From the NCBI GenBank assembly GCA_947564465.1, contig CANOCV010000011.1, forward strand, positions 1 to 64,000: DNA of 64,000 nt. Direction: 5' to 3'. This stretch comes from an uncultured Roseburia sp. (lineage in GTDB: Bacteria; Bacillota; Clostridia; Lachnospirales; Lachnospiraceae). Numbering within the stretch: the stretch's first letter is position 1; every line of letters starts with the position of its first letter. Shown here piece by piece: positions 1-64,000 of this stretch. Both the position numbers and the translations under genes were made by a program. The notes below the pieces were generated by a model, which saw only the letters and a list, made by a program, of their open reading frames with translations, did no database searches and was not told the DNA's origin.

Positions 1-270
1 TTTTCTAAGATAGAAGCTTCGGACTGAATCAAGCGGTCGTCAACCTTTTCTAAGATAGAAGCTTCGGACTGAATCAAGCGGTCGTCAACTTTTTCTAAGA
101 TAGAAGCTTCGGACTGAATCAAGCGATCGTCAACTTTTTCTAAGATAGAAGTTTCAGACTGAATCAAGCGGTCGTCAACCTTTTCTAAGATAGAAGTCTC
201 AGACTGAATCAAGCGGTCGTCAACCTTTTCTAAGATGGAAGTCTCAGACTGAATCAAACGGCTGTCAAGG
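1..270. repeat. 45-bp coding tandem repeat, six copies
   Basis: Copies begin at 1, 46, 91, 136, 181 and 226 and share the core TTTTCTAAGATAGAAG on the plus strand. The first five are nearly identical. The sixth (226-270), closest to the gene start, is the most diverged, which suggests that the array grew by recent expansion away from the N-terminus. The array continues past the window edge. Confidence 0.9.
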
Positions 271-320
271 ATAGACTCCATCATATTTTTTAAGCAACTT
301 AAATCTTTTTCATCCAGCAT
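1..320 (-). CDS. Repeat-containing coiled-coil protein, 5' part only
   Basis: The frame opens at ATG 320 behind a GGGGGG-type ribosome binding site (about 326-331) and runs off the left edge without a stop. It starts MLDEKDLSCLKNMMES and then repeats a 15-residue unit, DDRLIQSETSILEKV, with T/A changes, for the rest of the visible part. The unit is charged and amphipathic, so a helical or coiled-coil rod is likely. I do not recognise a named family. Similar short N-termini followed by repeats occur in uncharacterised Firmicute proteins. No signal peptide is visible. Function unknown; the coding call is secure because the repeat period is a multiple of three and stays in frame. Confidence 0.75.
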   Translation of the reverse strand, partial: MLDEKDLSCLKNMMESILDSRLIQSETSILEKVDDRLIQSETSILEKVDDRLIQSETSILEKVDDRLIQSEASILEKVDDRLIQSEASILEKVDDRLIQSEASILE

Positions 321-343
321 AATATCCCCCCTTTTGTGTAAAT

Positions 344-373
344 ATTGTAACACTTACCCATTCGTGTTGTCTA
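344..373 (-). promoter_or_regulatory. Candidate sigma-A promoter of the repeat-protein gene
   Basis: On the minus strand TAGACA (373-368) and TACAAT (349-344) are 18 bases apart, just upstream of the ATG at 320. The -10 box is good and the -35 box is weaker. Confidence 0.45.
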
Positions 374-497
374 TGATTATCAAAAGGTTTAAGAAATTTA
401 AGAAACTATACACAAATGCAGCCATATTGAAAAGACGGGCATCGAAAGCGGTTAGATCGGCGGTGAGAATATTTTGGGCCGTTAAGTAAAGAAAATA

Positions 498-526
498 TTG
501 CATTTTTCTCAAAATTTTCTTACAAT
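498..526 (+). promoter_or_regulatory. Sigma-A promoter of the chemotaxis receptor gene
   Basis: TTGCAT (498-503) and TACAAT (521-526) are separated by exactly 17 bases, about 45 bases before the receptor start. The surrounding sequence is AT-rich. Confidence 0.65.
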
Positions 527-571
527 TTAAATAGGTTGATTTGTCAGCGGTTTCGGAAGGGGGCGGCGTAT

Positions 572-2296
572 ATGAAGAGAAAAACGCGAAGATTAAGTAT
601 AAGGTCAAAGCTGATGTTAGTTATGAGTCTTGTTATCATTTGTCTGTGTCTCGTGATTGGAGTTAATTTTTTTATGAATCTTCGGGAAGATATGGTACGA
701 ATGGGAATTGAGCAGGCGCAAGTGGCTGCGGGTATAGCCGCAGCGCAGGTAGACGGGGACGTAATTGCAGGGTTAAAGACGGGCGATGAGCAGTCCGAGG
801 AATATCAGAGCATACAGCAGGCGCTGAAGAAGATGAAGGATGCCTGTGGTGTGAAATATTTGTACACGCTAAGCACGGATGGGGAAAAGGTATATTACGG
901 TGTGGATACGGATGAAACGGAAGGACATGCCGAGCTCGGAAAAGTTTTTGATACTCCCTATGAGGAGTTGAAGGAGGTTTTTGAGGGGGCGGTATATGTA
1001 CAGGATTACATTGATTCTACGGCGGACGGTGATCTGATTACAGTTTATATGCCGATTATGGACAGCGGTAATCATGTGGCGGCGGTGCTTGGCAGTGATT
1101 ATGATGCATCTTTGATTGTCGAACGGCTGAATGAAACGAGGATAAATATTCTTCTTATAGGGGCAGTCGGGCTGCTTGTGGCGCTTCTGATCCTGAATTT
1201 TATTGCCGGAAGGATTACAAAGAGTATGAGGATTGTAAATCAAAAGATTTTTGAGCTGGCAAATAATGAGGGAGATCTGACTAAGCAGATTAATATCAGA
1301 ACCGGAGATGAGATGGAGCTGATTGCAGAGAATGTCAATGAGTTGTTGAAGTATATCCGTGACATTATGCTCCATATATCAAGGGATTCGTATCGTCTGA
1401 ACGACTCTTCTAAAAATGTTGTCGGGGATCTCGTCAGTGCCGGGGAGAATATTGTCGATGTATCGGCGACGATGCAGGAGATGAGCGCCGCAATGGAAGA
1501 GACGACGTCCTCTTTGAGCCAGATCAATGAGTCGGTGGAGGAGATTTATACGCGTATCAATGATATTTCGGGAGAAGCGGAAAACGGAAATGTATTTACG
1601 GATGATATTGCAAAAAAAGCGGAGAAGATATATGAGGACGCGAAGAAGGGGCAGAGACAGGCGTATGAAAAGACGGAGGAAATGACACATTCCGTCAATG
1701 AAAAAATTGAGACATCCAAGTCCGTGACAGAAATTGAGGTTTTGACGGAAAATATTATTGCCATTACGGAGCAGACGAACCTGCTTGCGTTAAATGCTAG
1801 TATAGAGGCGGCGAGGGCAGGGGAAGCCGGAAAAGGATTTGCGGTTGTGGCCGGTGAAATCGGGAAGCTGGCATCCGATTCCGCGAATGCGGCGGCAAGA
1901 ATTAAGCTGGTTAGCAGTGAAGTGATAACGTGTGTCGAAGGGCTTGCAGAAGAGTCTAAATGTATGGTTCGGTTTGTAGAGGAAACTGCGATGGAGGGCT
2001 ATCGAAAGCTTCTGACAGCCAGCGAGGATTATCGGCATGATGCAGAGAGTATTCATAGTGTCATGGAACGGTTTGCGGAGACATCGAGGCAGCTTCGCCA
2101 GTCCATTGACGGTATCAGGGAGGCGGTGCAGTCCGTTAGCATTGCCGTAGAGGAAAATGCGAAGGGTATTGTCAATATTTCGGAAATGTCTACGGAGCTG
2201 ACCGGAAGCGTCGGGAATATTGAGAAAGAGGCCGATGCAAATAAACAGATTGCAGAGCAGTTAGAAAGCGAAGTAAACAAGTTTAAGCTGGAGTAG
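572..2296 (+). CDS. Methyl-accepting chemotaxis protein
   Basis: This is a 574-residue transmembrane chemoreceptor that signals to the CheA/CheW array. The ATG at 572 is chosen because GGAAGGGGG stands just before it; an in-frame ATG 36 bases upstream lacks a ribosome binding site. A membrane helix at about 13-35 is followed by an extracytoplasmic Cache-like sensor (about 40-185), a second helix (190-212), a HAMP linker, and the signalling domain. The highly conserved hairpin tip reads [20 protein letters not shown] near residues 396-415. No C-terminal CheR/CheB docking pentapeptide is present; the protein ends VNKFKLE. It is monocistronic, with its own promoter. The ligand cannot be told from sequence. 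Confidence 0.95.
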
Positions 2297-2440
2297 TGTC
2301 ATTGCCAGATAAAAAGTGTAATATTTTTTAAAGCTAAAAAATAAACACCAAAATAAAAAATTAATGTGATATATTATCTCCCCTTTCATTAAAATTTTAA
2401 ATACCACAGTTGAGGTAATTTGGTGAAAGGGGTAATTTTT

Positions 2441-3487
2441 ATGGAACCAATGATTAAAATGACGAATGTAAACAAAGAGTTTAAAGTGGTAAAGAGGAGA
2501 GAGGGGGTGCGCGGCAGCATTCTGGATTTGTTTTCCAGAGAGTATGATATGCTGCGGGCCGTCAATGACGTATCACTTGAGATTATGCCGGGAGAGATGG
2601 TTGGATACCTGGGACCCAACGGCGCGGGAAAGTCTACGACAATCAAAATGATGACAGGAATTTTAGAGCCTTCCGGTGGGGAAATTCTTGTGAATGGACG
2701 GATTCCGTATGAAAACAGGACAAGAAATGCACAGGACATCGGCGTTGTTTTTGGCCAGAGGACACAGTTGTGGTGGGCGCTTCCGGTCATAGAGTCTTTT
2801 AAGATTTTAAAGGAGATTTATCAGATTCCGGATAAGGACTATAAGGACAATCTGGAATATTACGATGCGCTTGTGGGAGCAGGCGGTCTGTACCATAAGG
2901 CGGTTCGTGAGATGTCGCTGGGACAGAGGACTCTCTGTGATATTCTGGCGGCTTTTTTACATAATCCGGGCGTGGTGTTCATGGATGAGCCGACGATCGG
3001 TCTGGATGTTTCTATGAAGACGAGGATACGCCAGCTTGTGAGCAGCCTTAACGAGAAAAAAGGGACAACGGTGATTCTGACAACTCACGATATGGGAGAT
3101 GTGGATGCGCTCTGTAAGCGGATTGTGATTATTGATAAAGGAACCATGATATATGACAATGATATTGAATGCCTGCAGCAGTATTTCGGAGCGTACCGGA
3201 CAGTAAAGATCCAATTTTCAAAGGCTGCCGAAGATTTTGAAAACAATGTTTTGGAAAGACAGGCCAGAGAAGTGGAAATGTGGCTTAAAGAGAAGTTTCC
3301 GCGTGCGAAGTCCACGGTTGTTTCGGTTGAAGATAAGTGGATTCAGGTTCTTTTGAATGAGGAGGAGGTCCGAATGATGAAGGTAATTAACTGTATCCAG
3401 GATAACAAAAGAATCGTGGATATGAATTTACAGGAAATTACGACAGAGAGTGTGATTCGCAAGATATATGAAGGAGGGGTGGCATGA
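2441..3487 (+). CDS. ABC-2 type exporter ATP-binding protein (COG4586-like)
   Basis: This is a 348-residue ATPase that should power the two membrane proteins encoded next. ATG 2441 follows GTGAAAGGGG; a TTG seven codons upstream is less likely. Walker A is GPNGAGKST (about residues 58-66) and Walker B is VVFMDEPTIGLD (about 177-188). The signature is MSLGQR rather than LSGGQ, a variant typical of this uncharacterised subfamily, which is found with paired permeases. About 100 C-terminal residues beyond the nucleotide-binding domain are the usual accessory part. It overlaps the next gene by 4 bases (ATGA), so coupled translation is expected. The substrate is unknown. Confidence 0.93.
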   Translation: MEPMIKMTNVNKEFKVVKRREGVRGSILDLFSREYDMLRAVNDVSLEIMPGEMVGYLGPNGAGKSTTIKMMTGILEPSGGEILVNGRIPYENRTRNAQDIGVVFGQRTQLWWALPVIESFKILKEIYQIPDKDYKDNLEYYDALVGAGGLYHKAVREMSLGQRTLCDILAAFLHNPGVVFMDEPTIGLDVSMKTRIRQLVSSLNEKKGTTVILTTHDMGDVDALCKRIVIIDKGTMIYDNDIECLQQYFGAYRTVKIQFSKAAEDFENNVLERQAREVEMWLKEKFPRAKSTVVSVEDKWIQVLLNEEEVRMMKVINCIQDNKRIVDMNLQEITTESVIRKIYEGGVA

Positions 3488-4311
3488 GCTGGGCAGCAAA
3501 AATTTCTGTCCGTATCAGGCAGAGTGCGGCTCTGGTGAGGGGAAGCATTATGGAAGGTTTAACCTTTCGGACAAGTACGTTTGTGACGATTATCGGAAAT
3601 TTTATTTATCTGGTGATTGTGTATTTTCTCTGGCGGGCTATTTATGATTCGAGTCCGACGGAAGTAGTCAACGGAATGACATTTTATGATACAATGGTGT
3701 ATCTCGTGCTTGCGGCGGCGATGTTTAACTTTCTTGATACCTTTGTTGTGTGGGATATCGGAAGGAGCTACCAGAGCGGAGAGCTTGTGGAGTTTCTTGT
3801 AAAGCCGATAGATTACCAGAGATTTTTGTTTTTTTCACATGCGGGAAACTGCGTTGTCTCCTTTTGCATTACGTTTCTTCCGACTTTTGTCGTTATTTAT
3901 TTTGTTACCCATGGAAGCTTTGCGCTGGGGATAAATCTTGTGTTCTTTGCGGTCAGCCTTGTGCTCGCGCTTGTGATTAATTTCTGTGTGGATTTTATGG
4001 TAGGTACAATCTGTTTATACACCCAGTCAATATGGGGTGTGAATATTATGAAGGAGGTTGTAGTCTCCCTGCTCTCTGGCGCGACGATTCCGCTTGCGTT
4101 TTTTCCGGAGGGATTGCGTCAGATTGTAGATTTGCTGCCGTTTCAGGCGATTTATCATACGCCGCTGCATATGCTGACAGGAACGGATCTTACGGTCACG
4201 GATTATATGCAGGGAATTTTACTGCAGCTGTTTTGGGTAGTTGCCATGCTGTGCTTTAGCAAGCTGTTCTGGCAGCGTTCTCTGCGGATTATGACGATTA
4301 ACGGAGGTTGA
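3484..4311 (+). CDS. ABC-2 type permease (COG4587-like)
   Basis: This 275-residue integral membrane protein has about six hydrophobic segments, including ones near residues 35-55, 115-140 and 145-180. It starts on the ATGA overlap with the ATPase gene. With the next protein it probably forms the heterodimeric membrane channel of the exporter. The order ATPase, COG4587-like, COG3694-like is a standard arrangement of this transporter type in Firmicutes. The cargo is not known; drugs, peptides or lipids are all possible. Confidence 0.88.
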   Translation: MSWAAKISVRIRQSAALVRGSIMEGLTFRTSTFVTIIGNFIYLVIVYFLWRAIYDSSPTEVVNGMTFYDTMVYLVLAAAMFNFLDTFVVWDIGRSYQSGELVEFLVKPIDYQRFLFFSHAGNCVVSFCITFLPTFVVIYFVTHGSFALGINLVFFAVSLVLALVINFCVDFMVGTICLYTQSIWGVNIMKEVVVSLLSGATIPLAFFPEGLRQIVDLLPFQAIYHTPLHMLTGTDLTVTDYMQGILLQLFWVVAMLCFSKLFWQRSLRIMTINGG

Positions 4312-4314
4312 TGT

Positions 4315-5124
4315 ATGGAGCGAAAGAAAAGAGGATTTGGTTACTATGCCCATATTTATAAAATGATACTTTTTCAGGACATCAAGAGCAAAATGAGCTA
4401 TCGGGCCGATTTTATTATATCTACGATCGGGATGCTTTTTACCAATATTGCCGGCTTTGTGACATTTTGGATTTTGTTTCTGAATTTTCCGGATATTCGG
4501 GGCTGGACTTACTATGAAATGTTGTTTTTATATGGGTTTGCCATGCTTGCGATGACACCGGTGCAATGCTTTTTTGACAATAATTGGAATTTGAATCGTT
4601 CATTGTATACCGGAGATTTTATCAAATACTGTTTTCGGCCTGTGAATTTGTTTTTTTATTTTATCTCGGAGGTTTTTGATATAAAGGGATTGGGCCAGTT
4701 CGCGTTTGGCGTCGGAACCTTAGCTTACGCGTGGAATAAGCTATCGCTGCCGCTTACACCGCAAAGTATTTTGGGGCTTTTGATCGGTGTAATTTCGGCA
4801 TCGCTGTTTATGATTGCGTTGATGAACTTCGCGGCGGCAACCGGATTCTGGCTGCTTGGTGCGACCAGCGTAATGATTTTTATGTTTAAGTTTAAGGATT
4901 ATGCGAGATATCCGGTGACAATTTTTAACCGCGGATTCCGCATTATTTTTACCTTTCTGATACCGATCGGGTTTATGGCGTACTATCCGAGCCTTTATTT
5001 CATCCGGCCGGACGAGGTGCCGCTTCTTACCTTTTTGACACCGGTGTTTGGGATTGTATTTTTCTATCTCAGTTATTTGTTTTGGATGAAGGGTGCAAAG
5101 CAATATACGGGGACGGGATCTTGA
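4315..5124 (+). CDS. ABC-2 type permease (COG3694-like)
   Basis: This second membrane partner of the exporter has 269 residues and about six predicted helices. It begins with a short basic cytoplasmic stretch, MERKKRGFGYY, and starts 3 bases after the preceding gene, so it belongs to the same transcript. It resembles the other permease in size and topology but is clearly diverged, which fits a heterodimer. There is no terminator before the phosphopantetheinyl transferase gene 12 bases downstream, so that gene may be co-transcribed. Confidence 0.88.
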   Translation: MERKKRGFGYYAHIYKMILFQDIKSKMSYRADFIISTIGMLFTNIAGFVTFWILFLNFPDIRGWTYYEMLFLYGFAMLAMTPVQCFFDNNWNLNRSLYTGDFIKYCFRPVNLFFYFISEVFDIKGLGQFAFGVGTLAYAWNKLSLPLTPQSILGLLIGVISASLFMIALMNFAAATGFWLLGATSVMIFMFKFKDYARYPVTIFNRGFRIIFTFLIPIGFMAYYPSLYFIRPDEVPLLTFLTPVFGIVFFYLSYLFWMKGAKQYTGTGS

Positions 5125-5136
5125 GAGGGCCTAAAT

Positions 5137-5892
5137 ATGATAACGACATATATTATGGATATTACGAAATTGAATCAGGACGAAGTGTTTGCCGATTATC
5201 TTGCCCGCGTTTCTTTATGGCGTAGGGAAAAGGTAGAGCGCACAAAGCATAGAATGGATAAAAACAGAAGCCTGGGTGCTGCGATTTTGCTGGCACACGG
5301 GCTTTTGCCCTATGGGATAAGTGAGGAAAATGCACTTATACGAGAGGGAAAATACGGGAAGCCTTATCTGGCCGCGGTGTTAAGAAATGGCAGTGAGGAG
5401 GCGGTGCATAACATTCATTTTAATTTGTCCCATTCCGGAATTTATGTGGCAGCCGCATTCGGGGATACGGAGGTTGGCATTGACATTGAGCATATCCGGA
5501 AAAATTGGAGAAAGATTGCAGAGCATTTTTTTGCGGAGGAAGAGCTTTCAAAGCTTGCGGAGTGCCAAAATGAAAAAGAAAGGGAAAACTTATTTTTGCG
5601 CTACTGGACGATCAAAGAAAGCGCGATGAAAGTAAGCGGGGCGGGAATGAGGATTTCGCTTCGAGATATCCGGCTGAAGGAGAACGGACGAATCGGAGTG
5701 AAAACAGGGGACGACTCGTCGGAATACTTTTTGAAAGAATTTGAAATTCTGCCGGAAAATGCTATAATGTGCGTAGCGGGTGGGCATGATTTATCAAGTG
5801 GAATAGAAAATAGCCCGGGAAAGGAAAGATACCGGATATCGATATGCGCGGAAACGAGCGAGTTTGCGCAGGAGATGATTTGGATTGAATGA
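5137..5892 (+). CDS. 4'-phosphopantetheinyl transferase, Sfp type
   Basis: This enzyme moves the phosphopantetheine arm of coenzyme A to a serine on carrier proteins. At 251 residues it has the usual two-lobed Sfp size, and both signature motifs are visible: VGIDIE near residues 112-117 and WTIKESAMK near 157-165, which hold the metal-binding Asp and Glu. No polyketide or non-ribosomal peptide gene lies in the window, so the target is either the fatty-acid carrier or a carrier encoded elsewhere. It follows the exporter genes closely and overlaps the next gene by 4 bases (ATGA). Confidence 0.92.
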   Translation: MITTYIMDITKLNQDEVFADYLARVSLWRREKVERTKHRMDKNRSLGAAILLAHGLLPYGISEENALIREGKYGKPYLAAVLRNGSEEAVHNIHFNLSHSGIYVAAAFGDTEVGIDIEHIRKNWRKIAEHFFAEEELSKLAECQNEKERENLFLRYWTIKESAMKVSGAGMRISLRDIRLKENGRIGVKTGDDSSEYFLKEFEILPENAIMCVAGGHDLSSGIENSPGKERYRISICAETSEFAQEMIWIE

Positions 5893-6554
5893 CGGATATG
5901 AAATACGATACGGTAATATTTGATTTGGACGGAACGCTTCTGGATACGCTGGAAGATTTGACGGATGCCGTAAATTTTGCGCTGCGGGAGTGCGCTATGA
6001 AAACACGCAGCATAGAAGAGGTGCGTATTTTTGTGGGAAACGGAATACGCAACCTGATGCGGCGGGCCATAGAGGGGGGAGAGGAGAATCCCGATTTTGA
6101 CAGAGCCTTTGGCTTGTTTCAGACTTATTACAAAGAGCACTGTAATGATAAGACGAGGTTGTATCCGGGCGTAAGGGAATTGCTGTGTGCCTTGAAGGAG
6201 CGGGGATGCCATCTGGCTATCGTTTCGAATAAGGCGGATTTTGGCGTAAAGGAGCTTCGTGAAATTTATTTTAAGGATATGGTGGAGACTGCGATCGGAG
6301 AGCGCGAGGGTATCGCAAGGAAACCGGCAAAGGATACGGTGTGTCAGGCTCTCTTGGAGATGGGGGTGACGGGAGAGCGTGCGGTATATGTCGGAGATTC
6401 CGATGTAGATATCCTGACCGCAAAAAATGCCGGCCTTCCGTGCATTAGCGTTACATGGGGGTTTCGTGACAGAGAGTTTTTGGAGGAGCATGGAGCGGTA
6501 CATTTTGCGGATACGTCGGAGGAGATTTTGAAGCTTTTGGAGCGGGAGTTGTAA
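5889..6554 (+). CDS. HAD-family phosphatase, phosphoglycolate phosphatase-like
   Basis: This 221-residue haloacid dehalogenase hydrolase has nucleophile motif FDLDGT (D12, D14) near the N-terminus, motif II VSNK, and motif IV VGDSDVDI. The cap domain of about 70 helical residues after motif I places it among Gph/PpaX-like enzymes that hydrolyse small phosphates. The exact substrate cannot be read from sequence. It is translationally coupled to the upstream transferase (ATGA) and lies 1 base before the potassium transporter gene, so all are probably on one transcript. Confidence 0.88.
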   Translation: MTDMKYDTVIFDLDGTLLDTLEDLTDAVNFALRECAMKTRSIEEVRIFVGNGIRNLMRRAIEGGEENPDFDRAFGLFQTYYKEHCNDKTRLYPGVRELLCALKERGCHLAIVSNKADFGVKELREIYFKDMVETAIGEREGIARKPAKDTVCQALLEMGVTGERAVYVGDSDVDILTAKNAGLPCISVTWGFRDREFLEEHGAVHFADTSEEILKLLEREL

Positions 6555-6555
6555 A

Positions 6556-7932
6556 ATGAGAGATTCAATTCGAAAAGTAAAAAAGACCGTGCAGTCCGTA
6601 AAAGGCAGCATGACATATACACAGATTATAGCGCTGGGATATTTTACCCTGATATTGGCGGGAACGCTGCTTTTATTGCTGCCGGCGGCAACGAAAAGCG
6701 GTGAGAGCGCCGGTTTTCTTACGGCATTGTTTACGGCGACGACATCCACCTGTGTGACAGGACTTGTAGTAGTGGATACGGCGACATACTGGAGTGTGTT
6801 CGGACAGCTTGTAATCTTATTGATGATTCAGATCGGCGGACTTGGTTTTATGACCATGGGCGTAGTGTTTGCCATGATTTTAAAGAAGAAAATTACGTTG
6901 TCTGTCCGGGGCCTGGTGCAGGAGAGCATGAACGCAAATCAGGTGGGAGGCATGGTAAAGCTTGTGAAAAATGTATTTTTGGGAACCGTGCTGATAGAGG
7001 GAATTGGCGCGCTGCTTTTGGCCATCCGGTTTGTACCGCAATTCGGAGTGCCGAAAGGGATTTATTATAGCATATTTCATTCGATATCGGCGTTTTGCAA
7101 TGCGGGCATTGATTTGATGGGATCTGTTTCGGGAGAATATTCCTCCCTGTCTGATTATGTGAAAGATCCGCTTGTCAGTCTTGTTGTCAGTGCGCTGATT
7201 ATCGTGGGAGGCATTGGTTTTTTAGTGTGGGGCGATATCCGCAAAAACGGAGTGAAGTGGAAGCGATATACTCTTCATACGAAAATTGCGCTGAGCGTGA
7301 CGTTTGTGCTTCTCGCGGGCGGTACAGTGTTATTTTATATTTTTGAGAGGAATTATACGCTTGCGGATATGAGTGTCGGCGAGGGAATTTTGGCTTCTTT
7401 TTTTGACTCCGTGACCGCAAGGACCGCCGGATTTAACACTACGGATACGGCGGCGCTTTCCTCCTCCTCGAAGCTTTTGACAATTCTCCTTATGTTTGTC
7501 GGAGGGAGCCCCGGTTCGACAGCGGGCGGAATCAAGACGGTCACCATGATGGTATTGTTTGTGTATGTGTGGTCTAATCTGCGCGGTTCCAAGAGCTGCA
7601 ATATCTTTGGGAGACGTCTTTGGGATGAGGATATTAAGAAGGCAAGTAATGTAATTATTATCAGTCTTATTATGGCGATGGCGGCGGCGCTGGCAATCAG
7701 CAGCATACAGGATATTCCGATGGAAGATATTATGTTTGAGATATTTTCCGCAATCGGTACGGTTGGCATGACAACAGGGATTACGCGTTCGCTTTCGGTA
7801 GTCTCCAGGCTTTTGATTATATTATTGATGTATTGCGGCCGAATCGGAAGTATGTCGTTTGCGCTGTCTTTTACGGAACGGAAAAAGGTTGCGCCGATTC
7901 AGCTTCCGGCAGAAAAGGTTATGATTGGATAA
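6556..7932 (+). CDS. ktrB: Potassium uptake membrane subunit, KtrB/TrkH family
   Basis: This 458-residue K+ translocating subunit belongs to the superfamily built from four M1-P-M2 repeats. Each pore loop is recognisable by its selectivity glycine: CVTGL (about residue 57), FCNAGID (about 180), RTAGFNT (about 293) and IGTVGMTTG (about 400). The length and compact N-terminus favour KtrB over proteobacterial TrkH. The gating subunit is encoded 43 bases downstream. It starts at ATG 6556, 1 base after the HAD gene, with GGAGCGGGAG upstream inside that gene. Confidence 0.93.
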   Translation: MRDSIRKVKKTVQSVKGSMTYTQIIALGYFTLILAGTLLLLLPAATKSGESAGFLTALFTATTSTCVTGLVVVDTATYWSVFGQLVILLMIQIGGLGFMTMGVVFAMILKKKITLSVRGLVQESMNANQVGGMVKLVKNVFLGTVLIEGIGALLLAIRFVPQFGVPKGIYYSIFHSISAFCNAGIDLMGSVSGEYSSLSDYVKDPLVSLVVSALIIVGGIGFLVWGDIRKNGVKWKRYTLHTKIALSVTFVLLAGGTVLFYIFERNYTLADMSVGEGILASFFDSVTARTAGFNTTDTAALSSSSKLLTILLMFVGGSPGSTAGGIKTVTMMVLFVYVWSNLRGSKSCNIFGRRLWDEDIKKASNVIIISLIMAMAAALAISSIQDIPMEDIMFEIFSAIGTVGMTTGITRSLSVVSRLLIILLMYCGRIGSMSFALSFTERKKVAPIQLPAEKVMIG

Positions 7933-7975
7933 TTTGGCCATATGGTTTTAGGACCGATGGGAAATAGGAGGAAAT

Positions 7976-8620
7976 ATGAAATCAATTTTAATTATCGGAA
8001 TGGGGCGTTTCGGGCATCATCTGTGTCAGAAATTTGCGGAGCTTGACAATGAAATTATGATTATGGATAACCGGGAAGAAGCGTTGGCGGATATGCTGCC
8101 GTTTGTGACGAGCGCCAAGATTGCGGACTGCACGAATGTGGAAGTTTTAAAGAGTATTGGCATCGGCAATTTCGACATCTGTTTTGTCTGCATCGGTACG
8201 AATTTTCAGAGCAGCTTAGAAATTACAAGCTTGTTAAAAGAAAATGGGGCAAAGCATGTGATCAGTAAGGCGACGCGTGATATTCAGGCAAAGTTTTTGC
8301 TTAGAAACGGTGCGGACGAGGTGGTTTATCCCGACAGGGATATTGCGCAGAAGATGGCGGTCCGATACAGTGCGAATCATTTGTTTGATTATATAGAATT
8401 AAACAGTGAATATGGGATTTATGAGATTCCGGTTATGAAAGAATGGGTTGGGAGAACGATTACGGAGGTGAATTTCCGCAGCAGATATAAACTGAGTATT
8501 TTGGGGTACAAACGGGATGAAGAAACGCAGCTTCTGCCGATGGCGGACCATGTGTTTGAGGAAAACGAGCATTTGATGGTTATCGGAAAGAAAGAAGATA
8601 TCCGAAAGATTATAGGGTGA
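7976..8620 (+). CDS. ktrA: Potassium uptake regulatory subunit, KtrA/TrkA family
   Basis: This cytoplasmic gating protein for the upstream channel has 214 residues. An RCK-N Rossmann domain opens with IIGMGRFGHH (GxGxxG) and has an acidic ribose-binding residue in MDNREE. A RCK-C (TrkA-C) domain occupies about residues 135-214. Proteins of this family bind ATP/ADP or NAD(H), and some bind c-di-AMP in the C-domain. The ribosome binding site AGGAGG is 6 bases before ATG 7976. Confidence 0.93.
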   Translation: MKSILIIGMGRFGHHLCQKFAELDNEIMIMDNREEALADMLPFVTSAKIADCTNVEVLKSIGIGNFDICFVCIGTNFQSSLEITSLLKENGAKHVISKATRDIQAKFLLRNGADEVVYPDRDIAQKMAVRYSANHLFDYIELNSEYGIYEIPVMKEWVGRTITEVNFRSRYKLSILGYKRDEETQLLPMADHVFEENEHLMVIGKKEDIRKIIG

Positions 8621-8640
8621 TTTTAAAAGGAGAAGGAGCA

Positions 8641-10335
8641 TTGAGAGAGGGAAAAAGATCTATTGGGGGAAAGGTTTGTTTGTGTGTATATCTGTGTATC
8701 TGTCTTGTGACAGGGAGCTTGTTTGGGGGAATACACGGAATAATGGCGCAGGCGGCAGACAAAAAGGTGAAGGTTATAGGGTACCTTCCGTCTTATCGCA
8801 GTTACTATATTGATTCGATTGATTATTCCGCGTTGACGCACTTGAATCTTTGCTTTATCACATATGGGAACGGAACGCTTTCATGTGATTTTTCCGATTC
8901 CGATATTCGGCGGATAAAGGAAAAGTGCAAAGCCAATAATGTCAAAGTGATGATCGCGCTTGGCGGGGGCAGTGGATTTGACGCTTCGGGAGGCGACCCG
9001 TTTGAGACAGCCGAGAAGCGTGCGGCAATGGTGAATGAGTTGATGGGATATGTGGATCGCTGGGAATTAGACGGTCTGGATATTGATATTGAGATAGAAC
9101 CGGGCAACGCAGTGTGGAATCATTTTGATGCATTTATAGCGGAGCTTTCGGGCAGGCTGAAGGCTGAAAATAAGCTTCTGACAATAGCGGTGGCAACTTG
9201 GATGGCACACGGCATTTCAAACAGTACCTTTGAGTATTTTGATTTTGTGAATCTGATGACTTACGACGAAAATGCCGGAAACGGTCCGGTGGCTTCACAG
9301 AGCTTTGTAGAATCGACGGTGAATTATTTTCGGGGGAAGGGAATCAGTGACGAGCGGCTGACAATCGGCGTACCGTTTTATGGGTATGGTCCGGGAGGCT
9401 GGGGAGATGCGCATACATATGCTGAAATACTTACGCTGAATCCGGATGCGGCGTCTATGGACGAGTATAACGGGATATATTATAACGGAGCAGATACGAT
9501 CAAAAGTAAGGCCGAGTATGCCAAGAATTTTGGCGGGATTATGATATGGGAGCTGGCGCAGGATGCAGACGGGGATGCATCGTTGTTAAAAGCGATAAAA
9601 GATACGCTGGGAGATATGATAGGAGATTCTTCAGAGCCAGAGAAACCGGGCGAGCCGGAAATGCCGGAGAAGCCGTCCGAGGGAGACAATACGGAGGAAG
9701 AAAAACCGTCCGAGGGAGATAATAGCGGAAATGAGACATATACGGCGTGGACAGAGGGAGCAAATTATAGTGTAGGAGATTTTGTGGTTTATGACGGCAG
9801 AGTATATGAATGCGTGATAGGACATACGGCGGCTATAAATTGGACGCCGGATTTGGCGGGGACTCTCTGGAAGGAGCGTACAGATTTGGCGGCAGAGGAA
9901 AAGCCGGACGAAACGGAGAGGCCGAGTGAAGTAGAGAAGCCGGATGATACGGAGAGACCGAGTGAAGCGGAAAAGCCGGACGAAACAGAAAGGCCGAGTG
10001 AAGCAGAGAAGCCGGATAATACGGAGAAACCGAGTGAGACAGAAAAGTCAGATAACGTGCCGGCACCTATCATTAAAGTGCAGAAAATTGACATAAGCGG
10101 AAGTATAAAGAAACTTGCCGCAGGGAAAAAGATGCAGCTGAGTGCTGCGGTGTCACCGCATAACGCCTCTAACAATGCGCTTATATGGAAAAGCAGCAAT
10201 GAGAAGTACGCGCAGGTAGATAAAAACGGTCTTGTATCCGCGAAAAAGACAAAGAAAATCAGGACAGTTACAATTACTGCCGCAGCAACAGACGGAAGCG
10301 GAAAGAAAAAGAGTATTAAAATTCATATTAAATAA
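8641..10335 (+). CDS. Secreted glycoside hydrolase family 18 with carbohydrate-binding and Ig-like domains
   Basis: The start is taken as TTG 8641, which sits 4 bases after AGGAGAAGGAG; an in-frame codon at 8617 lies inside ktrA and lacks a site. The protein (564 residues) has a signal peptide ending near AQAAD. A family 18 TIM barrel (about 40-325) carries the catalytic motif DGLDIDIE, with the acid Glu near 151. Then come a Pro/Glu-rich linker, a type 5/12-like chitin-binding module (about 367-413), a linker of four 12-residue repeats such as EKPDETERPSEA, and a BIG2-like Ig domain (about 479-564). It should act outside the cell on chitin, peptidoglycan or host glycans; which of these is not shown. 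Confidence 0.9.
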   Translation: MREGKRSIGGKVCLCVYLCICLVTGSLFGGIHGIMAQAADKKVKVIGYLPSYRSYYIDSIDYSALTHLNLCFITYGNGTLSCDFSDSDIRRIKEKCKANNVKVMIALGGGSGFDASGGDPFETAEKRAAMVNELMGYVDRWELDGLDIDIEIEPGNAVWNHFDAFIAELSGRLKAENKLLTIAVATWMAHGISNSTFEYFDFVNLMTYDENAGNGPVASQSFVESTVNYFRGKGISDERLTIGVPFYGYGPGGWGDAHTYAEILTLNPDAASMDEYNGIYYNGADTIKSKAEYAKNFGGIMIWELAQDADGDASLLKAIKDTLGDMIGDSSEPEKPGEPEMPEKPSEGDNTEEEKPSEGDNSGNETYTAWTEGANYSVGDFVVYDGRVYECVIGHTAAINWTPDLAGTLWKERTDLAAEEKPDETERPSEVEKPDDTERPSEAEKPDETERPSEAEKPDNTEKPSETEKSDNVPAPIIKVQKIDISGSIKKLAAGKKMQLSAAVSPHNASNNALIWKSSNEKYAQVDKNGLVSAKKTKKIRTVTITAAATDGSGKKKSIKIHIK

Positions 10336-10346
10336 CAGGATTAAAG

Positions 10347-10376
10347 CAACCGGACTGAAGCCAGTCCGGTTGTTTT
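10347..10376 (+). terminator. Rho-independent terminator after the family 18 glycosidase
   Basis: The 10-base stem CAACCGGACT / AGTCCGGTTG with a 6-base loop is followed by TTTTATAT, 11 bases after the stop codon. Confidence 0.85.
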
Positions 10377-10380
10377 ATAT

Positions 10381-10463
10381 GCGCAGGGGCACATGAGGAA
10401 ATTAGCTGCTGACGCAGCATGTGCCCCGCGCGGCGAGTAGGGGAAGATGAATCTTCCCTACTC
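10381..10463. repeat. Two adjacent inverted repeats in the intergenic space
   Basis: GGGGCACATG (10386-10395) pairs with CATGTGCCCC (10418-10427), and a GCGC clamp on each side extends the stem past a bulged A. A smaller GCTGC/GCAGC hairpin is nested inside. Directly after it, GAGTAGGGGAAGAT (10435-10448) pairs with ATCTTCCCTACTC (10451-10463) with one bulged G. The pair lies between two convergent genes and could end transcription of the minus-strand methyltransferase. It also looks like a dispersed palindromic element; no second copy was seen in the window. Confidence 0.6.
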
Positions 10464-10503
10464 GATTCATAGGATTCGGGGGCAAAAGGTGGTGAAAAAG
10501 TTT

Positions 10504-11367
10504 TTATTGCCGTCCTTCAAAGCGTCCCGATGCACCGCAGGGAAGAACAAGCCCATTGGAGGAGACGGGAAGTCCGATTTCATCTGCGATTATCGTTCCG
10601 TCAAATTGTTTTAGTTCCGTTCCGAGAAGATATGCAAGTACGGCCGGCTGCAGCCCTGTCGTATAGGAATTGATTAAAAAAAACAAAGGTTTTTTTGTCA
10701 GAAGCTTTGCGCAGAGCGCGACAAAGGAGTGAATCGAATCCTCGATTTTCCATATTTCTCCCTTTGGACCCCGTCCGTAAGAAGGAGGGTCCATAATAAT
10801 TGCGTCATAATGGTTGCCGCGGCGAATTTCACGTTCTACAAATTTGACACAGTCATCCACAATCCAGCGGATCGGAGCGTCTTTTAAGCCGGAAGATGCG
10901 GCGTTTTCTTTTGCCCATGTGACCATGCCCTTAGAGGCGTCTACGTGGGTGACGCTCGCGCCGGCAGCAGCGGCTGCAAGAGTGGCCCCGCCGGTGTAGG
11001 CAAAGAGATTTAGGACTTTTACAGGTGTGGTGCATGCGCGGATTTTCTTCTGAAACCACTCCCAGTTGACGGCCTGCTCGGGAAAGAGCCCGGTATGTTT
11101 AAAACTGAACGGTTTCAACTGGAAGGTCAGTGTACCGTATGTAATACTCCATTGCTGCGGCAGATCAAAAAATTCCCACTCACCGCCGCCGCGTTTACTC
11201 CGGTGATAGTGGGCGTTCATTTTTTTCCATCCACGCTCTTTTTTGGGCGTGTCCCAAATAACCTGCGGGTCGGGACGCACCAGAATATAATTTCCCCAGC
11301 GTTCCAGCTTTTCTCCGCCGGAACAGTCAATGACTTCGTAATCTTCCCATTTATCTGCAATCCACAT
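10504..11367 (-). CDS. Class I SAM-dependent methyltransferase, RlmI-like
   Basis: This 287-residue enzyme transfers a methyl group from S-adenosylmethionine. The SAM-binding motif VLNLFAYTGG lies near residues 120-130, and the catalytic-side motif MDPPSYGRG lies near 192-200. Such DPPS motifs are typical of the RlmI/YccW and RsmB-like cytosine-C5 or N-methyltransferases of rRNA. It lacks the N-terminal PUA domain of full-length RlmI, so the exact rRNA target is uncertain. The start at 11367 has GGAGGAAATC just upstream. It stands alone, convergent with the family 18 gene. Confidence 0.8.
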   Translation of the reverse strand: MWIADKWEDYEVIDCSGGEKLERWGNYILVRPDPQVIWDTPKKERGWKKMNAHYHRSKRGGGEWEFFDLPQQWSITYGTLTFQLKPFSFKHTGLFPEQAVNWEWFQKKIRACTTPVKVLNLFAYTGGATLAAAAAGASVTHVDASKGMVTWAKENAASSGLKDAPIRWIVDDCVKFVEREIRRGNHYDAIIMDPPSYGRGPKGEIWKIEDSIHSFVALCAKLLTKKPLFFLINSYTTGLQPAVLAYLLGTELKQFDGTIIADEIGLPVSSNGLVLPCGASGRFEGRQ

Positions 11368-11567
11368 ATGATTTCCTCCGTAAATGAGGCAGAAATGCCC
11401 TTATATGATAAAGCTCATGATATCCGCATTCATTATAATAAGGGAAGCGGACGCCCGTCAATAAAAAGTTTTCGTGTGAAATAAGGCTTTACATCTTCGT
11501 AAACTATTGGTATCCTATTAAAGTGTTACTGTAAAAAAGTATACAATGAGAAAAGAGGAGTGAAAGA

Positions 11568-13133
11568 ATGAACAGTAATCTGATATGGATTGTAGCGGCG
11601 TTCGTGGTGTATATGGCAATGATGATTGGCATCGGCGCAAGATATATGAAGCGGACGAGTAGTTCGGAGGACTATTTTTTGGGAGGAAGAGGATTAAGCG
11701 GCTGGGTTGCGGCACTTAGCGCACAGGCTTCCGATATGAGTGGATGGTTATTGATGGGGCTGCCGGGAGCCGTGTACGCGTTTGGTACGGGGCAGGCCTG
11801 GATTGCGATTGGTTTGTTTATCGGAACCGTCTGTAACTGGGTATTTATTTCGGGCAGACTTAGAAGATATACGATACGCGCCAATAATTCTTTGACATTG
11901 CCGGAGTACTTCAGCAATCGTTTTCATGATCAGAAGAAAATATTGCTGTGTATTTCTTCTATATTTATTGTAATTTTTTTCCTGGTCTACACGGCGTCTG
12001 CCTTAGCGGCGGGAGGTAAGCTGTTTTATGCGGTTGCCGGAATTGACTATACGGCGGCGCTTACGATAGGAGCGCTAGTCATTCTTATTTATACGTTTAT
12101 GGGCGGATTTATGGCGGTCTGCGTAACGGACTTTATTCAGGGAACGTTGATGTTGATTGCGCTGCTTGCGGTTCCGCTGCTCGCGTATTTTGGTATTTCC
12201 GGAGGAAGCTTGACAGAGGTTCTTGATCTGAGCGGCGTAGCCGGAGGACATTCTTCGTTTATGAATTTGTTTGAGAACGGCGGGGAGCCGTATCGGGCCA
12301 TTGATATTATTTCACAGCTTGCGTGGGGCTTTGGTTACTGCGGTATGCCTCACATTTTAACGCGGTTTATGGCTGTAAAGAATCAGAAGGAATTAAATAA
12401 GTCGAAAGGGATTGCAATTATATGGGTTGCGCTTTCTCTGACGTTTGCTTGCATCATCGGTGTTGTGGGACGTGCATATTTGTATCCGACGCTGTTAGGT
12501 GAGAAAGGCGCTGATTCCGCGGAAAATGTATTCATCAATATGATTACACAGCTGTTTACGGGTGATTATAAGCTGCCTTTTATAGCAGGTATTTTTCTGT
12601 GCGGGATACTTGCCGCAATTATGTCGACAGCGGATTCGCAGCTTCTTGTTACGGCATCATCTGTATCGGAGGACATTTATAAAGGTGTGATCAACAAAAA
12701 TGCGGATGATAAGAAGGTTTTGATGATAAGCAGGATTACGGTAGTTGTGGTAGCGGTTTTGGCATATCTGATCGCGTTAAATCCGGATAATTCCATTATG
12801 GCTCTTGTGTCGAATGCCTGGGCAGGTTTTGGTTCTGCGTTCGGACCGCTTGTGCTTTTATCGTTGTTCTGGAAGAGGACGAATATGCCGGGAGCGATTG
12901 CAGGTATTGTTTCCGGAGGTTTGCTTGTGCTTGTATGGGATTACATACCAATGATTTCAGACGGGAACGGCGGTCTGCAGACGATTGGAGCAGCGACGGG
13001 GATTTACTCATTGTTGGTCGGATTTTTTGTAAGTCTAGTATGTATTTTGGTTGTCAGTCTTATTACAAAGGCTCCGGATGCAGAGATTGTTAAGGAGTTT
13101 GAAGCTGTGGCGGACAAGAGTATAGAGATGTAA
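11568..13133 (+). CDS. putP: Sodium/proline symporter
   Basis: This 521-residue sodium:solute symporter (SSS family) has about 13 membrane helices. The early segment SSEDYFLGGRGLSGWVAALS and the conserved AQASDMSGWLLMGLPG-type stretch in helix 2 match PutP, where this region lines the Na+ and proline sites. The highly conserved STADSQLLV in the second half also fits. It probably imports proline driven by the sodium gradient, for osmotic or nutritional use. The ribosome binding site is AGAGGAG before ATG 11568. A hairpin follows the gene. Confidence 0.92.
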   Translation: MNSNLIWIVAAFVVYMAMMIGIGARYMKRTSSSEDYFLGGRGLSGWVAALSAQASDMSGWLLMGLPGAVYAFGTGQAWIAIGLFIGTVCNWVFISGRLRRYTIRANNSLTLPEYFSNRFHDQKKILLCISSIFIVIFFLVYTASALAAGGKLFYAVAGIDYTAALTIGALVILIYTFMGGFMAVCVTDFIQGTLMLIALLAVPLLAYFGISGGSLTEVLDLSGVAGGHSSFMNLFENGGEPYRAIDIISQLAWGFGYCGMPHILTRFMAVKNQKELNKSKGIAIIWVALSLTFACIIGVVGRAYLYPTLLGEKGADSAENVFINMITQLFTGDYKLPFIAGIFLCGILAAIMSTADSQLLVTASSVSEDIYKGVINKNADDKKVLMISRITVVVVAVLAYLIALNPDNSIMALVSNAWAGFGSAFGPLVLLSLFWKRTNMPGAIAGIVSGGLLVLVWDYIPMISDGNGGLQTIGAATGIYSLLVGFFVSLVCILVVSLITKAPDAEIVKEFEAVADKSIEM

Positions 13134-13162
13134 GAAAAGAAAGTCGAAGGAAGGATGCTCGC

Positions 13163-13202
13163 TGCGCCCGGTTATGCTGTATCAGATAACCGGGCGCATT
13201 GT
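13163..13202 (+). terminator. Hairpin terminator after putP
   Basis: The 13-base perfect stem TGCGCCCGGTTAT / ATAACCGGGCGCA has a 10-base loop. The tail TTGTGCGG is only slightly U-rich, so termination may be partial. Confidence 0.65.
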
Positions 13203-13217
13203 GCGGAAAAGATTATA

Positions 13218-13331
13218 ATGAAGCTGATTATTACAGATATAGATGATTTTAGTATTCCGGTAGAGGAAGAGTATCAGGTTATAAAACCGAATGGCGGTAA
13301 AACGAAAGATTTAGGCAGACAAATGGAATGA
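13218..13331 (+). pseudogene. Remnant of a flavodoxin-fold (NADPH-dependent FMN reductase-like) gene
   Basis: A 37-codon frame begins MKLIITDIDDFSIPVEEEYQ and stops soon after. The opening resembles the N-terminus of short flavodoxin-family oxidoreductases common in Clostridia, which continue through a Cys-containing cofactor region that is absent here. No ribosome binding site stands before it. It is most likely a 5' fragment left by a deletion, though a small independent peptide cannot be ruled out. Confidence 0.35.
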
Positions 13332-13408
13332 AGATAAGTGCTGCAACAAATTTGCGCTCATTCTACACTATATATAAAATGAATCTATTTATATCAGGAG
13401 GTATGGGA

Positions 13409-14269
13409 ATGAGAAGGAAAAATGTTTTAGTATGCACAGCGGCACTTATGGTATTGATATCGTCCTGCGGCAGCAGAGAACCGGAACGGGGGAGCGGAAA
13501 CCAGAGTACGCAGTATGAAGAAAATGATTTGGGCGGGACAGTAATGTCTGATGAGACAGAAGAGGCGGGGACGGATAACATGGAAGGGGACGTTGGAACA
13601 GAAGAGCCTGGCAAAGAGGTGATGAAACGGATGATTATGGTAAATGGGGACTTGTATGCGGAGACGGACGAGGAGACACCGACACCTACATGCGGGACGA
13701 TGGACGGTTCCATTTTATCAATAGTTGCCGAGGGAGAGATGCCCGCAGCGGATGGACAGGCGAATTTTGGCAATGTCGGTGACGGTTATCAATATGCCGA
13801 TCAGGATTGCCTTAGCGTTCCGATGAATGAGAAGTGGATACGTTTTAAAAAGGTTGATGCGGGAAATGAAAAATCCGGCGTCGCTCAGTCAGAAACGGGT
13901 AATGTTTTTGAGAAGGAAGTGAACACCTTAGAGGGTGTTTCTATGGTGGTTTTGGAGTCTTCCCCTGTCTCGGCAAGGGTGGAAATAAGCAATACAACAA
14001 GCCGGGAAATACAATTTGGGGATGATTATGACTTACAGAAGCTTGTGGAGGGAAAATGGTATAGTGTTCCGTACATAATAGATAATTGGGCTTTTCATGC
14101 AATTGCTTACCCGGCGGCAGAGGGAAAGCCGGTTGAGTGGGAGGCTGTATGGGAGGAGTTTCACGGTACTTTGTCAGCGGGAACTTACCGGATTGTAAAG
14201 AAAATATTAGATTTTCGGGGAACAGGGGATTACACGGAATATTACCTTGCCGCGGAGTTCTCTGTTTGA
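13409..14269 (+). CDS. Lipoprotein with a C-terminal Ig-like domain
   Basis: The start is placed at ATG 13409, 7 bases after AGGAGG; the ATG at 13403 is too close to it. The 286-residue product begins MRRKNVLVCTAALMVLISSC, a short signal sequence with a lipobox-like ISSC, so it should be anchored outside the membrane. An acidic, low-complexity stretch follows to about residue 75. The last 110 residues carry the pattern KLVEGKWYSVP ... W ... GTLSAGTYRIVK. This matches an Ig-like domain seen in many Firmicute surface proteins. Its role is unknown. Confidence 0.75.
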   Translation: MRRKNVLVCTAALMVLISSCGSREPERGSGNQSTQYEENDLGGTVMSDETEEAGTDNMEGDVGTEEPGKEVMKRMIMVNGDLYAETDEETPTPTCGTMDGSILSIVAEGEMPAADGQANFGNVGDGYQYADQDCLSVPMNEKWIRFKKVDAGNEKSGVAQSETGNVFEKEVNTLEGVSMVVLESSPVSARVEISNTTSREIQFGDDYDLQKLVEGKWYSVPYIIDNWAFHAIAYPAAEGKPVEWEAVWEEFHGTLSAGTYRIVKKILDFRGTGDYTEYYLAAEFSV

Positions 14270-14300
14270 TGAAAAGGAATCGAAGAGAGGTTGAAGAAGA

Positions 14301-14684
14301 ATGTTTGAGGAAAAGGATTATGTGCTGCGGATTATCCATGAGATTGTGCGGATGCTGGCAAAAATACTTCTCCGTGTTGATATTGATAAGGAGGAGCCGA
14401 GGCTGGATTACGAAACGGGAGAAAAGTGGAAACGACTGTCCGGTATGATTGATGATGGAGAGATCAATGAGGCGGAAAATCTTCTTGTTGAAGGTTTTGC
14501 AGCAGAAGACAACCGGGGGTTTCAAGTTGCGTTATTATTTTATGATTATCTAAATAAAAAGGATGATGCGTTTCTTGCGGCACATGATTTCTCGCGGGAG
14601 GAAGTAGCGGACGGATTAAAATATGCAATCTCCTTTTACGGATACGGTGATATGGTGGATGCTTTTATGGAGGGACAGGAGTGA
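14301..14684 (+). CDS. DUF6483 family protein
   Basis: This is a 127-residue cytosolic protein with no signal sequence. The N-terminus MFEEKDYVLRIIHEIVRMLA and the later DDGEINEAENLL segment match the small, all-helical DUF6483 family, common in Lachnospiraceae and without a known function. It lies 31 bases after the lipoprotein gene and overlaps the next gene by 4 bases (GTGA), so the three are probably one operon. Confidence 0.8.
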   Translation: MFEEKDYVLRIIHEIVRMLAKILLRVDIDKEEPRLDYETGEKWKRLSGMIDDGEINEAENLLVEGFAAEDNRGFQVALLFYDYLNKKDDAFLAAHDFSREEVADGLKYAISFYGYGDMVDAFMEGQE

Positions 14685-15616
14685 AAAGTTATTTATGTTT
14701 TGTGGTACTTTTGGCTGGCATTTGGACTGTCGGCTGTGCGAATACAGAGGAAGTGAAGGACGAACGGTTATCGGCGCAGATGTCCGAGGTGAGTGAGGAT
14801 GAGACAGGGGAACTGACGGAAAAGGGAAGTGAGTATTTTTCTGAAATAAAAGAAAAGAAGATATTGGTTGCACCGGAAGGGGCGGCGCTTGAAGAACGCA
14901 TTTTGACGCCGGAGGGGTATTTCAGAACTGAAGCGGAAGCAGGGAGCCTGAAGGAATTTTTGCGAAATTATCCTATGAAAGCACAGGACAGTCCGGTGCT
15001 TCTCTATGACGGAAGTGAGAAGAGAAACCAGAAAGCCCATGCGGCAGTTTTTGCCCTGCCTTTGGAGAATGAGGATTTGCAGCAGTGTGCGGATTCCGTT
15101 ATGCGTGTGTATGCGGAGTATTTTTGGGAAACAGGACAATACCAACGGATCGCATTTCATTTTGTGAACGGATTTTGGGCGGAGTATCTGAAATGGCGCG
15201 ATGGGAATCGTATTGTGGTAAGCGGAAATGATGTGTCGTGGAGTAAGACGGCTTCGTATGACGATTCGTATGATAATTTTGTACAATATTTGCGGATTGT
15301 TTTTGCTTATGCAGGTACGCTTTCTATGGACGAAGAATCCGGGCCGATAGATTTAAAGGATGCCAGGGCGGGCGATGTCTTTTTGAAGGCGGGGAGTCCG
15401 GGGCATGTGGTGATGATCGTGGACGTCTGTGAAAACAATACGGGGGACAGAGCCTTTTTGCTGGCACAGGGATATATGCCTGCGCAGGAGTTTCACTTGC
15501 TGAACAATCCGGAACATGAAGGGGACCCGTGGTACTATGACGAGGAGGTTGTCTATCCGTTTAGCACGCCGGAGTATACGTTTGAGGAGGGGAGCCTGCG
15601 ACGGCTGAATTATTAG
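14681..15616 (+). CDS. DUF4846 family lipoprotein
   Basis: This 311-residue protein starts at GTG 14681, coupled to the upstream gene. The N-terminus has a signal peptide with lipobox TVGC. The body matches the DUF4846 family: LQQCADSVMRVYAEY-like segment near residues 125-145, FVQYLRIVFAYAGTLS near 205-220, and the C-terminal block with GDVFLKAGSPGHVVMIVDV (about 230-250) and LAQGYMPAQEFH. The conserved block with a Gly-His pair resembles an NlpC/CHAP-like fold, but no enzymatic activity is established. It should act at the outer face of the membrane. Confidence 0.8.
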   Translation: MKSYLCFVVLLAGIWTVGCANTEEVKDERLSAQMSEVSEDETGELTEKGSEYFSEIKEKKILVAPEGAALEERILTPEGYFRTEAEAGSLKEFLRNYPMKAQDSPVLLYDGSEKRNQKAHAAVFALPLENEDLQQCADSVMRVYAEYFWETGQYQRIAFHFVNGFWAEYLKWRDGNRIVVSGNDVSWSKTASYDDSYDNFVQYLRIVFAYAGTLSMDEESGPIDLKDARAGDVFLKAGSPGHVVMIVDVCENNTGDRAFLLAQGYMPAQEFHLLNNPEHEGDPWYYDEEVVYPFSTPEYTFEEGSLRRLNY

Positions 15617-15653
15617 AATGTATATTTATTTATAAAATTTTTGTAAAAAAGTC

Positions 15654-15682
15654 TTGCAATAGATGTTTTCTTCGTGTATACT
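15654..15682 (+). promoter_or_regulatory. Sigma-A promoter of the S10 ribosomal operon
   Basis: TTGCAA (15654-15659) and TATACT (15677-15682) are 17 bases apart, after an AT-rich stretch resembling an UP element (TATATTTATTTATAAAATTT). It is the only strong promoter seen before rpsJ. Confidence 0.8.
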
Positions 15683-15689
15683 AAGATCT

Positions 15690-15900
15690 GCTGTGGCATT
15701 GATAGCTGTGAAGCGTGAGGTTGCTGCCGATAGGGCAGGTTTTCCGTGGAGCGAATGTCAAGTTAGGAAACTGGCGACAAGTCACTGTATCACGAATAAC
15801 ATCTACAAAAAGGGAAGTAGAAACAACGTGTGAGAAAGTTTATGACACACACGGGAGAGTGTACAGTCACCGCTTGTCGTACTGAAGTAAAGTGCGAAAA
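15690..15900 (+). ncRNA. Long structured 5' leader of the S10 operon
   Basis: The roughly 15690-15916 untranslated leader is long and GC-rich compared with other spacers here. It contains a CTGCC-GATAG-GGCAG hairpin (15724-15738) and pairing-prone segments downstream such as ACACACACGGGAGAGTGT (near 15846-15863). S10 leaders in gamma-proteobacteria bind L4 to regulate the operon; whether this one does is inference. No leader ORF with a good ribosome binding site was found. This accounts for the 300-base gap before rpsJ. Confidence 0.45.
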
Positions 15901-15916
15901 GGAGGCGACTTTTTTT

Positions 15917-16234
15917 ATGGCAAGTCAAGTAATGAGAATCACATTAAAAGCTTATGATCACGAATTAGTAGATTCATCGGCAAAAAAGATCATCGAGACT
16001 GTAAAGAAAAACGGATCACAGGTGAGTGGACCAGTACCACTTCCGACTAAGAAAGAGGTAGTTACCATTCTTAGAGCTGTACACAAGTACAAGGATTCCA
16101 GAGAGCAGTTCGAGCAGAGAACTCATAAGAGACTGATTGATATCATTGCACCGACACAGAAGACGGTTGACGCATTATCGAGATTAGAGATGCCGGCCGG
16201 TGTTTACATTGATATCAAAATGAAATCAAAATAA
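15917..16234 (+). CDS. rpsJ: Ribosomal protein S10
   Basis: This 105-residue component of the 30S head also acts as NusE in transcription antitermination. The start is ATG 15917, with GGAGG 11 bases upstream; an upstream extension of the frame to 15830 is rejected because S10 begins [19 protein letters not shown]. The conserved [15 protein letters not shown] (about residues 60-75) is present. First gene of the ribosomal cluster. Confidence 0.97.
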
Positions 16235-16321
16235 AGTCAACAAATATCCTGAGGGGCCCTAGGGCTTTCTAGGATGAACGGATTTTTCCGTTCCGCTGTA
16301 GAAAAAACAGGAGGAAGAATA

Positions 16322-17005
16322 ATGAAGAAAGCAATTTTAGCAACAAAAGTCGGAATGACTCAAATCTTCGATGCAGACGGCGTGTTAGTACCGGTTACTG
16401 TATTGCAGGCCGGACCTTGTGTGGTAACACAGGTTAAGACTGTCGAGAACGACGGTTACAGTGCAGTACAGGTTGGATTTGTGGACAAGAAAGAGAAGAT
16501 TGTCAACAAAGACGCTAACGGCAAAAAGGAAATCAGAAACAGACATGGCGTAACAAGGTCAGAGATGGGACATTTCAAAAAAGCCGGCGTATCCGGCAAG
16601 AGATTTGTCAGGGAGTTCCGTTTTGAGAATGCCGAAGAGTACAAACTGGCTGATGAGATTAAGGCTGATATTTTTGCAGAGGGCGACAAGATTGACGCGA
16701 CTGCAATTTCAAAGGGAAAAGGATTCCAGGGCGCTATTAAGAGACATGGTCAGCACAGAGGACCAATGGCTCACGGTTCCAAATTCCATCGTCATCAGGG
16801 TTCCAACGGTTCCTGTTCTACACCTAGCCGTGTATTTAAGGGAAAAGGAATGCCGGGACATATGGGAAGCGTAAAGGTGACAACTCAGAATCTGGAAGTG
16901 GTAAGAGTTGACGCTGAGAACAATCTGCTTTTGATCAAGGGTGCTGTGCCGGGACCTAAGAAGGCTCTGGTAACAATCAAGGAAACAGTAAAAGCAGCAA
17001 AATAG
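16322..17005 (+). CDS. rplC: Ribosomal protein L3
   Basis: This 227-residue 50S protein lies close to the peptidyl-transferase centre. The true start is ATG 16322 ([16 protein letters not shown]) behind AGGAGGAAGAAT; the longer frame from 16274 would add residues absent from L3. The long finger loop with [19 protein letters not shown], the site of the conserved glutamine, is intact. An 87-base spacer with a GGGGCCCTAGGGC palindrome separates it from rpsJ. Confidence 0.97.
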
Positions 17006-17034
17006 TGCTGAGGTAAGAAAGGAGGAACACACAG

Positions 17035-17655
17035 ATGGCTACAGTATCTGTTTATAATATGGAAGGCAAAGAAGTAGGCAGCATGGACTTAAACGATGCG
17101 ATCTTTGGTGTGGAAGTGAATGAACACCTGGTGCATATGGCGGTAGTTCAGCAGCTTGCAAATAATCGTCAGGGAACACAGAAAGCAAAAACACGTTCTG
17201 AAGTTCGCGGCGGCGGTAGAAAACCTTGGAGACAGAAGGGAACAGGTCATGCAAGACAGGGTTCGACAAGGGCTCCGCAGTGGACAGGCGGCGGCGTTGT
17301 ATTTGCGCCGGTTCCGAGAGATTACTCTTTCAAATTGAATAAGAAAGAGAAGAGAGCGGCATTAAAATCTGCTCTGACAAGCAGAGTTCAGGAAAATAAA
17401 TTTATCGTATTGGATGAACTGAAGCTTGATGAAATCAAGACAAAGAAATTCGCCGAGGTTATGAATAACTTGAAGGTCGAGAAGGCATTGGTCGTATTGA
17501 ACGACATGGATACAAATGTAATTGCATCCGCAAAGAATATCCCGACCGTTAAGACGGCTCAGACAAATGAAATGAATGTATTTGATGTTCTGAAATATGA
17601 CACGGTAGTAATTACGAAGGCTGCTGCCGAAAAAATCGAGGAGGTGTATGCATAA
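17035..17655 (+). CDS. rplD: Ribosomal protein L4
   Basis: This 206-residue 50S protein has an extended loop, [19 protein letters not shown] (about residues 60-80), that reaches into the exit tunnel and is where macrolide-resistance changes occur in other bacteria; here it is standard. L4 is the autoregulator of the S10 operon in E. coli. Its stop overlaps the rplW start by one base. Confidence 0.97.
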
Positions 17656-17954
17656 TGGCAAACGTACAGTACTATGACGTGATCCTCAAACCGGTCGTAA
17701 CAGAGAAAAGTATGACGGCGATGGCTGAGAAAAAATATACATTTCTGGTGCATCCGGAAGCAAACAAGACAATGATTAAAGAAGCGGTTGAGAAAATGTT
17801 CGAGGGAACCAAGGTGGCAAAGGTCAACACCATGAATATGGAGGGCAAGAGAAAAAGACGCGGCACTACGGTTGGAAAGACTGCTAAGAGAAAGAAAGCG
17901 ATTGTACAGTTGACGGAAGATTCCGCAGATATTGAAATTTTTGCGGGGTTATAA
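17655..17954 (+). CDS. rplW: Ribosomal protein L23
   Basis: This 99-residue protein at the exit-tunnel rim serves as docking site for trigger factor and SRP in bacteria. It begins [20 protein letters not shown], a typical L23 N-terminus, and contains [15 protein letters not shown] near residue 57-71. It is coupled to rplD through the TAATG overlap. Confidence 0.96.
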
Positions 17955-17989
17955 GCTGAACAGCCGAAAACATTGAAAGGAGAACAACA

Positions 17990-18832
17990 ATGGGAATTAA
18001 ATCTTATAACCCATATACACCTTCCAGAAGAAATATGACGGGTTCTGATTTTTCCGAAATCACAAAGAAGACTCCGGAGAAGTCATTGACAACTTCTTTA
18101 AAGAAGAATTCTGGTCGTAACAATCAGGGTAAAATTACTGTTAGACATCAGGGCGGTGGAAACAGAAGAAAATATAGAATTATTGATTTTAAGAGAAGAA
18201 AAGACGGAATTGAAGCTACCGTAATCGGAATTGAGTATGATCCGAACAGAACAGCGAATATCGCGTTGATCTCTTATGCGGACGGTGAGAAGGCATATAT
18301 CCTTGCACCGGAAGGACTGACAGACGGTATGAAGGTTATGAACGGACCGGAGGCAGAGGTTAGAGTGGGAAATTGTTTGCCGCTTGAGAACATTCCGGTA
18401 GGTACACAGGTACACAATATTGAGTTATACGCCGGCAAGGGCGGTCAGATGGTACGTTCCGCCGGCATGAGCGCACAGTTGATGGCAAAAGAAGGAAAAT
18501 ACGCGACTCTTCGTCTTCCTTCTGGTGAGATGAGAATGGTTCCGATCAACTGCCGTGCAACGGTTGGCGTTGTCGGAAACGGCGATCACAGCCTTATTAA
18601 TATCGGTAAAGCAGGACGTAAGCGTCATATGGGTATCCGCCCGACAGTACGCGGTTCCGTTATGAACCCGAATGACCATCCACATGGTGGTGGAGAAGGT
18701 AAGGCGCCGGTTGGACGTCCTGGCCCATGTACACCTTGGGGCAAGCCGGCTCTCGGACTTAAGACACGTAAAAAGAAAAAGGCTTCTAACAAGCTGATTG
18801 TAAGAAGAAGAGACGGTAGAGCTATTAAATAG
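17990..18832 (+). CDS. rplB: Ribosomal protein L2
   Basis: This 280-residue 50S protein is needed for subunit association and the peptidyl-transferase centre. The conserved C-terminal motif [15 protein letters not shown] (about residues 227-241), with the functionally important His, is intact, and the basic tail [17 protein letters not shown] is standard. The ribosome binding site is AAAGGAG. Confidence 0.97.
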
Positions 18833-18850
18833 TAGATAGGAGGAAATACA

Positions 18851-19132
18851 ATGGCTAGATCACTGAAAAAAGGACCATTTGCGGACGAGAGCTTACTGAA
18901 AAAAGTAGATGCTATGAATGCTTCTGGTGATAAGACAGTTATAAAGACATGGTCACGTCGTTCTACAATTTTTCCATCCTTCGTTGGACACACAATCGCT
19001 GTTCATGACGGAAGAAAACATGTACCTGTATACGTGACGGAAGATATGGTTGGACACAAACTTGGTGAGTTTGTAGCTACAAGAACTTACAGAGGACATG
19101 GCAAGGACGAAAAGAAATCGGGCGTTAGATAG
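18851..19132 (+). CDS. rpsS: Ribosomal protein S19
   Basis: This 93-residue 30S head protein contacts S13 and the 23S rRNA across the B1a bridge. It begins [20 protein letters not shown] and has the conserved HNGR-equivalent [11 protein letters not shown] stretch. The site AGGAGG is 7 bases before ATG. Confidence 0.97.
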
Positions 19133-19146
19133 AAAGGAGGTTTCTC

Positions 19147-19533
19147 ATGGCTAAGGGACATAGAAGTCAGATTAAGAGAGAGAGAAACGCAGTAAAAGAC
19201 ACCAGACCTTCAGCAAAGTTATCTTATGCTAGAATGTCAGTTCAGAAAGCTTGCTTCGTCTTAGATGCTATCCGCGGAAAAGATGTTGAGACAGCGCTTG
19301 CGATTGTAACATACAATCCAAGATATGCTTCAAGCGTAATAGAGAAATTATTAAAATCAGCGATTGCAAATGCTGAGAACAATAACGGCATGAATGCAGC
19401 AAATCTTTATGTAGAAGAATGCTACGCAAATAAAGGACCAACAATGAAGAGAATCAGACCAAGAGCACAGGGAAGAGCTTACAGAATCGAAAAGAGAACG
19501 AGCCACTTAACAATTGTGCTGAATGAGAGATAG
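19147..19533 (+). CDS. rplV: Ribosomal protein L22
   Basis: This 128-residue 50S protein has a beta-hairpin that lines the exit tunnel next to L4. The C-terminal [20 protein letters not shown] (about 98-117) is the classical tunnel hairpin. The N-terminal extension [14 protein letters not shown] is slightly longer than in Bacillus. The next gene starts 10 bases after its stop. Confidence 0.97.
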
Positions 19534-19543
19534 GAGGGCAAAC

Positions 19544-20200
19544 ATGGGACAGAAAGTGAATCCTCATGGCTTAAGAGTCGGCGTTATCAAAGACTGGGAC
19601 TCTAAATGGTATGCGGAAGCAGATTTTGCAGATTTATTGGTAGAAGATTATAATATCAGAGAATTTCTGAAGAAAAAGTTATACGCAGCGGGCGTTTCGA
19701 GAATTGAGATTGAAAGAGCGTCTGACAGAGTGAAGGTTATCCTTTACACAGCAAAGCCGGGTGTTGTAATCGGTAAGGGCGGAGCTGAGATTGAGAAGAT
19801 CAAAGGTGAATTGCAGAAGTTTACAGACAAGAAGCTGATTGTAGATATCAAAGAGGTAAAGCGGCCGGACAAAGATGCACAGCTTGTTGCGGAAAATATC
19901 GCGTTACAGCTTGAAAACCGTGTTTCCTTCCGTAGAGCTATGAAATCCTGTATGGGAAGATGTATGAAGGCAGGCGCAAAGGGAATTAAGACATCCTGCT
20001 CCGGACGCCTTGGCGGAGCCGATATGGCGCGTACAGAGTTTTATTCGGAGGGTACGATCCCGCTTCAGACACTCCGTGCAGACATTGATTACGGATTTGC
20101 GGAGGCTGATACGACTTACGGAAAGGTCGGCGTAAAGGTGTGGATTTACAAAGGCGAGGTACTTCCTACGAAAGGAAATAAGGAAGGAGGAACAAAATAA
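19544..20200 (+). CDS. rpsC: Ribosomal protein S3
   Basis: This 218-residue 30S protein at the mRNA entry site has helicase activity in the ribosome. The start is ATG 19544 ([13 protein letters not shown]) after AGGAGGG; the frame from 19523 overlaps rplV and is not used. A KH domain with [15 protein letters not shown] lies near residues 72-87. Confidence 0.97.
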
Positions 20201-20637
20201 TGTTAATGCCAAAAAGAGTAAAACATCGTAAGCAGTTCCGCGGTACTATGACCGGAAAGGCTTTGAGAGGAAATAAAATCACAAATGGTTCTTACGGTAT
20301 CATTGCGATGGAGCCATGCTGGATTAAGTCCAATCAGATAGAGGCTGCCCGTATTGCTATGACGCGTTATATCAAGCGTGGCGGTAAAGTATGGATTAAA
20401 ATTTTCCCTGACAAACCAGTAACTGCAAAACCAGCTGAAACACGTATGGGTTCTGGAAAAGGAACATTGGAGTATTGGGTGGCTGTTGTAAAACCGGGCC
20501 GTGTATTGTTTGAGATTTCCGGAGTATCCGATGAAATTGCAAGAGAAGCATTGCGTCTGGCTACACACAAATTACCTTGTAAATGTAAAGTGGTTTCGCG
20601 TGCAGACTTAGAAGGCGGTGAATCAAATGAAAACTAA
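20200..20637 (+). CDS. rplP: Ribosomal protein L16
   Basis: This 145-residue 50S protein lies near the A site and is involved in tRNA accommodation. It begins [15 protein letters not shown], the usual L16 opening, on a TAATG overlap with rpsC. The conserved [17 protein letters not shown] is near residues 86-102. Confidence 0.97.
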
Positions 20638-20836
20638 TAAATATTTAGAAGAATTAAATACACAGTCCGCAGCAGAGTTAAAGCTGCAGTTGGTGGAAGC
20701 TAAAAAAGAACTTTTCAATTTGAGATTCCAGAATGCAACAAACCAGTTAGATAATACGAGCAGAATCAAAGAAGTGAGAAGAAATATTGCCAGAATTCAG
20801 ACAATCATCACTCAGAAGGAAAGCGTTGCAGAATAA
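20627..20836 (+). CDS. rpmC: Ribosomal protein L29
   Basis: This 69-residue helical protein at the tunnel exit is a neighbour of L23. ATG 20627 is chosen, 8 bases after GAAGGCGG and giving the normal start [18 protein letters not shown]; an in-frame GTG three codons earlier is the alternative. The gene overlaps rplP by 11 bases. Confidence 0.95.
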
Positions 20837-20865
20837 TATTATTCTAACAGAAAGGAGTACCCGTC

Positions 20866-21123
20866 GTGGAAGAAAGAAATCTTAGAAAAACACGTGTCGG
20901 CGTTGTTGTAAGCGATAAGATGGATAAGACAATCGTAGTTGCGGTAAAGGACAACGTAAGACATGCATTATACAATAAAATCGTGAAGAAAACTTATAAA
21001 TTAAAAGCTCATGATGAGAACAACGAGTGTAAGATCGGTGATACTGTCAGAGTAATGGAAACAAGACCTCTCTCGAAAGATAAAAGATGGAGACTTGTGG
21101 AAATCATGGAAAGAGCGAAATAA
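20866..21123 (+). CDS. rpsQ: Ribosomal protein S17
   Basis: This is an 85-residue primary binding protein of 16S rRNA. It uses a GTG start (20866) with AAAGGAG 9 bases before it. The protein reads [20 protein letters not shown] and contains the OB-fold motif [15 protein letters not shown]. Confidence 0.96.
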
Positions 21124-21141
21124 TAGAAGGAGGCTACCAGC

Positions 21142-21510
21142 ATGATACAACAGGAAAGTAGATTGAAAGTAGCCGATAACACAGGCGCAAAAGAATTACT
21201 CTGCATTCGTGTTATGGGCGGTTCTACAAGAAGATATGCGAATATCGGTGATGTAATTACTGCTACTGTGAAAGATGCAACACCAGGCGGCGTTGTAAAA
21301 AAAGGAGATGTAGTAAAAGCAGTAGTTGTTCGTACAGTAAAGGGTGCACGTCGCAAAGATGGTTCCTATATAAAATTTGACGAGAATGCTGCTGTTATTA
21401 TTAAGGATGACAAAACTCCAAGAGGTACTCGTATTTTTGGACCAGTAGCAAGAGAGCTTCGTGAAAAACAGTTTATGAAAATTGTTTCTCTGGCTCCGGA
21501 AGTATTGTAG
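21142..21510 (+). CDS. rplN: Ribosomal protein L14
   Basis: This 122-residue 50S interface protein forms bridges B5 and B8 and binds RsfS in stationary phase. It begins [20 protein letters not shown]. The signature [18 protein letters not shown] is near residues 58-76. The site GAAGGAGG precedes it. Confidence 0.97.
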
Positions 21511-21522
21511 GAGGAATCGAAG

Positions 21523-21834
21523 ATGGCAAGTTTAAAAATAAAGACTGGCGATACAGTTAAAGTGATCGCAGGGAAAGACAAAGACAAAGAGGGCAAGGTA
21601 ATTGCCGTAAACAAAAAAAATAATACACTTCTTGTTGAGGGCATCAACATGGTGACAAAGCATACCAAGCCAAGCATGGCAAATCAGCAGGGCGGTATCG
21701 TGCATCAGGAGGCTCCGATTCATGCTTCTAACGTGATGTATCTTCACAAGGGAAAAGCGACAAGAGTTGGTTTTAAGATGGACGGAGACAAGAAAGTTCG
21801 TTATGCAAAATCCACAGGTGATATTATCGATTAA
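21523..21834 (+). CDS. rplX: Ribosomal protein L24
   Basis: This 103-residue assembly initiator of the 50S subunit has an N-terminal KOW motif, [17 protein letters not shown], typical of L24. The site AGGAGG is 8 bases before ATG. The 12-base spacer to rplN indicates continuous transcription. Confidence 0.97.
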
Positions 21835-21857
21835 TTCAGGAGAGGAGGTTTAAGAAG

Positions 21858-22397
21858 TTGAGTAGATTGAAAGAGCAGTATCAGAATGAGATCGTAGACG
21901 CTATGGTCAAAAAATTTGGATATAAGAATAAAATGGAAGTTCCGAAGCTTTCCAAGGTTGTCATCAACATGGGTGTCGGTGAAGCAAAGGAAAATGCGAA
22001 GATTCTTGAGACAGCGATGAAAGATATGGAAATCATTGCAGGACAGAAGCCGGTAATGACAAAGGCTAAGAATTCCGTGGCAAACTTTAAGATTCGTGAA
22101 GGGATGCCGATCGGTTGTAAGGTGACATTGAGAGGCGAGAAGATGTATGAGTTCGTTGACCGTCTTGTGAATTTGGCATTGCCGCGCGTGCGTGACTTCA
22201 GAGGCGTTAATCCGAACGCATTTGACGGAAGAGGCAACTATGCACTTGGTATTAAAGAGCAGCTGATTTTCCCTGAAATTGAATACGACAAGGTAGACAA
22301 AATAAGAGGAATGGATGTTATCTTTGTTACAACTGCAAGGACAGACGAAGAAGCACGTGAGTTATTGACACAGTTCAATATGCCATTCGCGAAATAA
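21858..22397 (+). CDS. rplE: Ribosomal protein L5
   Basis: This 179-residue 50S central-protuberance protein contacts 5S rRNA and the P-site tRNA. It starts at TTG 21858, supported by AGGAGG 8 bases upstream and the normal L5 N-terminus [12 protein letters not shown]. The L5 signature [15 protein letters not shown] is near residues 34-49. Confidence 0.96.
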
Positions 22398-22414
22398 GAC
22401 AGGAGGGAATTCAA

Positions 22415-22600
22415 ATGGCAAAGACTTCAATGAAAGTAAAACAGCAGCGTAAACAAAAATTCTCTTCCAGAGAATATAATCGTTGTAAAATCTGTGGCCG
22501 TCCACATGCATATTTAAGAAAATACGGCGTTTGCAGAGTATGCTTCCGTGAGCTGGCGTACAAGGGCCAGATTCCGGGCGTGAAAAAGGCCAGCTGGTAA
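22415..22600 (+). CDS. rpsN: Ribosomal protein S14, zinc-binding type Z
   Basis: This short 61-residue S14 has four zinc ligands: C24 and C27 (CKIC), C40 and C43 (CRVC). This C+ form is the usual operon-encoded S14 of Firmicutes; a zinc-free paralogue, if present, lies elsewhere. The site AGGAGGG is ahead of ATG 22415. Confidence 0.97.
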
Positions 22601-22660
22601 TTGGCGCTGCTAAGGTTGTATTGAGTAAAAGTAAAGGAAAATATAGGAGGAAAACACATC

Positions 22661-23065
22661 ATGACGATGACAAGTGATCCAATTGCAGATATGCTTACAA
22701 GAATCCGTAATGCAAACACTGCGAAACATGATACAGTTGATATTCCATCTTCCAAAATCAAAGTGGCAATCGCAGATATTTTGGTAAGAGAGGGATATAT
22801 CGTAAAATATGATATCATTGAAGATGGTATTGTGAAGACCATCCGTGTTACATTAAAATACGGTGCAGATAAAAACGAAAAAATTATTACAGGTTTAAAG
22901 AGAATTTCCAAGCCGGGTCTTCGTGTATATGCAGGCAAGGATAATTTGCCGAAGGTTCTTGGCGGATTGGGAATTGCGATTCTTTCTACGAATCAGGGAA
23001 TTGTTACAGACAAAGAGGCGCGCAAGCTTCAGGTTGGCGGCGAGGTATTAGCGTTTGTTTGGTAG
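22661..23065 (+). CDS. rpsH: Ribosomal protein S8
   Basis: This 134-residue primary binder of the 16S central domain is the autoregulator of the spc operon in E. coli. It begins [20 protein letters not shown] and ends with the conserved [15 protein letters not shown]. The site TAGGAGG precedes ATG 22661. A 60-base spacer separates it from rpsN. Confidence 0.97.
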
Positions 23066-23250
23066 TAAAAAGCCAACGAGGTGTTTTATTGGGTAAAAGC
23101 GGCTCAGTAAGACCAAAGTAAATTATCCAAAAGTATAACCCGCCTTGTGAGGACGGACATACTCATAAATATAAAAAGTGTCTGTGGGACAGACAAATAT
23201 CAATAGAAGACGACGGCGGAGGCCGTTCAACAAAAACAGGAGGTACGGGC
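23066..23250 (+). other. Unusually long rpsH-rplF spacer with small hairpins
   Basis: No ORF with a ribosome binding site is seen in these 185 bases; neighbouring spacers are mostly 10-60 bases. TGTCTGT-GGG-ACAGACA (23179-23195) is a perfect 7-base stem, and ACGGC-GGAG-GCCGT forms a smaller hairpin just before the rplF ribosome binding site. They have no U-tract, so they are not terminators. A role in RNA processing or rplF translation control is possible. Confidence 0.4.
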
Positions 23251-23790
23251 ATGTCACGTATAGGAAGAATGCCAATCGCGATTCCGGCAGGCGTAACTGT
23301 TGAAATTGCAGAAAATAATCAGGTGACTGTAAAAGGTCCTAAAGGAACATTAAGCAGAGTATTACCATCTGAGATGGAAATCAAAGTAGAGGGTTCTGAA
23401 GTAACCGTTACAAGACCGAATGATTTAAAGAAAATGAAATCCTTACACGGTTTGACAAGAACTCTGATTAATAATATGGTTGTCGGCGTAACGGACGGCT
23501 TTACAAAAGAGTTAGAAGTAAACGGTGTCGGTTACAAAGCATCAAAGTCCGGTAAGAAATTGACATTAAACCTTGGCTATTCGCATCCGGTAGAGATGGA
23601 AGATCCGGAGGGCTTGGAGTCTACGGTAGATGGCAATAAGATTTTCGTCAAGGGTATCGATAAAGAAAAAGTTGGCCAGTATGCAGCTGAAATCAGAGAT
23701 AAGAGAAGACCTGAGCCGTATAAGGGAAAAGGTATCAAATATGCTGATGAGGTTATCAGACGTAAAGTAGGTAAGACCGGTAAGAAATAG
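23251..23790 (+). CDS. rplF: Ribosomal protein L6
   Basis: This 179-residue 50S protein lies beside the sarcin-ricin loop. It has the two repeated L6 folds and the C-terminal signature [20 protein letters not shown] (about 151-170). ATG 23251 follows AGGAGG at 9 bases. Confidence 0.97.
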
Positions 23791-23797
23791 TTAAAAG

Positions 23798-23938
23798 GTA
23801 TACCAGACGCCATAGGCCAGGCAATATCAATGAAATACTCCAGAGTATACCATTATGCCAAAGATCGGGCAATATCAATGAAATTACTCCAGAGTATACC
23901 ATTATGCCAAAGATCAGGCAATATCAATGAAAGGATGA
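23798..23938 (+). repeat. 48/49-bp tandem repeat ahead of rplR
   Basis: The element CAATATCAATGAAA recurs at 23822, 23870 and 23919, with the core TACTCCAGAGTATACCATTA between copies 1-2 and 2-3. The last copy runs into the rplR ribosome binding site. ATACTC-CA-GAGTAT is a dyad. The core is shared with the array ahead of rpmJ at 29079-29188. No such repeat is known to me in spc operons. Confidence 0.85.
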
Positions 23939-23944
23939 CAAGAG

Positions 23945-24313
23945 ATGGTTAATAAAGTGTCAAGAACTAAAGTTCGTGAAAAGAAACATAGAAGAGTGCG
24001 TAACCGTTTGTCCGGAACAACGGAGAGACCACGTTTAGCTGTGTTTAGAAGTAACAATCACATGTACGCTCAGATTATTGACGATACAGTTGGAAATACA
24101 CTTGCAGCAGCTTCTACACTTGACAAGGATGTAAAGGCGGCATGTGAGAAAACGAATAACGTTGATGCAGCGGCACAGGTTGGTACTGCAATTGCAAAGA
24201 AAGCATTAGAGAAGGGGATTTCATCTGTTGTCTTTGACAGAGGCGGTTTCTTATATGCAGGAAAAGTAAAAGCTTTAGCTGATGCAGCCAGAGAAGCTGG
24301 ATTGAATTTCTAG
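23945..24313 (+). CDS. rplR: Ribosomal protein L18
   Basis: This 122-residue protein anchors 5S rRNA in the 50S subunit. It contains the typical [20 protein letters not shown] (about 21-40) and the C-terminal [14 protein letters not shown]. The ribosome binding site (GAAAGGATG) lies in the last copy of the upstream tandem repeat. Confidence 0.97.
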
Positions 24314-24331
24314 TAAGGAGGAAAACGGTAC

Positions 24332-24841
24332 ATGAAACGTACAATTATTGATGCTAGTCAATTGGAATTAACAGAAAAAGTGGTATCAATTAAACGTGTA
24401 ACAAAGGTTGTAAAGGGCGGTCGTAATTTCCGTTTTACAGCGCTGGTTGTTGTTGGCGACGGCAATGGTCATGTTGGTGCAGGTTTAGGAAAAGCTGCCG
24501 AAATTCCTGAAGCGATTCGCAAGGGAAAAGAAGACGCTATGAAGAAGCTGATTTCTGTTAAATTGGATGAGAATCATAGTATTACACATGATATTTCAGG
24601 AAAGCATACAGGTGCTTCCGTATTGTTAAAGAGAGCTCCGGAAGGTACCGGTGTTATCGCGGGCGGTCCTGCGCGAAACGTGTGTGAGCTTGCAGGTATC
24701 CAAAATATCCGTACAAAATCTCTGGGCTCCAACAATAAGCAGAACGTTGTGCTTGCAACAATGAATGCTTTGAGTCAGTTAAAGTCCCCGGAAGAAGTAG
24801 CGAAACTTCGCGGCTTATCCGTTGAAGAAGTAGTGGGTTAA
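24332..24841 (+). CDS. rpsE: Ribosomal protein S5
   Basis: This 169-residue 30S protein with a double-stranded-RNA-binding-like N-domain affects decoding accuracy. The signature [20 protein letters not shown] is near residues 30-49. The site AAGGAGG precedes ATG 24332. Confidence 0.97.
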
Positions 24842-24854
24842 GGAGGAATTTAAA

Positions 24855-25037
24855 ATGGCAGAGAAATTAAAAATCACACTGATAAAGTCTACAATCGGAG
24901 CAGTGCCTAAGAACAGAAAGACGGTAGAAGCTTTGGGCTTGAATAAGATTGGCAAAACAGTTGAAATGCCTGATAACAAAGCCGTCAGAGGTATGATCCA
25001 GAACGTAAAACATTTGGTAAAAGTAGAAGAAGTATAA
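24855..25037 (+). CDS. rpmD: Ribosomal protein L30
   Basis: This 60-residue 50S protein has the typical opening LKITLIKSTIGAVPKNRKTV and the NVKHLVKVEEV end. It lies 13 bases after rpsE. Confidence 0.96.
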   Translation: MAEKLKITLIKSTIGAVPKNRKTVEALGLNKIGKTVEMPDNKAVRGMIQNVKHLVKVEEV

Positions 25038-25058
25038 ACTTAAAAAGGAGGTGCCATA

Positions 25059-25499
25059 ATGGACTTATCCAATTTACAGCCAGCAGCTGGCGCAAAACAG
25101 GGCGATAAATTCAGAAGAGGCCGTGGACACGGATCAGGAAATGGCAAAACAGCCGGCAAGGGACATAAAGGTCAGAAAGCTCGTTCAGGAGCGCCAAGAC
25201 CGGGATTCGAAGGCGGTCAGATGCCATTATACAGAAGATTACCGAAGAGAGGGTTCAAGTGCAGAAATTCCAAGGTTATTATCGGAATTAATTTGTCCGC
25301 TCTGGAAGTATTCGACAATGATGCAGTAGTATCTGTTGAAACATTGATTGAAAAAGGAATCGTAAAGAATCCAAGAGACGGTGTTAAGATTCTTGGAAAT
25401 GGAGAACTTACTAAGAAGCTTACAGTTCAGGCTAATGCATTCAGCGCAAGCGCAAAGGAAAAAATTGAGGCTCTTGGTGGAAAAGCTGAGGTGATCTAA
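25059..25499 (+). CDS. rplO: Ribosomal protein L15
   Basis: This 146-residue late-assembly 50S protein has the long Gly/Arg/Lys-rich N-terminal extension [20 protein letters not shown] (about 19-38) that threads the rRNA. The stop TAA overlaps the secY ATG by one base, so the two are translationally linked. Confidence 0.97.
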
Positions 25500-26815
25500 T
25501 GTTTGAGACAGTCCGCAATGCGTTTAAGGACGAAAATATACGGAAGAGAATGCTCTTTACATTTTTTATGTTGATTATAATTCGTCTGGGCTCGCAGCTG
25601 CCGATTCCTGGTGTAAATCAGGCGGTGTTTGCTGAGTGGTTTGCGAACCAGAGCAGCGATGCGTTTAGCTTTTTCGATGCAATTACGGGTGGTTCTTTCT
25701 TGCAGATGTCTATTTTTGCATTGAACATCACACCGTACATCACGTCGTCAATCATTATGCAGTTGCTTACAATTGCAATTCCTAAATTAGAGGAAATGCA
25801 GCGTGACGGCGAGGATGGAAGAAAGAAAATTGCAGAGATTACACGATATGTGACCGTAGCGCTTGCACTTATTGAGTCCATTGCGATGGCAATCGGCTTT
25901 GGAAGAAGCGGATATTTGACAGAGTACAACTTTATGACAACGCTACAGGTAATCGTAGCATTGACAGCCGGTTCTGCCGTACTCATGTGGATCGGTGAGA
26001 GAATTACGGACAAAGGTATCGGAAACGGTATCTCCATCGTTCTCGTTATCAACATTGTTTCACGTATTCCGCAGGACTTTGCAACTTTGTTTGAGCAGTT
26101 TGTAACGGGAAAGAATATCGCGCAGGCCACACTTGCAATTGTAATTATCCTTGCGATTATATTAGTAACCGTCGTATTCGTAATTGTGTTGCAGGATGCC
26201 GAAAGACGAATCCCGGTGACTTATTCCAAGAAGATTCAGGGAAGAAAGACTGTTGGCGGACAGTCAACGCATATTCCGTTGAAGGTAAATACCGGCGGTG
26301 TTATTCCGGTTATCTTTGCGCAGTCTTTGATGCAGTTCCCGGTAGTCATTGCTCAGATTTTAGGAAAAGGAAACGGAACCGGAATCGGAAGCAAGATATT
26401 GAAGGGATTATCCCAGGCGAACTGGTGTGATCCGTCCGAACCTATATATAGTATAGGATTGGTGGTATATATTGTATTAATCATTGCGTTTGCATATTTC
26501 TATACGTCTATTACATTCAATCCGTTGGAAATTGCAAATAATATGAAAAAACAGGGCGGATTTATTCCGGGAATCAGACCCGGAAAACCAACCAGTGATT
26601 TTCTGAACAAAATCTTAAATTACATTGTTTTTATCGGAGCGGCAGGTTTAACTATTGTCACGATCATACCGATCTTTTTCAATGGTGTATTTAATGCGGA
26701 CGTTTCCTTTGGTGGAACATCCATTATCATCATTGTTGGTGTTGTAATTGAGACAATCAAGCAGATTGAGTCACAGATGTTGGTACGTCATTATAAAGGA
26801 TTTTTGAATAATTAA
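25499..26815 (+). CDS. secY: Protein translocase channel subunit SecY
   Basis: This 438-residue integral membrane protein with ten helices is the channel of the Sec pathway together with SecE and SecG. The N-terminus FKDENIRKRMLFTFFMLIII and the conserved cytoplasmic loops, including the one with QDAERRIPVTYSKK (about residues 232-245), are present. It is placed in the standard position after rplO and is the membrane-protein member of the operon. Confidence 0.97.
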   Translation: MFETVRNAFKDENIRKRMLFTFFMLIIIRLGSQLPIPGVNQAVFAEWFANQSSDAFSFFDAITGGSFLQMSIFALNITPYITSSIIMQLLTIAIPKLEEMQRDGEDGRKKIAEITRYVTVALALIESIAMAIGFGRSGYLTEYNFMTTLQVIVALTAGSAVLMWIGERITDKGIGNGISIVLVINIVSRIPQDFATLFEQFVTGKNIAQATLAIVIILAIILVTVVFVIVLQDAERRIPVTYSKKIQGRKTVGGQSTHIPLKVNTGGVIPVIFAQSLMQFPVVIAQILGKGNGTGIGSKILKGLSQANWCDPSEPIYSIGLVVYIVLIIAFAYFYTSITFNPLEIANNMKKQGGFIPGIRPGKPTSDFLNKILNYIVFIGAAGLTIVTIIPIFFNGVFNADVSFGGTSIIIIVGVVIETIKQIESQMLVRHYKGFLNN

Positions 26816-26816
26816 T

Positions 26817-26860
26817 GTGTACCGTGGGGGTGCGGCGTAGCCGTATCTCCCATGGTGCAC
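26817..26860 (+). other. Structured element between secY and adk
   Basis: GTGTACCGTGGG (26817-26828) pairs with CCCATGGTGCAC (26849-26860) with two G-U pairs, and a CGGC-GTA-GCCG hairpin lies in the loop. No U-tract follows, so it is more likely a processing or attenuation structure than a full terminator. Confidence 0.45.
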
Positions 26861-26920
26861 TAAAGTTGTTTATGGAGAAAAGTAATAAAAAATTATATAA
26901 AATTAAGGAGGTTTACTGGT

Positions 26921-27565
26921 ATGAAGATTATTATGTTAGGCGCCCCGGGAGCGGGAAAAGGAACACAGGCAAAGCAGATTGCCGGAAAGTATAATATTCC
27001 GCATATTTCCACAGGAGATATTTTCCGTGCAAACATCAAAGAGGGAACGGAGCTTGGCAAAAAAGCAAAAGAGTACATGGATCAGGGCTTGTTGGTTCCT
27101 GACGAGCTGACCTGTGATCTTGTCGTTGACAGAATTCAGCAGGATGACTGCAAGAACGGTTTTGTACTGGATGGATTCCCAAGAACGATTCCGCAGGCAG
27201 AGGCGTTAGATGCAGCGTTGACAAAGCTGGGAGAGAAGATGGATTATGCGATTGACGTCGATGTTCCGGATGAGAACATTGTAAACCGCATGGGCGGCAG
27301 ACGTGCATGTATCAATTGCGGCGCGACTTACCATATCGTATCTATTCCGCCGAAGAAAGAGGGAATCTGCGATACCTGCGGCAATGAGCTTGTATTAAGG
27401 GATGATGATAAGCCGGAAACCGTTCAGAAGCGTTTGAACGTATATCATGAGCAGACACAGCCGCTGATTGACTATTATACGAAACAGGGAATTTTAAAAT
27501 CCGTTGACGGAACACAGCCGATGGAAGATGTATTTGCATCTATTGTGAAGATTTTAGGAGCATAA
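26921..27565 (+). CDS. adk: Adenylate kinase
   Basis: This enzyme catalyses ATP + AMP = 2 ADP and keeps the adenylate pool in balance. At 214 residues it has P-loop GAPGAGKGT (7-15), a long-form LID domain with four cysteines (CINC near 130 and CDTC near 150), which bind structural zinc in Gram-positive enzymes, and [13 protein letters not shown] downstream. The site AAGGAGG precedes ATG 26921. Confidence 0.97.
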
Positions 27566-27568
27566 GGA

Positions 27569-28366
27569 ATGTCAGTGACAATAAAGTCTGCCAGAGAAAT
27601 CGAATTGATGAGAGCGGCAGGAAAGATTCTCGCGAAGGTTCACCAGAATTTGGATCATGAGATTAAGCCGGGGATGTCCACATGGGATATTAACCGGCTG
27701 GGGGATGAAATGATTCGTGATTACGGATGCGTTCCCAATTTTCTGAATTATCAGGGATATCCGGCTTCGGTGTGCGTATCGGTAAATGAAGAGGTGGTTC
27801 ATGGGATACCGAGTAAAAAACGCATCCTGAAGGAGGGCGATATCGTGAGTCTGGATATGGGACTTATTTATAAAGGTTATCATTCGGATGCCGCGCGCAC
27901 GCATGGCGTAGGTGAGATTTCCAAGGAAGCGGCTGATTTAATTGCACGTACAAGACAAAGCTTCTTTGAGGGAATCCGCTATGCAAAGGAAGGAAAACAT
28001 TTGCATGATATATCGGCAGCGATCGGTGATTATGCGGAGAGCTTCGGCTATGGGGTCGTCTATGATCTGGTGGGTCACGGGATCGGGACACATCTTCATG
28101 AGTCGCCGGAGATTCCCAACTACAGACAGCCGCGCAGAGGAATCCGTTTGAAAAGCGGCATGACGCTCGCCATTGAACCAATGATCAATGCCGGGACGGC
28201 TAATGTCATATGGCTTGACGATGGGTGGACAGTTGTGTCAAAGGACCGTTCGTTGTCAGCGCACTATGAGAATACGGTCCTTATAACGGACGGAGAGCCG
28301 GAGATTCTGACGCTGACAGAGGAGGAAGCGGAGGATGGAATTTGCGATTGTAAAGGCCGGGCATGA
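27569..28366 (+). CDS. map: Methionine aminopeptidase, type I
   Basis: This 265-residue metallopeptidase removes N-terminal Met from nascent proteins. Metal ligands are visible in MGLIYKGYHSDAART (two Asp region), GHGIGTHLHESPEIPNY (His) and TLAIEPMIN (Glu). It starts 3 bases after adk. Its last 32 bases overlap the next gene. Confidence 0.95.
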   Translation: MSVTIKSAREIELMRAAGKILAKVHQNLDHEIKPGMSTWDINRLGDEMIRDYGCVPNFLNYQGYPASVCVSVNEEVVHGIPSKKRILKEGDIVSLDMGLIYKGYHSDAARTHGVGEISKEAADLIARTRQSFFEGIRYAKEGKHLHDISAAIGDYAESFGYGVVYDLVGHGIGTHLHESPEIPNYRQPRRGIRLKSGMTLAIEPMINAGTANVIWLDDGWTVVSKDRSLSAHYENTVLITDGEPEILTLTEEEAEDGICDCKGRA

Positions 28367-28586
28367 TAAGAGCCAGCTATACTTTATTATAAAGGAAGAA
28401 ACAGACTTTGTTTATCTGGTCAATGGGTCTACGAGGCCAGTGGAAAAGCCAAAGAAAAAGAATAAAAAACATATTCAGCCGATTAAAAAATTTCCGCAGG
28501 AGATCCGCGCTATTATGGAGGAGAGCCTGCCGGAGAATCAAAAAATAAAAAAGGCGATAAAAACCCTGAAAATATCATATAAATGA
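28335..28586 (+). CDS. KOW-domain RNA-binding protein (L14e-like)
   Basis: This 83-residue basic protein begins [20 protein letters not shown], a KOW-type RNA-binding fold, and continues with a Lys-rich tail, [15 protein letters not shown]. Such proteins sit between map and infA in many Clostridia and are annotated as ribosomal L14e-like; the role is not established. The start at ATG 28335 lies inside map, preceded by GGAGG motifs, so expression is coupled. Confidence 0.85.
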
Positions 28587-28620
28587 TACAGTAATTTCAA
28601 TGAGACAGAGGAGAATGAAA

Positions 28621-28839
28621 ATGTCGAAATCAGATGTGATTGAGGTAGAAGGAACTGTGCTGGAGAAGCTTCCAAATGCAATGTTCCAGGTAGAGTTAGA
28701 AAACGGCCATCAGGTATTGGCGCATATCAGCGGAAAGCTCCGCATGAATTTTATCCGTATTTTACCGGGAGACAAGGTGACGATAGAAATGTCGCCGTAT
28801 GATTTGTCAAAGGGAAGGATTATATGGAGAGATAAATAA
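28621..28839 (+). CDS. infA: Translation initiation factor IF-1
   Basis: This 72-residue S1/OB-fold factor occupies the 30S A site during initiation. The start is ATG 28621 ([20 protein letters not shown]), 7 bases after AGAGGAG; in-frame ATGs at 28600 and 28615 would add non-conserved residues. It ends [10 protein letters not shown] large hairpin lies 30 bases downstream. Confidence 0.97.
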
Positions 28840-28869
28840 AAGGTTTTGCTATTAGGCCATATTGAGGAC

Positions 28870-28961
28870 GCCGGAAAGCGGGCCGATATATTTTACGCAG
28901 ACGGGGACAGCGCGCCGGCAAACTAACTGTCTGCCTAAAAATATATCGGCCCGCTTTCCGG
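28870..28961. repeat. 92-base long palindromic hairpin after infA
   Basis: A perfect 25-base inverted repeat, beginning GCCGGAAAGCGGGCCG at 28870-28894 and returning at 28937-28961, encloses an inner GCAGAC (28897-28902) / GTCTGC (28929-28934) stem and a GC-rich loop. No run of U follows on either strand. It may end or slow infA transcription, act as an RNase site, or be a palindromic mobile element. Together with the promoter and repeats below it fills the 361-base gap between infA and rpmJ. Confidence 0.85.
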
Positions 28962-29041
28962 CTGTTTGTAGCTATTCCGGCGGAATATAGACTATAATCG
29001 TCTTAACCGTTGCAGAATGTGAAATAAAAGGAAAAAATAGA

Positions 29042-29070
29042 TTGATTTTTGAATAAACATATGCTAAAAT
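29042..29070 (+). promoter_or_regulatory. Sigma-A promoter with extended -10 for the rpmJ-rplQ block
   Basis: TTGATT (29042-29047), a 17-base spacer and TAAAAT (29065-29070) preceded by TG at 29062-29063. The position after the large hairpin implies that rpmJ, rpsM, rpsK, rpsD, rpoA and rplQ can be expressed apart from the upstream operon. Confidence 0.75.
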
Positions 29071-29078
29071 TAGAGACG

Positions 29079-29188
29079 GTGCCATTCGGCGTAGTTAAGA
29101 AACACTCCAGAGTGTACCTGTATGCCATTCGGCATATATAGTGAAACACTCCAGAGGTACCTACATGCCATTCGGCGTAGTTAAGAAA
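29079..29188 (+). repeat. 43-bp tandem repeat ahead of rpmJ
   Basis: GCCATTCGGC recurs at 29081, 29124 and 29167 (period 43). Between copies lies ACACTCCAGAGTGTACC, or ACACTCCAGAGGTACC with one base lost. The array is transcribed in the 5' leader and ends at the rpmJ ribosome binding site. Its core matches the array ahead of rplR (23798-23938). Confidence 0.85.
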
Positions 29189-29200
29189 GGAGGCTTTACT

Positions 29201-29314
29201 GTGAAGGTAAGATCATCAGTTAAACCTATTTGCGAAAAATGCAAAGTAATTAAGAGAAAGGGAAGCATCAGAGTAATCTGTGAGAACCCGAAGCACAAAC
29301 AGAGACAGGGTTAA
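29201..29314 (+). CDS. rpmJ: Ribosomal protein L36
   Basis: This 37-residue zinc-containing 50S protein has ligands C11, C14, C27 and H32. It uses a GTG start at 29201 ([20 protein letters not shown]) with GAAAGGAGG upstream. Confidence 0.97.
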
Positions 29315-29547
29315 TTTGTCCGTTTGTGAGAAAAGTATAAATATATGGCGGCTGCATCGTCGTGTTTGATGATGTTCATATATTGTGCTTTGATTGCTGC
29401 GTAAATTATCTATGCAGTTCTACGTTACCCCACATACCGGGGGTATGCAGATACCATCCCCAAGCAGGCTGGTGTCAGTTCAACTTGCAGAGTTGAAATA
29501 TTTGTAACGAAAGACTTAAACAAAATCTTATGGAGGTGTAAACACAC
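29315..29547 (+). other. Long rpmJ-rpsM spacer without a gene
   Basis: No coding frame with a ribosome binding site is visible in these 233 bases. ATACC-GGG-GGTAT near 29436-29448 is a small hairpin, and CAACTTGCAGAGTTG near 29480-29494 is another. It could be an operator region for S4-type autoregulation, known for the alpha operon in other bacteria, but no recognisable S4 leader was identified. Confidence 0.3.
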
Positions 29548-29916
29548 ATGGCTCGTATCGCAGGTGTAGATTTACCAAGAGAAAAACGTGTAGAAATCGG
29601 TCTGACATATATCTACGGAATCGGAAGAGTAAGCTCAAACCGTATTTTGGCGGAGGCCAAGGTTAATCCGGATACTCGTGTCAGAGATTTGACAGATGAT
29701 GAGGTAAAAAGAATTAGTGCAGTTATCGATGAGACTCAGACCGTAGAGGGTGATCTCAGACGTGAGATTGCGCTGAATATCAAGAGACTGCAGGAGATCG
29801 GATGCTATCGCGGTATCCGTCACAGAAAAGGACTTCCGGTTCGCGGTCAGAAGACAAAGACCAATGCCAGAACAAGAAAAGGTCCGAAGAGAACAGTTGC
29901 AAACAAAAAGAAATAA
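29548..29916 (+). CDS. rpsM: Ribosomal protein S13
   Basis: This 122-residue 30S head protein forms the B1 bridges with L5. It begins [20 protein letters not shown] and has the conserved [20 protein letters not shown] (about 91-110). The site GGAGG precedes ATG 29548. Confidence 0.97.
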
Positions 29917-29939
29917 GAAGAAAGTAGGTTAGTTTAGAT

Positions 29940-30335
29940 ATGGCTAATAAAGTTACAAAAAAAGTGACAAAAAAGCGTGTTAAGAAAAACGTTGAACATG
30001 GACAGGCACATATTCAGTCATCTTTTAACAACACAATTGTAACGCTGACTGATGCTGCAGGCAATGCCTTGTCATGGGCGAGTGCCGGTGGTCTTGGATT
30101 TAGAGGTTCAAAGAAATCTACTCCTTATGCTGCACAGATGGCGGCTGAAACTGCTACAAAGGCAGCTCTTATACATGGATTGAAAACAGTAGACGTTATG
30201 GTAAAGGGACCGGGTTCAGGAAGAGAAGCTGCGATTCGTGCGCTTCAGGCATGCGGACTTGAGGTTGTTTCAATCAGAGACGTAACGCCGGTACCTCACA
30301 ATGGATGTCGTCCACCAAAACGTAGAAGAGTGTAA
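29940..30335 (+). CDS. rpsK: Ribosomal protein S11
   Basis: This 131-residue 30S platform protein forms part of the mRNA exit channel. It contains [16 protein letters not shown] (about 23-38) and the C-terminal signature [20 protein letters not shown]. The ribosome binding site here is weak (GAAAGTAGG). Confidence 0.97.
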
Positions 30336-30353
30336 TAGGAGGGAAAATCTAAG

Positions 30354-30947
30354 ATGGCAGTTAATAAAGTTCCTGTTTTGAAAAGATGCAGATCTCTTGG
30401 TTTAGAGCCAAGTTATTTAGGATATGACAAAAAATCCAACAGAGAATTAAAAAGAGCAAATAAGAAGGTGTCCGAGTACGGACTTCAGCTTAGAGAAAAA
30501 CAGAAAGCAAAATTCATTTACGGAGTATTGGAGAAGCCTTTCCGTAATTACTATGAAAAAGCAGACCGGATGAAGGGTATGACAGGTACAAACCTGATGA
30601 CGATTTTGGAGTCCAGACTGGACAACGTTATCTTCCGTCTGGGATTTGCGAGAACAAGAAGAGAAGCAAGACAGATCGTTGATCATAAATTTGTTACGGT
30701 AAATGGCAAGCTGGTGAATATCCCGTCCTATTTAGTAAAGGCCGGAGATATTGTCGAAATCAACGAAAAACATAAAAACATCCAGAGAATGAAGGATATC
30801 ATCGGAGTTACCGGCGGAAGATTGATTCCGGAGTGGCTTGATGTAGATGTAGAAAAATTACAGGGTGTTGTAAAGGAATTGCCTTCCAGAGAGGTTATTG
30901 ACGTACCGGTAGACGAAATGCTTATTGTCGAGTTATATTCGAAGTAA
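30354..30947 (+). CDS. rpsD: Ribosomal protein S4
   Basis: This 197-residue primary 16S binder organises the 5' domain. The S4 RNA-binding domain with RLDNVIFRLGFARTRREARQ (about 88-107) is intact. It is a known autoregulator in the alpha operon of E. coli and of its own gene in Bacillus. The N-terminus VPVLKRCRSLGLEP lacks the zinc cysteines. Confidence 0.97.
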   Translation: MAVNKVPVLKRCRSLGLEPSYLGYDKKSNRELKRANKKVSEYGLQLREKQKAKFIYGVLEKPFRNYYEKADRMKGMTGTNLMTILESRLDNVIFRLGFARTRREARQIVDHKFVTVNGKLVNIPSYLVKAGDIVEINEKHKNIQRMKDIIGVTGGRLIPEWLDVDVEKLQGVVKELPSREVIDVPVDEMLIVELYSK

Positions 30948-31009
30948 TGCACACCGCATAAATAGTCCTAGATAGTTAGTCAAATTACCCGAAAAGGAGG
31001 GACGTTGTA

Positions 31010-31969
31010 GTGTTCGATTTTGAAAAACCAAGAATTGAAATTGCCGAGATTTCAGACGACAAAAGATATGGCAGATTTGTTGTGGAACCCCTTGAGAGAG
31101 GATATGGTACGACCCTTGGTAATTCTTTAAGAAGAATTATGCTTTCTTCATTGCCGGGAGCAGCAGTCAGTCAGGTGAAAATTGATGGTGTTTTGCACGA
31201 ATTCAGTTCAATCCCGGGTGTAAAAGAAGATGTAACTGAAATTATTATGAATATAAAGAATCTTGCCATTAAGAACAACAGCAGCACAAACGAGTCTAAG
31301 ATTGCATATATCGAATTCTCGGGTGAGGGTGTTGTGACGGCGGCAGATATCCAGGTAGATCAGGATATTGAAATTCTGAATCCGGATCTTGTGATTGCGC
31401 ACCTGAACGGCGGCGTTGACTGTAAGCTTTACATGGAGCTTACAATCACACGCGGCAGAGGTTATGTAAGCGCGGACAAGAACAAGAGTCCGGAGCTGCC
31501 GATTGGCATGATTGCGGTGGATTCCATTTATACACCGGTAGAGCGGGTGAATCTTACGATTCAGAATACCCGTGTAGGTCAGATCACTGACTTTGATAAG
31601 CTTACGTTAGATGTCTACACAAACGGAACGCTTGCTCCGGACGAGGCGGTAAGCTTGGCGGCGAAGGTATTAAGCGAGCATTTGAGTCTCTTTATTGATC
31701 TCTCCGAGAATGCAAAGACAGCGGAGGTTATGATTGAGAAGGAAGACAATGCAAAAGAAAAAGTTCTTGAAATGAACATTGATGAACTTGAATTGTCCGT
31801 TCGTTCTTACAACTGCTTAAAGAGAGCAGGTATCAACACTGTGGAAGAGTTGACGAACAGAACGCCGGAGGATATGATGAAGGTGCGGAACCTTGGACGT
31901 AAGTCTTTGGAGGAAGTGCTTGCAAAATTAAAAGAATTAGGTCTGCAGCTCAATCAGGGCGAGGATTAA
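31010..31969 (+). CDS. rpoA: RNA polymerase alpha subunit
   Basis: This 319-residue subunit nucleates RNA polymerase assembly. The N-terminal dimerisation domain (about 1-230) contains [20 protein letters not shown], and the C-terminal domain (about 250-319), which binds UP elements and activators, contains [20 protein letters not shown]. It starts at GTG 31010 after AAGGAGG. Confidence 0.98.
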
Positions 31970-32049
31970 ACCCGTGTGGCATATCATAAGCATCCGGTGA
32001 GTAAGCCCAAAGAGCATGATCGGATGTACCACAAATGGAGGATTAGAAA

Positions 32050-32586
32050 ATGGCAAAGTATAGAAAATTAGGAAGAACATCTTCTCAGAGAAAGGCATTG
32101 CTTAGAAATCAGGTGACAGCGCTGTTAAATAACGGCAAGATTATTACAACTGAGGCAAAAGCTAAGGAAGTGCGCAAAATAGCGGAAGGCTTAATCGCTA
32201 TGGCTGTAAGAGAGAAGGATAACTACGAGGAAGTGACTGTAAAGGCTAAGGTTCCGAAGAAGGATGCCAACGGCAAGAGAGTCAAAGAAGTAGTAGACGG
32301 TAAGAAGGTTACCGTATATGATGAAGTCGAGAAGACAATAAAGAAAGATAAACCGTCCCGTCTTCATGCGAGAAGACAGATGCTTAAGGTTCTTTACCCT
32401 GTAAAAGAGGTTCCGAAGGAGGCAGCAGGAAGAAAGAGAAATACAAAGCAGGTGGATATGCCGGCTAAGTTATTTGACGAGATTGCGCCGAAGTATGTAG
32501 ACCGTAACGGCGGTTATACAAGAATCGTGAAGATTGGACAGCGTAAAGGTGACGGAGCTTTAGAGGTTCTTCTTGAGTTAGTATAA
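32050..32586 (+). CDS. rplQ: Ribosomal protein L17 with a long central insertion
   Basis: At 178 residues this is about 60 longer than the usual 115-125-residue L17. The N-terminal part (MAKYRKLGRTSSQRKALLRN) and the C-terminal GGYTRIVKIGQRKGDGALEV are canonical. A Lys/Val/Asp-rich stretch, about residues 57-105 with KVPKKDANGKRVKEVVDGKK, separates the two, and further extra residues lie before the tail. Related insertions occur in L17 of Lachnospiraceae. The insertion should project from the ribosome near the tunnel exit. Last gene of the block, followed by a terminator. Confidence 0.95.
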   Translation: MAKYRKLGRTSSQRKALLRNQVTALLNNGKIITTEAKAKEVRKIAEGLIAMAVREKDNYEEVTVKAKVPKKDANGKRVKEVVDGKKVTVYDEVEKTIKKDKPSRLHARRQMLKVLYPVKEVPKEAAGRKRNTKQVDMPAKLFDEIAPKYVDRNGGYTRIVKIGQRKGDGALEVLLELV

Positions 32587-32600
32587 GCGTATAAGAAAAA

Positions 32601-32629
32601 GAGAGGATTTAGGTATCCTCTCTTTTTTT
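32601..32629 (+). terminator. Rho-independent terminator of the ribosomal operon, shared with the opposing gene
   Basis: GAGAGGAT (32601-32608), a 6-base loop and ATCCTCTC (32615-32622) are followed by seven T. Upstream AAAAA gives a matching U-tract on the other strand, so it may work both ways. The hairpin also encodes the last codons of the minus-strand histidine kinase. Confidence 0.92.
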
Positions 32630-34033
32630 ACTGAGCGGAAGGGTAAAAATAAATTCTGTGCCGACCCCTTCCGTGCTGATTACATTTATGTTTTCACTGT
32701 GAGCCTGAATGATTTCTTTTACAATTGAAAGTCCAAGTCCCGTCCCTCTCTTGTCCTTTCCGCGTGATAAATCCGTTTTGTAAAAGCGTTCCCATATCTT
32801 ATTCAGACTATCCTTAGGTATACCGATTCCGCTGTCCTTTACGGATACGAATACCTTCTCGTTTTTTTCTGTTGTTTCTATTTTAATTTCAGAGTCCGGA
32901 TGTGAAAATTTTATGGCGTTATCAATCAAATTATAAATGACCTGCTGGATTTTAGACATATCCGCGGTCACGTAGAGTGTCTGCCCGGAGAGAATCAGGT
33001 GAAAGGCAATGCGCTTCTCCTTGCAGGTACCCTCGAAGGTCTGTACCGTGGTTTTGATGCTCTGGTTAATATCGAAGTCGCTCACATCTAACATAGTTCC
33101 GTGGGAGCCGTATTTGTTTAGCTCCAGCAGGCTGTGTGTCAGCTTTGTCAGCCGCTCTGTTTCAAACAGAATAATGTTTAAGTATTTTTCCTGCATTTCA
33201 AACGGAATAGTACCGTCTAACATAGCCTCTATGTATCCCTTGATAGAGGTCAGAGGAGAGCGAAAGTCATGGGAGACATTCGACACAAATTTGCGCTGAT
33301 CGTCTTCAAGAGTGTTTAGCTCGTTTGCCATATAGTTTAAGGAGGCGGTAAGGTAGCCAAGCTCGTCGCTGCTGTGCACGTCAATCTTATAACTGAAATC
33401 ACCGTTGGCATAAGCTTCGGCGCCGCGGATAATTTTCCGTATCGGACGATAGATCGTGAAGGTAATAAAAATCAGCAGGACAAAGGCGCAGGCAAACAGA
33501 ATCAGGAGCGTAAGGTAGGACTGGTTTAAAAGGCCGTTATGGTAGGCGGCAATGTCCGTAAGGGGTTTATGGATAAATACATAGCCCTGTACCTTATAGT
33601 TAATTGTAAACTGTGAAAAGACGCTTAAGTTGTCCTGCGGGAATTTGCCGTAAAAATTGCCGATTTGATAATATTTGCTTCCAAAGTCCGTAATATTAAA
33701 CCCATCAATCAGGGTACGGTTATCCATGTCCACGGGTTCCCTGGAGTTCACCAAGAGCTCTCCCTGTGTATCTACAATCCATATCTGAGCGGAGAGATAG
33801 GTGTCAAGCGATTTTAACTGCCGCTGTAAGTCTTCAAGAGTGATTGTGCTGTTATAGTAATTTGTCGCATAGGTGGAAGCGATTAGGTTTGCCTCCCGGT
33901 ATAGCGAGTCCGCTTCATTCTCCTGTATATAATTCATGGAAATATGCGAAGTAAAGGTGGATACCGTGATAAATCCGAGGATGCCGAAAATCAGGTATCC
34001 AAGTAGGATTTTTAAATAGAGTGTCCGTTTCAT
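32609..34033 (-). CDS. Membrane sensor histidine kinase
   Basis: This 474-residue protein has a membrane helix near 7-28, an extracytoplasmic sensor of about 140 residues without a recognised fold, a second helix near 172-196, a HAMP domain, and a HisKA domain with the phosphorylated His in NVSHDFRSPLTSIKGY (about residue 253). The catalytic ATPase domain has NLIDNAIKF (N box), DSGIGIP (G1) and GTGLGLSIV (G2). Its start overlaps the stop of the response regulator by 4 bases, so the regulator is translated first. The final residues KKREDT lie in the shared terminator. Confidence 0.93.
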   Translation of the reverse strand: MKRTLYLKILLGYLIFGILGFITVSTFTSHISMNYIQENEADSLYREANLIASTYATNYYNSTITLEDLQRQLKSLDTYLSAQIWIVDTQGELLVNSREPVDMDNRTLIDGFNITDFGSKYYQIGNFYGKFPQDNLSVFSQFTINYKVQGYVFIHKPLTDIAAYHNGLLNQSYLTLLILFACAFVLLIFITFTIYRPIRKIIRGAEAYANGDFSYKIDVHSSDELGYLTASLNYMANELNTLEDDQRKFVSNVSHDFRSPLTSIKGYIEAMLDGTIPFEMQEKYLNIILFETERLTKLTHSLLELNKYGSHGTMLDVSDFDINQSIKTTVQTFEGTCKEKRIAFHLILSGQTLYVTADMSKIQQVIYNLIDNAIKFSHPDSEIKIETTEKNEKVFVSVKDSGIGIPKDSLNKIWERFYKTDLSRGKDKRGTGLGLSIVKEIIQAHSENINVISTEGVGTEFIFTLPLSKKREDT

Positions 34034-34731
34034 TCTTTGACCTCAAACTTATAACCGATGCCCCAGACGGTTGTAATGCCCCAGGCTCTGTGATCCTTAA
34101 TTTTTTCGCGGAGACGCTTTACATGCACGTCTACGGTTCTGGTATCGCCGATATATTCATAGCCCCAGATGTGGTCTAGAAGCTGCTCTCTTGTAAATAC
34201 CTGATTCGGTGAAGCGGCAAGGAAATATAAAAGCTCAAGCTCCTTTGGCGGCATATCCAGGGATTTGCCGTAATATTCTACCGAATAGTTGGAGAGATTG
34301 ATAATAAGGTCGGGATAGGTGACGCATTTGATTTCGGGGTTGGACTGTTCCGGCTTGGCGGGTTGATAGCGGCGCAGCACAGCCTTTACTCTTGCCACAA
34401 GCTCTTTAGAGTCAAAGGGTTTCATAATATAATCGTCGGCCCCAAGCTCGAGTCCCAAAACCTTGTCAAATATCTCGCCTTTTGCGGAGAGCATGATGAT
34501 TGGCACGTTTGCTTTCGCGCGAATTTCGCGGCATACCTGGTAGCCGTCGATACCCGGAAGCATCAAATCAAGTAAAATCAGGTTCGGCTGATAGGTGTTA
34601 AACGCTGCAAGTGCGGCCTCGCCGTCGTGTACCATGTGGGTGTCGAAGCACTCCTTGGTTAGATAAAGGGAAATAAGTTCTGCAATATTTACATCGTCGT
34701 CTACGATGAGTATTTTTTGTTTTGCTGCCAT
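34030..34731 (-). CDS. OmpR-family response regulator
   Basis: This 233-residue partner of the adjacent kinase has a receiver domain with acidic pocket (VDDDVN near residue 11), phosphoacceptor Asp in ILLDLMLPGIDGY (about 55), Lys in IMKPFDSKEL (about 104), and a winged-helix DNA-binding domain with QVFTREQLLDHIWGYEYIGD and TVDVHVKRLREKI. The closest general type is PhoB/ResD/WalR. The signal and target genes are not shown by the sequence. Confidence 0.94.
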   Translation of the reverse strand: MAAKQKILIVDDDVNIAELISLYLTKECFDTHMVHDGEAALAAFNTYQPNLILLDLMLPGIDGYQVCREIRAKANVPIIMLSAKGEIFDKVLGLELGADDYIMKPFDSKELVARVKAVLRRYQPAKPEQSNPEIKCVTYPDLIINLSNYSVEYYGKSLDMPPKELELLYFLAASPNQVFTREQLLDHIWGYEYIGDTRTVDVHVKRLREKIKDHRAWGITTVWGIGYKFEVKE

Positions 34732-34764
34732 AAAAATCTCCTTATATAGTGATGCGTATATAGC

Positions 34765-37146
34765 TTACTTAAACTCTGCAATGGTAACGCCTGCATCTCC
34801 CTCTCCAAATTCGCCAAGATGAAAGTTTTTTACATATTTCTGGCGTTTCAGATGTCCCTGTACCGCGTTTCTGAGGGCTCCGGTTCCCTTTCCGTGAACA
34901 ATCCGAACGGAAGGCAGATGAGCGAGATAAGCGTCGTCAAGGTATTTGTCGAGAACGGCAAGCGCCTCGTCTACGGTTTTTCCGATCAGGTTGATTTCCG
35001 TGGAAATCGAGGCGGACTTTGACATTTTTAATTTTCCGGCTCCGGTTTTGCCGTACTGCCGGCCGGAAGGAGAGGTTTCGTCCTCTAAAAGGATCAAATC
35101 CCGGATATTTACCTGTGAGCGAAGAATGCCCATCTGAACAAACAGATTGCCCTTGGCGTCCGGAAGGGTGTGGACCGTGCCCTTCAGATTCATGCTTAGG
35201 ACCTTGACACTGTCGCCAAGCTTTAATTTTTTTGGAGCCTTGTGATTTGCCGGTGAGTCTTTTTTTGAGGACGCAAATTTTTTTTCGTTTGCGGACATTT
35301 TCTCGCGCAGCTTTGTGCGTTCACGTTCCATCTCGCTGATATCCGGGCGGGTGCTGCCGTAACGGTTGAAGTTGCGGATGGCCGCGTCAGCCGTGTCCTT
35401 GGCTTCCTTCAAAATAGCGTTGGCCTCCTCGCTTGCTTTGCGGAGAATTTCGTCACGGCGGGTGTCCAATTTTTCCTGCTTTTGTTCCAGACGTTTTTTG
35501 AGCGTCTCAATTTCTGATTTATATTGGTTGATTTCGAGTTGTTCCTTTTCGATGGTCAGCCGGCTTTTTTCCAGATTGGCAATCAAGTCCTCAAAATTCT
35601 GTTCATTCTCCGTGATTCGTTTTTTGGCGTCCGCGATGATGTGTGAGGATAAGCCGAGCTTCTGGGAAATGGCAAAGGCATTGCTTTTTCCCGGAATCCC
35701 AATTAACAGACGATATGTCGGGCTTAAGGTTTCCACATCGAATTCACAGCACGCATTTTCAATGCCCTCCGTACTCAGGGCGTAAATTTTGATTTCACTG
35801 TAATGTGTTGTGGCCATTGTGTGAATATGGCGTTCATGAAACCAGGACAGAATGGACACTGCGAGCGCGGCGCCTTCTGCCGGATCTGTTCCCGCACACA
35901 GCTCGTCAAAGAGAACAAGCGAGCGTGTATCGGCACTGGCGAGGATCTCCGTGATATTTGTCATATGTGAGGAGAAGGTACTAAGGCTTTGTTCAATGCT
36001 CTGTTCGTCTCCGATGTCGGCAAAAACATTGTGAAAAATGGCGAGCTCCGATCGGTCGCCGGCCGGTATCAGCATACCGGACTGACCCATCAGCGTCAAA
36101 AGGCCGACGGTTTTTAACGAAACCGTTTTGCCTCCGGTGTTCGGTCCTGTAATTACGAGCTGGTCAAACTCACCGCCAAGGCGAATGTCAATCGGAACGA
36201 CTTTCTTTTTGTCAAGCAGAGGGTGTCTGCCCTTTTTGATGTTAATTCGTCCCTTTTCGTTCAGGGAAGGCATGCTGCCGTTATATTCGAGCGCATAGGC
36301 TGCCTTGGCAAAAATAAAGTCAAGCGTGGTCAGTAGCTTGTAATCTTCTAAGATATCGGGAACAGATTCTGCTGCGAGATTGCTTAAGCCTGCGAGAATC
36401 GCCTCAATTTCTTCCTGTTCCTTTAAAAACATTTCCCGCAGATCATTGTTGAGATTGACGACAGCCATCGGCTCAATAAAGAGCGTGGAGCCGGAGGAGG
36501 ACTGGTCATGAATCATACCGGTAATCTGTCCTTTGGCCTCTGCTTTTACGGGCAGGCAGTATCTTCCGTCGCGCATTGTAATGACGGCATCCTGCAGATA
36601 TCCGCGCACGGTGGTATTATTCAGCATGGAATTCATCTGTGCGTGAATCTTATCGTTAATGCGTTTGACAGAGCGGCGTATGGATCTTAGATTGCTGCTG
36701 GCGTCGTCGCTGATTTCATCCTCGGATAAAATGCAGCGCTTGATTTCCGTCGAAAGGGGAGTAAGCGGTTCGAGACGCTCAAACAGATCTGTCAGGGAGT
36801 CTGCGACTGCCTCGTCTTTGTCGTTTCTGCCATATGCCTTTGCGCGCTTGGCAGCCTCCAAGAGAGAGGCGAGACGTAAAAGCTCTGTAATACTTAAGCT
36901 TCCGCCGACCTCTAAACGTTTGATGGAGGCGCCGATATCATGGATTCCGGAAAGAAGGGGTCTCCCCTTTTTGTATACGCGGCTTAACGCATCGTTTGTC
37001 TGGCGCAGCGCCAGCAAAATCTCGTCCGGATCCGTGGACGGAATGAGACGGCGGCACATATCCTTTGCCTTTTCGCTGGAGGCGTAGTCCGCCAGTGTAT
37101 CAATAATTTTGTTATATTCTAAAGTTCTGAAAACTTTTTGGTTCAT
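34765..37146 (-). CDS. mutS2: Endonuclease MutS2
   Basis: This 793-residue protein lacks the mismatch-binding domain of MutS1. It has the MutS ATPase core with P-loop TGPNTGGKTVSLKT (about 334-347) and Walker B LVLFDELCAGTDPAEG, a long coiled coil (about 500-620), and a C-terminal Smr nuclease domain with HGKGTGALR (about 755). MutS2 suppresses homologous recombination in some bacteria and rescues collided ribosomes in Bacillus. The start at 37146 gives MNQKVFRTLEYNKI, which is typical. Confidence 0.95.
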   Translation of the reverse strand: MNQKVFRTLEYNKIIDTLADYASSEKAKDMCRRLIPSTDPDEILLALRQTNDALSRVYKKGRPLLSGIHDIGASIKRLEVGGSLSITELLRLASLLEAAKRAKAYGRNDKDEAVADSLTDLFERLEPLTPLSTEIKRCILSEDEISDDASSNLRSIRRSVKRINDKIHAQMNSMLNNTTVRGYLQDAVITMRDGRYCLPVKAEAKGQITGMIHDQSSSGSTLFIEPMAVVNLNNDLREMFLKEQEEIEAILAGLSNLAAESVPDILEDYKLLTTLDFIFAKAAYALEYNGSMPSLNEKGRINIKKGRHPLLDKKKVVPIDIRLGGEFDQLVITGPNTGGKTVSLKTVGLLTLMGQSGMLIPAGDRSELAIFHNVFADIGDEQSIEQSLSTFSSHMTNITEILASADTRSLVLFDELCAGTDPAEGAALAVSILSWFHERHIHTMATTHYSEIKIYALSTEGIENACCEFDVETLSPTYRLLIGIPGKSNAFAISQKLGLSSHIIADAKKRITENEQNFEDLIANLEKSRLTIEKEQLEINQYKSEIETLKKRLEQKQEKLDTRRDEILRKASEEANAILKEAKDTADAAIRNFNRYGSTRPDISEMERERTKLREKMSANEKKFASSKKDSPANHKAPKKLKLGDSVKVLSMNLKGTVHTLPDAKGNLFVQMGILRSQVNIRDLILLEDETSPSGRQYGKTGAGKLKMSKSASISTEINLIGKTVDEALAVLDKYLDDAYLAHLPSVRIVHGKGTGALRNAVQGHLKRQKYVKNFHLGEFGEGDAGVTIAEFK

Positions 37147-37344
37147 ATGATTTTATACCTCTTTGATTTGTAATTCCTGAGTGGGATATATGTTCTTATT
37201 TTAACGCAAAAGTCATGGGATGAAAAGTAAAAGAGACAATATTTTTAGGCACCCATACGGGTGTCCGGGTGAATTGATAGAATTGATGCAAAACAGGGCA
37301 TCCGTGTCACCAAGCAGCGGGCTGACGACAGATCGGCGAAGTTA

Positions 37345-37515
37345 TTATTCCGTATCTTCAATATGGTCTAACGCAAATTGGATACTCTGATTAATCAGCT
37401 GGTTGCGGCTGATAGATTTCTTGGAAGCAATTTGGTCCAGCCTCTTTAGGACGTTTGTATCAATACGAATCGAGATGACTTCTTTTTCTGTTTTTTGGGG
37501 AATGAATTTATTCAT
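37345..37515 (-). CDS. Small ribbon-helix-helix DNA-binding protein (CopG-like)
   Basis: A 56-residue frame begins MNKFIPQKTEKEVISIRIDT and has the RHH pattern: a short beta strand VISIRID followed by two helices with SRNQLINQSIQFAL. AAGGTGATT lies 2 bases before the ATG. Such proteins regulate plasmid, toxin-antitoxin or metabolic genes as dimers. No partner toxin is adjacent: the leftward neighbour is mutS2 and the rightward one is divergent. It may regulate the divergent WYL operon, which is inference. Confidence 0.8.
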   Translation of the reverse strand: MNKFIPQKTEKEVISIRIDTNVLKRLDQIASKKSISRNQLINQSIQFALDHIEDTE

Positions 37516-37603
37516 ATAATCACCTTTTTTTCTTTTTATTGTATTGGAAAAACGGCTGACTTTATATATTCTATATCATAATCGGAAAATGAATACAAAA
37601 TGA

Positions 37604-37632
37604 TTGCAGAACAGGAAAAATAATGGTAATAT
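37604..37632 (+). promoter_or_regulatory. Sigma-A promoter of the WYL-GTPase-ATPase-toxin operon
   Basis: TTGCAG (37604-37609), 17 bases, TAATAT (37627-37632). It lies 60 bases before the WYL start and is the only good promoter found ahead of the cluster down to 47530. An AT-rich palindromic run (ATGTATATAAATACAT, 37631-37646) overlaps the expected start point and could be an operator. Confidence 0.65.
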
Positions 37633-37692
37633 GTATATAAATACATGTCAAAAAATGGATTTTTTGGCAGAAATAGACAAAGGGGAACTGAA

Positions 37693-38679
37693 ATGAGCGA
37701 AATGAAGCGAAGCAGGGTACTGGACATTTTTTTCCGGACAATGAAAGGTGAGGACGTATCCGTTAAGAAACTGGCAGATGAGTATAAAGTATCGTCAAAA
37801 AGCATATCTCGTGACATCAGTGAAATCAAAAGTTTCCTCGCAGACAACCGTGAGCTGGTGGGCAATGCGGAGCTTGAATATTCCCACAAGAGCCGCGCGT
37901 ACCGTCTGAGCATGAAAGAGTTTTTAAAGAACGAGGAACTAATCACAATTATCAAAATTCTAATCGGCAGCCGTGCGTTGAGCAAGATGGAGCTGTTGCA
38001 GATCATCGGTAAATTAAAAGGGTTTACCACTTACCAGGACAGGCTTTTAGTCGAAGAATTAATTCAAAAGGAAATATATCATTACCGAGAGGTGGGACAT
38101 GACTGCATGAGCGTGGAGGCTATGATTTGGAAGCTGACGAAGTGCATTCATGAGAGAACCGAAATCAGTGTGCGCTATTATAAGGTGAGCAGGGAGGATG
38201 TCACAAGGCGTCTGCGTCCGGTAGCCATTATTTTCAGCGAGTACTATTTTTATTTAATAGCGTACCGCACAGAGGACTGTGATTTTACACCGATTTATTA
38301 CAGAGTCGACCGGATTATAGAGATGATAGAGCATCGCACGCATTTCGAGTCTGACGAGCGGTATGAGTTTGATGAGGGGGAGCTGCGCGAGCGGATTCAG
38401 CTTATGTTTCCGGGGAAGGACCGCAAAATTCGTTTCGAATACTATGGCCCGTCCGTGCAGGCGATTCTCGATAAGCTGCCGACAGCGAGAGTGACCGAAG
38501 TCTATGGGAATACGAAGGTGATTGAAGCGGAGGTCTACGGAGTCGGGGTGAATATGTTTCTGCTCTCGCAGGGGAGCTGGGTGAAAGCGATAGGGCCAAA
38601 GGAGTTTGTGGAGGAGATGCGGAATGAGGTCGTGAAATTGATGGAGTATTATGAGGGGGATAGTGTGAATTCGGTTTGA
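37693..38679 (+). CDS. WYL-domain transcriptional regulator
   Basis: This 328-residue regulator has an N-terminal helix-turn-helix (about 18-55, with LADEYKVSSKSISRDISEIK) and a C-terminal WYL ligand-sensing domain (about 145-225, with RLRPVAIIFSEYYFYLIAYR) plus a WCX-like tail. ATG 37693 is supported by AAAGGGGAACT and by the promoter position; a frame opening at 37645 would begin before or at the transcript start. WYL regulators such as BrxR and CapW repress phage-defence operons. Being first in this cluster, 13 bases before the GTPase gene, it is likely its repressor. Confidence 0.9.
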   Translation: MSEMKRSRVLDIFFRTMKGEDVSVKKLADEYKVSSKSISRDISEIKSFLADNRELVGNAELEYSHKSRAYRLSMKEFLKNEELITIIKILIGSRALSKMELLQIIGKLKGFTTYQDRLLVEELIQKEIYHYREVGHDCMSVEAMIWKLTKCIHERTEISVRYYKVSREDVTRRLRPVAIIFSEYYFYLIAYRTEDCDFTPIYYRVDRIIEMIEHRTHFESDERYEFDEGELRERIQLMFPGKDRKIRFEYYGPSVQAILDKLPTARVTEVYGNTKVIEAEVYGVGVNMFLLSQGSWVKAIGPKEFVEEMRNEVVKLMEYYEGDSVNSV

Positions 38680-38692
38680 GGGAGGTTGTGTG

Positions 38693-40213
38693 ATGGAGGA
38701 AAAGGATACGGAAGCGCAGGGATTGATTAGCAGTACATTTTTTTCAAGAGCAATTGCGGTTGACCACACAAAGGTTTTCCCGGTGATGGTATTGGCGACA
38801 ATGTCGAGTGGAAAGAGCACTCTTATCAATGCGTTGCTTGGGGAGGATATACTGCCAAGCAAGAATGAAGCGTGTACGGCAAAGGTATATTCTATCTTAG
38901 ATGACGATTCTATGGAAGAACCAAAGCTGTATATTACATCAAACGATGGACATGTAAACGTGATTGAAGAAAATCTGGCTGCGGCGTTGGAAGAGGCAAA
39001 CAATACAGATACCGTTAAAGATATTTTGATTTCCGGTGATATTAAAGGTGTGTTTAACACAGATAAAGCACTGCTTGTTATTGATACGCCGGGACCCAAT
39101 AATTCACGCGATGCACTGCATGAATCTATCACAAAGAATGTGCTTGATAAGCTGTATGGCGGGCTTATCTTATACGTTATGAACGCGACACAGATGGGAA
39201 TTAACGATGATTGTCAGTTGTTGAGCATTTTGAGAGCGCATATGCAAAAGCACAAAAAAGTGAAGGTAGTTTTTGTGATTAACAAAATGGATGCGATAGA
39301 TTTTGAAAAGGAATCCGCGGCCGAACTGATTTGTGAGATAAAGAAGTATATTGAAAATAATGGAATTGATAATCCGGATATCATTCCGGTGTCTGCTCTG
39401 GCGGCCAATCTTTTTAAGAAAGTATTAGAGGGTGAGAAACTTACAAGGAGTCAATACAAAAGTTTTTTAGCTATGTATGAGCTGTTTCGGACATCGGATA
39501 TCCGAATGACATCCTATGCAATGACGGAAGAAGTGCCAAACCGCATGAATAAAATTGTTGTGCGCGAGATGGAATATACGGTTGCGGAAATTATGGCGGC
39601 GATTGAAAATACGGGTATTACCTATCTCGAAAATTATATACAGGAGGCGCAGATTCTCAGCAGTGAAAATTCTTCGGTGAAGATAAATCTAAAGAGTGCA
39701 GTTACAAAATTTTCCATTGAATACCATCCTTATCTATTGAAGTACACGTTTAAGAAAAACGGAAAAAGATTAAGTGCGTACAATGAAATCCGAAAAAGAG
39801 CCAATACGGTCCTTTTCCGGAATTTGTTTGAAAAATCAGGAAATTGGTCCGGATTGACCGCAGAAATTGTAAAGCTTTGCAATACTCCGGAGGTAGAGAT
39901 TCATTTTACCGGAAGGCAAACAGACTACAATGATTTAAAGGGATGTATTGACCAATATAACGGCAGCGCCGTCATTCATTTGTGCTTTGATAAATGCCAC
40001 AGTGATGCAGAATTGATACAGGAGCTGGATCAAATTGTATCGGATGCAAAAAGTGTGATTCCACAGCCCGCTGCAAGAAACCGGGAAGGAAGAAATATAT
40101 ATGAGGTTTATGACGAAGCAAAGAACGGGGAGTGTGACGGCGAATATCATTTAAAAGTCAAGGAGGCGTTTGACGATATTATTCGGATCAGGAATAAATG
40201 GAATATTACTTAA
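38693..40213 (+). CDS. Dynamin-like GTPase with permuted domain order
   Basis: This 506-residue protein starts at ATG 38693 behind GGAGGT. The GTPase domain comes first: P-loop ATMSSGKST (35-43), G3 IDTPGPNNSRD (about 129-139), G4 INKMDA (about 195-200). From about residue 335 to 480 it carries a module (VTKFSIEYHPYLLKYTFKKN ... REGRNIYEVYDEAKNGE) that is homologous to the N-terminal 150 residues of the next protein. In the next protein that module stands before the GTPase. It also lacks the long helical C-terminal half of the neighbour. It is probably a membrane-active GTPase subunit working with its paralogue. Confidence 0.85.
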   Translation: MEEKDTEAQGLISSTFFSRAIAVDHTKVFPVMVLATMSSGKSTLINALLGEDILPSKNEACTAKVYSILDDDSMEEPKLYITSNDGHVNVIEENLAAALEEANNTDTVKDILISGDIKGVFNTDKALLVIDTPGPNNSRDALHESITKNVLDKLYGGLILYVMNATQMGINDDCQLLSILRAHMQKHKKVKVVFVINKMDAIDFEKESAAELICEIKKYIENNGIDNPDIIPVSALAANLFKKVLEGEKLTRSQYKSFLAMYELFRTSDIRMTSYAMTEEVPNRMNKIVVREMEYTVAEIMAAIENTGITYLENYIQEAQILSSENSSVKINLKSAVTKFSIEYHPYLLKYTFKKNGKRLSAYNEIRKRANTVLFRNLFEKSGNWSGLTAEIVKLCNTPEVEIHFTGRQTDYNDLKGCIDQYNGSAVIHLCFDKCHSDAELIQELDQIVSDAKSVIPQPAARNREGRNIYEVYDEAKNGECDGEYHLKVKEAFDDIIRIRNKWNIT

Positions 40214-40368
40214 AAATATACGATTCTATCGAGCTTCTTGGGGGCTTCGTATGTTTGGCAGTGAAGAGGATGGGATAGATCCAAAATCGATCAATGGTTC
40301 ATATCTATATGAGTTGATGGGAGACAAATTTCACGAACCCCAATAAATACATTGAGAGGAGAAAAGAA
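40214..40368 (+). other. Spacer between the two GTPase genes with broken reading frames
   Basis: Two short frames without ribosome binding sites overlap: 40198-40278 (MEYYLKIYDSIELLGGFVCL) and 40251-40346 (MFGSEEDGIDPKSINGSYLY). Joined by a frameshift they would read as one protein-like tail. They may be the remains of a gene end left by the rearrangement that created the permuted GTPase. The GTPase 2 ribosome binding site GAGAGGAG is at the end. Confidence 0.4.
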
Positions 40369-42669
40369 ATGACAAAGTTTTCAATAGAATACAATCCGTA
40401 TCTTGTGGAATGTGTATTCCGGAAAAACGAAAAGGTATTGAATAGTAACAGTAAAATCGGAGCAAAATCAGGGGAAAGACTGCAGGCATTATTAGGAGAG
40501 TCCGGGAATTGGAAAGGACTTCCGGAAGAGATTGCGAATGCGTGTGACGATGATGAGGTTGAAGTTACGTTTAAAGGAAGGAGGATTGATTACAACGACC
40601 TAAAGGATACGATTGAATTGTATAAGGGGAATGTTCGTTTTAAATTATTATTTGAAGAATCCAAGAATGATGCGGATGTCATGAAAGAGTTGGATAAAAT
40701 ATTCAATGATATTAAGCAGAAGAACATACCGGAGTTTCAGGCTGAAAATGAGGAAGGGAAAGATATTTTTGACGCCTATGAAGAGGTAAAAAACGGAATT
40801 TTTGAAGTCAGCGTTATTGCGACAATGAGCAGCGGAAAATCAACATTGATCAATGCGCTTTTGCATACAGAACTTCTTCCTTCCGAGAACAAAGCATGTA
40901 CGGCAACAATTTGCCGTATTCTGGATAATGATGAAATGGAGCAGTATGAGGCTGCATGTTATGCGAATGACGAAACAGTAATTCATCCGAGAACGGTTGT
41001 GACACCGGAGATGATGAGGGAATATAATGCCGACGAAGCGATTACATATATTGATATTGAGGGAAGTGTTCCGGCAATTCCAAGTGATAAAATCAGATTA
41101 TGTTTGAGAGATACTCCGGGACCGAACAACTCAAGAGATGAGAATCATGAGCGGTTAACCAGTTCCATTATAAAAAGAACAAATGCGGTTGTGCTGTATG
41201 TTATGAACGCAACACAAATCGGTATCAATGATGATGAGCAGCTGTTGAAAAGTATTTCCAATGAAATGAAAAGAGCAGGAAAGCAGTCAAGAGATCGTTT
41301 TATTTTTGTAATAAATAAGTGTGATGCATTAGATGAGGAGAAAGGCGAAACGACGGAGAAATTACTGAAAGATGTAAAAGATTATCTAAAGGGCTTTGGC
41401 ATAGTGGAGCCGACACTGATTCCTACAAGCGCACGTCTCGCTTTACTCATTAGAAAAGAGCGTAAGGGTGAAAAGTTATCCAGGATGGAGAGACAGACTT
41501 TATCTCAGGTAGAGGACTTCGTAGAAATTGACAAGCTGCATTTTGAGAAAAATGCAACGCTCACGCCGACAGTACATGAAAAATTGCAAAGAGATGTAGA
41601 GCGTTTTCATGCAGATGAGGAGAATTGGGATTTAGAGGCGCTGATTCATACCGGAGTTCCGGCCGTAGAGGAGACAATCTGTGAATATATTGAGAAGTAT
41701 GCGTATCCAATCAAAATAAAGGATGCCATTAAGGACATAAAAGGAATCCTGGATGAATTAAACATGAAAGCCAAGTTTGCGGAAAGTATTGCGTTTGATA
41801 AAGATCAATTAGACAAAGTCCGTGCACAGATTAAAGAGGCTGAGAAAAAGAACGCTGCCGGTAAAAACATATATGATTCTTATAAAGAGAAGATCAGTAA
41901 TTTCCGGCTAGATTCAATAAGTGAAGAGGATGAACAGGTTTCTGTTGAAGTGGAACTGCGAAGAATGGTAAAAGAATATGATAATAAGACAAACATTGAT
42001 AAGATGGAAGCGGATAGGCTGATAGAGTCATTTCAGGAAACATTGAACAGATTCCAAAAAAACTGCGAAACAAGGTTAAACAGGGAAATTGATATGAAAA
42101 TATTCCAGAAATGCAGTGAATTATTGGAGGAATATACGACCATGATCCGTGAGACGCTCGACGATATTAAAATTGACGGATATGATTTCAGAAAGAGTAA
42201 ATCGTTTGAGAGAATCAAGATTTCAAATGTAAGTGAAATTAAAAAGAGAAATGAGCGGGAACGGTATCGAAATGAAACGAGATGGAAAGATAATCCGGAA
42301 CGTTCCGGCTTTTTTGGTTTTTTTAAATTCTGGAAACCGAGGGAAATTTCGTATACTGTAACAGTTAAAGACGGTGTAGATGTAAATGTAAGGAATGTTA
42401 TTGTTGACATTATGACTATGTTTGCAAAAAGCATAAAAGAAAATATAAGCAGTATATTCCGGCAGTCGGAGGAACAGGTTGAAGAATACAAGACAGTTTT
42501 TTATGACAATATTGATACACTGAGTTCAGAAATAGATAATATATTGAATCGGCTGAAGGAAGATACAAAAGAATCAAAGGAATTGGAGAAACGCGTAGAA
42601 AAAAATAAAGAAATAGCGGCGTGGGTTGAAAATAAGGAAGAAGAGATTAAAACTTTGTTGATGTTCTAA
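40369..42669 (+). CDS. Dynamin-like GTPase, full-length paralogue
   Basis: This 766-residue protein begins with a module of about 148 residues (MTKFSIEYNPYLVECVFRKN ... EGKDIFDAYEEVKNGI). The GTPase follows with P-loop ATMSSGKST (about 151-160), G3 LRDTPGPNNSRD (about 247-258) and G4 INKCDA (about 316-321). The last half is long, charged and helical, with coiled coils and a short hydrophobic patch RSGFFGFFKFWKP (about 645-657) that could touch membrane, as paddle regions do in bacterial dynamins. It may remodel or tether membranes on GTP hydrolysis. No exact family name can be given. Confidence 0.88.
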   Translation: MTKFSIEYNPYLVECVFRKNEKVLNSNSKIGAKSGERLQALLGESGNWKGLPEEIANACDDDEVEVTFKGRRIDYNDLKDTIELYKGNVRFKLLFEESKNDADVMKELDKIFNDIKQKNIPEFQAENEEGKDIFDAYEEVKNGIFEVSVIATMSSGKSTLINALLHTELLPSENKACTATICRILDNDEMEQYEAACYANDETVIHPRTVVTPEMMREYNADEAITYIDIEGSVPAIPSDKIRLCLRDTPGPNNSRDENHERLTSSIIKRTNAVVLYVMNATQIGINDDEQLLKSISNEMKRAGKQSRDRFIFVINKCDALDEEKGETTEKLLKDVKDYLKGFGIVEPTLIPTSARLALLIRKERKGEKLSRMERQTLSQVEDFVEIDKLHFEKNATLTPTVHEKLQRDVERFHADEENWDLEALIHTGVPAVEETICEYIEKYAYPIKIKDAIKDIKGILDELNMKAKFAESIAFDKDQLDKVRAQIKEAEKKNAAGKNIYDSYKEKISNFRLDSISEEDEQVSVEVELRRMVKEYDNKTNIDKMEADRLIESFQETLNRFQKNCETRLNREIDMKIFQKCSELLEEYTTMIRETLDDIKIDGYDFRKSKSFERIKISNVSEIKKRNERERYRNETRWKDNPERSGFFGFFKFWKPREISYTVTVKDGVDVNVRNVIVDIMTMFAKSIKENISSIFRQSEEQVEEYKTVFYDNIDTLSSEIDNILNRLKEDTKESKELEKRVEKNKEIAAWVENKEEEIKTLLMF

Positions 42670-42681
42670 GGGGGTGTTATT

Positions 42682-43122
42682 ATGCAGCGGTATGATGCGA
42701 TTGAAAGCGGAATAGAAAAAAACGATATAAAGACATTGAGAGAGGCGATAGGAAGTATCTGCTATACAAGCACGGATTTTTCAAGCGGTGAATTTGATGA
42801 AATAGTAAGGTATGTAGAGGCGAAGGGCATAAAATTAAAAGATGATACGTTGATTGGAAATCCTCTTATTTCAAGTACAAAGAGTTCTTTTTCCGATGAG
42901 GATTTTGCAAGGGCGGTTTTTGAATTAAAACGAAATTTCTGTGACGAAAGAATTGGGGATGTTAAGAAGATCGGGAAAGCGCTTTATGCATCAGACAAAC
43001 AGGAACCGGGTAAACGCCCAAACGCACAAAGCCACCAGCAGGAAAGTCGTCTTCCAATGATAGCAGGACTGGTGGCAGCGGTGATAATCATAGCAGTTGT
43101 AATCTTACTGCTAAGGAGGTAA
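42682..43122 (+). CDS. Tail-anchored small membrane protein
   Basis: This 146-residue protein has a helical cytosolic part (about 1-100, with TLREAIGSICYTSTDFSSGE and FARAVFELKRNFCDERIGDV), a polar linker, and one C-terminal membrane helix, MIAGLVAAVIIIAVVILLLRR, so it should be tail-anchored. It lies 12 bases after GTPase 2, with GGGGGTG before the ATG. I recognise no named family. Its position suggests that it recruits the GTPases or the ATPase to the membrane, which is inference. Confidence 0.75.
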   Translation: MQRYDAIESGIEKNDIKTLREAIGSICYTSTDFSSGEFDEIVRYVEAKGIKLKDDTLIGNPLISSTKSSFSDEDFARAVFELKRNFCDERIGDVKKIGKALYASDKQEPGKRPNAQSHQQESRLPMIAGLVAAVIIIAVVILLLRR

Positions 43123-43145
43123 AGAAGAACTTTGGCTGTACGAAT

Positions 43146-43448
43146 ATGCGTAGCTGTATATCTTGCGGCAAAAATAAAAATTGCGACGAAGGTGGAGCAA
43201 AGAATTATAGACAGTATGTGCGCAAACGGAACAGGGAGTTAAAGGAACGATACAGGTGTGACCGTGTGAATGGTCTATGCAAATTAGATAAATGTAAATT
43301 CTATAAAGAGTGTGATAAAAAAGCCAAGAAAAAGTATGAAGCATGGCGTGCCGCTTTTAGCAAAAGTAAAAAAGAAGAATTAGAAAAACTATCCAAAGGA
43401 GATTATAGTTATGGACACTCAAGTGGCGGAAGTACAAGATATGAATAA
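43146..43448 (+). CDS. Cys-rich basic small protein
   Basis: This 100-residue frame starts MRSCISCGKNKNCDEGGAKN and has two further pairs (YRCDRVNGLCKLDKC, FYKECDK), so two metal-binding knuckles are possible. The rest is Lys/Glu-rich and helical. AAGGAGG lies 27 bases upstream, too far for a normal start, so translation is perhaps coupled to the preceding stop at 43122. It overlaps the ATPase start by 38 bases. The family is not recognised. Confidence 0.6.
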   Translation: MRSCISCGKNKNCDEGGAKNYRQYVRKRNRELKERYRCDRVNGLCKLDKCKFYKECDKKAKKKYEAWRAAFSKSKKEELEKLSKGDYSYGHSSGGSTRYE

Positions 43449-46400
43449 GCTTGCCATGTCTTTGGATTTGGCAAAAGATGTAATTACCAGAGATTATCTT
43501 TATCAATTAAGCGAATATTCTGTTGCAGAATTGCCGGAAGAATTTAAAGAGCTTGACATTGCCGATTATACCAGAATTTTTAAATTTACAAAAATGGTAT
43601 CGGATAAGAAAGAGAGCATGATTGATAAATTTGTAACGGTTTTAAATGCAGCATATTCAAGCAATGCGACGGTTGTGACTTTGATATCCGGGCATAAGGA
43701 GTATACAGAATATTTTCTGGGGGTTGTGAGTAAAGATATAGATCAGCAAAATCATATCATCGAAACACAAGGAGAAATACTGAAAGGAGTATTAACAGGT
43801 AATTTTCCGGGATTGGAAATTGAAGCTATTTCGGGAGTAAGCAAAAAACAGCTTCTTCATAATGCGTTTGTTTATGATTATGTGACATCTATATCAGGGA
43901 TTGCGTCTATTCGAAATGAGAAGGAAAATGCATATGAAAAATTCGTTCAGGGGATAGAGCATTTGGTGGATTCTTTGCAGGGGAAAGAATATAGCGTTGT
44001 GGTGATAGCAGATCCGGTGGATGCGAAAGAGATTGCTCTTGCCAAAATGGGATATGAGACGCTTTATACACAGCTTTCGCCGTTTTTGAAAACATCTGTA
44101 AGCTTTAACGAATCGGAATCTATCACATTGACTCAGACGCATACGGAAGGCGTTACACAATCTATCGGGGAAAGCAGCTCATTGACGCAGAATTACTCTA
44201 AGACAAGCGGATGGAGCGAAACTTCCAGCCATGGCACCAGTACGAATAAAGAGACCGGTCATCTGGTTGGTTCATTGCTGGGTGCCGGAATAGGTGCGGC
44301 GGCCGTAATATTAACCGGAGGTGCAGCGGCTCCGGCAGTTGCAGCATATATGGGCAGTCAGATTGGTGCTTCGGCAGGCGGGGGCATGATAGGTTCGAAA
44401 GGAACGAATACAAATCAGTCTGTTACAGAGACAGGCAGTATGACGGAGTCATCCGGTAAGACTGAGACAAGAACAAGCTCTACGGCCACACAAAACAGCG
44501 ATTCCAGTAGCGAGGCGGAGGGTGCCACGCATGGTAAAACGCTCCAATTTTCGAATGAAAACAAGACAGTGAAGAATTTATTGCAAATGATAGACAAGCA
44601 TGTTGAGCGTCTGCAAAAGTGTGAGGCATATGGGGCATTTAATTGTGCAACTTATGTGATTTCATCAGACCCTGAGACAAACGCGATTGTATCAAGTGGA
44701 TATAATGCTCTTATGCGGGGAGATAACTCGGCATTGCAGGCATCCCATATAAATAATTGGAATGTGAATGATAAAAATGGTAAAATGGTGAAGGAGTACC
44801 TAGAGAGATTTTCTCATCCTTTATTTATAAATCCAATTAAGAATGATGTTTTGTTCAGCCCTGCATCTATTTCAAATTCTTATGAACTTGCGGTTAATAT
44901 GGGGCTTCCCAAAAAATCAATTAGCGGCCTGCCTGTTTTTGAAATGGCTTCATTTGGCAGGAATGTGTTTGATACCAATCCGCGAAAGGATGCATTGTGG
45001 CAGATTGAGCTTGGTAACATTTATCATATGGGTAGCGAACAGAAAGTAAGTGTGAATCTGAATCTTAAGAGTTTGGCGATGCATACTTTTGTAACGGGTT
45101 CGACCGGTTCGGGAAAATCAAATACGGTATATCAGATGCTCAGGGAACTAAGCAGACAAAAAGTACATTACCTTGTGATTGAGCCGGCAAAAGGGGAATA
45201 CAAGTATGTTTTTGGGGACTCTGACGCCAAAGTGTATGGAACAAACCCGTATATTACGCCGTTGTTACAGATCAACCCGTTTAGATTTCCAAAAGGAATC
45301 CACGTATTAGAGCATATTGATCGTTTGGTTGAGATTTTTAATGTATGCTGGCCTATGTATGCGGCAATGCCGGCGGTGTTAAAAGATTCTGTTGAGCGTG
45401 CATATATAAACGCGGGATGGGATTTGGCGGCTTCACATAACCAATTTTCGGATATGTTATTTCCGACTTTTGCGGATATATTAAGCGAATTGAACCGTGT
45501 CGTAGACGAATCGGCATTTTCACAGGAGGTAAAGGATAATTATATAGGCTCTTTGGCGACAAGGATAAAATCATTAACGAATGGAATTTACGGCAGAATA
45601 TTTGCAAATGATGAGCTGGGGGATAAGAAGCTGTTTGATGAGAATGTGATAGTAGATCTTAGCAGAGTAGGTTCGATTGAAACGAAATCTATGATAATGG
45701 GTATTCTGGTTATGAGATTACAGGAATACCGCATGACGTCCGGTGATATGAATGCAGATCTGAAACATGTAACTGTTTTAGAAGAAGCGCACAACTTACT
45801 TAAGAAAACCTCAACGGAACAAAGCAGTGAATCATCGAATCTATTGGGAAAATCGGTTGAAATGTTGGCGAATGCCATTGCCGAAGTGAGAACTTATGGG
45901 GAGGGATTTATCATTGCGGATCAGGCGCCGGGCCTGCTTGATATGAGTGTTATCAGAAATACTAATACCAAAATTATCATGCGCTTACCGGATGCCGAAG
46001 ATAGGAGTTTAGTAGGAAAATCTGCGAATTTATCGGAAGAGCAGATCAAAGAACTATCCAAGATTCCGACAGGCGTTGCGGCGGTATATCAAAATAACTG
46101 GTTGGAGCCGGTGTTGTGTAAGATTAAGTACGAGAAGACAGGGAATACATACCACAATGCGGATTCCGCGGCGGTGTCACAGAAGCCGGAAGATGTGACA
46201 GTGATGAATAAGCTGTTGAGCAAGGTTGCCGGCGAAAAACTGGATATGAACATGGATGAGCTGGTTCAAGTTATTGTGAATTCTTCTATACCAACAAAAA
46301 GTAAGGCGGAGAGCATAAGAATACTAAGTCGAAACGGTGAGGTGGAACTAAAGGATATCAGTTCCGTAGTATATGAAATTGTAAGTACGCCTGAGTTGGA

Positions 46401-46602
46401 AAGAGAGGCCGATAATGCGGAATCAATAGAGGAGTGGAAGAATACGTTCGTGTATGCGGAAGGTTCTGTGGTTGCTGATTTGACCGAAAAACAACAAAAT
46501 CAAATAGCCGAGTGTATTTTAAGAGAAGAGATTGCCCGCCATGATAAACCGGATGAATATCTTGAAACATGGTATAAATACACGAAAGGAGAGGTGATTT
46601 AA
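43411..46602 (+). CDS. HerA/FtsK-like ATPase with internal glycine-rich membrane-like segment
   Basis: This 1063-residue protein has a novel N-terminal part (1-250). A Ser/Thr-rich stretch (about 235-275) is followed by a hydrophobic Gly/Ala run (about 282-329, with GSLLGAGIGAAAVILTGGAA) and another Ser/Thr stretch. The HerA-type ATPase core (about 490-910) has P-loop TGSTGSGKSNTV (about 560-572), DExx-type Walker B VLEEAHNLL (about 788-796) and PTGVAAVYQNNW near 890. Related DUF87 ATPases pump DNA or power protein export. Next to a toxin and immunity pair, a role in moving or processing the toxin is an attractive inference. ATG 43411 follows AAAGGAGA. Confidence 0.85.
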   Translation: MDTQVAEVQDMNKLAMSLDLAKDVITRDYLYQLSEYSVAELPEEFKELDIADYTRIFKFTKMVSDKKESMIDKFVTVLNAAYSSNATVVTLISGHKEYTEYFLGVVSKDIDQQNHIIETQGEILKGVLTGNFPGLEIEAISGVSKKQLLHNAFVYDYVTSISGIASIRNEKENAYEKFVQGIEHLVDSLQGKEYSVVVIADPVDAKEIALAKMGYETLYTQLSPFLKTSVSFNESESITLTQTHTEGVTQSIGESSSLTQNYSKTSGWSETSSHGTSTNKETGHLVGSLLGAGIGAAAVILTGGAAAPAVAAYMGSQIGASAGGGMIGSKGTNTNQSVTETGSMTESSGKTETRTSSTATQNSDSSSEAEGATHGKTLQFSNENKTVKNLLQMIDKHVERLQKCEAYGAFNCATYVISSDPETNAIVSSGYNALMRGDNSALQASHINNWNVNDKNGKMVKEYLERFSHPLFINPIKNDVLFSPASISNSYELAVNMGLPKKSISGLPVFEMASFGRNVFDTNPRKDALWQIELGNIYHMGSEQKVSVNLNLKSLAMHTFVTGSTGSGKSNTVYQMLRELSRQKVHYLVIEPAKGEYKYVFGDSDAKVYGTNPYITPLLQINPFRFPKGIHVLEHIDRLVEIFNVCWPMYAAMPAVLKDSVERAYINAGWDLAASHNQFSDMLFPTFADILSELNRVVDESAFSQEVKDNYIGSLATRIKSLTNGIYGRIFANDELGDKKLFDENVIVDLSRVGSIETKSMIMGILVMRLQEYRMTSGDMNADLKHVTVLEEAHNLLKKTSTEQSSESSNLLGKSVEMLANAIAEVRTYGEGFIIADQAPGLLDMSVIRNTNTKIIMRLPDAEDRSLVGKSANLSEEQIKELSKIPTGVAAVYQNNWLEPVLCKIKYEKTGNTYHNADSAAVSQKPEDVTVMNKLLSKVAGEKLDMNMDELVQVIVNSSIPTKSKAESIRILSRNGEVELKDISSVVYEIVSTPELEREADNAESIEEWKNTFVYAEGSVVADLTEKQQNQIAECILREEIARHDKPDEYLETWYKYTKGEVI

Positions 46603-47123
46603 TGCATTCATTCAGCGAAGTGAAAGAAATAAAGAAGCCGACGCAGGAGGTTGGAAATAAGTCAAAGGGATTTGAGAATACAACAAAAGAGGTAAACGAG
46701 CCAAGACACATTTCGACGATCAATGAGAATTTGGCGGGAAAAACATATCCAGGGACAGATGTAAGATATGAAAAACATGTATTTAGGATGAATGGTGAGA
46801 AAGTGGAAGGTGTTTTCCCCAGATTTGAAAGTAAGTTTGATACATATTTACCGAAAGACTGGCGAAATGCTAGTGATAATGCACAATTTAAGTATTGTAC
46901 GGAGAAGCTGAAACAGCGTATAGAGCATGACCCTGAGTTTGCAAAGCAATTTACACCAAGACAGCTTGAACAAATAAAGGACGGCGCACCGAGAATATCG
47001 GGTTTGACATGGCATCATAATGAGGTTCCGGGAAAAATGCGATTGGTCAATGCCCAACAGCATGATACATGCAGACATACCGGAGGCAGGAGTGTTTGGG
47101 GTGGCGGCTCCGGATGCAGATAG
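46602..47123 (+). CDS. HNH/Endo VII-type nuclease toxin (WHH motif)
   Basis: This 173-residue protein starts on a TAATG overlap with the ATPase gene, with AAAGGAGAGGTG upstream. The C-terminal half contains FPRFESKFDTYLPKDWRNAS and GLTWHHNEVPGKMRLVNAQQ followed by HDTCRHTGGRSVWGGG, the pattern of HNH/Endo VII 'WHH' nucleases seen as C-terminal domains of polymorphic toxins. The first 60 residues are polar and lack a signal, LXG, RHS or other known trafficking domain. It should cleave nucleic acid in a target cell or in its own cell. The SUKH gene just after it is the expected immunity partner. Confidence 0.88.
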   Translation: MHSFSEVKEIKKPTQEVGNKSKGFENTTKEVNEPRHISTINENLAGKTYPGTDVRYEKHVFRMNGEKVEGVFPRFESKFDTYLPKDWRNASDNAQFKYCTEKLKQRIEHDPEFAKQFTPRQLEQIKDGAPRISGLTWHHNEVPGKMRLVNAQQHDTCRHTGGRSVWGGGSGCR

Positions 47124-47131
47124 GAGGATAT

Positions 47132-47530
47132 ATGAATATAAAATGGAATTATAAAATTGATTTAGCGGATGAAAAAGTGTTTTCTGAGATTGAGAAGGAC
47201 AGAGAGATTGAAATTCCCCAGAATCTTGTAAATTTAATAAAAGAGGGAAACGCGGCGACACCTGAGCGATATAAATTTATCGTTGGTTCCACGGAAAGAG
47301 TTATAGGTGCGATTTTATCATTCAATAGAAACGAAGCGGATACAGATACCGTGTTTACTGCATTATCAGTTATTGATAACAAAAGTTTAATGCCGTTCGC
47401 TATTGATCCGTTTGGAAATTATATATGTATGGATTTACAAAAGTGTACAGTGGTATTTTGGGACCATGAAACAGGTGACGTATTTAGCACAGATAAAGAA
47501 TTGGATAGTTTTATGGATAGTTTGTATTAG
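47132..47530 (+). CDS. SUKH (SMI1/KNR4-like) immunity protein
   Basis: This 132-residue acidic protein starts at ATG 47132, 5 bases after TAGGAGG and 8 bases after the nuclease gene. The pattern EIPQNLVNLIKEGNAATPER ... PFAIDPFGNYICMDLQKCTV and VVFWDHETG matches the SUKH superfamily, the commonest immunity family next to nuclease toxins. It should bind and block the preceding HNH nuclease. It is the last gene of the cluster; a hairpin follows. Confidence 0.88.
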   Translation: MNIKWNYKIDLADEKVFSEIEKDREIEIPQNLVNLIKEGNAATPERYKFIVGSTERVIGAILSFNRNEADTDTVFTALSVIDNKSLMPFAIDPFGNYICMDLQKCTVVFWDHETGDVFSTDKELDSFMDSLY

Positions 47531-47544
47531 TAACATTTATAATT

Positions 47545-47590
47545 CGTATGACTGTACTGCTTATGGAGCCATATTCAGTGCAGTTATACG
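47545..47590 (+). terminator. Hairpin after the immunity gene, possible terminator
   Basis: CGTATGACTGTACTG (47545-47559) pairs with CAGTGCAGTTATACG (47576-47590), including two G-U pairs, 15 bases after the stop. The tail AAAAATCAATATG is not U-rich on the plus strand, so its strength is doubtful. The rest of the spacer to 47783 is AT-rich and shows no gene. Confidence 0.45.
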
Positions 47591-47783
47591 AAAAATCAAT
47601 ATGTGAGTAATTCGTTAGTTTACATTTTTTTAATTTGCGCATTAATTTAAAGTGGACTATACTAAATCATATCTAAAATTTATATTCTTACAATCACTTA
47701 CGGCATTCGCCGTATCAAGCTTCTGTTCGTAGAAGCGTTCAATTTTCACCCAAATTACAATTCAAGTTAAGAGGAGGAGAAAT

Positions 47784-48251
47784 GTGCCGCAGAAAGGCAT
47801 TCTCGGAATTGATTCGGACAGACATGGGATAAGGCTGGATGTGTATATAGAAGAAGTGGCGGATGGTTCGATCGGTTATGAGGATGGTGCGACAAAGATA
47901 TTTTTGTATACGAAAGGGAGGGAAGGAAATCCTAGCCAGGCCCTTGCGGATATGTTAAAATACATAGAAGAAACAACCGATGACAATGTGACCAATCAGG
48001 ATATAGAGTCAGTGCACAATATCGTGAAAAAGGTGAAGAAAAAGAGGGAGGTAGGGATTAACTATATGAAGTCATGGGAACGTGAAGCGCTTGCAAAGGA
48101 AGAGGGAAAAGAAGAGGGCAGGGAAGAGGGGCAGATTCGAATTAATGAGTTAATTGTGAGATTGTCTGATGCAGGACGAGTGGAGGACATCGTAAGGTCT
48201 GCTAAGGACAAGGAGTATCAGGAAAAGCTTCTGGAAGAGATGGGACTATAA
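47784..48251 (+). pseudogene. Truncated and internally deleted Rpn/PD-(D/E)XK-family nuclease
   Basis: A 155-codon frame opens at GTG and reads GIDSDRHGIRLDVYIEEVAD then jumps to GYEDGATKIFLYTKGREGNP and KYIEETTDDNVTNQDIESVH. In Rpn/PDDEXK_2 proteins the GIRLDV motif is followed by about 90 residues of the nuclease core (with the catalytic ExQ) before the DGATKIFLNTKG block. Those residues, and the N-terminus, are missing here. The C-terminal helical part with EEGKEEGREEGQI is complete. It is most likely a decaying copy of a common multicopy family. Confidence 0.8.
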
Positions 48252-48299
48252 GTTTACGGGCACATTTTCTATAATAAAGCGGTAAAAACAAGAAAAACA

Positions 48300-48328
48300 T
48301 TGCAACCGGAGGGCGAAAAAAGTATAAT
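48300..48328 (+). promoter_or_regulatory. Sigma-A promoter of the HtrA-like gene
   Basis: TTGCAA (48300-48305), 17-base spacer, TATAAT (48323-48328), 44 bases before the start codon. Confidence 0.85.
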
Positions 48329-48371
48329 AAGTATTAGTCAGGGGATGCGAAGATAGAAAAGAGGTCATTCT

Positions 48372-49676
48372 ATGCCGGAAAAGCAAAATGAAGAGTTCGA
48401 TTTTATCAGGGAAAAAATCAAAAATAAGCCAATCAATAAAAGACGCATGGCACACCAGATTTTGAAAACGGCAGTGCTTGCGGTATTTTTTGGCTTTGTG
48501 GCATGTCTCGTTTTTACTTTGATGCGTCCGGTGATGGAGCGATGGTTTTATGAGCAGGAGGATCCTGTTGTAAAAATACCGCGGGATGATGAAAGTTTGT
48601 TGACGGAGACAGAAAGATTGCATACGGAAAATGAGCCTGAAGAGACGGAGAGTGAAAGTGAGGTCAAAGAGCCGAGTACGCAGATTATAGAAGTTCCGAG
48701 AGATTTGGAGATAGAGGATTACCAGAAGCTTCAGGATAAGCTATATGCGATTGGAACGAAGGCCAACAAGTCGATTGTAACGGTTACCGGTGTGAAAAGC
48801 GATATGGACTGGTTTGATTCTCCGTATGAGACGGCAGGTCAGTCGAGCGGCATTGTGATTGCCAATAATGGCAGGGAGCTGCTTGTCATGACGGAAAAAA
48901 AGATGATTGTAGACGCGCAGGCGATCAGCGTTACTTTTTATAACGGGACTGTGGCGGATGCTTTCCTAAAGCAGTATGACGGGAATACAGGCATTGCTAT
49001 TTTGAGCGTGTCTTTAGAGTCGCTGAAGGAATCGGATCTTAAGAACATAGAAACGGCACAGTTTGGAAATTCTTATCAGGTTTCACAGGGAAATGTTGTG
49101 ATTGCGGTGGGTAGTCCGCTTGGTTCGAATTATTCCATATTGACGGGAAACATTACTTCTGTCAATAACAGCGTTTCTACAATTGACTGTAATTTTACGG
49201 TATTTACAACAAACATTTTGGGAAGTCAGGCGGGAAGCGGTGTGCTTTTGAATCTGAAGGGCGAGATTATCGGTCTGGTGATGCAGGATTACAGCAGTAA
49301 GGGAGAGGAAAATACACTGACGGCATTTTCTATTTCAGAGCTGAAAGAGATTATAGAGATGCTTTCCAATAATCAGGCGATTTCTTATTTGGGACTGAAG
49401 GTCAGCACAGTTACTAGCGAAATTGAGGAAGGGTATGGACTGCCTCGCGGCGTCTATATTAAATCGGTCGAGATGGATTCGCCCGCGCTTGCAGCAGGGC
49501 TGCAAAACGGTGATATTATCACACAGCTGGATGATACCGAAATTCTGACGGTAGAGCAGTATGAGCAGTATGTCAGAAGGCTTGTGCCGGGAAGCGGTGT
49601 CGCTATTACAATATTGCGTCAGGGAAATGACGGTTATTCAGAAATAAAGTGTCAGGCAGAAGCAGGGCATTTATAA
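48372..49676 (+). CDS. HtrA/DegP-like membrane protein with degenerate protease site
   Basis: This 434-residue protein has an N-terminal cytoplasmic part, a membrane helix near 35-55, an acidic stalk, a trypsin-like domain (about 125-320) and a C-terminal PDZ domain (about 330-425, with AGLQNGDIITQLDD). The fold landmarks are clear (SSGIVIANNG, VIAVGSPLGSNYS, LLNLKGEIIGLV) but the triad is gone. The TNNHVV His position reads TEKKMI, the Asp position reads NTGIAIL, and GNSGG reads QAGSG. It is probably a non-catalytic scaffold or chaperone at the cell surface. Alignment by eye, so the residue matching could shift by one or two. Confidence 0.85.
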   Translation: MPEKQNEEFDFIREKIKNKPINKRRMAHQILKTAVLAVFFGFVACLVFTLMRPVMERWFYEQEDPVVKIPRDDESLLTETERLHTENEPEETESESEVKEPSTQIIEVPRDLEIEDYQKLQDKLYAIGTKANKSIVTVTGVKSDMDWFDSPYETAGQSSGIVIANNGRELLVMTEKKMIVDAQAISVTFYNGTVADAFLKQYDGNTGIAILSVSLESLKESDLKNIETAQFGNSYQVSQGNVVIAVGSPLGSNYSILTGNITSVNNSVSTIDCNFTVFTTNILGSQAGSGVLLNLKGEIIGLVMQDYSSKGEENTLTAFSISELKEIIEMLSNNQAISYLGLKVSTVTSEIEEGYGLPRGVYIKSVEMDSPALAAGLQNGDIITQLDDTEILTVEQYEQYVRRLVPGSGVAITILRQGNDGYSEIKCQAEAGHL

Positions 49677-49698
49677 AAGATTAGGAAGAGGAAAAATC

Positions 49699-50646
49699 AT
49701 GCACTATATTGAGACATTACGTGAGGGGGAACGTGTGAACGAGATCTACCTTTGCAAGAGCAAGCAGGCTGCGCTTACAAAGGCAGGCAAACCGTACGAA
49801 ACGCTTATTTTACAGGACAAGACAGGAACGCTTGACGCCAAAATATGGGAGCCGGGCTCTCAGGGAATTGATGATTATGAAAAGCTTGATTACATAAACG
49901 TATATGGAGATGTGACCAGTTTTCAGGGGGCGCTCCAATTAAATATTAAGAGGGTTAGAAGAGTGCAGCCGGGAGAATATGATCCGACAGATTATCTACC
50001 GGTCAGTGAATATGATATTGATGAGATGTATGCGGAGTTGACAGGTTTTATTGTACAAATGACTAACCCGTTTCTGCGTCGCTTAGTTTCCAGCTTTTTT
50101 TTGGAAGACGATGATTTTATAAAGCGGTTTAAGTTTCATTCCGCAGCAAAAAGCGTGCATCATGGTTTTGTCGGAGGGCTTTTGGAGCATACCTTAGGCG
50201 TTACCAGAATGAGCAGCTATTTGGCAAAGGCATATCCGATGCTGAATGAGGATTTGTTGGTGACGGCGGCAATGTTTCATGATATTGGGAAATTGGACGA
50301 GCTCTCTACGTTTCCGGCAAATGATTATACGGATGAGGGACAGCTTTTAGGGCATATTATGATAGGCGCGATGCAGGTAAAGGGGCGAATCCGTGAGATA
50401 GCGAATTTTCCTCAAAAGCTGGAAAATGAATTGATTCATTGTATTTTGGCGCATCACGGAGAATTAGAATTTGGTTCGCCGAAAAAGCCGGCTATTGCGG
50501 AGGCTGTTGCACTTAGTTTTGCAGACAATATTGATGCGAAGATGGAAACGATGCGGGAGGCATTTGCAAATGTGCCGGAGGGCAATACAGACTGGTTGGG
50601 ATTCAACCGATTGTTTGAGTCCAACATTCGAATGACGAGTAAATAG
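49699..50646 (+). CDS. yhaM: 3'-5' exoribonuclease YhaM
   Basis: This 315-residue enzyme has an N-terminal OB fold (about 15-95, with KTGTLDAKIWEPGSQG) and a C-terminal HD domain. The metal motif is VHHGFVGGLLEHTLGV followed by AAMFHDIGKLDELS (about 190-205) and ILAHHGELEFGSPKKP. YhaM trims single-stranded RNA, and DNA to a lesser degree, in Firmicutes. It lies 22 bases after the HtrA-like gene with AGGAAGAGG before it, and 2 bases before rlmD. Confidence 0.93.
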   Translation: MHYIETLREGERVNEIYLCKSKQAALTKAGKPYETLILQDKTGTLDAKIWEPGSQGIDDYEKLDYINVYGDVTSFQGALQLNIKRVRRVQPGEYDPTDYLPVSEYDIDEMYAELTGFIVQMTNPFLRRLVSSFFLEDDDFIKRFKFHSAAKSVHHGFVGGLLEHTLGVTRMSSYLAKAYPMLNEDLLVTAAMFHDIGKLDELSTFPANDYTDEGQLLGHIMIGAMQVKGRIREIANFPQKLENELIHCILAHHGELEFGSPKKPAIAEAVALSFADNIDAKMETMREAFANVPEGNTDWLGFNRLFESNIRMTSK

Positions 50647-50648
50647 AT

Positions 50649-52100
50649 ATGAAGAAAAATGAAATTGTGAAGGTTAAAATTGAGGATATCGGTACCGCGG
50701 GGGAGGGTATCGGAAAAGCAGAGGGTATGACATTGTTTATTAAGGATGCTCTCCCAGGTGATGTGGTGACGGCTGTTGTTATGAAGCTCAAGAAGACTTA
50801 TGGATATGCGAGACTTCTTGAGGTTATAACGCCGTCACCACATCGCGTTATACCGAAGTGTTCCCAAAGCCGCAGGTGCGGAGGCTGTCAGATACAGGCG
50901 CTTGCGTACGAGGAGCAGCTTCGGTTTAAGCAGAATAAAGTGAGAAATCATTTGGTTCGCATCGGCGGTTTTGCGGAGGAAGAGGTGCGAAGATGGATGG
51001 AGCCTGTGGTGGGTATGGACAATCCATATCACTACCGCAACAAAGCGCAGTTCCCGATTGGTTCTGATAAGGAGGGGAATCCTGTTGCTGGTTTTTTCGC
51101 GGGAAGAACGCATACGATTATTCCGATTGAGAAATGTTATCTCGGTGTATCCTGCAATGAGGAGATTTTGGATATTTTGCTTTCATTCATGAGGGAGAAT
51201 GGTATTACGCCTTATGATGAAGCGAGTGGGAACGGTCTTGTGCGTCATGTTTTGATTCGCTATGGGTTTACAACGAAGGAAATCATGGTTTGCATTGTGA
51301 TTAATGGGAATTTCATTCCCAGGCAGGACATTCTTGTTGAGAGGCTTTCCGCGGTTCCCGGTATGACAAGTATCTCTATTAATATAAATACGAGGCGTAC
51401 AAACGTGATTCTTGGCGATACGGTGCGGACGATATGGGGGAGCGATTATATTACCGATTATATCGGTGATGTGAAGTATCAAATTTCGCCGCACTCTTTT
51501 TATCAGGTTAATCCGGTGCAGACCGTAAAGCTATATCAGACTGCTTTGGAATATGCCGGCTTGACGGGAGACGAGACGGTATGGGATCTTTATTGCGGTA
51601 TAGGAACTATTTCACTTTTTCTTGCCAGGAAAGCGCGCATGGTTTACGGGGTGGAAATCGTTCCGCAGGCAATCGAGGATGCGCGAAACAATGCGAGGAT
51701 CAACGGAATAAAAAATGCAAAATTTTTTGTCGGAAAGGCCGAGGAGGTCTTACCGGATTTTTATGAAAAACGTGTTTCCGAGCTGTATGCAGCAGAACCG
51801 GACCGCACCGCCACGGAAGAAGATACAGACTTAGAGAGCCGTGAGCCGGATATGCTGCACCCGGATGTCGTTGTAGTCGATCCTCCGCGCAAGGGCTGCG
51901 AGGAAAGCCTGCTTGCTACATTGATAAAAATGTCGCCGGACCGTATTGTTTATGTGAGCTGCGATAGTGCAACGCTGGCGCGGGATTTGAAGTATTTGTG
52001 TGAAGGCGGATATGAGGTGAGAAAAGTGCGGGCGGTGGATCAGTTTTGTCATACGACACACACAGAATGTGTGGTGGGAATACAAAGGAAACATATCTAG
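50649..52100 (+). CDS. rlmD: 23S rRNA (uracil-C5)-methyltransferase, RlmD/RlmCD family
   Basis: This 483-residue enzyme makes 5-methyluridine in 23S rRNA from S-adenosylmethionine. It has a TRAM domain (about 1-60), cysteines CSQSRRCGGC (about 75-84) fitting the 4Fe-4S site of RumA, a SAM-binding motif VWDLYCGIGTISLFLARKA (about 311-329), DPPRKGCEESLL, and the nucleophile Cys in VYVSCDSATLARDL (about 434-447). An insertion of about 25 residues lies before the DPPRKG motif. No good ribosome binding site precedes the ATG, so coupling to yhaM, 2 bases upstream, is likely. Confidence 0.93.
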   Translation: MKKNEIVKVKIEDIGTAGEGIGKAEGMTLFIKDALPGDVVTAVVMKLKKTYGYARLLEVITPSPHRVIPKCSQSRRCGGCQIQALAYEEQLRFKQNKVRNHLVRIGGFAEEEVRRWMEPVVGMDNPYHYRNKAQFPIGSDKEGNPVAGFFAGRTHTIIPIEKCYLGVSCNEEILDILLSFMRENGITPYDEASGNGLVRHVLIRYGFTTKEIMVCIVINGNFIPRQDILVERLSAVPGMTSISININTRRTNVILGDTVRTIWGSDYITDYIGDVKYQISPHSFYQVNPVQTVKLYQTALEYAGLTGDETVWDLYCGIGTISLFLARKARMVYGVEIVPQAIEDARNNARINGIKNAKFFVGKAEEVLPDFYEKRVSELYAAEPDRTATEEDTDLESREPDMLHPDVVVVDPPRKGCEESLLATLIKMSPDRIVYVSCDSATLARDLKYLCEGGYEVRKVRAVDQFCHTTHTECVVGIQRKHI

Positions 52101-52313
52101 AAATTCTTTATTTTAAGCAGTTTTACAGGCATTTTGTGTTTACAGAAGATGAAGAAAGGAATCGAAATAAGAGGATGGAGAAGTATTTTGAGGTTTCGGT
52201 GGTGGTTGATGTGGGGTGTGGGGATACAAAGAGTTAATTTTTATAAAACAAAGGTATAAAAGATGTATAGATATGTAAAAAAGATTTGTTAATATTACAG
52301 AGGAGGAAGAAAA

Positions 52314-53876
52314 ATGGCACAAACAGTTAATCTTGATGCACTTATTCCTAGAGAGGATTTTGATAATAAAGAAGATACAAATGGAATTCCGAGAAATGTC
52401 AGTACGCTTTCTATCACAGATTTAAAATATGATTCATTCTTTTTTGCTAATTTGAGAAAACCAGATTTTCAAAGAGAGACTAATGAATGGGATGCCGATA
52501 AGATAGTGAGCTTAGTTGAAAGTTTCATAGATCAACAATTAATCCCTGCAATAATTTTATGGAGAAATGCAAATAGTTCTACATTTGTTATAGATGGCTC
52601 CCATCGTTTAAGTGCATTAGCTGCATGGGTAAATGATGATTATGGCGATGGAAAAATTTCTAAAGAATTTTATGATGGACGAATACCCGATGAGGAAATT
52701 GAAATTGCAGAAAAAACAAGGAATCTGATAAAAAAGAAAGTGGGTTTATTTTCAGATTATGAATTAGCTATCCATCATCCCGAAAAAGTGAAAGAAGAAA
52801 TAGCGGCTAAAGCGAAATTTTTAGGAGCTATACCTCTCCAATTACAGTGGGTTGATGGGAATGCTGAAAGAGCTGAACAATCATTTTTCAAGATTAATCA
52901 ACAAGCAGTTTCTATTAATAAGACAGAATTAAAGTTATTGAAATCAAGACGTAAACCGAGTGGTGTAGCTACACGTGCGATTATGCGGAGCGGTATAGGT
53001 CATAAATATTGGTCTTTTTTAGCGATAGAAAAACAATTGGAGATTCAAATGATAGCTAAGGAAATCCATTCATTATTATTTGAACCTAAACTGACAAATC
53101 CGATTAAAACATTAGATTTGCCATTAGCTGGAAAATCTACTTCTACACAAACTCAATCTTTGGTTTTGGATTTCGTTAATATTGTAAATTCTGGTAAATT
53201 CGTAAAAGAAAAATACGAAGCTAACGATGTAGATGGGGAAATGACAGTACAATGTTTGAAAAACTGTAGAAAAATACTTTATCGTATAAATAGTTCACAT
53301 CCATCATCTTTGGGTTTACACCCTGCAATATATTTATATTCAATAAATGGTAGATTTAAAACCACATCCTTTTATGCTTTATTACATTTTATGAACGTTT
53401 TGGAAGAAAGCAAAGGATTTGATAAGTTTATAGAGTGTCGTGAACTTTTTGAAGAATTGATAAGAGACTATGATTATTTAATACAAGCAATTGTAAGGAA
53501 TAAGCGGGAATCGATGAAAGCATATCCGTTTGTGGCAGAATTTTATGTAATGGCTGTTGAGTCCTTGCTTGAAACAAGAAATGTAAAGGAAACGGTGGAG
53601 CAGATTAAAAGTAGTGATAAATTTAATGGAATTTTAAAAGATGCCTCATTAGAAAAAGAAGAAACATTAAGTTCAACTTTTTCTAGGGCAGTAAAGTCTG
53701 CGACATTCATAAAAGAGGCTTTAAAAAATACTCCTAAATGTGTTATTTGTGGTGGATTATTACATAAAAGTTCTATTAGTATTGATCATATCAACAGGAA
53801 AGCTGATGGTGGTTTGGGGAATTCTGATAATGCACAATTAACTCATCCATATTGTAATAGCACAATTAAAAATTAA
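52314..53876 (+). CDS. DUF262-HNH endonuclease, probable defence nuclease
   Basis: This 520-residue protein has an N-terminal DUF262 (ParB/Srx-like) domain with DFQRETNEWDADKIVSLVES and the nucleotide-pocket motif VIDGSHRLSALAAW (about 96-109). A long helical middle follows, then a C-terminal HNH nuclease: CVICGG (about 477), SIDHINRKADGG, and LTHPYCN. DUF262 proteins with HNH or DUF1524 domains include GmrD-type and SspE-type restriction enzymes that cut modified or foreign DNA under NTP control. The gene is clearly more AT-rich than its left neighbours, a sign of transfer. Site GAGGAGGAAG at 52302-52311. Confidence 0.85.
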   Translation: MAQTVNLDALIPREDFDNKEDTNGIPRNVSTLSITDLKYDSFFFANLRKPDFQRETNEWDADKIVSLVESFIDQQLIPAIILWRNANSSTFVIDGSHRLSALAAWVNDDYGDGKISKEFYDGRIPDEEIEIAEKTRNLIKKKVGLFSDYELAIHHPEKVKEEIAAKAKFLGAIPLQLQWVDGNAERAEQSFFKINQQAVSINKTELKLLKSRRKPSGVATRAIMRSGIGHKYWSFLAIEKQLEIQMIAKEIHSLLFEPKLTNPIKTLDLPLAGKSTSTQTQSLVLDFVNIVNSGKFVKEKYEANDVDGEMTVQCLKNCRKILYRINSSHPSSLGLHPAIYLYSINGRFKTTSFYALLHFMNVLEESKGFDKFIECRELFEELIRDYDYLIQAIVRNKRESMKAYPFVAEFYVMAVESLLETRNVKETVEQIKSSDKFNGILKDASLEKEETLSSTFSRAVKSATFIKEALKNTPKCVICGGLLHKSSISIDHINRKADGGLGNSDNAQLTHPYCNSTIKN

Positions 53877-53940
53877 AGTTGTTATAAGCAGGTGAAATTT
53901 GTATAAACGGAAGGTTTTGAATAACTATGGAGGAGAGTAT

Positions 53941-54801
53941 ATGAAGAAATTGATTGCAGAAGAATATAACCGGTTTGAAGATATCAAACAAATTCGTGAG
54001 GATGGTTCGGAATTTTGGAGTGCGAGGGATTTGGCTTCAGCTTTAGATTATAATAAATGGGAAAATTTCTCTAAAGTAATCAATAGGGCAATGATTGCCT
54101 GTGAGAATAGTGGTCATACGATAGCTTACGATTTTCCTGAGGTCAGGAAAATCGTAGAAGCAGGTGTAACAAAAAAACCAATTTTGGATTATGAATTGTC
54201 CAGATATGCTTGTTATTTGATTGTGCAGAACGGTGACCCACGAAAAGAAGTGATTGCATTAGGACAGACATATTTTGCAATTCAGACGTATCGCCAAGAA
54301 GTAGCAGACCATTTTAATGAATTGAGTGAAGATAATCGTAGACTTGTTGTGCGTGGTGATATTAAGCAATGGAATCAAATGCTTGCAGAGACAGCGCATA
54401 AAGCGGGCGTTATTACAAATGAAGAATTTGCAATTTTTCAAAATGCAGGTTATATGGGATTGTATGGTGGTTTAGACGTAGATGATATTCATACAAAAAA
54501 AGGGTTAGAGGTTGGACAGAAAATTCTTGATTACATGGGAAGTACAGAATTGATTGCCAATTTGTTTCGTATATCTCAGACCGAAGAAAAATTGCGGAAA
54601 GATGAAGTTGACAATGCTAAGACCGCAACCTCTGTTCATTATTCTGTAGGCAGAGAAGTACGCACAGCAATAGAAAAGATTGGCGGAACAATGCCAGAGG
54701 ATTTACCAACTCCAGAAAAGAGTATTCAGCAGATAGAAAAAGAGCAGATGGCACGTTTGAAAGCAAAGGCAAAAAAAGGAAAGTTAATGCTTGATGAGTA
54801 A
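53941..54801 (+). CDS. dinD: DNA damage-inducible protein D
   Basis: This 286-residue protein of the DinD family has a BRO-N-like beginning (FWSARDLASALDYNKWENFS) and the conserved middle LSRYACYLIVQNGDPRKEVI, FAIQTYRQEV and NAGYMGLYGGLDVDDIHTKK. E. coli DinD is SOS-induced and inhibits RecA. No LexA box was recognised here. The start is ATG 53941 with TGGAGGAGAG upstream; an in-frame start at 53899 lacks a site. It shares the AT-rich character of the DUF262 gene. Confidence 0.88.
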   Translation: MKKLIAEEYNRFEDIKQIREDGSEFWSARDLASALDYNKWENFSKVINRAMIACENSGHTIAYDFPEVRKIVEAGVTKKPILDYELSRYACYLIVQNGDPRKEVIALGQTYFAIQTYRQEVADHFNELSEDNRRLVVRGDIKQWNQMLAETAHKAGVITNEEFAIFQNAGYMGLYGGLDVDDIHTKKGLEVGQKILDYMGSTELIANLFRISQTEEKLRKDEVDNAKTATSVHYSVGREVRTAIEKIGGTMPEDLPTPEKSIQQIEKEQMARLKAKAKKGKLMLDE

Positions 54802-55285
54802 AAAGAATAGATTTATTTTGCACAAATTAAATTCTTAAGAGAAGGCAGAAGAATAAAGCAAATTGTGTTCCTATACGAGTACCGAGGCTGAAAAATTGTG
54901 TTTACATAGTAGCTCCGACACATGTTGAGACTGTGACTCTGCTGACGAGAAAAGCCCGGTAAATCAAAGAATTCTGCCGATTTGGGACAAAAATGGATGT
55001 GTGTTTCTGTTTCCGCAGAATGGGTTTGAGGCAATTAATTTACCCAGGGGGATAGGCTGTGGGGAACGGAAGATATACATTTTGGCGAAATGATATGTTT
55101 TCGCAAAACTGGAAGAAAAGAATGGCATTGCATTTTCTTTAACTGGAAGGCAATGCCGTTTTGTTACGAATAGCGGCTTATTTGGGAGAGAAATTGTATT
55201 TCAAAACCGTATTCCTGAATTGAAAAATTCACTTTTGCGTGATATACTTTTCGTATATTTTCTGGCGGAAAAATGGAGGTGCGAC
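54802..55285. other. 484-base stretch without a gene
   Basis: No frame with a ribosome binding site or recognisable protein is seen. The only clear structure is the hairpin at 55124-55157. TTGTGTTCCTATACGA near 54863 and TTGTGTTTACATAGTA near 54896 are loosely similar. It is probably a scar between two acquired gene groups. Confidence 0.5.
55124..55165 (+). terminator. Hairpin with U-rich tail, possible terminator
   Basis: GGCATTGC (55124-55131) pairs with GCAATGCC (55150-55157) and is followed by GTTTTGTTA. It would end any transcript coming from dinD. Confidence 0.5.
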
Positions 55286-55513
55286 ATGGCGGTCAGCTAT
55301 AAGAAATTATTCCATTTATTGATAGAGAAAAACATGACGAATGCACAGTTACAGCAGGAAGCGGGTTTTTCTGCAAATATTATCACACGATTGAAACGAG
55401 GCGGGTATATTTCTCTTGAAAGTGTGGAAAGCATCTGCCGTGTTCTGAATTGTGGTGTGGACGATATTCTGGAATTTATACCGGAGGATAACGGAGGGAA
55501 AGAGAATGGTTGA
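55286..55513 (+). CDS. XRE-family helix-turn-helix regulator
   Basis: This 75-residue Cro/C1-type DNA-binding protein has helices spanning KKLFHLLIEKNMTNAQLQQE and the recognition region GFSANIITRLKRGGYIS, then SVESICRVLNCGVDDILEFI. The start is ATG 55286, 6 bases after TGGAGGT. It overlaps the type I methylase gene by 8 bases and probably controls the restriction system, as such proteins often do in Clostridia. Confidence 0.9.
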   Translation: MAVSYKKLFHLLIEKNMTNAQLQQEAGFSANIITRLKRGGYISLESVESICRVLNCGVDDILEFIPEDNGGKENG

Positions 55514-56258
55514 TACCAAAAAGGAACAGGAGCGTGAAGAACTGCACCGTGCCATTTGGGCAATTGCGGATGAACTGAGGGGAGCAGTTGACGGATGGGA
55601 CTTTAAGAATTATGTTCTTGGAACGATGTTCTATCGATATATTTCTGAAAATTTGTGTAATTATATAAACAGTGGAGAAGCGGATGCAGGGAACTCTGAT
55701 TTTGACTTTGCAAAAATGCCAGATGAAGATGCGGAAGAAGCTCGTGACGGACTGGTAGAGGAAAAAGGCTTTTTCATTTTGCCGAGCGAATTATTCTGCA
55801 ACGTTCGTGCCAATGCCTCGAATGATGAAAACTTAAATGAAACATTGGAGCGAGTGTTTCGTCATATTGAGGAATCTGCGAAAGGCAGTGAAGCGGAGAG
55901 CGATTTTGCCGGACTGTTCGATGATTATGATGTGAACAGCAACAAATTGGGTTCTACGGTTGCCAAGCGTAATGAGAAACTGGTCAAATTGTTAAATGGC
56001 GTGGGTGAAATGAACCTCGGAGATGTGAAAGACCATTCCATTGACGCTTTTGGCGATGCGTATGAATACCTCATGACAATGTATGCGTCCAACGCCGGAA
56101 AGTCCGGTGGAGAATTTTTTACTCCGGCAGATGTGTCAGAATTGCTCACAAGGCTTGGAACTGTGGGAAAAACAGAGATCAATAAAGTATACGAAATAAT
56201 CATGCTGATATGGAGCCAAGGTATAGGCAAAATTAAAAAGTGCGCCTTTGCGGTGTAA
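55506..56258 (+). pseudogene. hsdM: Type I restriction methylase HsdM, cut by integration (5' part)
   Basis: The start ATG 55506 gives VDTKKEQEREELHRAIWAIA, then the helical N-domain and the start of the methylase domain with SGGEFFTPADVSELLTRLGT. After GKTEINKVY (about 56192) the sequence leaves the family: the expected DPACGSGSLLL SAM motif is absent and 21 unrelated codons lead to a stop at 56258. The catalytic NPPF motif and the rest of the gene are missing. This is the left end of a gene split by the element that follows. The 3' part should lie beyond the right end of the window. Confidence 0.9.
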
Positions 56259-56311
56259 AACAGTCGTTGCGGTGTAAAATCCGAAACGGCTGTTTTCATA
56301 TGCACAGAAAA

Positions 56312-56350
56312 GCTCCTCACCGTCGTAATGGTAGTGAGGAGCATCTGTTT
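56312..56350. terminator. Terminator at the left end of the element
   Basis: GCTCCTCAC (56312-56320) pairs with GTGAGGAGC (56334-56342), followed by ATCTGTTTTTTATT on the plus strand. It lies between the convergent broken hsdM and recombinase 1, so it insulates the element from the host gene. Just before it TTGCGGTGTAAAA occurs twice (56242-56254 and 56261-56273 region), within which AAACAG/CTGTTT pairing is possible. Confidence 0.7.
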
Positions 56351-56351
56351 T

Positions 56352-57737
56352 TTATTGGCTTCGCCGTGGACTAAACTGTGGAATATCTATAATGATTTCA
56401 GTGTCATCCAGAAATGTTACCTTCATGGTTCGTTGCCGACCGATGTGAATGGTTTTAATCGCTATAATGGCATCTGACTGAGAAAATTGAATTTTGTTAG
56501 GTAGACGGCGAAGCGCTTCTGTAATTCGTTCATATCGATTAGCGGTCATGCCCGGCAGCTCTTGCAGTATCTTTCTGATTGCGGATGGCACATAAGGTTT
56601 TTGTGCCACGGCCGTTGCCATCACCTGTCGGAGCAAAATTTGAAATTGCTTATCGTAGATATGGCAGTTGCCACATTTTTGCCCTCTCCAGCGACTGCTG
56701 CATTCCCACACTCGATCATTATAGGTAGTGCTGTGCCAAGAAGAATATCTGTAAGCAGCACCGCAGTTCTCGCAGACAATACGGCCAAGGAAAGGGTGTA
56801 CTCCACTGTATCTGCCATGCTTATATGCCATCCGTCTATTCCTTTCCATCTGGACATATTCATGCAGTAAGGGTGGAATAATTGCCTCGTGTCCGCCGGT
56901 CACATAATACTTTGGCAGTTCTCCTTCATTCTTCTTTTGCTTTTTTGATATGAAGTCCACGGTGTAATGTTTCTGGATAAGAGCATCCCCTTTATACTTT
57001 TCGTTACTCAGTATACTGGCGATAACGCCGTGGCTCCAATTCTTCTTTCCGCCGGGAGTAGGAACACCTTGCTCGGTTAACAAACTTGATATTTGGTAGG
57101 ATGACATTCCGAGCAGGAAGAGGAAATATATCTTTTTGATGATTACTGCTTCTGTTTGGTTGATTATCATACCACGGTCATAACCGAGGAAACGACCGTA
57201 AGCCACAGCATACTCACCGTCTGCAAAGCGTTTTCGTTTTCCCCAGGTGATGTTTTCAGAAATGGATCTGCTTTCTTCCTGAGCCACACTCGACAGTATG
57301 GTAAGCATCAATTCACCCTTGCTGTCAAAAGTCCAGATGTTTTCCTTCTCGAAAAAAATCTCCACGCCATGCTCCTTTAACAGTCGAATGGTTGATAAAC
57401 TGTCAACGGTATTACGGGCAAAGCGGGAGATTGATTTTGTAACAATAAGGTCTATTTTGCCGGCAAGAGCATCCTGAATCATCTGATTAAAGCCTTCGCG
57501 ATGTTCGGTTCGGGTGCCGCTGACGCCGTCATCGATATAAAGCCCTGCAAACGTCCAGTCAAGCCGAAAGTCTATCAGCTTGATGTAGTAATCCTGCTGC
57601 GCCTCGATACTGGATTGCTGCTGCTCGGAACCAGTAGACACACGAGCATAAGCAGCCACCCGGCGGTTAAGCTGTTTTGCTACAGAAGGCAGGGATACCA
57701 TCTGTGACCTTGTAAGTTTTTTCACTGTTTTTGCCAT
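56352..57737 (-). CDS. Large serine recombinase 1
   Basis: This 461-residue protein has an N-terminal resolvase domain with catalytic Ser in AAYARVSTGSEQQQSS (about residue 34), the SRFARNT motif near 106, a recombinase domain, and a zinc ribbon with CENCGAAYRYS and CSSRWRGQKCGNC. It is shorter than usual at the C-terminus and lacks a long coiled coil. The site GGAGGACAC lies before the ATG. It is the last of three recombinase genes and lies next to the integration junction. Which of the three performs integration cannot be told from sequence. Confidence 0.92.
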   Translation of the reverse strand: MAKTVKKLTRSQMVSLPSVAKQLNRRVAAYARVSTGSEQQQSSIEAQQDYYIKLIDFRLDWTFAGLYIDDGVSGTRTEHREGFNQMIQDALAGKIDLIVTKSISRFARNTVDSLSTIRLLKEHGVEIFFEKENIWTFDSKGELMLTILSSVAQEESRSISENITWGKRKRFADGEYAVAYGRFLGYDRGMIINQTEAVIIKKIYFLFLLGMSSYQISSLLTEQGVPTPGGKKNWSHGVIASILSNEKYKGDALIQKHYTVDFISKKQKKNEGELPKYYVTGGHEAIIPPLLHEYVQMERNRRMAYKHGRYSGVHPFLGRIVCENCGAAYRYSSWHSTTYNDRVWECSSRWRGQKCGNCHIYDKQFQILLRQVMATAVAQKPYVPSAIRKILQELPGMTANRYERITEALRRLPNKIQFSQSDAIIAIKTIHIGRQRTMKVTFLDDTEIIIDIPQFSPRRSQ

Positions 57738-57907
57738 AATGTGTCCTCCTCAATGCTTGCGATGAGTGCGGAGGAATTGGCTCGTAGGTGCTGCAAAACC
57801 TGATCCACTTCAAACTCGTCTAAAAGCCCTTCGTGCATGAGCGTCTGCAGCACCATTTTTGCCAATCGATAATTCACCTCATCTTTTTTCCAATCTGCCA
57901 TATTCAT
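57722..57907 (-). CDS. Small SHOCT-like helper ORF between recombinases
   Basis: This 61-residue protein starts at ATG 57907 on a TGATG overlap with recombinase 2 and overlaps recombinase 1 by 16 bases. The core YRLAKMVLQTLMHEGLLDEF resembles the short SHOCT-type helix pair (leucine, then GLL/IxxxEF). A second such ORF lies before recombinase 3's end of the cluster (61233-61409). Tight overlaps on both sides argue that it is translated. Confidence 0.75.
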   Translation of the reverse strand: MNMADWKKDEVNYRLAKMVLQTLMHEGLLDEFEVDQVLQHLRANSSALIASIEEDTLWQKQ

Positions 57908-59484
57908 CACCCGCTATAGCGTATTTCCGTACCGTTTCGGAAGGTAAACACCACATTGTCACGGCTGTAAACAGTTACAAAATCCAGCAGGCCGCACCAA
58001 AGGGAAACCTCGAAATTGTCCACGATATTGGCATCACGCAGGTTATTTAGGAAAGTCTCAATGGCAGCACGCCTTGACTGTTTGCTGCCGATAGCCTCTT
58101 CTATTTCCTCAAATCGAGCCTTTGCTTTGTCGAAACGATCGCTCAGGGTCCCATAGCGTTTCTGATATTCTTCCTGGTCAAGTGCAACATGGGCGTTTTC
58201 GTAGATGCAGCTTTGAATGCGGTCGGAGACTACCATAATCTCACCCTGCACCTCTGTCAGTTCCACTTCAAGCGCCGTGGTATCAAACGCTGTTTCCAGC
58301 GAGGCCTCCAAGGCTGCTATAATGCTTTCTTTCTGGCTGATCAACTGATTCACTACGACGATAAACATAGCTTGTATCTCGGCCTCGGTGAAATGCGGAG
58401 TGGTGCAATGATGTTCGTTATCAAATTTACGGTTGCAGCGCCATACGCACTTGCGATATTTGGTCTTGGAATGCCATATCTTTGAGCCGTACCAGCTGCC
58501 ACACTGGCCGCACTTGATTTTGCTTGAATAGATATGGACTCCACTGGGTTTGCCCGTACTGCCTTTTCGGCGGGCAAGCTCACGCTGAACCAGTTCGAAC
58601 ACCTCCGGCTGTATGATGGCTTCGTGGTTGCCCTCCACATAGTACTGCGGAATCTCGCCCTCGTTGACCTTTTTCTTCTTGGTGAGGAAATCCACCGTGT
58701 AGCTCTTTTGCAGGAGCGCATCGCCTTTGTATTTCTCATTGGTGAGGATGCTGCGAACAGCTCCTGCATTCCATTTATCCTTGCCGCCCGGCGATTTAAT
58801 GCCGTCAGTGGTGAGCCTGGCGGCAATGCCGTGCGGCGTCATGCCTTGCAGGAACATACTGTAAATGCGGCGGATGATAACCGCTTCGTCCTTGTTCAAA
58901 ACCAGATTGCCGTCAGGACCCCGGTCGTAGCCGAGAAACCGTTTGAATGGCACGGTGACCTTCCCGTCAGCAAACCGTTTTCTCTGTCCCCATGTACAGT
59001 TCTCGGAAATGCTGCGGCTTTCCTCCTGTGCCAGTGATGACATGATGGTGATAAGCAATTCTCCCTTGCTGTCCAGGGTCCAGATGTTTTCTTTTTCAAA
59101 ATAGATCTCCACGCCTTTTTCCTTGAGCTGGCGCACCGTGGTCAGACTATCTACCGTATTGCGGGCGAATCGGCTGACCGATTTGGTGACGATGAGGTCT
59201 ATCTTGCCAGCCAGCGCATCCGCCACCATGCGTTTGAAGCCCTCGCGGTGCTTGGTATTCGTACCTGTTATGCCCTCGTCCGTATACACAGAAACAAACT
59301 CCCAATCGTCCCGGCTTTTGATATAGTTGGTGTAATAGTCCACCTGGGCGCTGTAGCTGGTGAGCTGCTCCTCACTGTCCGTGGAAACACGGGCGTAGGC
59401 GGCGGTGCGGCGCTTTTTCTTTTCATTGATCGGCGTTGCCGTGAATCGGCTTATCGTCGCCGGTATTGTCGTTACTTTCGCCAC
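57907..59484 (-). CDS. Large serine recombinase 2
   Basis: This 525-residue recombinase uses a GTG start at 59484 with GGAGGGAAAAAC upstream inside recombinase 3. The catalytic Ser lies in AAYARVSTDSEEQLTSYSAQ (about residue 35). SRFARNTVDSL, the recombinase domain, a zinc ribbon (CGQCGSWYG ... CVWRCNRKFDNEHHC), a coiled coil (about 395-470) and a C-terminal beta part follow. It is the most complete of the three by family standards. The start overlaps recombinase 3 by 62 bases. Confidence 0.93.
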   Translation of the reverse strand: MAKVTTIPATISRFTATPINEKKKRRTAAYARVSTDSEEQLTSYSAQVDYYTNYIKSRDDWEFVSVYTDEGITGTNTKHREGFKRMVADALAGKIDLIVTKSVSRFARNTVDSLTTVRQLKEKGVEIYFEKENIWTLDSKGELLITIMSSLAQEESRSISENCTWGQRKRFADGKVTVPFKRFLGYDRGPDGNLVLNKDEAVIIRRIYSMFLQGMTPHGIAARLTTDGIKSPGGKDKWNAGAVRSILTNEKYKGDALLQKSYTVDFLTKKKKVNEGEIPQYYVEGNHEAIIQPEVFELVQRELARRKGSTGKPSGVHIYSSKIKCGQCGSWYGSKIWHSKTKYRKCVWRCNRKFDNEHHCTTPHFTEAEIQAMFIVVVNQLISQKESIIAALEASLETAFDTTALEVELTEVQGEIMVVSDRIQSCIYENAHVALDQEEYQKRYGTLSDRFDKAKARFEEIEEAIGSKQSRRAAIETFLNNLRDANIVDNFEVSLWCGLLDFVTVYSRDNVVFTFRNGTEIRYSG

Positions 59485-61189
59485 GTTTTTCCCTCCATCT
59501 CTGTATCATTACTTCACGCATATGCTGTTTTCGCTCCTCTGTATGCAGGGGCATCTTCCGCTTGTTTTCCCATGCCGTTTCGAAGGTATGCCCGTCAAAG
59601 AAGCGGATGGAAAGCTGATATGGAGCCGTGATGTGAATGCAGACAATCTGCTCACGGAAAACCGCCTCACTAAATTCCTCCAGACCCATAGCGTCCGCAC
59701 AGAGATTTTTGAGTGCCTCTTCCTTGATGCTGGGGCTTTGACATTTTCCGCCTGATGCGCATCTCCATACGGAATCAAAGCTGCCGTCTTTGTGCCGTGA
59801 ACGCTGCCTGCGGTAGTTCTCGCCGCAGCTGTCGCAGCGAATACGGCTGGTAAAGCAGGAAGTGTTGGGGCCGAGCTGATGCTCCTGCACATACCGTCCC
59901 TTGGCGGCTCTGCGCTCATCTGTCCAGCAGTCCTTCCGCATGGTGGATTCCCAGTGGTGCGGAACGATGCGGCCATCCTTAAAATAGAAAATCATCTCAT
60001 TCGGAGCAGGAATCTCAATGTGGTCGATCTGCTCTGAAAAGATGATTTCATCAAACGTATCCAGTCCCATGACCTCAGTGCAGGCTTCCTTGAGCATCTG
60101 CTCCGGGATGTCCTTGTTTTGACAATGGGCATTCCCGGTCTTTCTTCGGGTACCGCAGACCCAGATGGTGTAGTTGACATTAGGGTCTTTTCGTCCCTTG
60201 CGGTTAGACCGCTGATAGCTCTTTCCGCACCGGCCGCACTTGATTTTGCTGGTAAAGCAGGATGTGTTAATGCTCCAGTTTGCCAAGGCGCCAAGCTCAC
60301 GGCGGCGCGCTTTCTCAGCCTGCACCGCCTGGTAGACCTCCATTGGAATGATGGCTTCGTGGGTGTTCTCCACGAAATACTGGGGCAGCTCCCCACGGTT
60401 GATCCTGCTTTTCTTGCTGATGGGGTCAACCACATATTCCTTCTGGAACAGAAGATTGCCCGTATAAGTGATGTTTCCGAGGATCTGCCGGATGGAGGTG
60501 TTGCCGAAATGCTGTCCCTTATAGGATTTCACGCCCATCTCGGCAAGCTGCTTTTCTGTGGTCTCCGCCGACAAACCGTTCATGTAATTGTCGTAGATGA
60601 GCCGAACGATCTTTGCCTCCTCCTCATGGATGACCAGATGATCGCCATCCCAGCGGTACCCATAGATTTGAAAGCGGCCGTTGGGGATACCTTTTTCAAA
60701 TCGTTTCCGGGTACCCCATTTGACGTTGTCCGACAGGCTGCGTATTTCTTCCTGAGCAAAGGATGCTAAGAGGGTCAGCATCAACTCGCCGTCCTCGGTG
60801 AGGGAGTCGATGCGCTCCTTTTCAAACTGTACGGAAACGCCCAGCTCCTTGAGCCTGCGCACCGTATTCAACAGGTCAACGGTATTGCGCGCGAAACGGG
60901 AAATGCTCTTTGTCAGAACAATGTCGATTTTTCCGGCTTCGCAGTCGGCAATCATCCGATTGAACTCTTCGCGGGCTTCGGCTTTGGTGCCGGTTATTCC
61001 GTTGTCGGCATATACGCCCACATATTCCCAGGCGGGATTGCTCTGAATCAAACTGCTGTAAAAGCTGACCTGTGCCGAAAGGGAGTGCTGCAGCCGCTCG
61101 GACTCCATTGAGACTCTTGCGTAGGCAGCGACCCTTTTGCGGCGCGGTATCTGCGGTGTTTTCGCTTCGATTTTATTTACAATCCGCAT
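59423..61189 (-). CDS. Large serine recombinase 3 with duplicated zinc-ribbon module
   Basis: This 588-residue protein starts at ATG 61189 after AAAGGAGTGATT; an upstream in-frame codon at 61210 lacks spacing. The catalytic Ser lies in AAYARVSMESERLQHSLSAQ. Two tandem C-terminal modules follow the recombinase domain. One begins NTSCFTSKIKCGRCGKSYQR and the other NTSCFTSRIRCDSCGENYRR. Each has a zinc ribbon, a helix with LKxxCxxxMGL and a beta strand segment with EQI. One copy is usual, which explains the extra length. No long coiled coil is present. Confidence 0.92.
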   Translation of the reverse strand: MRIVNKIEAKTPQIPRRKRVAAYARVSMESERLQHSLSAQVSFYSSLIQSNPAWEYVGVYADNGITGTKAEAREEFNRMIADCEAGKIDIVLTKSISRFARNTVDLLNTVRRLKELGVSVQFEKERIDSLTEDGELMLTLLASFAQEEIRSLSDNVKWGTRKRFEKGIPNGRFQIYGYRWDGDHLVIHEEEAKIVRLIYDNYMNGLSAETTEKQLAEMGVKSYKGQHFGNTSIRQILGNITYTGNLLFQKEYVVDPISKKSRINRGELPQYFVENTHEAIIPMEVYQAVQAEKARRRELGALANWSINTSCFTSKIKCGRCGKSYQRSNRKGRKDPNVNYTIWVCGTRRKTGNAHCQNKDIPEQMLKEACTEVMGLDTFDEIIFSEQIDHIEIPAPNEMIFYFKDGRIVPHHWESTMRKDCWTDERRAAKGRYVQEHQLGPNTSCFTSRIRCDSCGENYRRQRSRHKDGSFDSVWRCASGGKCQSPSIKEEALKNLCADAMGLEEFSEAVFREQIVCIHITAPYQLSIRFFDGHTFETAWENKRKMPLHTEERKQHMREVMIQRWREKRGESNDNTGDDKPIHGNADQ

Positions 61190-61232
61190 GAAATCACTCC
61201 TTTCCGACACTATATATCACTCTGAAAGCCGA

Positions 61233-61409
61233 TTATATCAAGTCATTTTCCGATAATAATGTACCCAAAGATGGCGAAAACTCAGCCCTCAGATTTGTAT
61301 CAATTACGGCATATTCCTCCTCGCTCAGAAGCCCCTTTTCTCGGAGATTCTTTGCGATGGAGAGGGCGGCAAGGTAGCTCATTTCAGAACGGAATTTGTC
61401 CTCACTCAT
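61233..61409 (-). CDS. Small SHOCT-like ORF upstream of recombinase 3
   Basis: This 58-residue protein, MSEDKFRSEMSYLAALSIAK, continues with NLREKGLLSEEEYAVIDTNL, a clear SHOCT-type helix pair. It starts within the last bases of the HTH/zinc gene (8-base overlap) and lies 43 bases before recombinase 3. Its role is unknown, but the pairing of such ORFs with serine recombinases suggests an accessory or directionality function. Confidence 0.8.
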   Translation of the reverse strand: MSEDKFRSEMSYLAALSIAKNLREKGLLSEEEYAVIDTNLRAEFSPSLGTLLSENDLI

Positions 61410-61824
61410 GCCCGTCACCGCCTTTGTAGCGGTCTGCGATATAGCAGGCGTGAGAGCAGTATTTTCTTTTTGCGTTGCCATAGGCAGTGAAGGGCTTTCC
61501 GCAGTGAGCGCAGGTGAAGTGGTATACGGCTCTGCGGTTGACCTTTTCCGGGTGTGCATTCCACCAGGCAGTACGGCAGTTATCCGAGCAGAACTTGACT
61601 CGCTTTCTTCCGGGAGTCTGCGTAAGCAAAGCGCCGCACTGCAGGCAGAATCCGGCGTCCAGTTCAATGCGTCTGTTATCTGCAGCCTTCGTGCCGGTCA
61701 TTCCCATCTTACGGCAGAACGCGACAACGGTATCTTTCTTCAGTCCCACCGCCTTGGCGATGGTGGCGTATCCATATCCCTGTGAGCGCAGGGCGGCAAT
61801 CTGTTCTTTTTGCTGATTTGTCAT
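61402..61824 (-). CDS. HTH and zinc-binding protein of the recombinase cluster
   Basis: This 140-residue protein starts at ATG 61824 with GGAGGAACCAC upstream. A sigma-70 region 4-like HTH (about 1-40, LRSQGYGYATIAKAVGLKKD) is followed by three zinc-type units: CLQCG, FCSDNCRTAWW, and FTCAHCGKPF ... YCSHAC. It probably binds DNA and may regulate the recombinases or take part in attachment-site control. It is common next to serine recombinases in clostridial elements. Confidence 0.8.
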   Translation of the reverse strand: MTNQQKEQIAALRSQGYGYATIAKAVGLKKDTVVAFCRKMGMTGTKAADNRRIELDAGFCLQCGALLTQTPGRKRVKFCSDNCRTAWWNAHPEKVNRRAVYHFTCAHCGKPFTAYGNAKRKYCSHACYIADRYKGGDGHE

Positions 61825-61943
61825 TGTGGTTCCTCCGTTCCGAGGGTTTCCCTCAATGACCCATCTGGACATAGAAGCCTATTTTGGCCGAAAAAATACG
61901 CCCACCGAACCGTTATGGCTCGATGGGCTTTCAGCAGGTTAAG

Positions 61944-62882
61944 TTATTTGATTTTGGCTGCGTAGTCAAGCGAGATCCACCCAGCGCCGGATTTGAGCCG
62001 TCCCCAGCCCGTCGTGGAGCCTTTGCCGGATTTTACCTCAACGATAGTGAACACGCCCTTGCCGGTAAACTTCCCAGTCTTGGCGTAGTCCGTCCCCGGC
62101 CCTTTGCGGATATTGAGGTCGGTGATGCTGACCTTCACAAGGAACGGAACCTCTGCGGCTGTTGTTTTCGATGTGTAGATGTTTACACCGTTTACATCAA
62201 ACACACTATATCCCGGATTGGCATCAGCGCACTTCTTGGCGTTGGAGAGGATCTTGTATGCGCCTTTCTGCGACTTGCTGTCAGACCAGGTCTTGCGGAC
62301 ACGGTAGAGCTGCGTGGTTACAGTAGGAGTATCAGCTGAACCGCCAAGCTGCGCCGTGACCTTCTCCGCCAGATCGCCCATCCTGGCATACATCCAGTTT
62401 CCGGGGCAGGACTTGTTGGCAAACCAGCGATGCACCGTCAGCACCATCTCATCAGACTTCGGCTCATAAGAGAGCGTCTTGTTCTTATCGCCAAGCCACA
62501 GGAGCTTTTTCTTGCCGTTTCGCTTGCAGATGTCTACGCAAAGGGTAATCAGCTTCTGGTAGACCACATCCTTAAAGGCATACGGCTCTGTGGCGTCGGA
62601 CGCGCATTCGATGGTGATGGCCCGCTGATCGTTGGCGCTGGAAGAAGAACACCAGGAGCGGTTTTTCTCCTCCACATACATTCCGACTCTGCCGTCCACG
62701 CCGATGCCGTAGTTGCAGCTTGCCTGTCTGGAAGTCGGCAGAAAGATATTGCCCAGCGTCTCCACCGAGCATTGCCCCACCACACAGTGAGGCGTGATGC
62801 GGTCGATGGAGTGCGTTCTCTGCCCCGAGTGGTTGGGGCTGAGCTTCGTGTAAGATACCAGTGAACTGTTTGTGTAAGCCAT
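61944..62882 (-). CDS. Phage N-acetylmuramoyl-L-alanine amidase (endolysin)
   Basis: This 312-residue endolysin cleaves the amide bond between MurNAc and L-Ala in peptidoglycan. The amidase_2 domain (about 20-165) shows RITPHCVVGQCSVETLGNIF with the zinc His, and later VLTVHRWFANKSCPGNW. A SPOR-like middle (LYRVRKTWSDSKSQKGAYKI) and an SH3b-type C-terminus (DLNIRKGPGTDYAKTGKF) bind the wall. ATG 62882 follows AGGAGGACG; an upstream codon at 62918 would overlap the holin. Confidence 0.92.
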   Translation of the reverse strand: MAYTNSSLVSYTKLSPNHSGQRTHSIDRITPHCVVGQCSVETLGNIFLPTSRQASCNYGIGVDGRVGMYVEEKNRSWCSSSSANDQRAITIECASDATEPYAFKDVVYQKLITLCVDICKRNGKKKLLWLGDKNKTLSYEPKSDEMVLTVHRWFANKSCPGNWMYARMGDLAEKVTAQLGGSADTPTVTTQLYRVRKTWSDSKSQKGAYKILSNAKKCADANPGYSVFDVNGVNIYTSKTTAAEVPFLVKVSITDLNIRKGPGTDYAKTGKFTGKGVFTIVEVKSGKGSTTGWGRLKSGAGWISLDYAAKIK

Positions 62883-62883
62883 A

Positions 62884-63303
62884 TTATTCGTCCTCCTTTT
62901 CGTTCTCCGCTCTGTCATGGAGCTGCTCCAATACTGCCTTCAGCTTTTCCGGGATGGGCAGCCCAAGGTGTGCGGCGTTCTCGATGATGCTCACGCCCTC
63001 GTTGGACAGATAGAAGAAGATCACTGCCGTGCGAAGTACGGAGCCTGTTCCGATGACCTGCACGTCCAGGATGTGGGCAATCCCCACCAGCAGGAAAATC
63101 AGTACCTTACGGCAGATCCCCTTGAATCCCACCTGGCTGTTGAGCTTCTTGTCCGATACGGCGCACATCACGCCCGTGATGTAGTCCGCCACCGCAAACA
63201 CCACAAGGGCAATGAGCAACCCATCATTGCCGCCAAGGAAGTAGCCAAGCCACCCTCCCACAGCGGTGAACACCATCTGGATCACATTCCAAAATTCCTT
63301 CAT
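62884..63303 (-). CDS. Phage holin (phage_holin_4/TcdE-like)
   Basis: This 139-residue protein has three hydrophobic segments: near residues 10-30 (VFTAVGGWLGYFLGG), 30-50 (LLIALVVFAVADYITGVM) and 70-110. It ends in a charged tail, LEQLHDRAENEKEDE. This matches class I-type holins of Firmicute phages and TcdE-like toxin-release holins. It forms pores that let the endolysin reach the wall. ATG 63303 follows GAGGAGGTAA; it ends 1 base before the amidase start. Confidence 0.9.
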   Translation of the reverse strand: MKEFWNVIQMVFTAVGGWLGYFLGGNDGLLIALVVFAVADYITGVMCAVSDKKLNSQVGFKGICRKVLIFLLVGIAHILDVQVIGTGSVLRTAVIFFYLSNEGVSIIENAAHLGLPIPEKLKAVLEQLHDRAENEKEDE

Positions 63304-63379
63304 GTTGTTACCTCCTCTTGATTTTGTGTATGAAAAAAGCGGCCGCTCCGAAGAGCAGTCGCTGATTCCCAAAGTATAT

Positions 63380-64000
63380 TTAAATCTGCTTCGGCAGCCA
63401 TTCCCATAAACGCATATCCTCCTGACCCAGGGACCACATACACATTCCCCGGAGCTTCCAGCGGTATGTCGCCTGGTTCGCCCAATAGACAAGGGAGTCC
63501 ACGTCCTGGTAGTAAAGGATGGAGAATCCGTCCGCATCGCCAAGGAACAGCCGGGATATCCAGATGTTGATGTCCTTCGGTATGATCCTCGCCGTGTAAT
63601 TCCCGCCGCAGGAAATCTCCAGAAGGTCAGAGTGGAAAAAGTCGTAGTCCAGCGAAATGTCCTCGCTCCGGGTGGAGGTTTCCTCCACGTCGGAGGTCAG
63701 CGTGAATACCTGGAACTCCTCATCCCAGGTGCAGCTTGAGCGGGATATCCTGCCGTAGCTTTTAAAGCTGCCGTCCGGCATCTGAACATCAAACCGTTCA
63801 TACGGCTCGTATGTCCAGGCGTCCCCCAGACGCAAAAGTTCGCATACGGTAGTATTGTCCGAGCGGTATCCGGCATAGCCTCCTGTAAAGCCGCTGACCG
63901 TCGCCGTAAAGCGCAGGGTGTAGGAAGAACCGGAATACACCCGCACCCGGTCTCCTCGGATACGCATCTCCACCGTGTACATGGAGGGATTGTCCCGCAG
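63380..64000 (-). CDS. Phage structural (tail) protein with a family 18-like C-terminus, 3' part
   Basis: The frame is open at the right window edge, so only the last 206 codons are visible. The first part is beta-rich (GDRVRVYSGSSYTLRFTATV, FDVQMPDGSFKSYGRISRSS). The last 45 residues, ILYYQDVDSLVYWANQATYR and RGMCMWSLGQEDMRLWEWLP, resemble the final strand and helix of glycoside hydrolase family 18 barrels. No catalytic DxxDxDxE is in the visible part. It may be a tail-associated protein used to open or bind the wall. It lies 76 bases before the holin gene. Confidence 0.6.
   Translation of the reverse strand: MRDNPSMYTVEMRIRGDRVRVYSGSSYTLRFTATVSGFTGGYAGYRSDNTTVCELLRLGDAWTYEPYERFDVQMPDGSFKSYGRISRSSCTWDEEFQVFTLTSDVEETSTRSEDISLDYDFFHSDLLEISCGGNYTARIIPKDINIWISRLFLGDADGFSILYYQDVDSLVYWANQATYRWKLRGMCMWSLGQEDMRLWEWLPKQI

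What the first reader, a model, noticed from the sequence alone, without database searches (positions are those of the whole stretch)
37604..47530. Candidate undescribed operon: WYL regulator, two dynamin GTPases, tail-anchored and Cys-rich proteins, HerA ATPase, HNH toxin, SUKH immunity
Seen: one strong promoter, eight genes in one direction, gaps of 12-24 bases or overlaps (a 155-base gap between the GTPases is the exception), and no internal terminator. Known: WYL proteins repress defence operons, dynamins act on membranes, HerA/FtsK ATPases translocate polymers, and WHH nucleases with SUKH partners are polymorphic toxin pairs. Inference: the GTPases and tail-anchored protein could form a membrane platform for the ATPase, which handles or delivers the nuclease or triggers it upon phage attack. 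I know of no named system with this set.
Basis: partly seen in the sequence, partly recalled or inferred. Interest (0 to 1): 0.85.

Follow-up and report, generated by a model that had tools for sequence, protein, structure and literature searches.

The report
Dynamin–HerA machine with swappable toxins
This is a recurring bacterial gene cluster in which membrane-shaping proteins and a pump-like motor are followed by a toxin gene that is exchanged for quite different toxins from one bacterium to the next, so it looks like an unrecognised weapon-handling machine, although nobody has yet tested what it does.

Summary
The observation largely holds: eight co-directional genes (WYL regulator, two dynamin GTPases, tail-anchored protein, Cys-rich protein, HerA-type ATPase, WHH nuclease, SUKH immunity). 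The 'strong promoter' was not confirmed. In 54 of 80 named loci, the best of 547 HerA relatives, the order dynamin–tail-anchored protein–HerA–toxin–immunity recurs (42 Bacillota, 6 Spirochaetota, one each in three other phyla, 3 unplaced). A dynamin-family GTPase lies within three genes upstream of HerA in 73 of 80. The downstream toxin is exchangeable: 94 form 8 C-terminal clusters plus 8 singletons. Toxins of different cluster often share an N-terminal leader when their HerA proteins are similar. HerA diverges together with both dynamins and the tail-anchored protein, but hardly with the toxin or WYL. So the platform is one unit carrying modular polymorphic toxins with immunity partners. In the window's genome it is an 11-kb insertion between mutS2 and htrA that four relatives lack. 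Copies lie on conjugative E. coli and Lactococcus plasmids. Delivery to neighbouring cells is inferred; anti-phage use is not excluded. Eight paper searches and passages of three papers showed no description of it.

The parts
37249..48283 (.). 11.0-kb insertion carrying the operon, between mutS2 and htrA
   Evidence: blastn against the empty site of G647 (L199): homology stops at window 37248 and resumes at 48284; mutS2-htrA distance 208, 152, 166 and 153 bp in G647, G649, G646 and G648
37345..37515 (-). small divergent ORF (56 aa), ribbon-helix-helix-like by eye; possible operon regulator
   Evidence: ORF list; family recalled, not tested
37645..38679 (+). WYL-domain transcriptional regulator (probable start 37693)
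   Evidence: WYL PF13280 1.4e-9; same-strand upstream in 21 of 54 Dyn+TA loci
38690..40213 (+). DynA: dynamin-family GTPase with an extra C-terminal copy of the DynB N-terminal domain
   Evidence: Dynamin_N 4.3e-16; residues 338-481 duplicate DynB 1-144; GTP-binding residues invariant in a 21-row alignment
40369..42669 (+). DynB: dynamin-family GTPase with N-terminal 'NPY' domain
   Evidence: Dynamin_N 1.1e-17; G1, G3 and G4 residues invariant in a 24-row alignment
42682..43122 (+). Tail-anchored protein: helical domain 1-102, linker, transmembrane helix 129-145
   Evidence: AlphaFold2 mean pLDDT 87, 92-98 over residues 1-100; C-terminal transmembrane segment in 57 of 60 loci
43146..43448 (+). 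Cys-rich small protein, seen only in near relatives
   Evidence: tblastn in 7 relatives; no Pfam match passes its cut-off
43411..46602 (+). HerA/DUF87 ATPase: N-domain 1-~240, Ser/Thr/Gly-rich linker, ATPase ~530-905
   Evidence: DUF87 4.2e-13; NF033849 2.5e-33; Walker lysine K569 and E791/E792 invariant in a 14-row alignment; N-domain model
46602..47123 (+). Toxin: N-terminal leader plus C-terminal Colicin-DNase/WHH nuclease domain
   Evidence: PF12639 4.1e-23, PF14414 5.2e-10; leaders shared across toxin classes in the family
47132..47530 (+). SUKH-family immunity protein (132 aa; the longer ORF starts at 47069)
   Evidence: SUKH_6 3.9e-12; near relatives 128-132 aa; RBS-like sequence before 47132

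Best explanation
A polymorphic-toxin system with its own handling machine. SHOWN by comparison: (1) DynA, DynB, the tail-anchored protein and HerA form one co-inherited platform; (2) the next two genes are an exchangeable toxin and, by family and position, its immunity protein; (3) toxins are modular, with a leader that follows the HerA lineage and a C-terminal domain that does so much less. INFERRED mechanism: the dynamin pair and the tail-anchored protein build a GTP-driven membrane platform on the inner face of the cytoplasmic membrane. The HerA motor (a hexamer in known relatives) docks there through its N-domain, recognises the leader, and uses ATP to move or load the otherwise cytosolic toxin out of the producer and into neighbouring cells, possibly through membrane contact or fusion. 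The SUKH or other immunity protein protects the producer and its kin. WYL or another regulator sets expression. Confidence by step: one conserved unit with swappable cargo 0.93; leader recognised by the platform 0.75; export to other cells 0.5; dynamins acting by membrane bridging or fusion 0.35.
For: Gene order dynamin-TA-HerA-toxin-immunity in 54 of 80 named loci; a dynamin-family GTPase within 3 genes upstream of HerA in 73 of 80, and a same-strand gene within 250 bp downstream in 80 of 80, a second in 77. In the 54 loci, intergenic medians of 13 (DynB-TA), 15 (TA-HerA, 45 direct pairs), -4 (HerA-toxin) and 12 bases (toxin-immunity). Toxins: of 96 scanned, Colicin-DNase 52, LHH 11, Endonuclea_NS_2 11, papain-fold deamidase 2, metallopeptidase 2, HNH 2, GH-E 1. 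Immunities: of 91, SMI1_KNR4 38, DUF6985 22, YezG-like 3, SUFU 1. Leaders: 73 of 298 N-terminally similar pairs join different toxin clusters. Among different-class pairs, leader score >=60 in 25% (n=81) and 44% (n=41) at HerA identity 0.7-0.8 and above 0.8, against 0-2% below 0.7; 0 of 500 permutations reach the correlation. Mantel rho HerA-DynB 0.71, HerA-DynA 0.65, HerA-TA 0.57 (0 of 300 permutations each), HerA-toxin C-terminus 0.12 (6 of 300), HerA-WYL 0.12 (38 of 300). Downstream second cassettes whose leader matches that of another system's toxin but whose C-terminus is another toxin in L115, L126 and L139. HerA N-domain resembles R388 type IV secretion chains including VirB4/TrwK (7o43_A Z 8.1, 172 residues, 4.8 A) and ESX chains (7b9f_E Z 8.7, 128 residues, 3.4 A).
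Against: No export was shown. No outer channel, pilus, needle or fusogen was recognised among the window genes. The VirB4/ESX likeness is at the level where it may be only a common arrangement (Z about 8; no Foldseek hit at E<=0.001), and the VirB4 family PF03135 finds nothing in the window's own genome. The same machinery occurs in a diderm host (E. coli plasmid), where a membrane-fusion route must cross two membranes. The seven PDB sequences that match the HerA profile are titled HerA, DNA helicase, DUF87 or ATP-binding protein; none is titled a secretion motor. The 80 loci were chosen as the best HerA matches of 547, so the census describes the near clade and is not a random sample; more distant HerA relatives (6 of 20 inspected family loci, L052-L057) have other neighbours and no recognisable toxin. 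rho for leader against HerA over all different-class pairs is small (0.16), and the toxin C-terminus is not wholly independent of HerA (6 of 300). Not every downstream gene is a proven toxin: 8 of 94 are singletons, some without any Pfam match.
Confidence: 0.5

Rival explanations
1. Intracellular defence: the dynamins and tail-anchored protein sense membrane damage from phage, the HerA motor then frees or activates the nuclease, which kills the infected cell or degrades phage DNA. The immunity protein holds the toxin silent until then.
For: Defence-library models match the window proteins: WYL 1.9e-18; for the ATPase mad8 6.8e-22 and HerA 9.5e-20; for DynA LeoA 1.1e-8 over the G domain. HerA-DUF4297 is an ATPase-nuclease anti-phage complex (PMC11291478, listing and start of abstract only). 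The toxins show no obvious signal peptide by eye (not tested).
Against: Exchange among unrelated toxins with immunity partners of several families is, from established knowledge, the mark of conflict between cells. Second cassettes behind the same kind of leader are hard to explain for a sensor-effector pair. No defence model covers the dynamins in full, the tail-anchored protein, the nuclease or its partner.
Confidence: 0.27
2. Vesicle release: the dynamin pair pinches off membrane vesicles into which HerA loads the toxin, as proposed for LeoA-dependent toxin output in E. coli, rather than direct contact-dependent transfer.
For: [quoted passage not shown] bacterial dynamins usually occur as operon pairs and one pair tethers membranes (PMC6104087, passages); two dynamin genes in 46 of 54 loci, some of the rest cut by contig ends.
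Against: LeoABC has no HerA, leader or immunity gene as far as I recall; there are no vesicle data here; most carriers are Bacillota, most of them presumably with a thick wall.
Confidence: 0.12
3. Addiction or island stabilisation: toxin and immunity keep the insertion or plasmid in the cell; the platform serves another purpose such as DNA transfer.
For: The operon is a genomic insertion; its HerA was not found in the 7 other genomes of the genus and four of them have an empty site. Copies sit on conjugative plasmids. HerA-type motors move DNA; the archaeal DNA-translocating ATPase model CedD is the second-best NCBIfam match (1.9e-28, below its cut-off).
Against: Addiction does not need a four-gene platform or a leader that tracks HerA. 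Pfam names no relaxase or integrase among the nine ORFs scanned, and no direct repeat of 16 bp or more was found.
Confidence: 0.08
4. Chance neighbours: two unrelated operons lie side by side.
For: The 155-base gap between the GTPases; HerA relatives without dynamins exist.
Against: Conserved order in loci of several phyla and joint divergence.
Confidence: 0.02

Closest known systems
[quoted passage not shown] 2012, PMC3482391; 12 passages seen)
   Same: Conserved N-terminal part plus variable C-terminal toxin domain; immunity gene directly downstream; SUKH and SuFu immunity as described there; toxin families such as WHH, LHH and NS nucleases (their use in these systems recalled).
   Different: No RHS, WXG/LXG, TcdB or PVC trafficking domain was recognised; the toxin is a short separate gene behind a HerA motor with dynamins and a tail-anchored protein. 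In the held text (first 300,000 of 357,715 characters) 'dynamin' occurs 0 times; the HerA passages shown concern the T7SS ATPase.
Type VII secretion (ESX, EssC/EccC)
   Same: FtsK/HerA-superfamily motor and exported nuclease toxins with immunity (recalled); weak fold likeness of the N-domain to ESX chains.
   Different: One DUF87 ATPase domain and no WXG100 match among the window genes; dynamins present.
Type IV secretion (VirB4/VirD4)
   Same: HerA-superfamily ATPase; N-domain likeness to R388 T4SS chains including VirB4/TrwK at Z about 8.
   Different: PF03135 (CagE_TrbE_VirB) has no match in the window's genome; no channel or pilus family among the window genes.
LeoABC / Eleos dynamins
   Same: Operon-paired bacterial dynamins; DynA hits LeoA (1.1e-8) and LeoBC (2.9e-6).
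   Different: The LeoA match covers residues 126-258 only; HerA, TA protein and toxin/immunity are not part of those systems (recalled).
HerA-effector anti-phage complexes (HerA-DUF4297, HerA-SIR2)
   Same: HerA-type ATPase next to a nuclease gene.
   Different: Far below the HerA_antiphage cut-offs; neighbour is a colicin-like nuclease with a SUKH partner; dynamins and TA protein present.
NCBIfam NF033849 'serine-rich protein'
   Same: Best named family for the ATPase (2.5e-33, 114.6 bits, best stretch 383-906).
   Different: Far below the family cut-off (650 bits); the name gives no function.

Membership tests
Polymorphic toxin systems | Variable C-terminal toxin domains behind a conserved N-terminal region | tested here: met
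   8 C-terminal clusters (two of them NS nucleases) plus 8 singletons among 94 toxins; 73 of 298 N-terminally similar pairs cross clusters; leader follows HerA
Polymorphic toxin systems | Immunity gene directly downstream | tested here: met
   Second same-strand gene in 77 of 80 loci; SUKH in 38, YezG-like in 3 and SUFU in 1 of 91; that they neutralise the toxin is not shown
Polymorphic toxin systems | A known trafficking domain or secretion locus (RHS, WXG/LXG, TcdB, PVC, T6SS) | tested here: not met
   No such Pfam family in the window proteins or among the 13 families found at E<=0.001 in 96 toxins
Polymorphic toxin systems | Toxin inhibits neighbouring cells | not testable with these tools
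   Needs competition assays
Type VII secretion system | WXG100 substrate and EssC/EccC with several FtsK domains | tested here: not met
   No WXG100 hit among the window proteins; one DUF87 domain
Type IV secretion system | VirB4 ATPase (CagE_TrbE_VirB) and channel proteins | tested here: not met
   PF03135 has no match at E<=0.001 in the window's own genome and is not among the 25 of 70 families shown for 60 N-domains; no channel families in the operon
Type IV secretion system | VirB4-like N-domain fold | tested here: inconclusive
   VIA-align Z 7.5-8.1 to R388 T4SS chains, model pLDDT 75; Foldseek no hit at E<=0.001
LeoABC / Eleos | LeoA and LeoBC as full-length homologues | tested here: not met
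   LeoA matches residues 126-258 of DynA only; LeoBC 40-340 with 24.7 bits; DynB matches neither
HerA-effector anti-phage systems | SIR2, DUF4297 or similar effector paired with a HerA equivalog | tested here: not met
   HerA_antiphage models score 56.6 and 33.2 bits against cut-offs of 800 and 850; neighbour is Colicin-DNase/WHH
HerA-effector anti-phage systems | Protection against phage | not testable with these tools
   Needs plaque assays
Dynamin family (DynA, DynB) | Dynamin_N G domain with intact G1, G3 and G4 motifs | tested here: met
   Pfam; invariant G-K-S, D-x-P-G and N-x-x-D residues in alignments of 24 and 21

The most novel reading that the evidence does not exclude
A previously unrecognised protein-delivery machine: a heterotypic dynamin pair and a tail-anchored anchor form a GTP-driven membrane platform that couples a VirB4/HerA-like ATP motor to leader-tagged polymorphic toxins and transfers them between bacterial cells. 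As far as I know it would be the first secretion-like system built on dynamins; its loci come from records of six phyla (some metagenome bins) and from conjugative plasmids.
Probability: 0.4. Interest if true: 0.95.

Novelty: new variant of a known kind. Interest (0 to 1): 0.86.

Why it matters
Polymorphic toxins are sorted by the machine that exports them; a toxin family whose leader follows a dynamin-plus-HerA platform suggests an uncatalogued machine, one that recurs in Lachnospiraceae, Paenibacillus, Brachyspira and others. It also offers a concrete role for operon-paired bacterial dynamins, whose function is mostly unsettled. Copies on a Lactococcus cremoris plasmid and an E. coli plasmid make the question testable in laboratory strains. 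If it proves to be defence rather than delivery, it would still be a new kind of effector-swapping anti-phage system.

Tried and rejected
A sequence search for the tail-anchored protein found no homologue outside the window's genome in 250 family genomes at E<=1e-4: it is too divergent, and was recovered only with a profile at the right position. Distant HerA relatives L052-L057 were looked at and set aside: other neighbours, no recognisable toxin; four more family hits (G104, G107, G118, G149) were not opened. Testing the VirB4 likeness by sequence failed: PF03135 has no match in the window's genome and 20 relatives and is not among the families shown for the N-domains (25 of 70 shown). Structure search with the tail-anchored domain gave nothing (Foldseek best E 4.5; best Z 4.1); absence of a listed fold is not proof of a new one. 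A phylum-wide profile search for DynB (398 genomes) gave 32 genomes at E<=1e-15, but among the listed matches only the window's genome and G546 match over the whole profile. G546 has the whole operon, but its contig length equals that of the record behind L095, so it is probably the same genome and not new evidence. The others match in part, i.e. are mostly other dynamins; of those I opened G252, G430 and G503. The reverse test is therefore clean but small. G252 has WYL plus two large dynamins without HerA before its contig end. The empty site could not be read in G056 but was in four other congeners; G650 had neither flank above threshold. The literature query combining HerA, dynamin and polymorphic toxin returned 0 papers; dynamin with polymorphic toxin returned 2 papers, both on Neisseria meningitidis. 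'Coiled-coil architecture' was my first label for 16 loci; it was wrong: the 720-aa protein (tested in L047, the same record as L077) and the 536- and 521-aa proteins (tested in L085) match Dynamin_N.

Rows dropped before counts: from the 106 downstream genes I removed L052-L057, L077, L105, L138, L140 and L142-L144, and added the window (94). The Pfam scans used 96 toxins and 91 immunities, each with the window's own. Near-identical loci (for example L078, L079, L081) were kept. In one search the toxin C-terminal identities are taken across unrelated classes, so that rho is crude. The fewest changes of toxin class on a FastTree of the ATPase core of 94 loci was 37; I made no shuffled control for that figure. 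The gene caller was my own simple script, so some starts are wrong.


Full report
WHAT IS IN THE WINDOW. The eight genes are real and on one strand. Pfam identifies WYL, two dynamins, DUF87/HerA, Colicin-DNase/WHH and SUKH above their curated cut-offs; the fourth and fifth proteins match nothing above cut-off. The fourth is predicted as a compact helical domain (residues 1-102, block pLDDT 92-98 to residue 100), a loose linker and a C-terminal transmembrane helix. The fifth, Cys-rich, is found in seven near relatives. The ATPase has an N-domain, a Ser/Thr/Gly-rich linker and a HerA-type motor whose Walker residues are invariant in a 14-row alignment. Both dynamins keep their GTP-binding motifs in alignments of 24 and 21. 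GTPase-A carries an additional copy of the N-terminal domain of GTPase-B (residues 338-481), absent from the 325-347-aa DynA of L058, L061 and L062, so a partial tandem duplication is the simplest reading. The claimed strong promoter was not found by the scan.

IT IS AN INSERTION. Of 8 genomes of the genus only the window's has this HerA at E<=1e-20 (three of the others are under 90% complete). In four congeners mutS2 and htrA are 152-208 bp apart; against the G647 site the window's homology breaks at 37248 and resumes at 48284. A fifth congener (G645) has a different 6.7-kb stretch there. No direct repeats of 16 bp or more were found across the element.

THE UNIT RECURS. In 250 family genomes HerA is found in 24 (E<=1e-20) and GTPase-B in 5; in all 5, one of them the window's own genome, the two are neighbours. 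The order WYL-DynA-DynB-TA-HerA is seen whole in the window, G176 and G185 (with two TA genes there). In G196 (L039) the contig starts inside DynA and DynB has an internal stop; in G105 (L041) the contig ends inside HerA. A profile scan of named genomes gave 547 HerA relatives, of which the best 80 were kept. In 54 of these a dynamin and a TA gene stand upstream, 16 have a second dynamin-bearing set, 4 have dynamin without TA, 2 are cut by the contig end with only TA in view, and 4 are other. Counting all dynamin types by my profiles, 73 of 80 have one within three genes upstream on the same strand; four of the other seven start less than 0.9 kb into their contig, and L083 (of the second set, dynamin not resolved by my caller), L098 (Sel1-repeat proteins instead) and L109 remain. 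The record titles place 66 loci in Bacillota, 7 in Spirochaetota and one each in Fusobacteriota, Bacteroidota, Campylobacterota and Synergistota, with 3 unplaced; several are metagenome bins, so single-phylum cases need care. Operons annotated by the depositors as two 'dynamin family proteins', a hypothetical protein or two, an ATPase and an endonuclease with its partner lie on a conjugative E. coli plasmid (without WYL; a transposase lies upstream), a conjugative Lactococcus cremoris plasmid and a Treponema saccharophilum plasmid, both with WYL. By megablast, only that one of 5426 complete E. coli genomes carries near-identical DNA. Seven viral contigs, 42 plasmid records at E<=1e-20 and 2 phage records hold HerA relatives; I opened the neighbourhoods of the 7 viral contigs and 3 plasmids only.

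THE TOXIN IS CARGO. Directly after HerA (median overlap 4 bases in 54 loci) comes a gene of changing identity. Of 96 scanned, 52 match Colicin-DNase, 11 LHH, 11 Endonuclea_NS_2, 2 a papain-fold glutamine deamidase, 2 a metallopeptidase, 2 HNH and 1 GH-E (families can overlap). Seven share a C-terminus that looks restriction-nuclease-like to me and has no Pfam name that I could assign. The second gene matches SMI1_KNR4 (SUKH) in 38 of 91, DUF6985 in 22, YezG-like immunity in 3 and SuFu in 1. Toxins of different C-terminal cluster nevertheless share leaders: 73 of 298 similar pairs. Between different classes a leader score of 60 or more (shuffled 99.9th percentile 45.5) is seen in 44% of 41 pairs with HerA identity above 0.8, in 25% of 81 pairs at 0.7-0.8, and in 0-2% below 0.7; same-class pairs share leaders more often still (89% and 75%). 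Three loci carry a further downstream gene whose leader matches a known leader of another locus and whose C-terminus is another toxin (L115, L126, L139). They come from 1386 flanking genes tested, of which 7 rows matched: these three, one duplicate of L139, two duplicates of known toxins, and one in L142 that looks like a regulator and that I take as chance. Joint divergence is strong for HerA with DynB (rho 0.71), DynA (0.65) and TA (0.57), 0 of 300 permutations each, and weak for the toxin C-terminus (0.12, 6 of 300) and WYL (0.12, 38 of 300).

HOW IT MOST LIKELY WORKS. The comparative facts say: a co-evolving membrane-linked GTPase/ATPase platform, cargo tagged by a leader that follows the platform, and a partner of immunity type. 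From established knowledge, HerA/FtsK-superfamily motors drive substrate translocation in T4SS and T7SS; bacterial dynamins occur in operon pairs and one pair tethers membranes (PMC6104087, passages); dedicated immunity with free toxin exchange marks conflict between cells (PMC3482391, passages). The inference is an export or injection machine. The model of the HerA N-domain is of moderate quality (pLDDT 75, pTM 0.63). Its best structural matches after VIA alignment are an ESX-5 chain (Z 8.7), five chains of the R388 type IV secretion system (Z 7.5-8.1; the entries of two are titled TrwK/VirB4, and the others align over nearly the same residue range) and an ESX-3 chain (Z 7.1), all secretion machinery, standing above unrelated rows at 6.5 and lower. 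The tool warns that Z near 8 may mean a common arrangement, and Foldseek itself found nothing at E<=0.001, so this is a pointer, not proof.

WHAT COULD OVERTURN IT. The strongest rival is an intracellular defence device, given WYL, HerA and dynamin precedents (PMC11291478, listing and start of abstract only). Against it stand the toxin exchange, the immunity partners and the further cassettes. Vesicle release and element maintenance are possible variants.

RELATION TO WHAT IS KNOWN. It meets the architectural tests of a polymorphic toxin system but not the test of a known trafficking module. It is not a T7SS (no WXG100, single ATPase domain), not a recognisable T4SS, not LeoABC and not a HerA-SIR2 or HerA-DUF4297 system (membership table). 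Eight searches of the held library showed no description of it in their listings, nor did the passages seen in Zhang 2012, Kaur 2020 and a 2025 T4SS review ('dynamin' 0 times in each held text). That library has no preprints and lacks most subscription papers, so prior description cannot be excluded.

Noticed in passing
L085, L074, L077 and others (16 of 80 named loci): A second platform type precedes the same kind of HerA plus toxin plus immunity: proteins of about 535, 521 and 720 aa (dynamins where tested: 536 and 521 in L085, 720 in L047, the same record as L077), a protein with a weak beta-helix match (L074, below cut-off) and small unknowns.
   Followed up: partly
L046 and L050: HerA with an M48 membrane peptidase upstream (Pfam-tested in L046) and a transmembrane 'NPY'-type protein between HerA and the toxin; the viral contigs L138 and L142-L144 also have an NPY-type protein near HerA; no dynamin seen upstream by my profiles.
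   Followed up: partly
L052-L055: Distant HerA relatives with zinc-ribbon/transmembrane proteins (L052, L053) or with Hsp70-like, LytTR-like and cysteine-protease-like genes by eye (L054, L055); other conserved HerA gene sets of unknown role.
   Followed up: no
window 38690-40368: Partial tandem duplication: GTPase-A residues 338-481 repeat the N-terminal domain of GTPase-B, followed by a 155-base spacer that may be a remnant.
   Followed up: partly
window 37345-37515 (-): 56-aa ribbon-helix-helix-like ORF divergent from WYL inside the insertion, a possible second regulator (family recalled).
   Followed up: no
window 47784-48251: Fragment resembling the C-terminal part of a recombination-promoting nuclease/transposase (recalled; no Pfam match above cut-off) at the right end of the insertion; two similar stretches of 211 bp in G056.
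   Followed up: partly
L198 (G645:C31): A different 6.7-kb set (two transporters, dehydrogenase, aminotransferase and GntR-like genes by eye) sits between htrA and mutS2, so the site may be an insertion hotspot.
   Followed up: partly
L182 (G252), about 5619-10968: WYL followed by two about 710-aa dynamins with no HerA before the contig end: a possibly related two-dynamin system.
   Followed up: partly
L091 and L096 (Brachyspira): Three dynamin genes in a row (536, 524 and 798 aa) before TA and HerA.
   Followed up: no
L040 (G185), 15598-19001: The operon lies next to genes that look like DndB, DndC and DndD (phosphorothioation defence) by eye.
   Followed up: no

What the first reader, a model, noticed from the sequence alone, without database searches (positions are those of the whole stretch)
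38693..42669. Circularly permuted GTPase next to its normal paralogue
The 150-residue module that precedes the GTPase in the second protein follows the GTPase in the first. The matching ends are seen directly: VTKFSIEYHPYLLKYTF against MTKFSIEYNPYLVECVF, and REGRNIYEVYDEAKNGE against EEGKDIFDAYEEVKNGI. A simple origin is a tandem duplication followed by deletion, giving GTPase-module from [module-GTPase-tail] x2. The P-loop, G3 and G4 motifs are kept in both, so both are likely active.
Basis: seen in the sequence. Interest (0 to 1): 0.7.

Follow-up and report, generated by a model that had tools for sequence, protein, structure and literature searches.

The report
Dynamin GTPase fused to partner's module
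One member of an ancient pair of bacterial dynamin-like GTPases has picked up, at its tail end, a second and diverged copy of the domain its partner carries at its front; the pair belongs to a widespread, apparently undescribed gene cluster that ends in interchangeable DNA-cutting toxin and immunity genes.

Summary
In detail: residues 337-479 of protein 1 (P1, 38693-40213) match the N-terminal 143 residues of protein 2 (P2, 40369-42669) at about 45% identity, far above chance, and both GTPases keep their motifs. The interpretation needs changing. The GTPase is not circularly permuted, and P1 is not a rearranged copy of P2. P1's GTPase belongs to an old, separate lineage ("A"), P2's to lineage "B"; the two lie side by side in operons from Bacillota to Pseudomonadota, and sisterhood of P1 and P2 is rejected (AU p about 1e-61). 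In about 80 relatives the module sits only on B. The window is the only case of GTPase-then-module: A's stop is gone and A runs in frame into an extra copy of B's module. That copy groups with Lachnospiraceae B modules and still looks selected as protein, but has lost three otherwise invariant residues. Similar part-copying of B occurs independently in Lachnoanaerobaculum and Brachyspira. The pair is part of a conserved operon: (WYL regulator)-A-B-anchored protein-HerA-like ATPase-variable nuclease-immunity. I found no description of it in the literature held here; that operon is the more interesting result.

The parts
38693..40213 (+). P1: A-type dynamin-like GTPase fused at its C terminus to an extra copy of the B module (506 aa)
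   Evidence: Dynamin_N 59.8 bits
38774..39652 (+). A-type GTPase domain of P1 (residues 28-320)
   Evidence: clade A; AlphaFold pLDDT mostly 85-97
39653..39700 (+). Linker where gene A normally stops (residues 321-336; pLDDT under 50 for 326-335)
39701..40129 (+). Module copy m1 (residues 337-479), diverged, lacks N9/R37/Q39 of the module family
40130..40368 (+). 27-residue tail of P1 plus spacer; no homology to gene B or to anything else searched
40369..42669 (+). P2: B-type dynamin-like protein, module-GTPase-helical tail (766 aa)
40369..40797 (+). Module m2 of P2 (residues 1-143), compact alpha/beta domain, pLDDT 92.5
37645..38679 (+). WYL-domain HTH regulator; found within four genes upstream of B in 36 of 79 loci
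42682..43122 (+). Small protein with C-terminal hydrophobic anchor, conserved after gene B
43411..46602 (+). HerA/FtsK-like ATPase with Ser-rich, glycine-rich region
   Evidence: DUF87 50.3 bits; NF033849 and CedD hits below cut-off; 74 of 79 loci
46602..47123 (+). HNH-type nuclease (Colicin-DNase/WHH); variable effector slot
   Evidence: slot variability
47069..47530 (+). SUKH (SMI1/KNR4) immunity protein

Best explanation
P1 is the A subunit of an ancient two-gene dynamin-like GTPase pair. In relatives A ends with its GTPase (with or without a different short extension) and B, usually starting within a few dozen bases, reads module-GTPase-tail. In this lineage the 5' end of B was copied between A and B, either directly or as a full B copy later trimmed, and A's stop codon was lost, so A now reads through the old A/B boundary into the copied module. 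Shown: the homology, the separate ancestry of the two GTPases, the origin of the module from the Lachnospiraceae B clade, its protein-level constraint, and its attachment by a flexible linker in the predicted structure. Inferred: the module is the docking or assembly domain by which B holds A, as the N-terminal helix of Cj-DLP2 holds Cj-DLP1, and the altered extra copy on A tunes or restrains that pairing. Also inferred: the GTPase pair acts on the membrane together with the anchored protein and the HerA-like ATPase to deploy the nuclease encoded downstream, whose producer is protected by the immunity protein.
For: 79 related loci plus family genomes: GTPase-then-module occurs only in the window; everywhere else A lacks the module and precedes B. 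GTPase trees: P1 in A, P2 in B, 100/100; P1+P2 sisterhood rejected, p-AU 8.9e-62; P1 with B rejected, p 0.007. A and B are 35-41% identical in each of eight loci compared, so the split is old. Module tree: m1 inside the Lachnospiraceae B-module clade, 98/92, branch length 1.16; m1+m2 sisterhood not rejected, p 0.34. Boundary: Lachnoanaerobaculum has A and B in the same frame with one TGA between, and the relative L029 aligns across the A stop and B start collinearly with P1. Codon positions of m1 against m2 agree 64/67/42%. Model of P1: two folded domains with a linker below pLDDT 50. Related part-copies: Lachnoanaerobaculum A carries a B-type GTPase (96*, 97/90*), Brachyspira has an extra module-GTPase gene. 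Paired DLP precedent: PMC6104087. Operon; effector and immunity variety.
Against: The fusion is seen in one genome only (1 of 8 in its genus has any match), with no reads to confirm it. m1 lost three residues that are invariant in 49 other modules, so it may be decaying. The 239 bases between m1 and P2 match nothing, so the exact duplication event cannot be read off. The docking role of the module has no direct evidence; its fold has no significant match in PDB (best E 0.023). No heterodimer was modelled.
Confidence: 0.65

Rival explanations
1. The extra module is a decaying leftover: A read through into a truncated B copy, and the C-terminal module has no job.
For: Long branch (1.16) and loss of three invariant residues; one genome only.
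Against: 143 codons open despite near-saturated third positions; first and second codon positions are conserved well above third ones (64/67/42%); predicted to fold, pLDDT about 80-94 over most of m1.
Confidence: 0.2
2. Recombination with a different allele of the operon supplied A and the start of its own B together, joined in front of the resident B.
For: m1 is at most 45% identical to m2 and to every close relative, as if from elsewhere.
Against: m1 is placed in the same Lachnospiraceae clade as m2; P1's GTPase divergence from relatives (62%) is normal for A; no donor found in about 1,190 genomes searched or in the contig scan.
Confidence: 0.08
3. One reading: tandem duplication of [module-GTPase-tail] and deletion, giving GTPase-module by permutation.
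For: Would give the observed domain order.
Against: GTPases of P1 and P2 are not sisters (p-AU 8.9e-62); orthologues of P1's GTPase without the module are found across several phyla.
Confidence: 0.02
4. Assembly or sequencing artefact.
For: Single draft genome in 118 contigs.
Against: The two modules are too different in DNA (280 identical of 454 alignment columns) to be confused by an assembler; codon constraint; operon order intact; no composition break at the junction.
Confidence: 0.04

Closest known systems
Campylobacter jejuni DLP1/DLP2 heterotypic dynamin pair (PMC6104087; PDB 5OWV/5OXF)
   Same: Two adjacent, different dynamin-like GTPases; an N-terminal element of one holds the other through a linker; a structural match to P1's model.
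   Different: There the element is a helix and both proteins are full dynamins; here A is mostly GTPase only, the element is a roughly 120-residue alpha/beta domain, and the operon adds ATPase, nuclease and immunity genes.
LeoA/LeoBC of enterotoxigenic E. coli (PMC4159319)
   Same: Tandem dynamin-like genes; partial profile matches of P1 to LeoA (1.1e-8) and LeoBC.
   Different: The paper does not mention HerA, LeoBC is a split GTPase, and P2 does not match the Leo profiles.
Bacillus subtilis DynA
   Same: Two dynamin GTPases in one chain, as in Lachnoanaerobaculum gene A (L031, L032); linked to phage tolerance (PMC8844932).
   Different: DynA is two whole dynamin-like proteins fused; no module and no nuclease operon known to me.
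Polymorphic toxin systems (PMC3482391)
   Same: Variable nuclease (WHH, LHH, GH-E, NS endonuclease) followed by immunity proteins (SUKH, SUFU, YezG-like).
   Different: That survey's held text does not mention dynamin at all; the toxins here are short and follow a dynamin pair and a HerA-like ATPase.
Circularly permuted GTPases (RsgA/YjeQ, YlqF)
   Same: Name only.
   Different: Motif order in P1 and P2 is the normal G1 to G4.

Membership tests
Dynamin-like protein superfamily | Dynamin_N GTPase domain with G1-G4 motifs | tested here: met
   P1 59.8 and P2 65.1 bits, cut-off 27; motifs read in sequence
Dynamin-like protein superfamily | Structural or sequence similarity to a solved dynamin-like protein | tested here: met
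   P1 model against BDLP 2j69, E 1.8e-12; P2 sequence against 2j68, 1.5e-5
Dynamin-like protein superfamily | Stalk and membrane-binding region | tested here: inconclusive
   P2 has a long C-terminal tail with a hydrophobic GFFGFFKFW stretch; a crude motif search did not find it in other B proteins tried; P1 has no such tail
Circularly permuted GTPase (RsgA/YlqF) | G4-G5 before G1-G3 | tested here: not met
   P1 order: G1 35-43, T62, DTPG 131-134, NKxD 197-200
LeoABC | LeoA and split LeoBC genes | tested here: not met
   Only partial P1 profile hits, none for P2, no split gene
Polymorphic toxin system | Interchangeable toxin domains with cognate immunity gene in a fixed slot | tested here: met
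   At least four Pfam nuclease families and four immunity-type families after the same ATPase
Polymorphic toxin system | Secretion or delivery to another cell | not testable with these tools
   Needs an experiment; trafficking domains were not tested for
Catalogued anti-phage defence systems (PADLOC 2023) | Operon genes match a listed system | tested here: not met
   Only generic HerA/mad8 and WYL hits plus partial Leo hits

The most novel reading that the evidence does not exclude
The operon A-B-anchored protein-HerA-like ATPase-nuclease-immunity is an undescribed, widespread dynamin-powered system for deploying nuclease toxins (between cells or against phage), and the B module is the docking domain of its GTPase pair, which the window's lineage has duplicated onto the partner.
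Probability: 0.4. Interest if true: 0.8.

Novelty: new variant of a known kind. Interest (0 to 1): 0.5.

Why it matters
It shows domain shuffling inside a heterotypic dynamin pair, with donor and acceptor identifiable, so the role of the partner-binding region can be tested by comparing natural variants. More broadly, the conserved operon links bacterial dynamins, whose purpose is often unclear, to polymorphic nuclease toxins and their immunity proteins across Bacillota, Pseudomonadota, Spirochaetota and others, which gives a concrete hypothesis for what such dynamin pairs are for.

Tried and rejected
Circularly permuted GTPase in the YjeQ sense: rejected by motif order. Tandem duplication plus deletion of B: rejected by the tree. 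C-terminal extensions of A in L039, L040 and L044 as further module copies: no profile hit. Spacer 40130-40368 as an insertion-sequence remnant or B remnant: no match. Phage origin: no match in phages or viral contigs. Module fold: no significant PDB match by sequence (best hit E 0.008 over about 22 positions, taken as chance) or structure (weak uS11/Pelota hits, TM at most about 0.4 to the query). First mixed alignment A4 misaligned the modules and was replaced by A5. Literature searches for a dynamin/HerA/toxin operon found nothing; the library lacks most subscription journals.

Full report
Observation. P1's residues 337-479 align to P2's residues 1-143 with 64 identities in 144 columns, and the GTPase regions with 116 in 311; both are far above shuffled controls, and a whole-genome search gives the same two matches. 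Pfam calls Dynamin_N in both, well above its cut-off. The P-loop, switch Thr, DTPG and NKxD are intact in both, in normal order. The GTPase is therefore not circularly permuted; what differs is the order of two domains.

Relatives. A scan of 84,980 species genomes gave 79 loci, the best of 222 candidates, with more from searches of about 1,190 whole genomes. Profiles of the module and of the GTPase, run over the open frames of the loci held at that point, give one picture. Gene A ends with its GTPase, with or without an unrelated N-terminal or short C-terminal extension. Gene B follows and reads module-GTPase-tail. The window is the only place where a GTPase is followed by the module. A lies upstream of B in 72 of 79 loci that have B.

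Ancestry of the GTPases. In a tree of 158 domains, A and B separate deeply. P1 lies among A proteins of Lachnospiraceae, with 62% identity to its orthologue in L029; P2 lies among B proteins, 84% to L029. In a careful tree of 38, the A group including P1 has support 100/100; joining P1 with P2 is rejected with p-AU 8.9e-62, and P1 with the B group with 0.007. A and B are 35-41% identical in each of eight loci compared, and A is more diverged than B in every pair of loci. This rules out deriving P1's GTPase from a recent copy of P2.

Ancestry of the module. The extra module m1 falls in the Lachnospiraceae B-module clade (98/92) on a long branch of 1.16; being sister to m2 is neither shown nor rejected (p 0.34). 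It is 45% identical to m2, whereas B modules of the close relatives are 49-77% identical to m2. Codon positions one and two agree between m1 and m2 at 64 and 67%, position three at 42%, so m1 appears to have been kept as protein. It has nevertheless lost N9, R37 and Q39, which all 49 other modules in the alignment keep.

The junction. In close relatives A stops and B usually starts within a few dozen bases. In Lachnoanaerobaculum the two are in one frame, separated by a single TGA. L029, aligned through its A stop and into its B start, is collinear with P1. P1 thus looks like A read through into a B start. After m1 come 27 residues and a spacer without any recognisable origin, so I cannot tell whether only the 5' end of B or a whole B gene was copied and then trimmed.

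A tendency, not a freak. Lachnoanaerobaculum A carries a copy of its own B-type GTPase in front of the A GTPase (96*; 97/90*). Brachyspira has an extra module-GTPase gene without tail next to the pair. With the window, copying of parts of B into or beside A has happened in three separate lineages.

Structure. The module is predicted with confidence (pLDDT 92.5) as a compact alpha/beta domain with no significant match in PDB. P1 is predicted as two folded domains joined by a linker of low confidence. Its closest solved structures are bacterial and mitochondrial dynamin-like proteins, including the Campylobacter pair.

The operon. After B come a small protein, usually with a C-terminal hydrophobic anchor, and a HerA/FtsK-like ATPase (72 and 74 of 79 loci); a WYL regulator lies upstream in 36. 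The slot after the ATPase holds interchangeable nucleases (Colicin-DNase/WHH, LHH, GH-E, NS endonuclease), followed by immunity-type proteins (SUKH, SUFU, YezG-like, DUF6985). In the window these are 46602-47123 and 47069-47530. The same order occurs on an E. coli plasmid and on a Lactococcus plasmid. A fixed machine followed by an exchangeable toxin-immunity cassette is the hallmark of polymorphic toxin systems (PMC3482391); that survey's held text does not mention dynamin, and further literature searches found no such operon.

How it may work (inference). Paired bacterial dynamins form hetero-oligomers; in Campylobacter an N-terminal element of one partner holds the other through a linker (PMC6104087). 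By analogy the B module may dock onto A. In the window a changed second copy sits on A itself through a flexible linker, and could stabilise, compete with or restrain the pairing. The pair, the anchored protein and the ATPase could together deploy the nuclease, against neighbours or phage; nothing here decides which.

Verdict. A real, so far unique domain fusion within a known kind of protein pair, with an origin different from the one proposed. It lies in a conserved toxin-bearing operon that deserves study in its own right.

Noticed in passing
window 37645-47530 and L025-L107: Conserved operon of dynamin pair, anchored protein, HerA-like ATPase, variable nuclease and immunity gene in Bacillota, Pseudomonadota, Spirochaetota and others; no description found.
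   Followed up: partly
L031:3-1733 and L032:6240-8993: Gene A with two GTPase domains, the first a recent copy of the neighbouring gene B GTPase.
   Followed up: yes
L046:5657-7267: Brachyspira hampsonii carries an extra module-GTPase gene without tail, very similar to the start of its gene B.
   Followed up: partly
L070:6632-8809: Leptotrichia hongkongensis gene A is broken into four short open frames while gene B is intact.
   Followed up: no
window 43146-43448: Short Cys-rich gene between the anchored protein and the ATPase; its cluster holds only the window, L031 and L036.
   Followed up: no
L108 (NZ_CP035852.1, E. coli plasmid) and L109 (NZ_CP032437.1, Lactococcus plasmid): The operon is carried on plasmids typed as conjugative, so it may move between strains.
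   Followed up: no
L048:651-3911, L066:7356-10268, L089:231-3260: Gene B with long N-terminal extensions before the module; L048 and L066 show no separate gene A.
   Followed up: no
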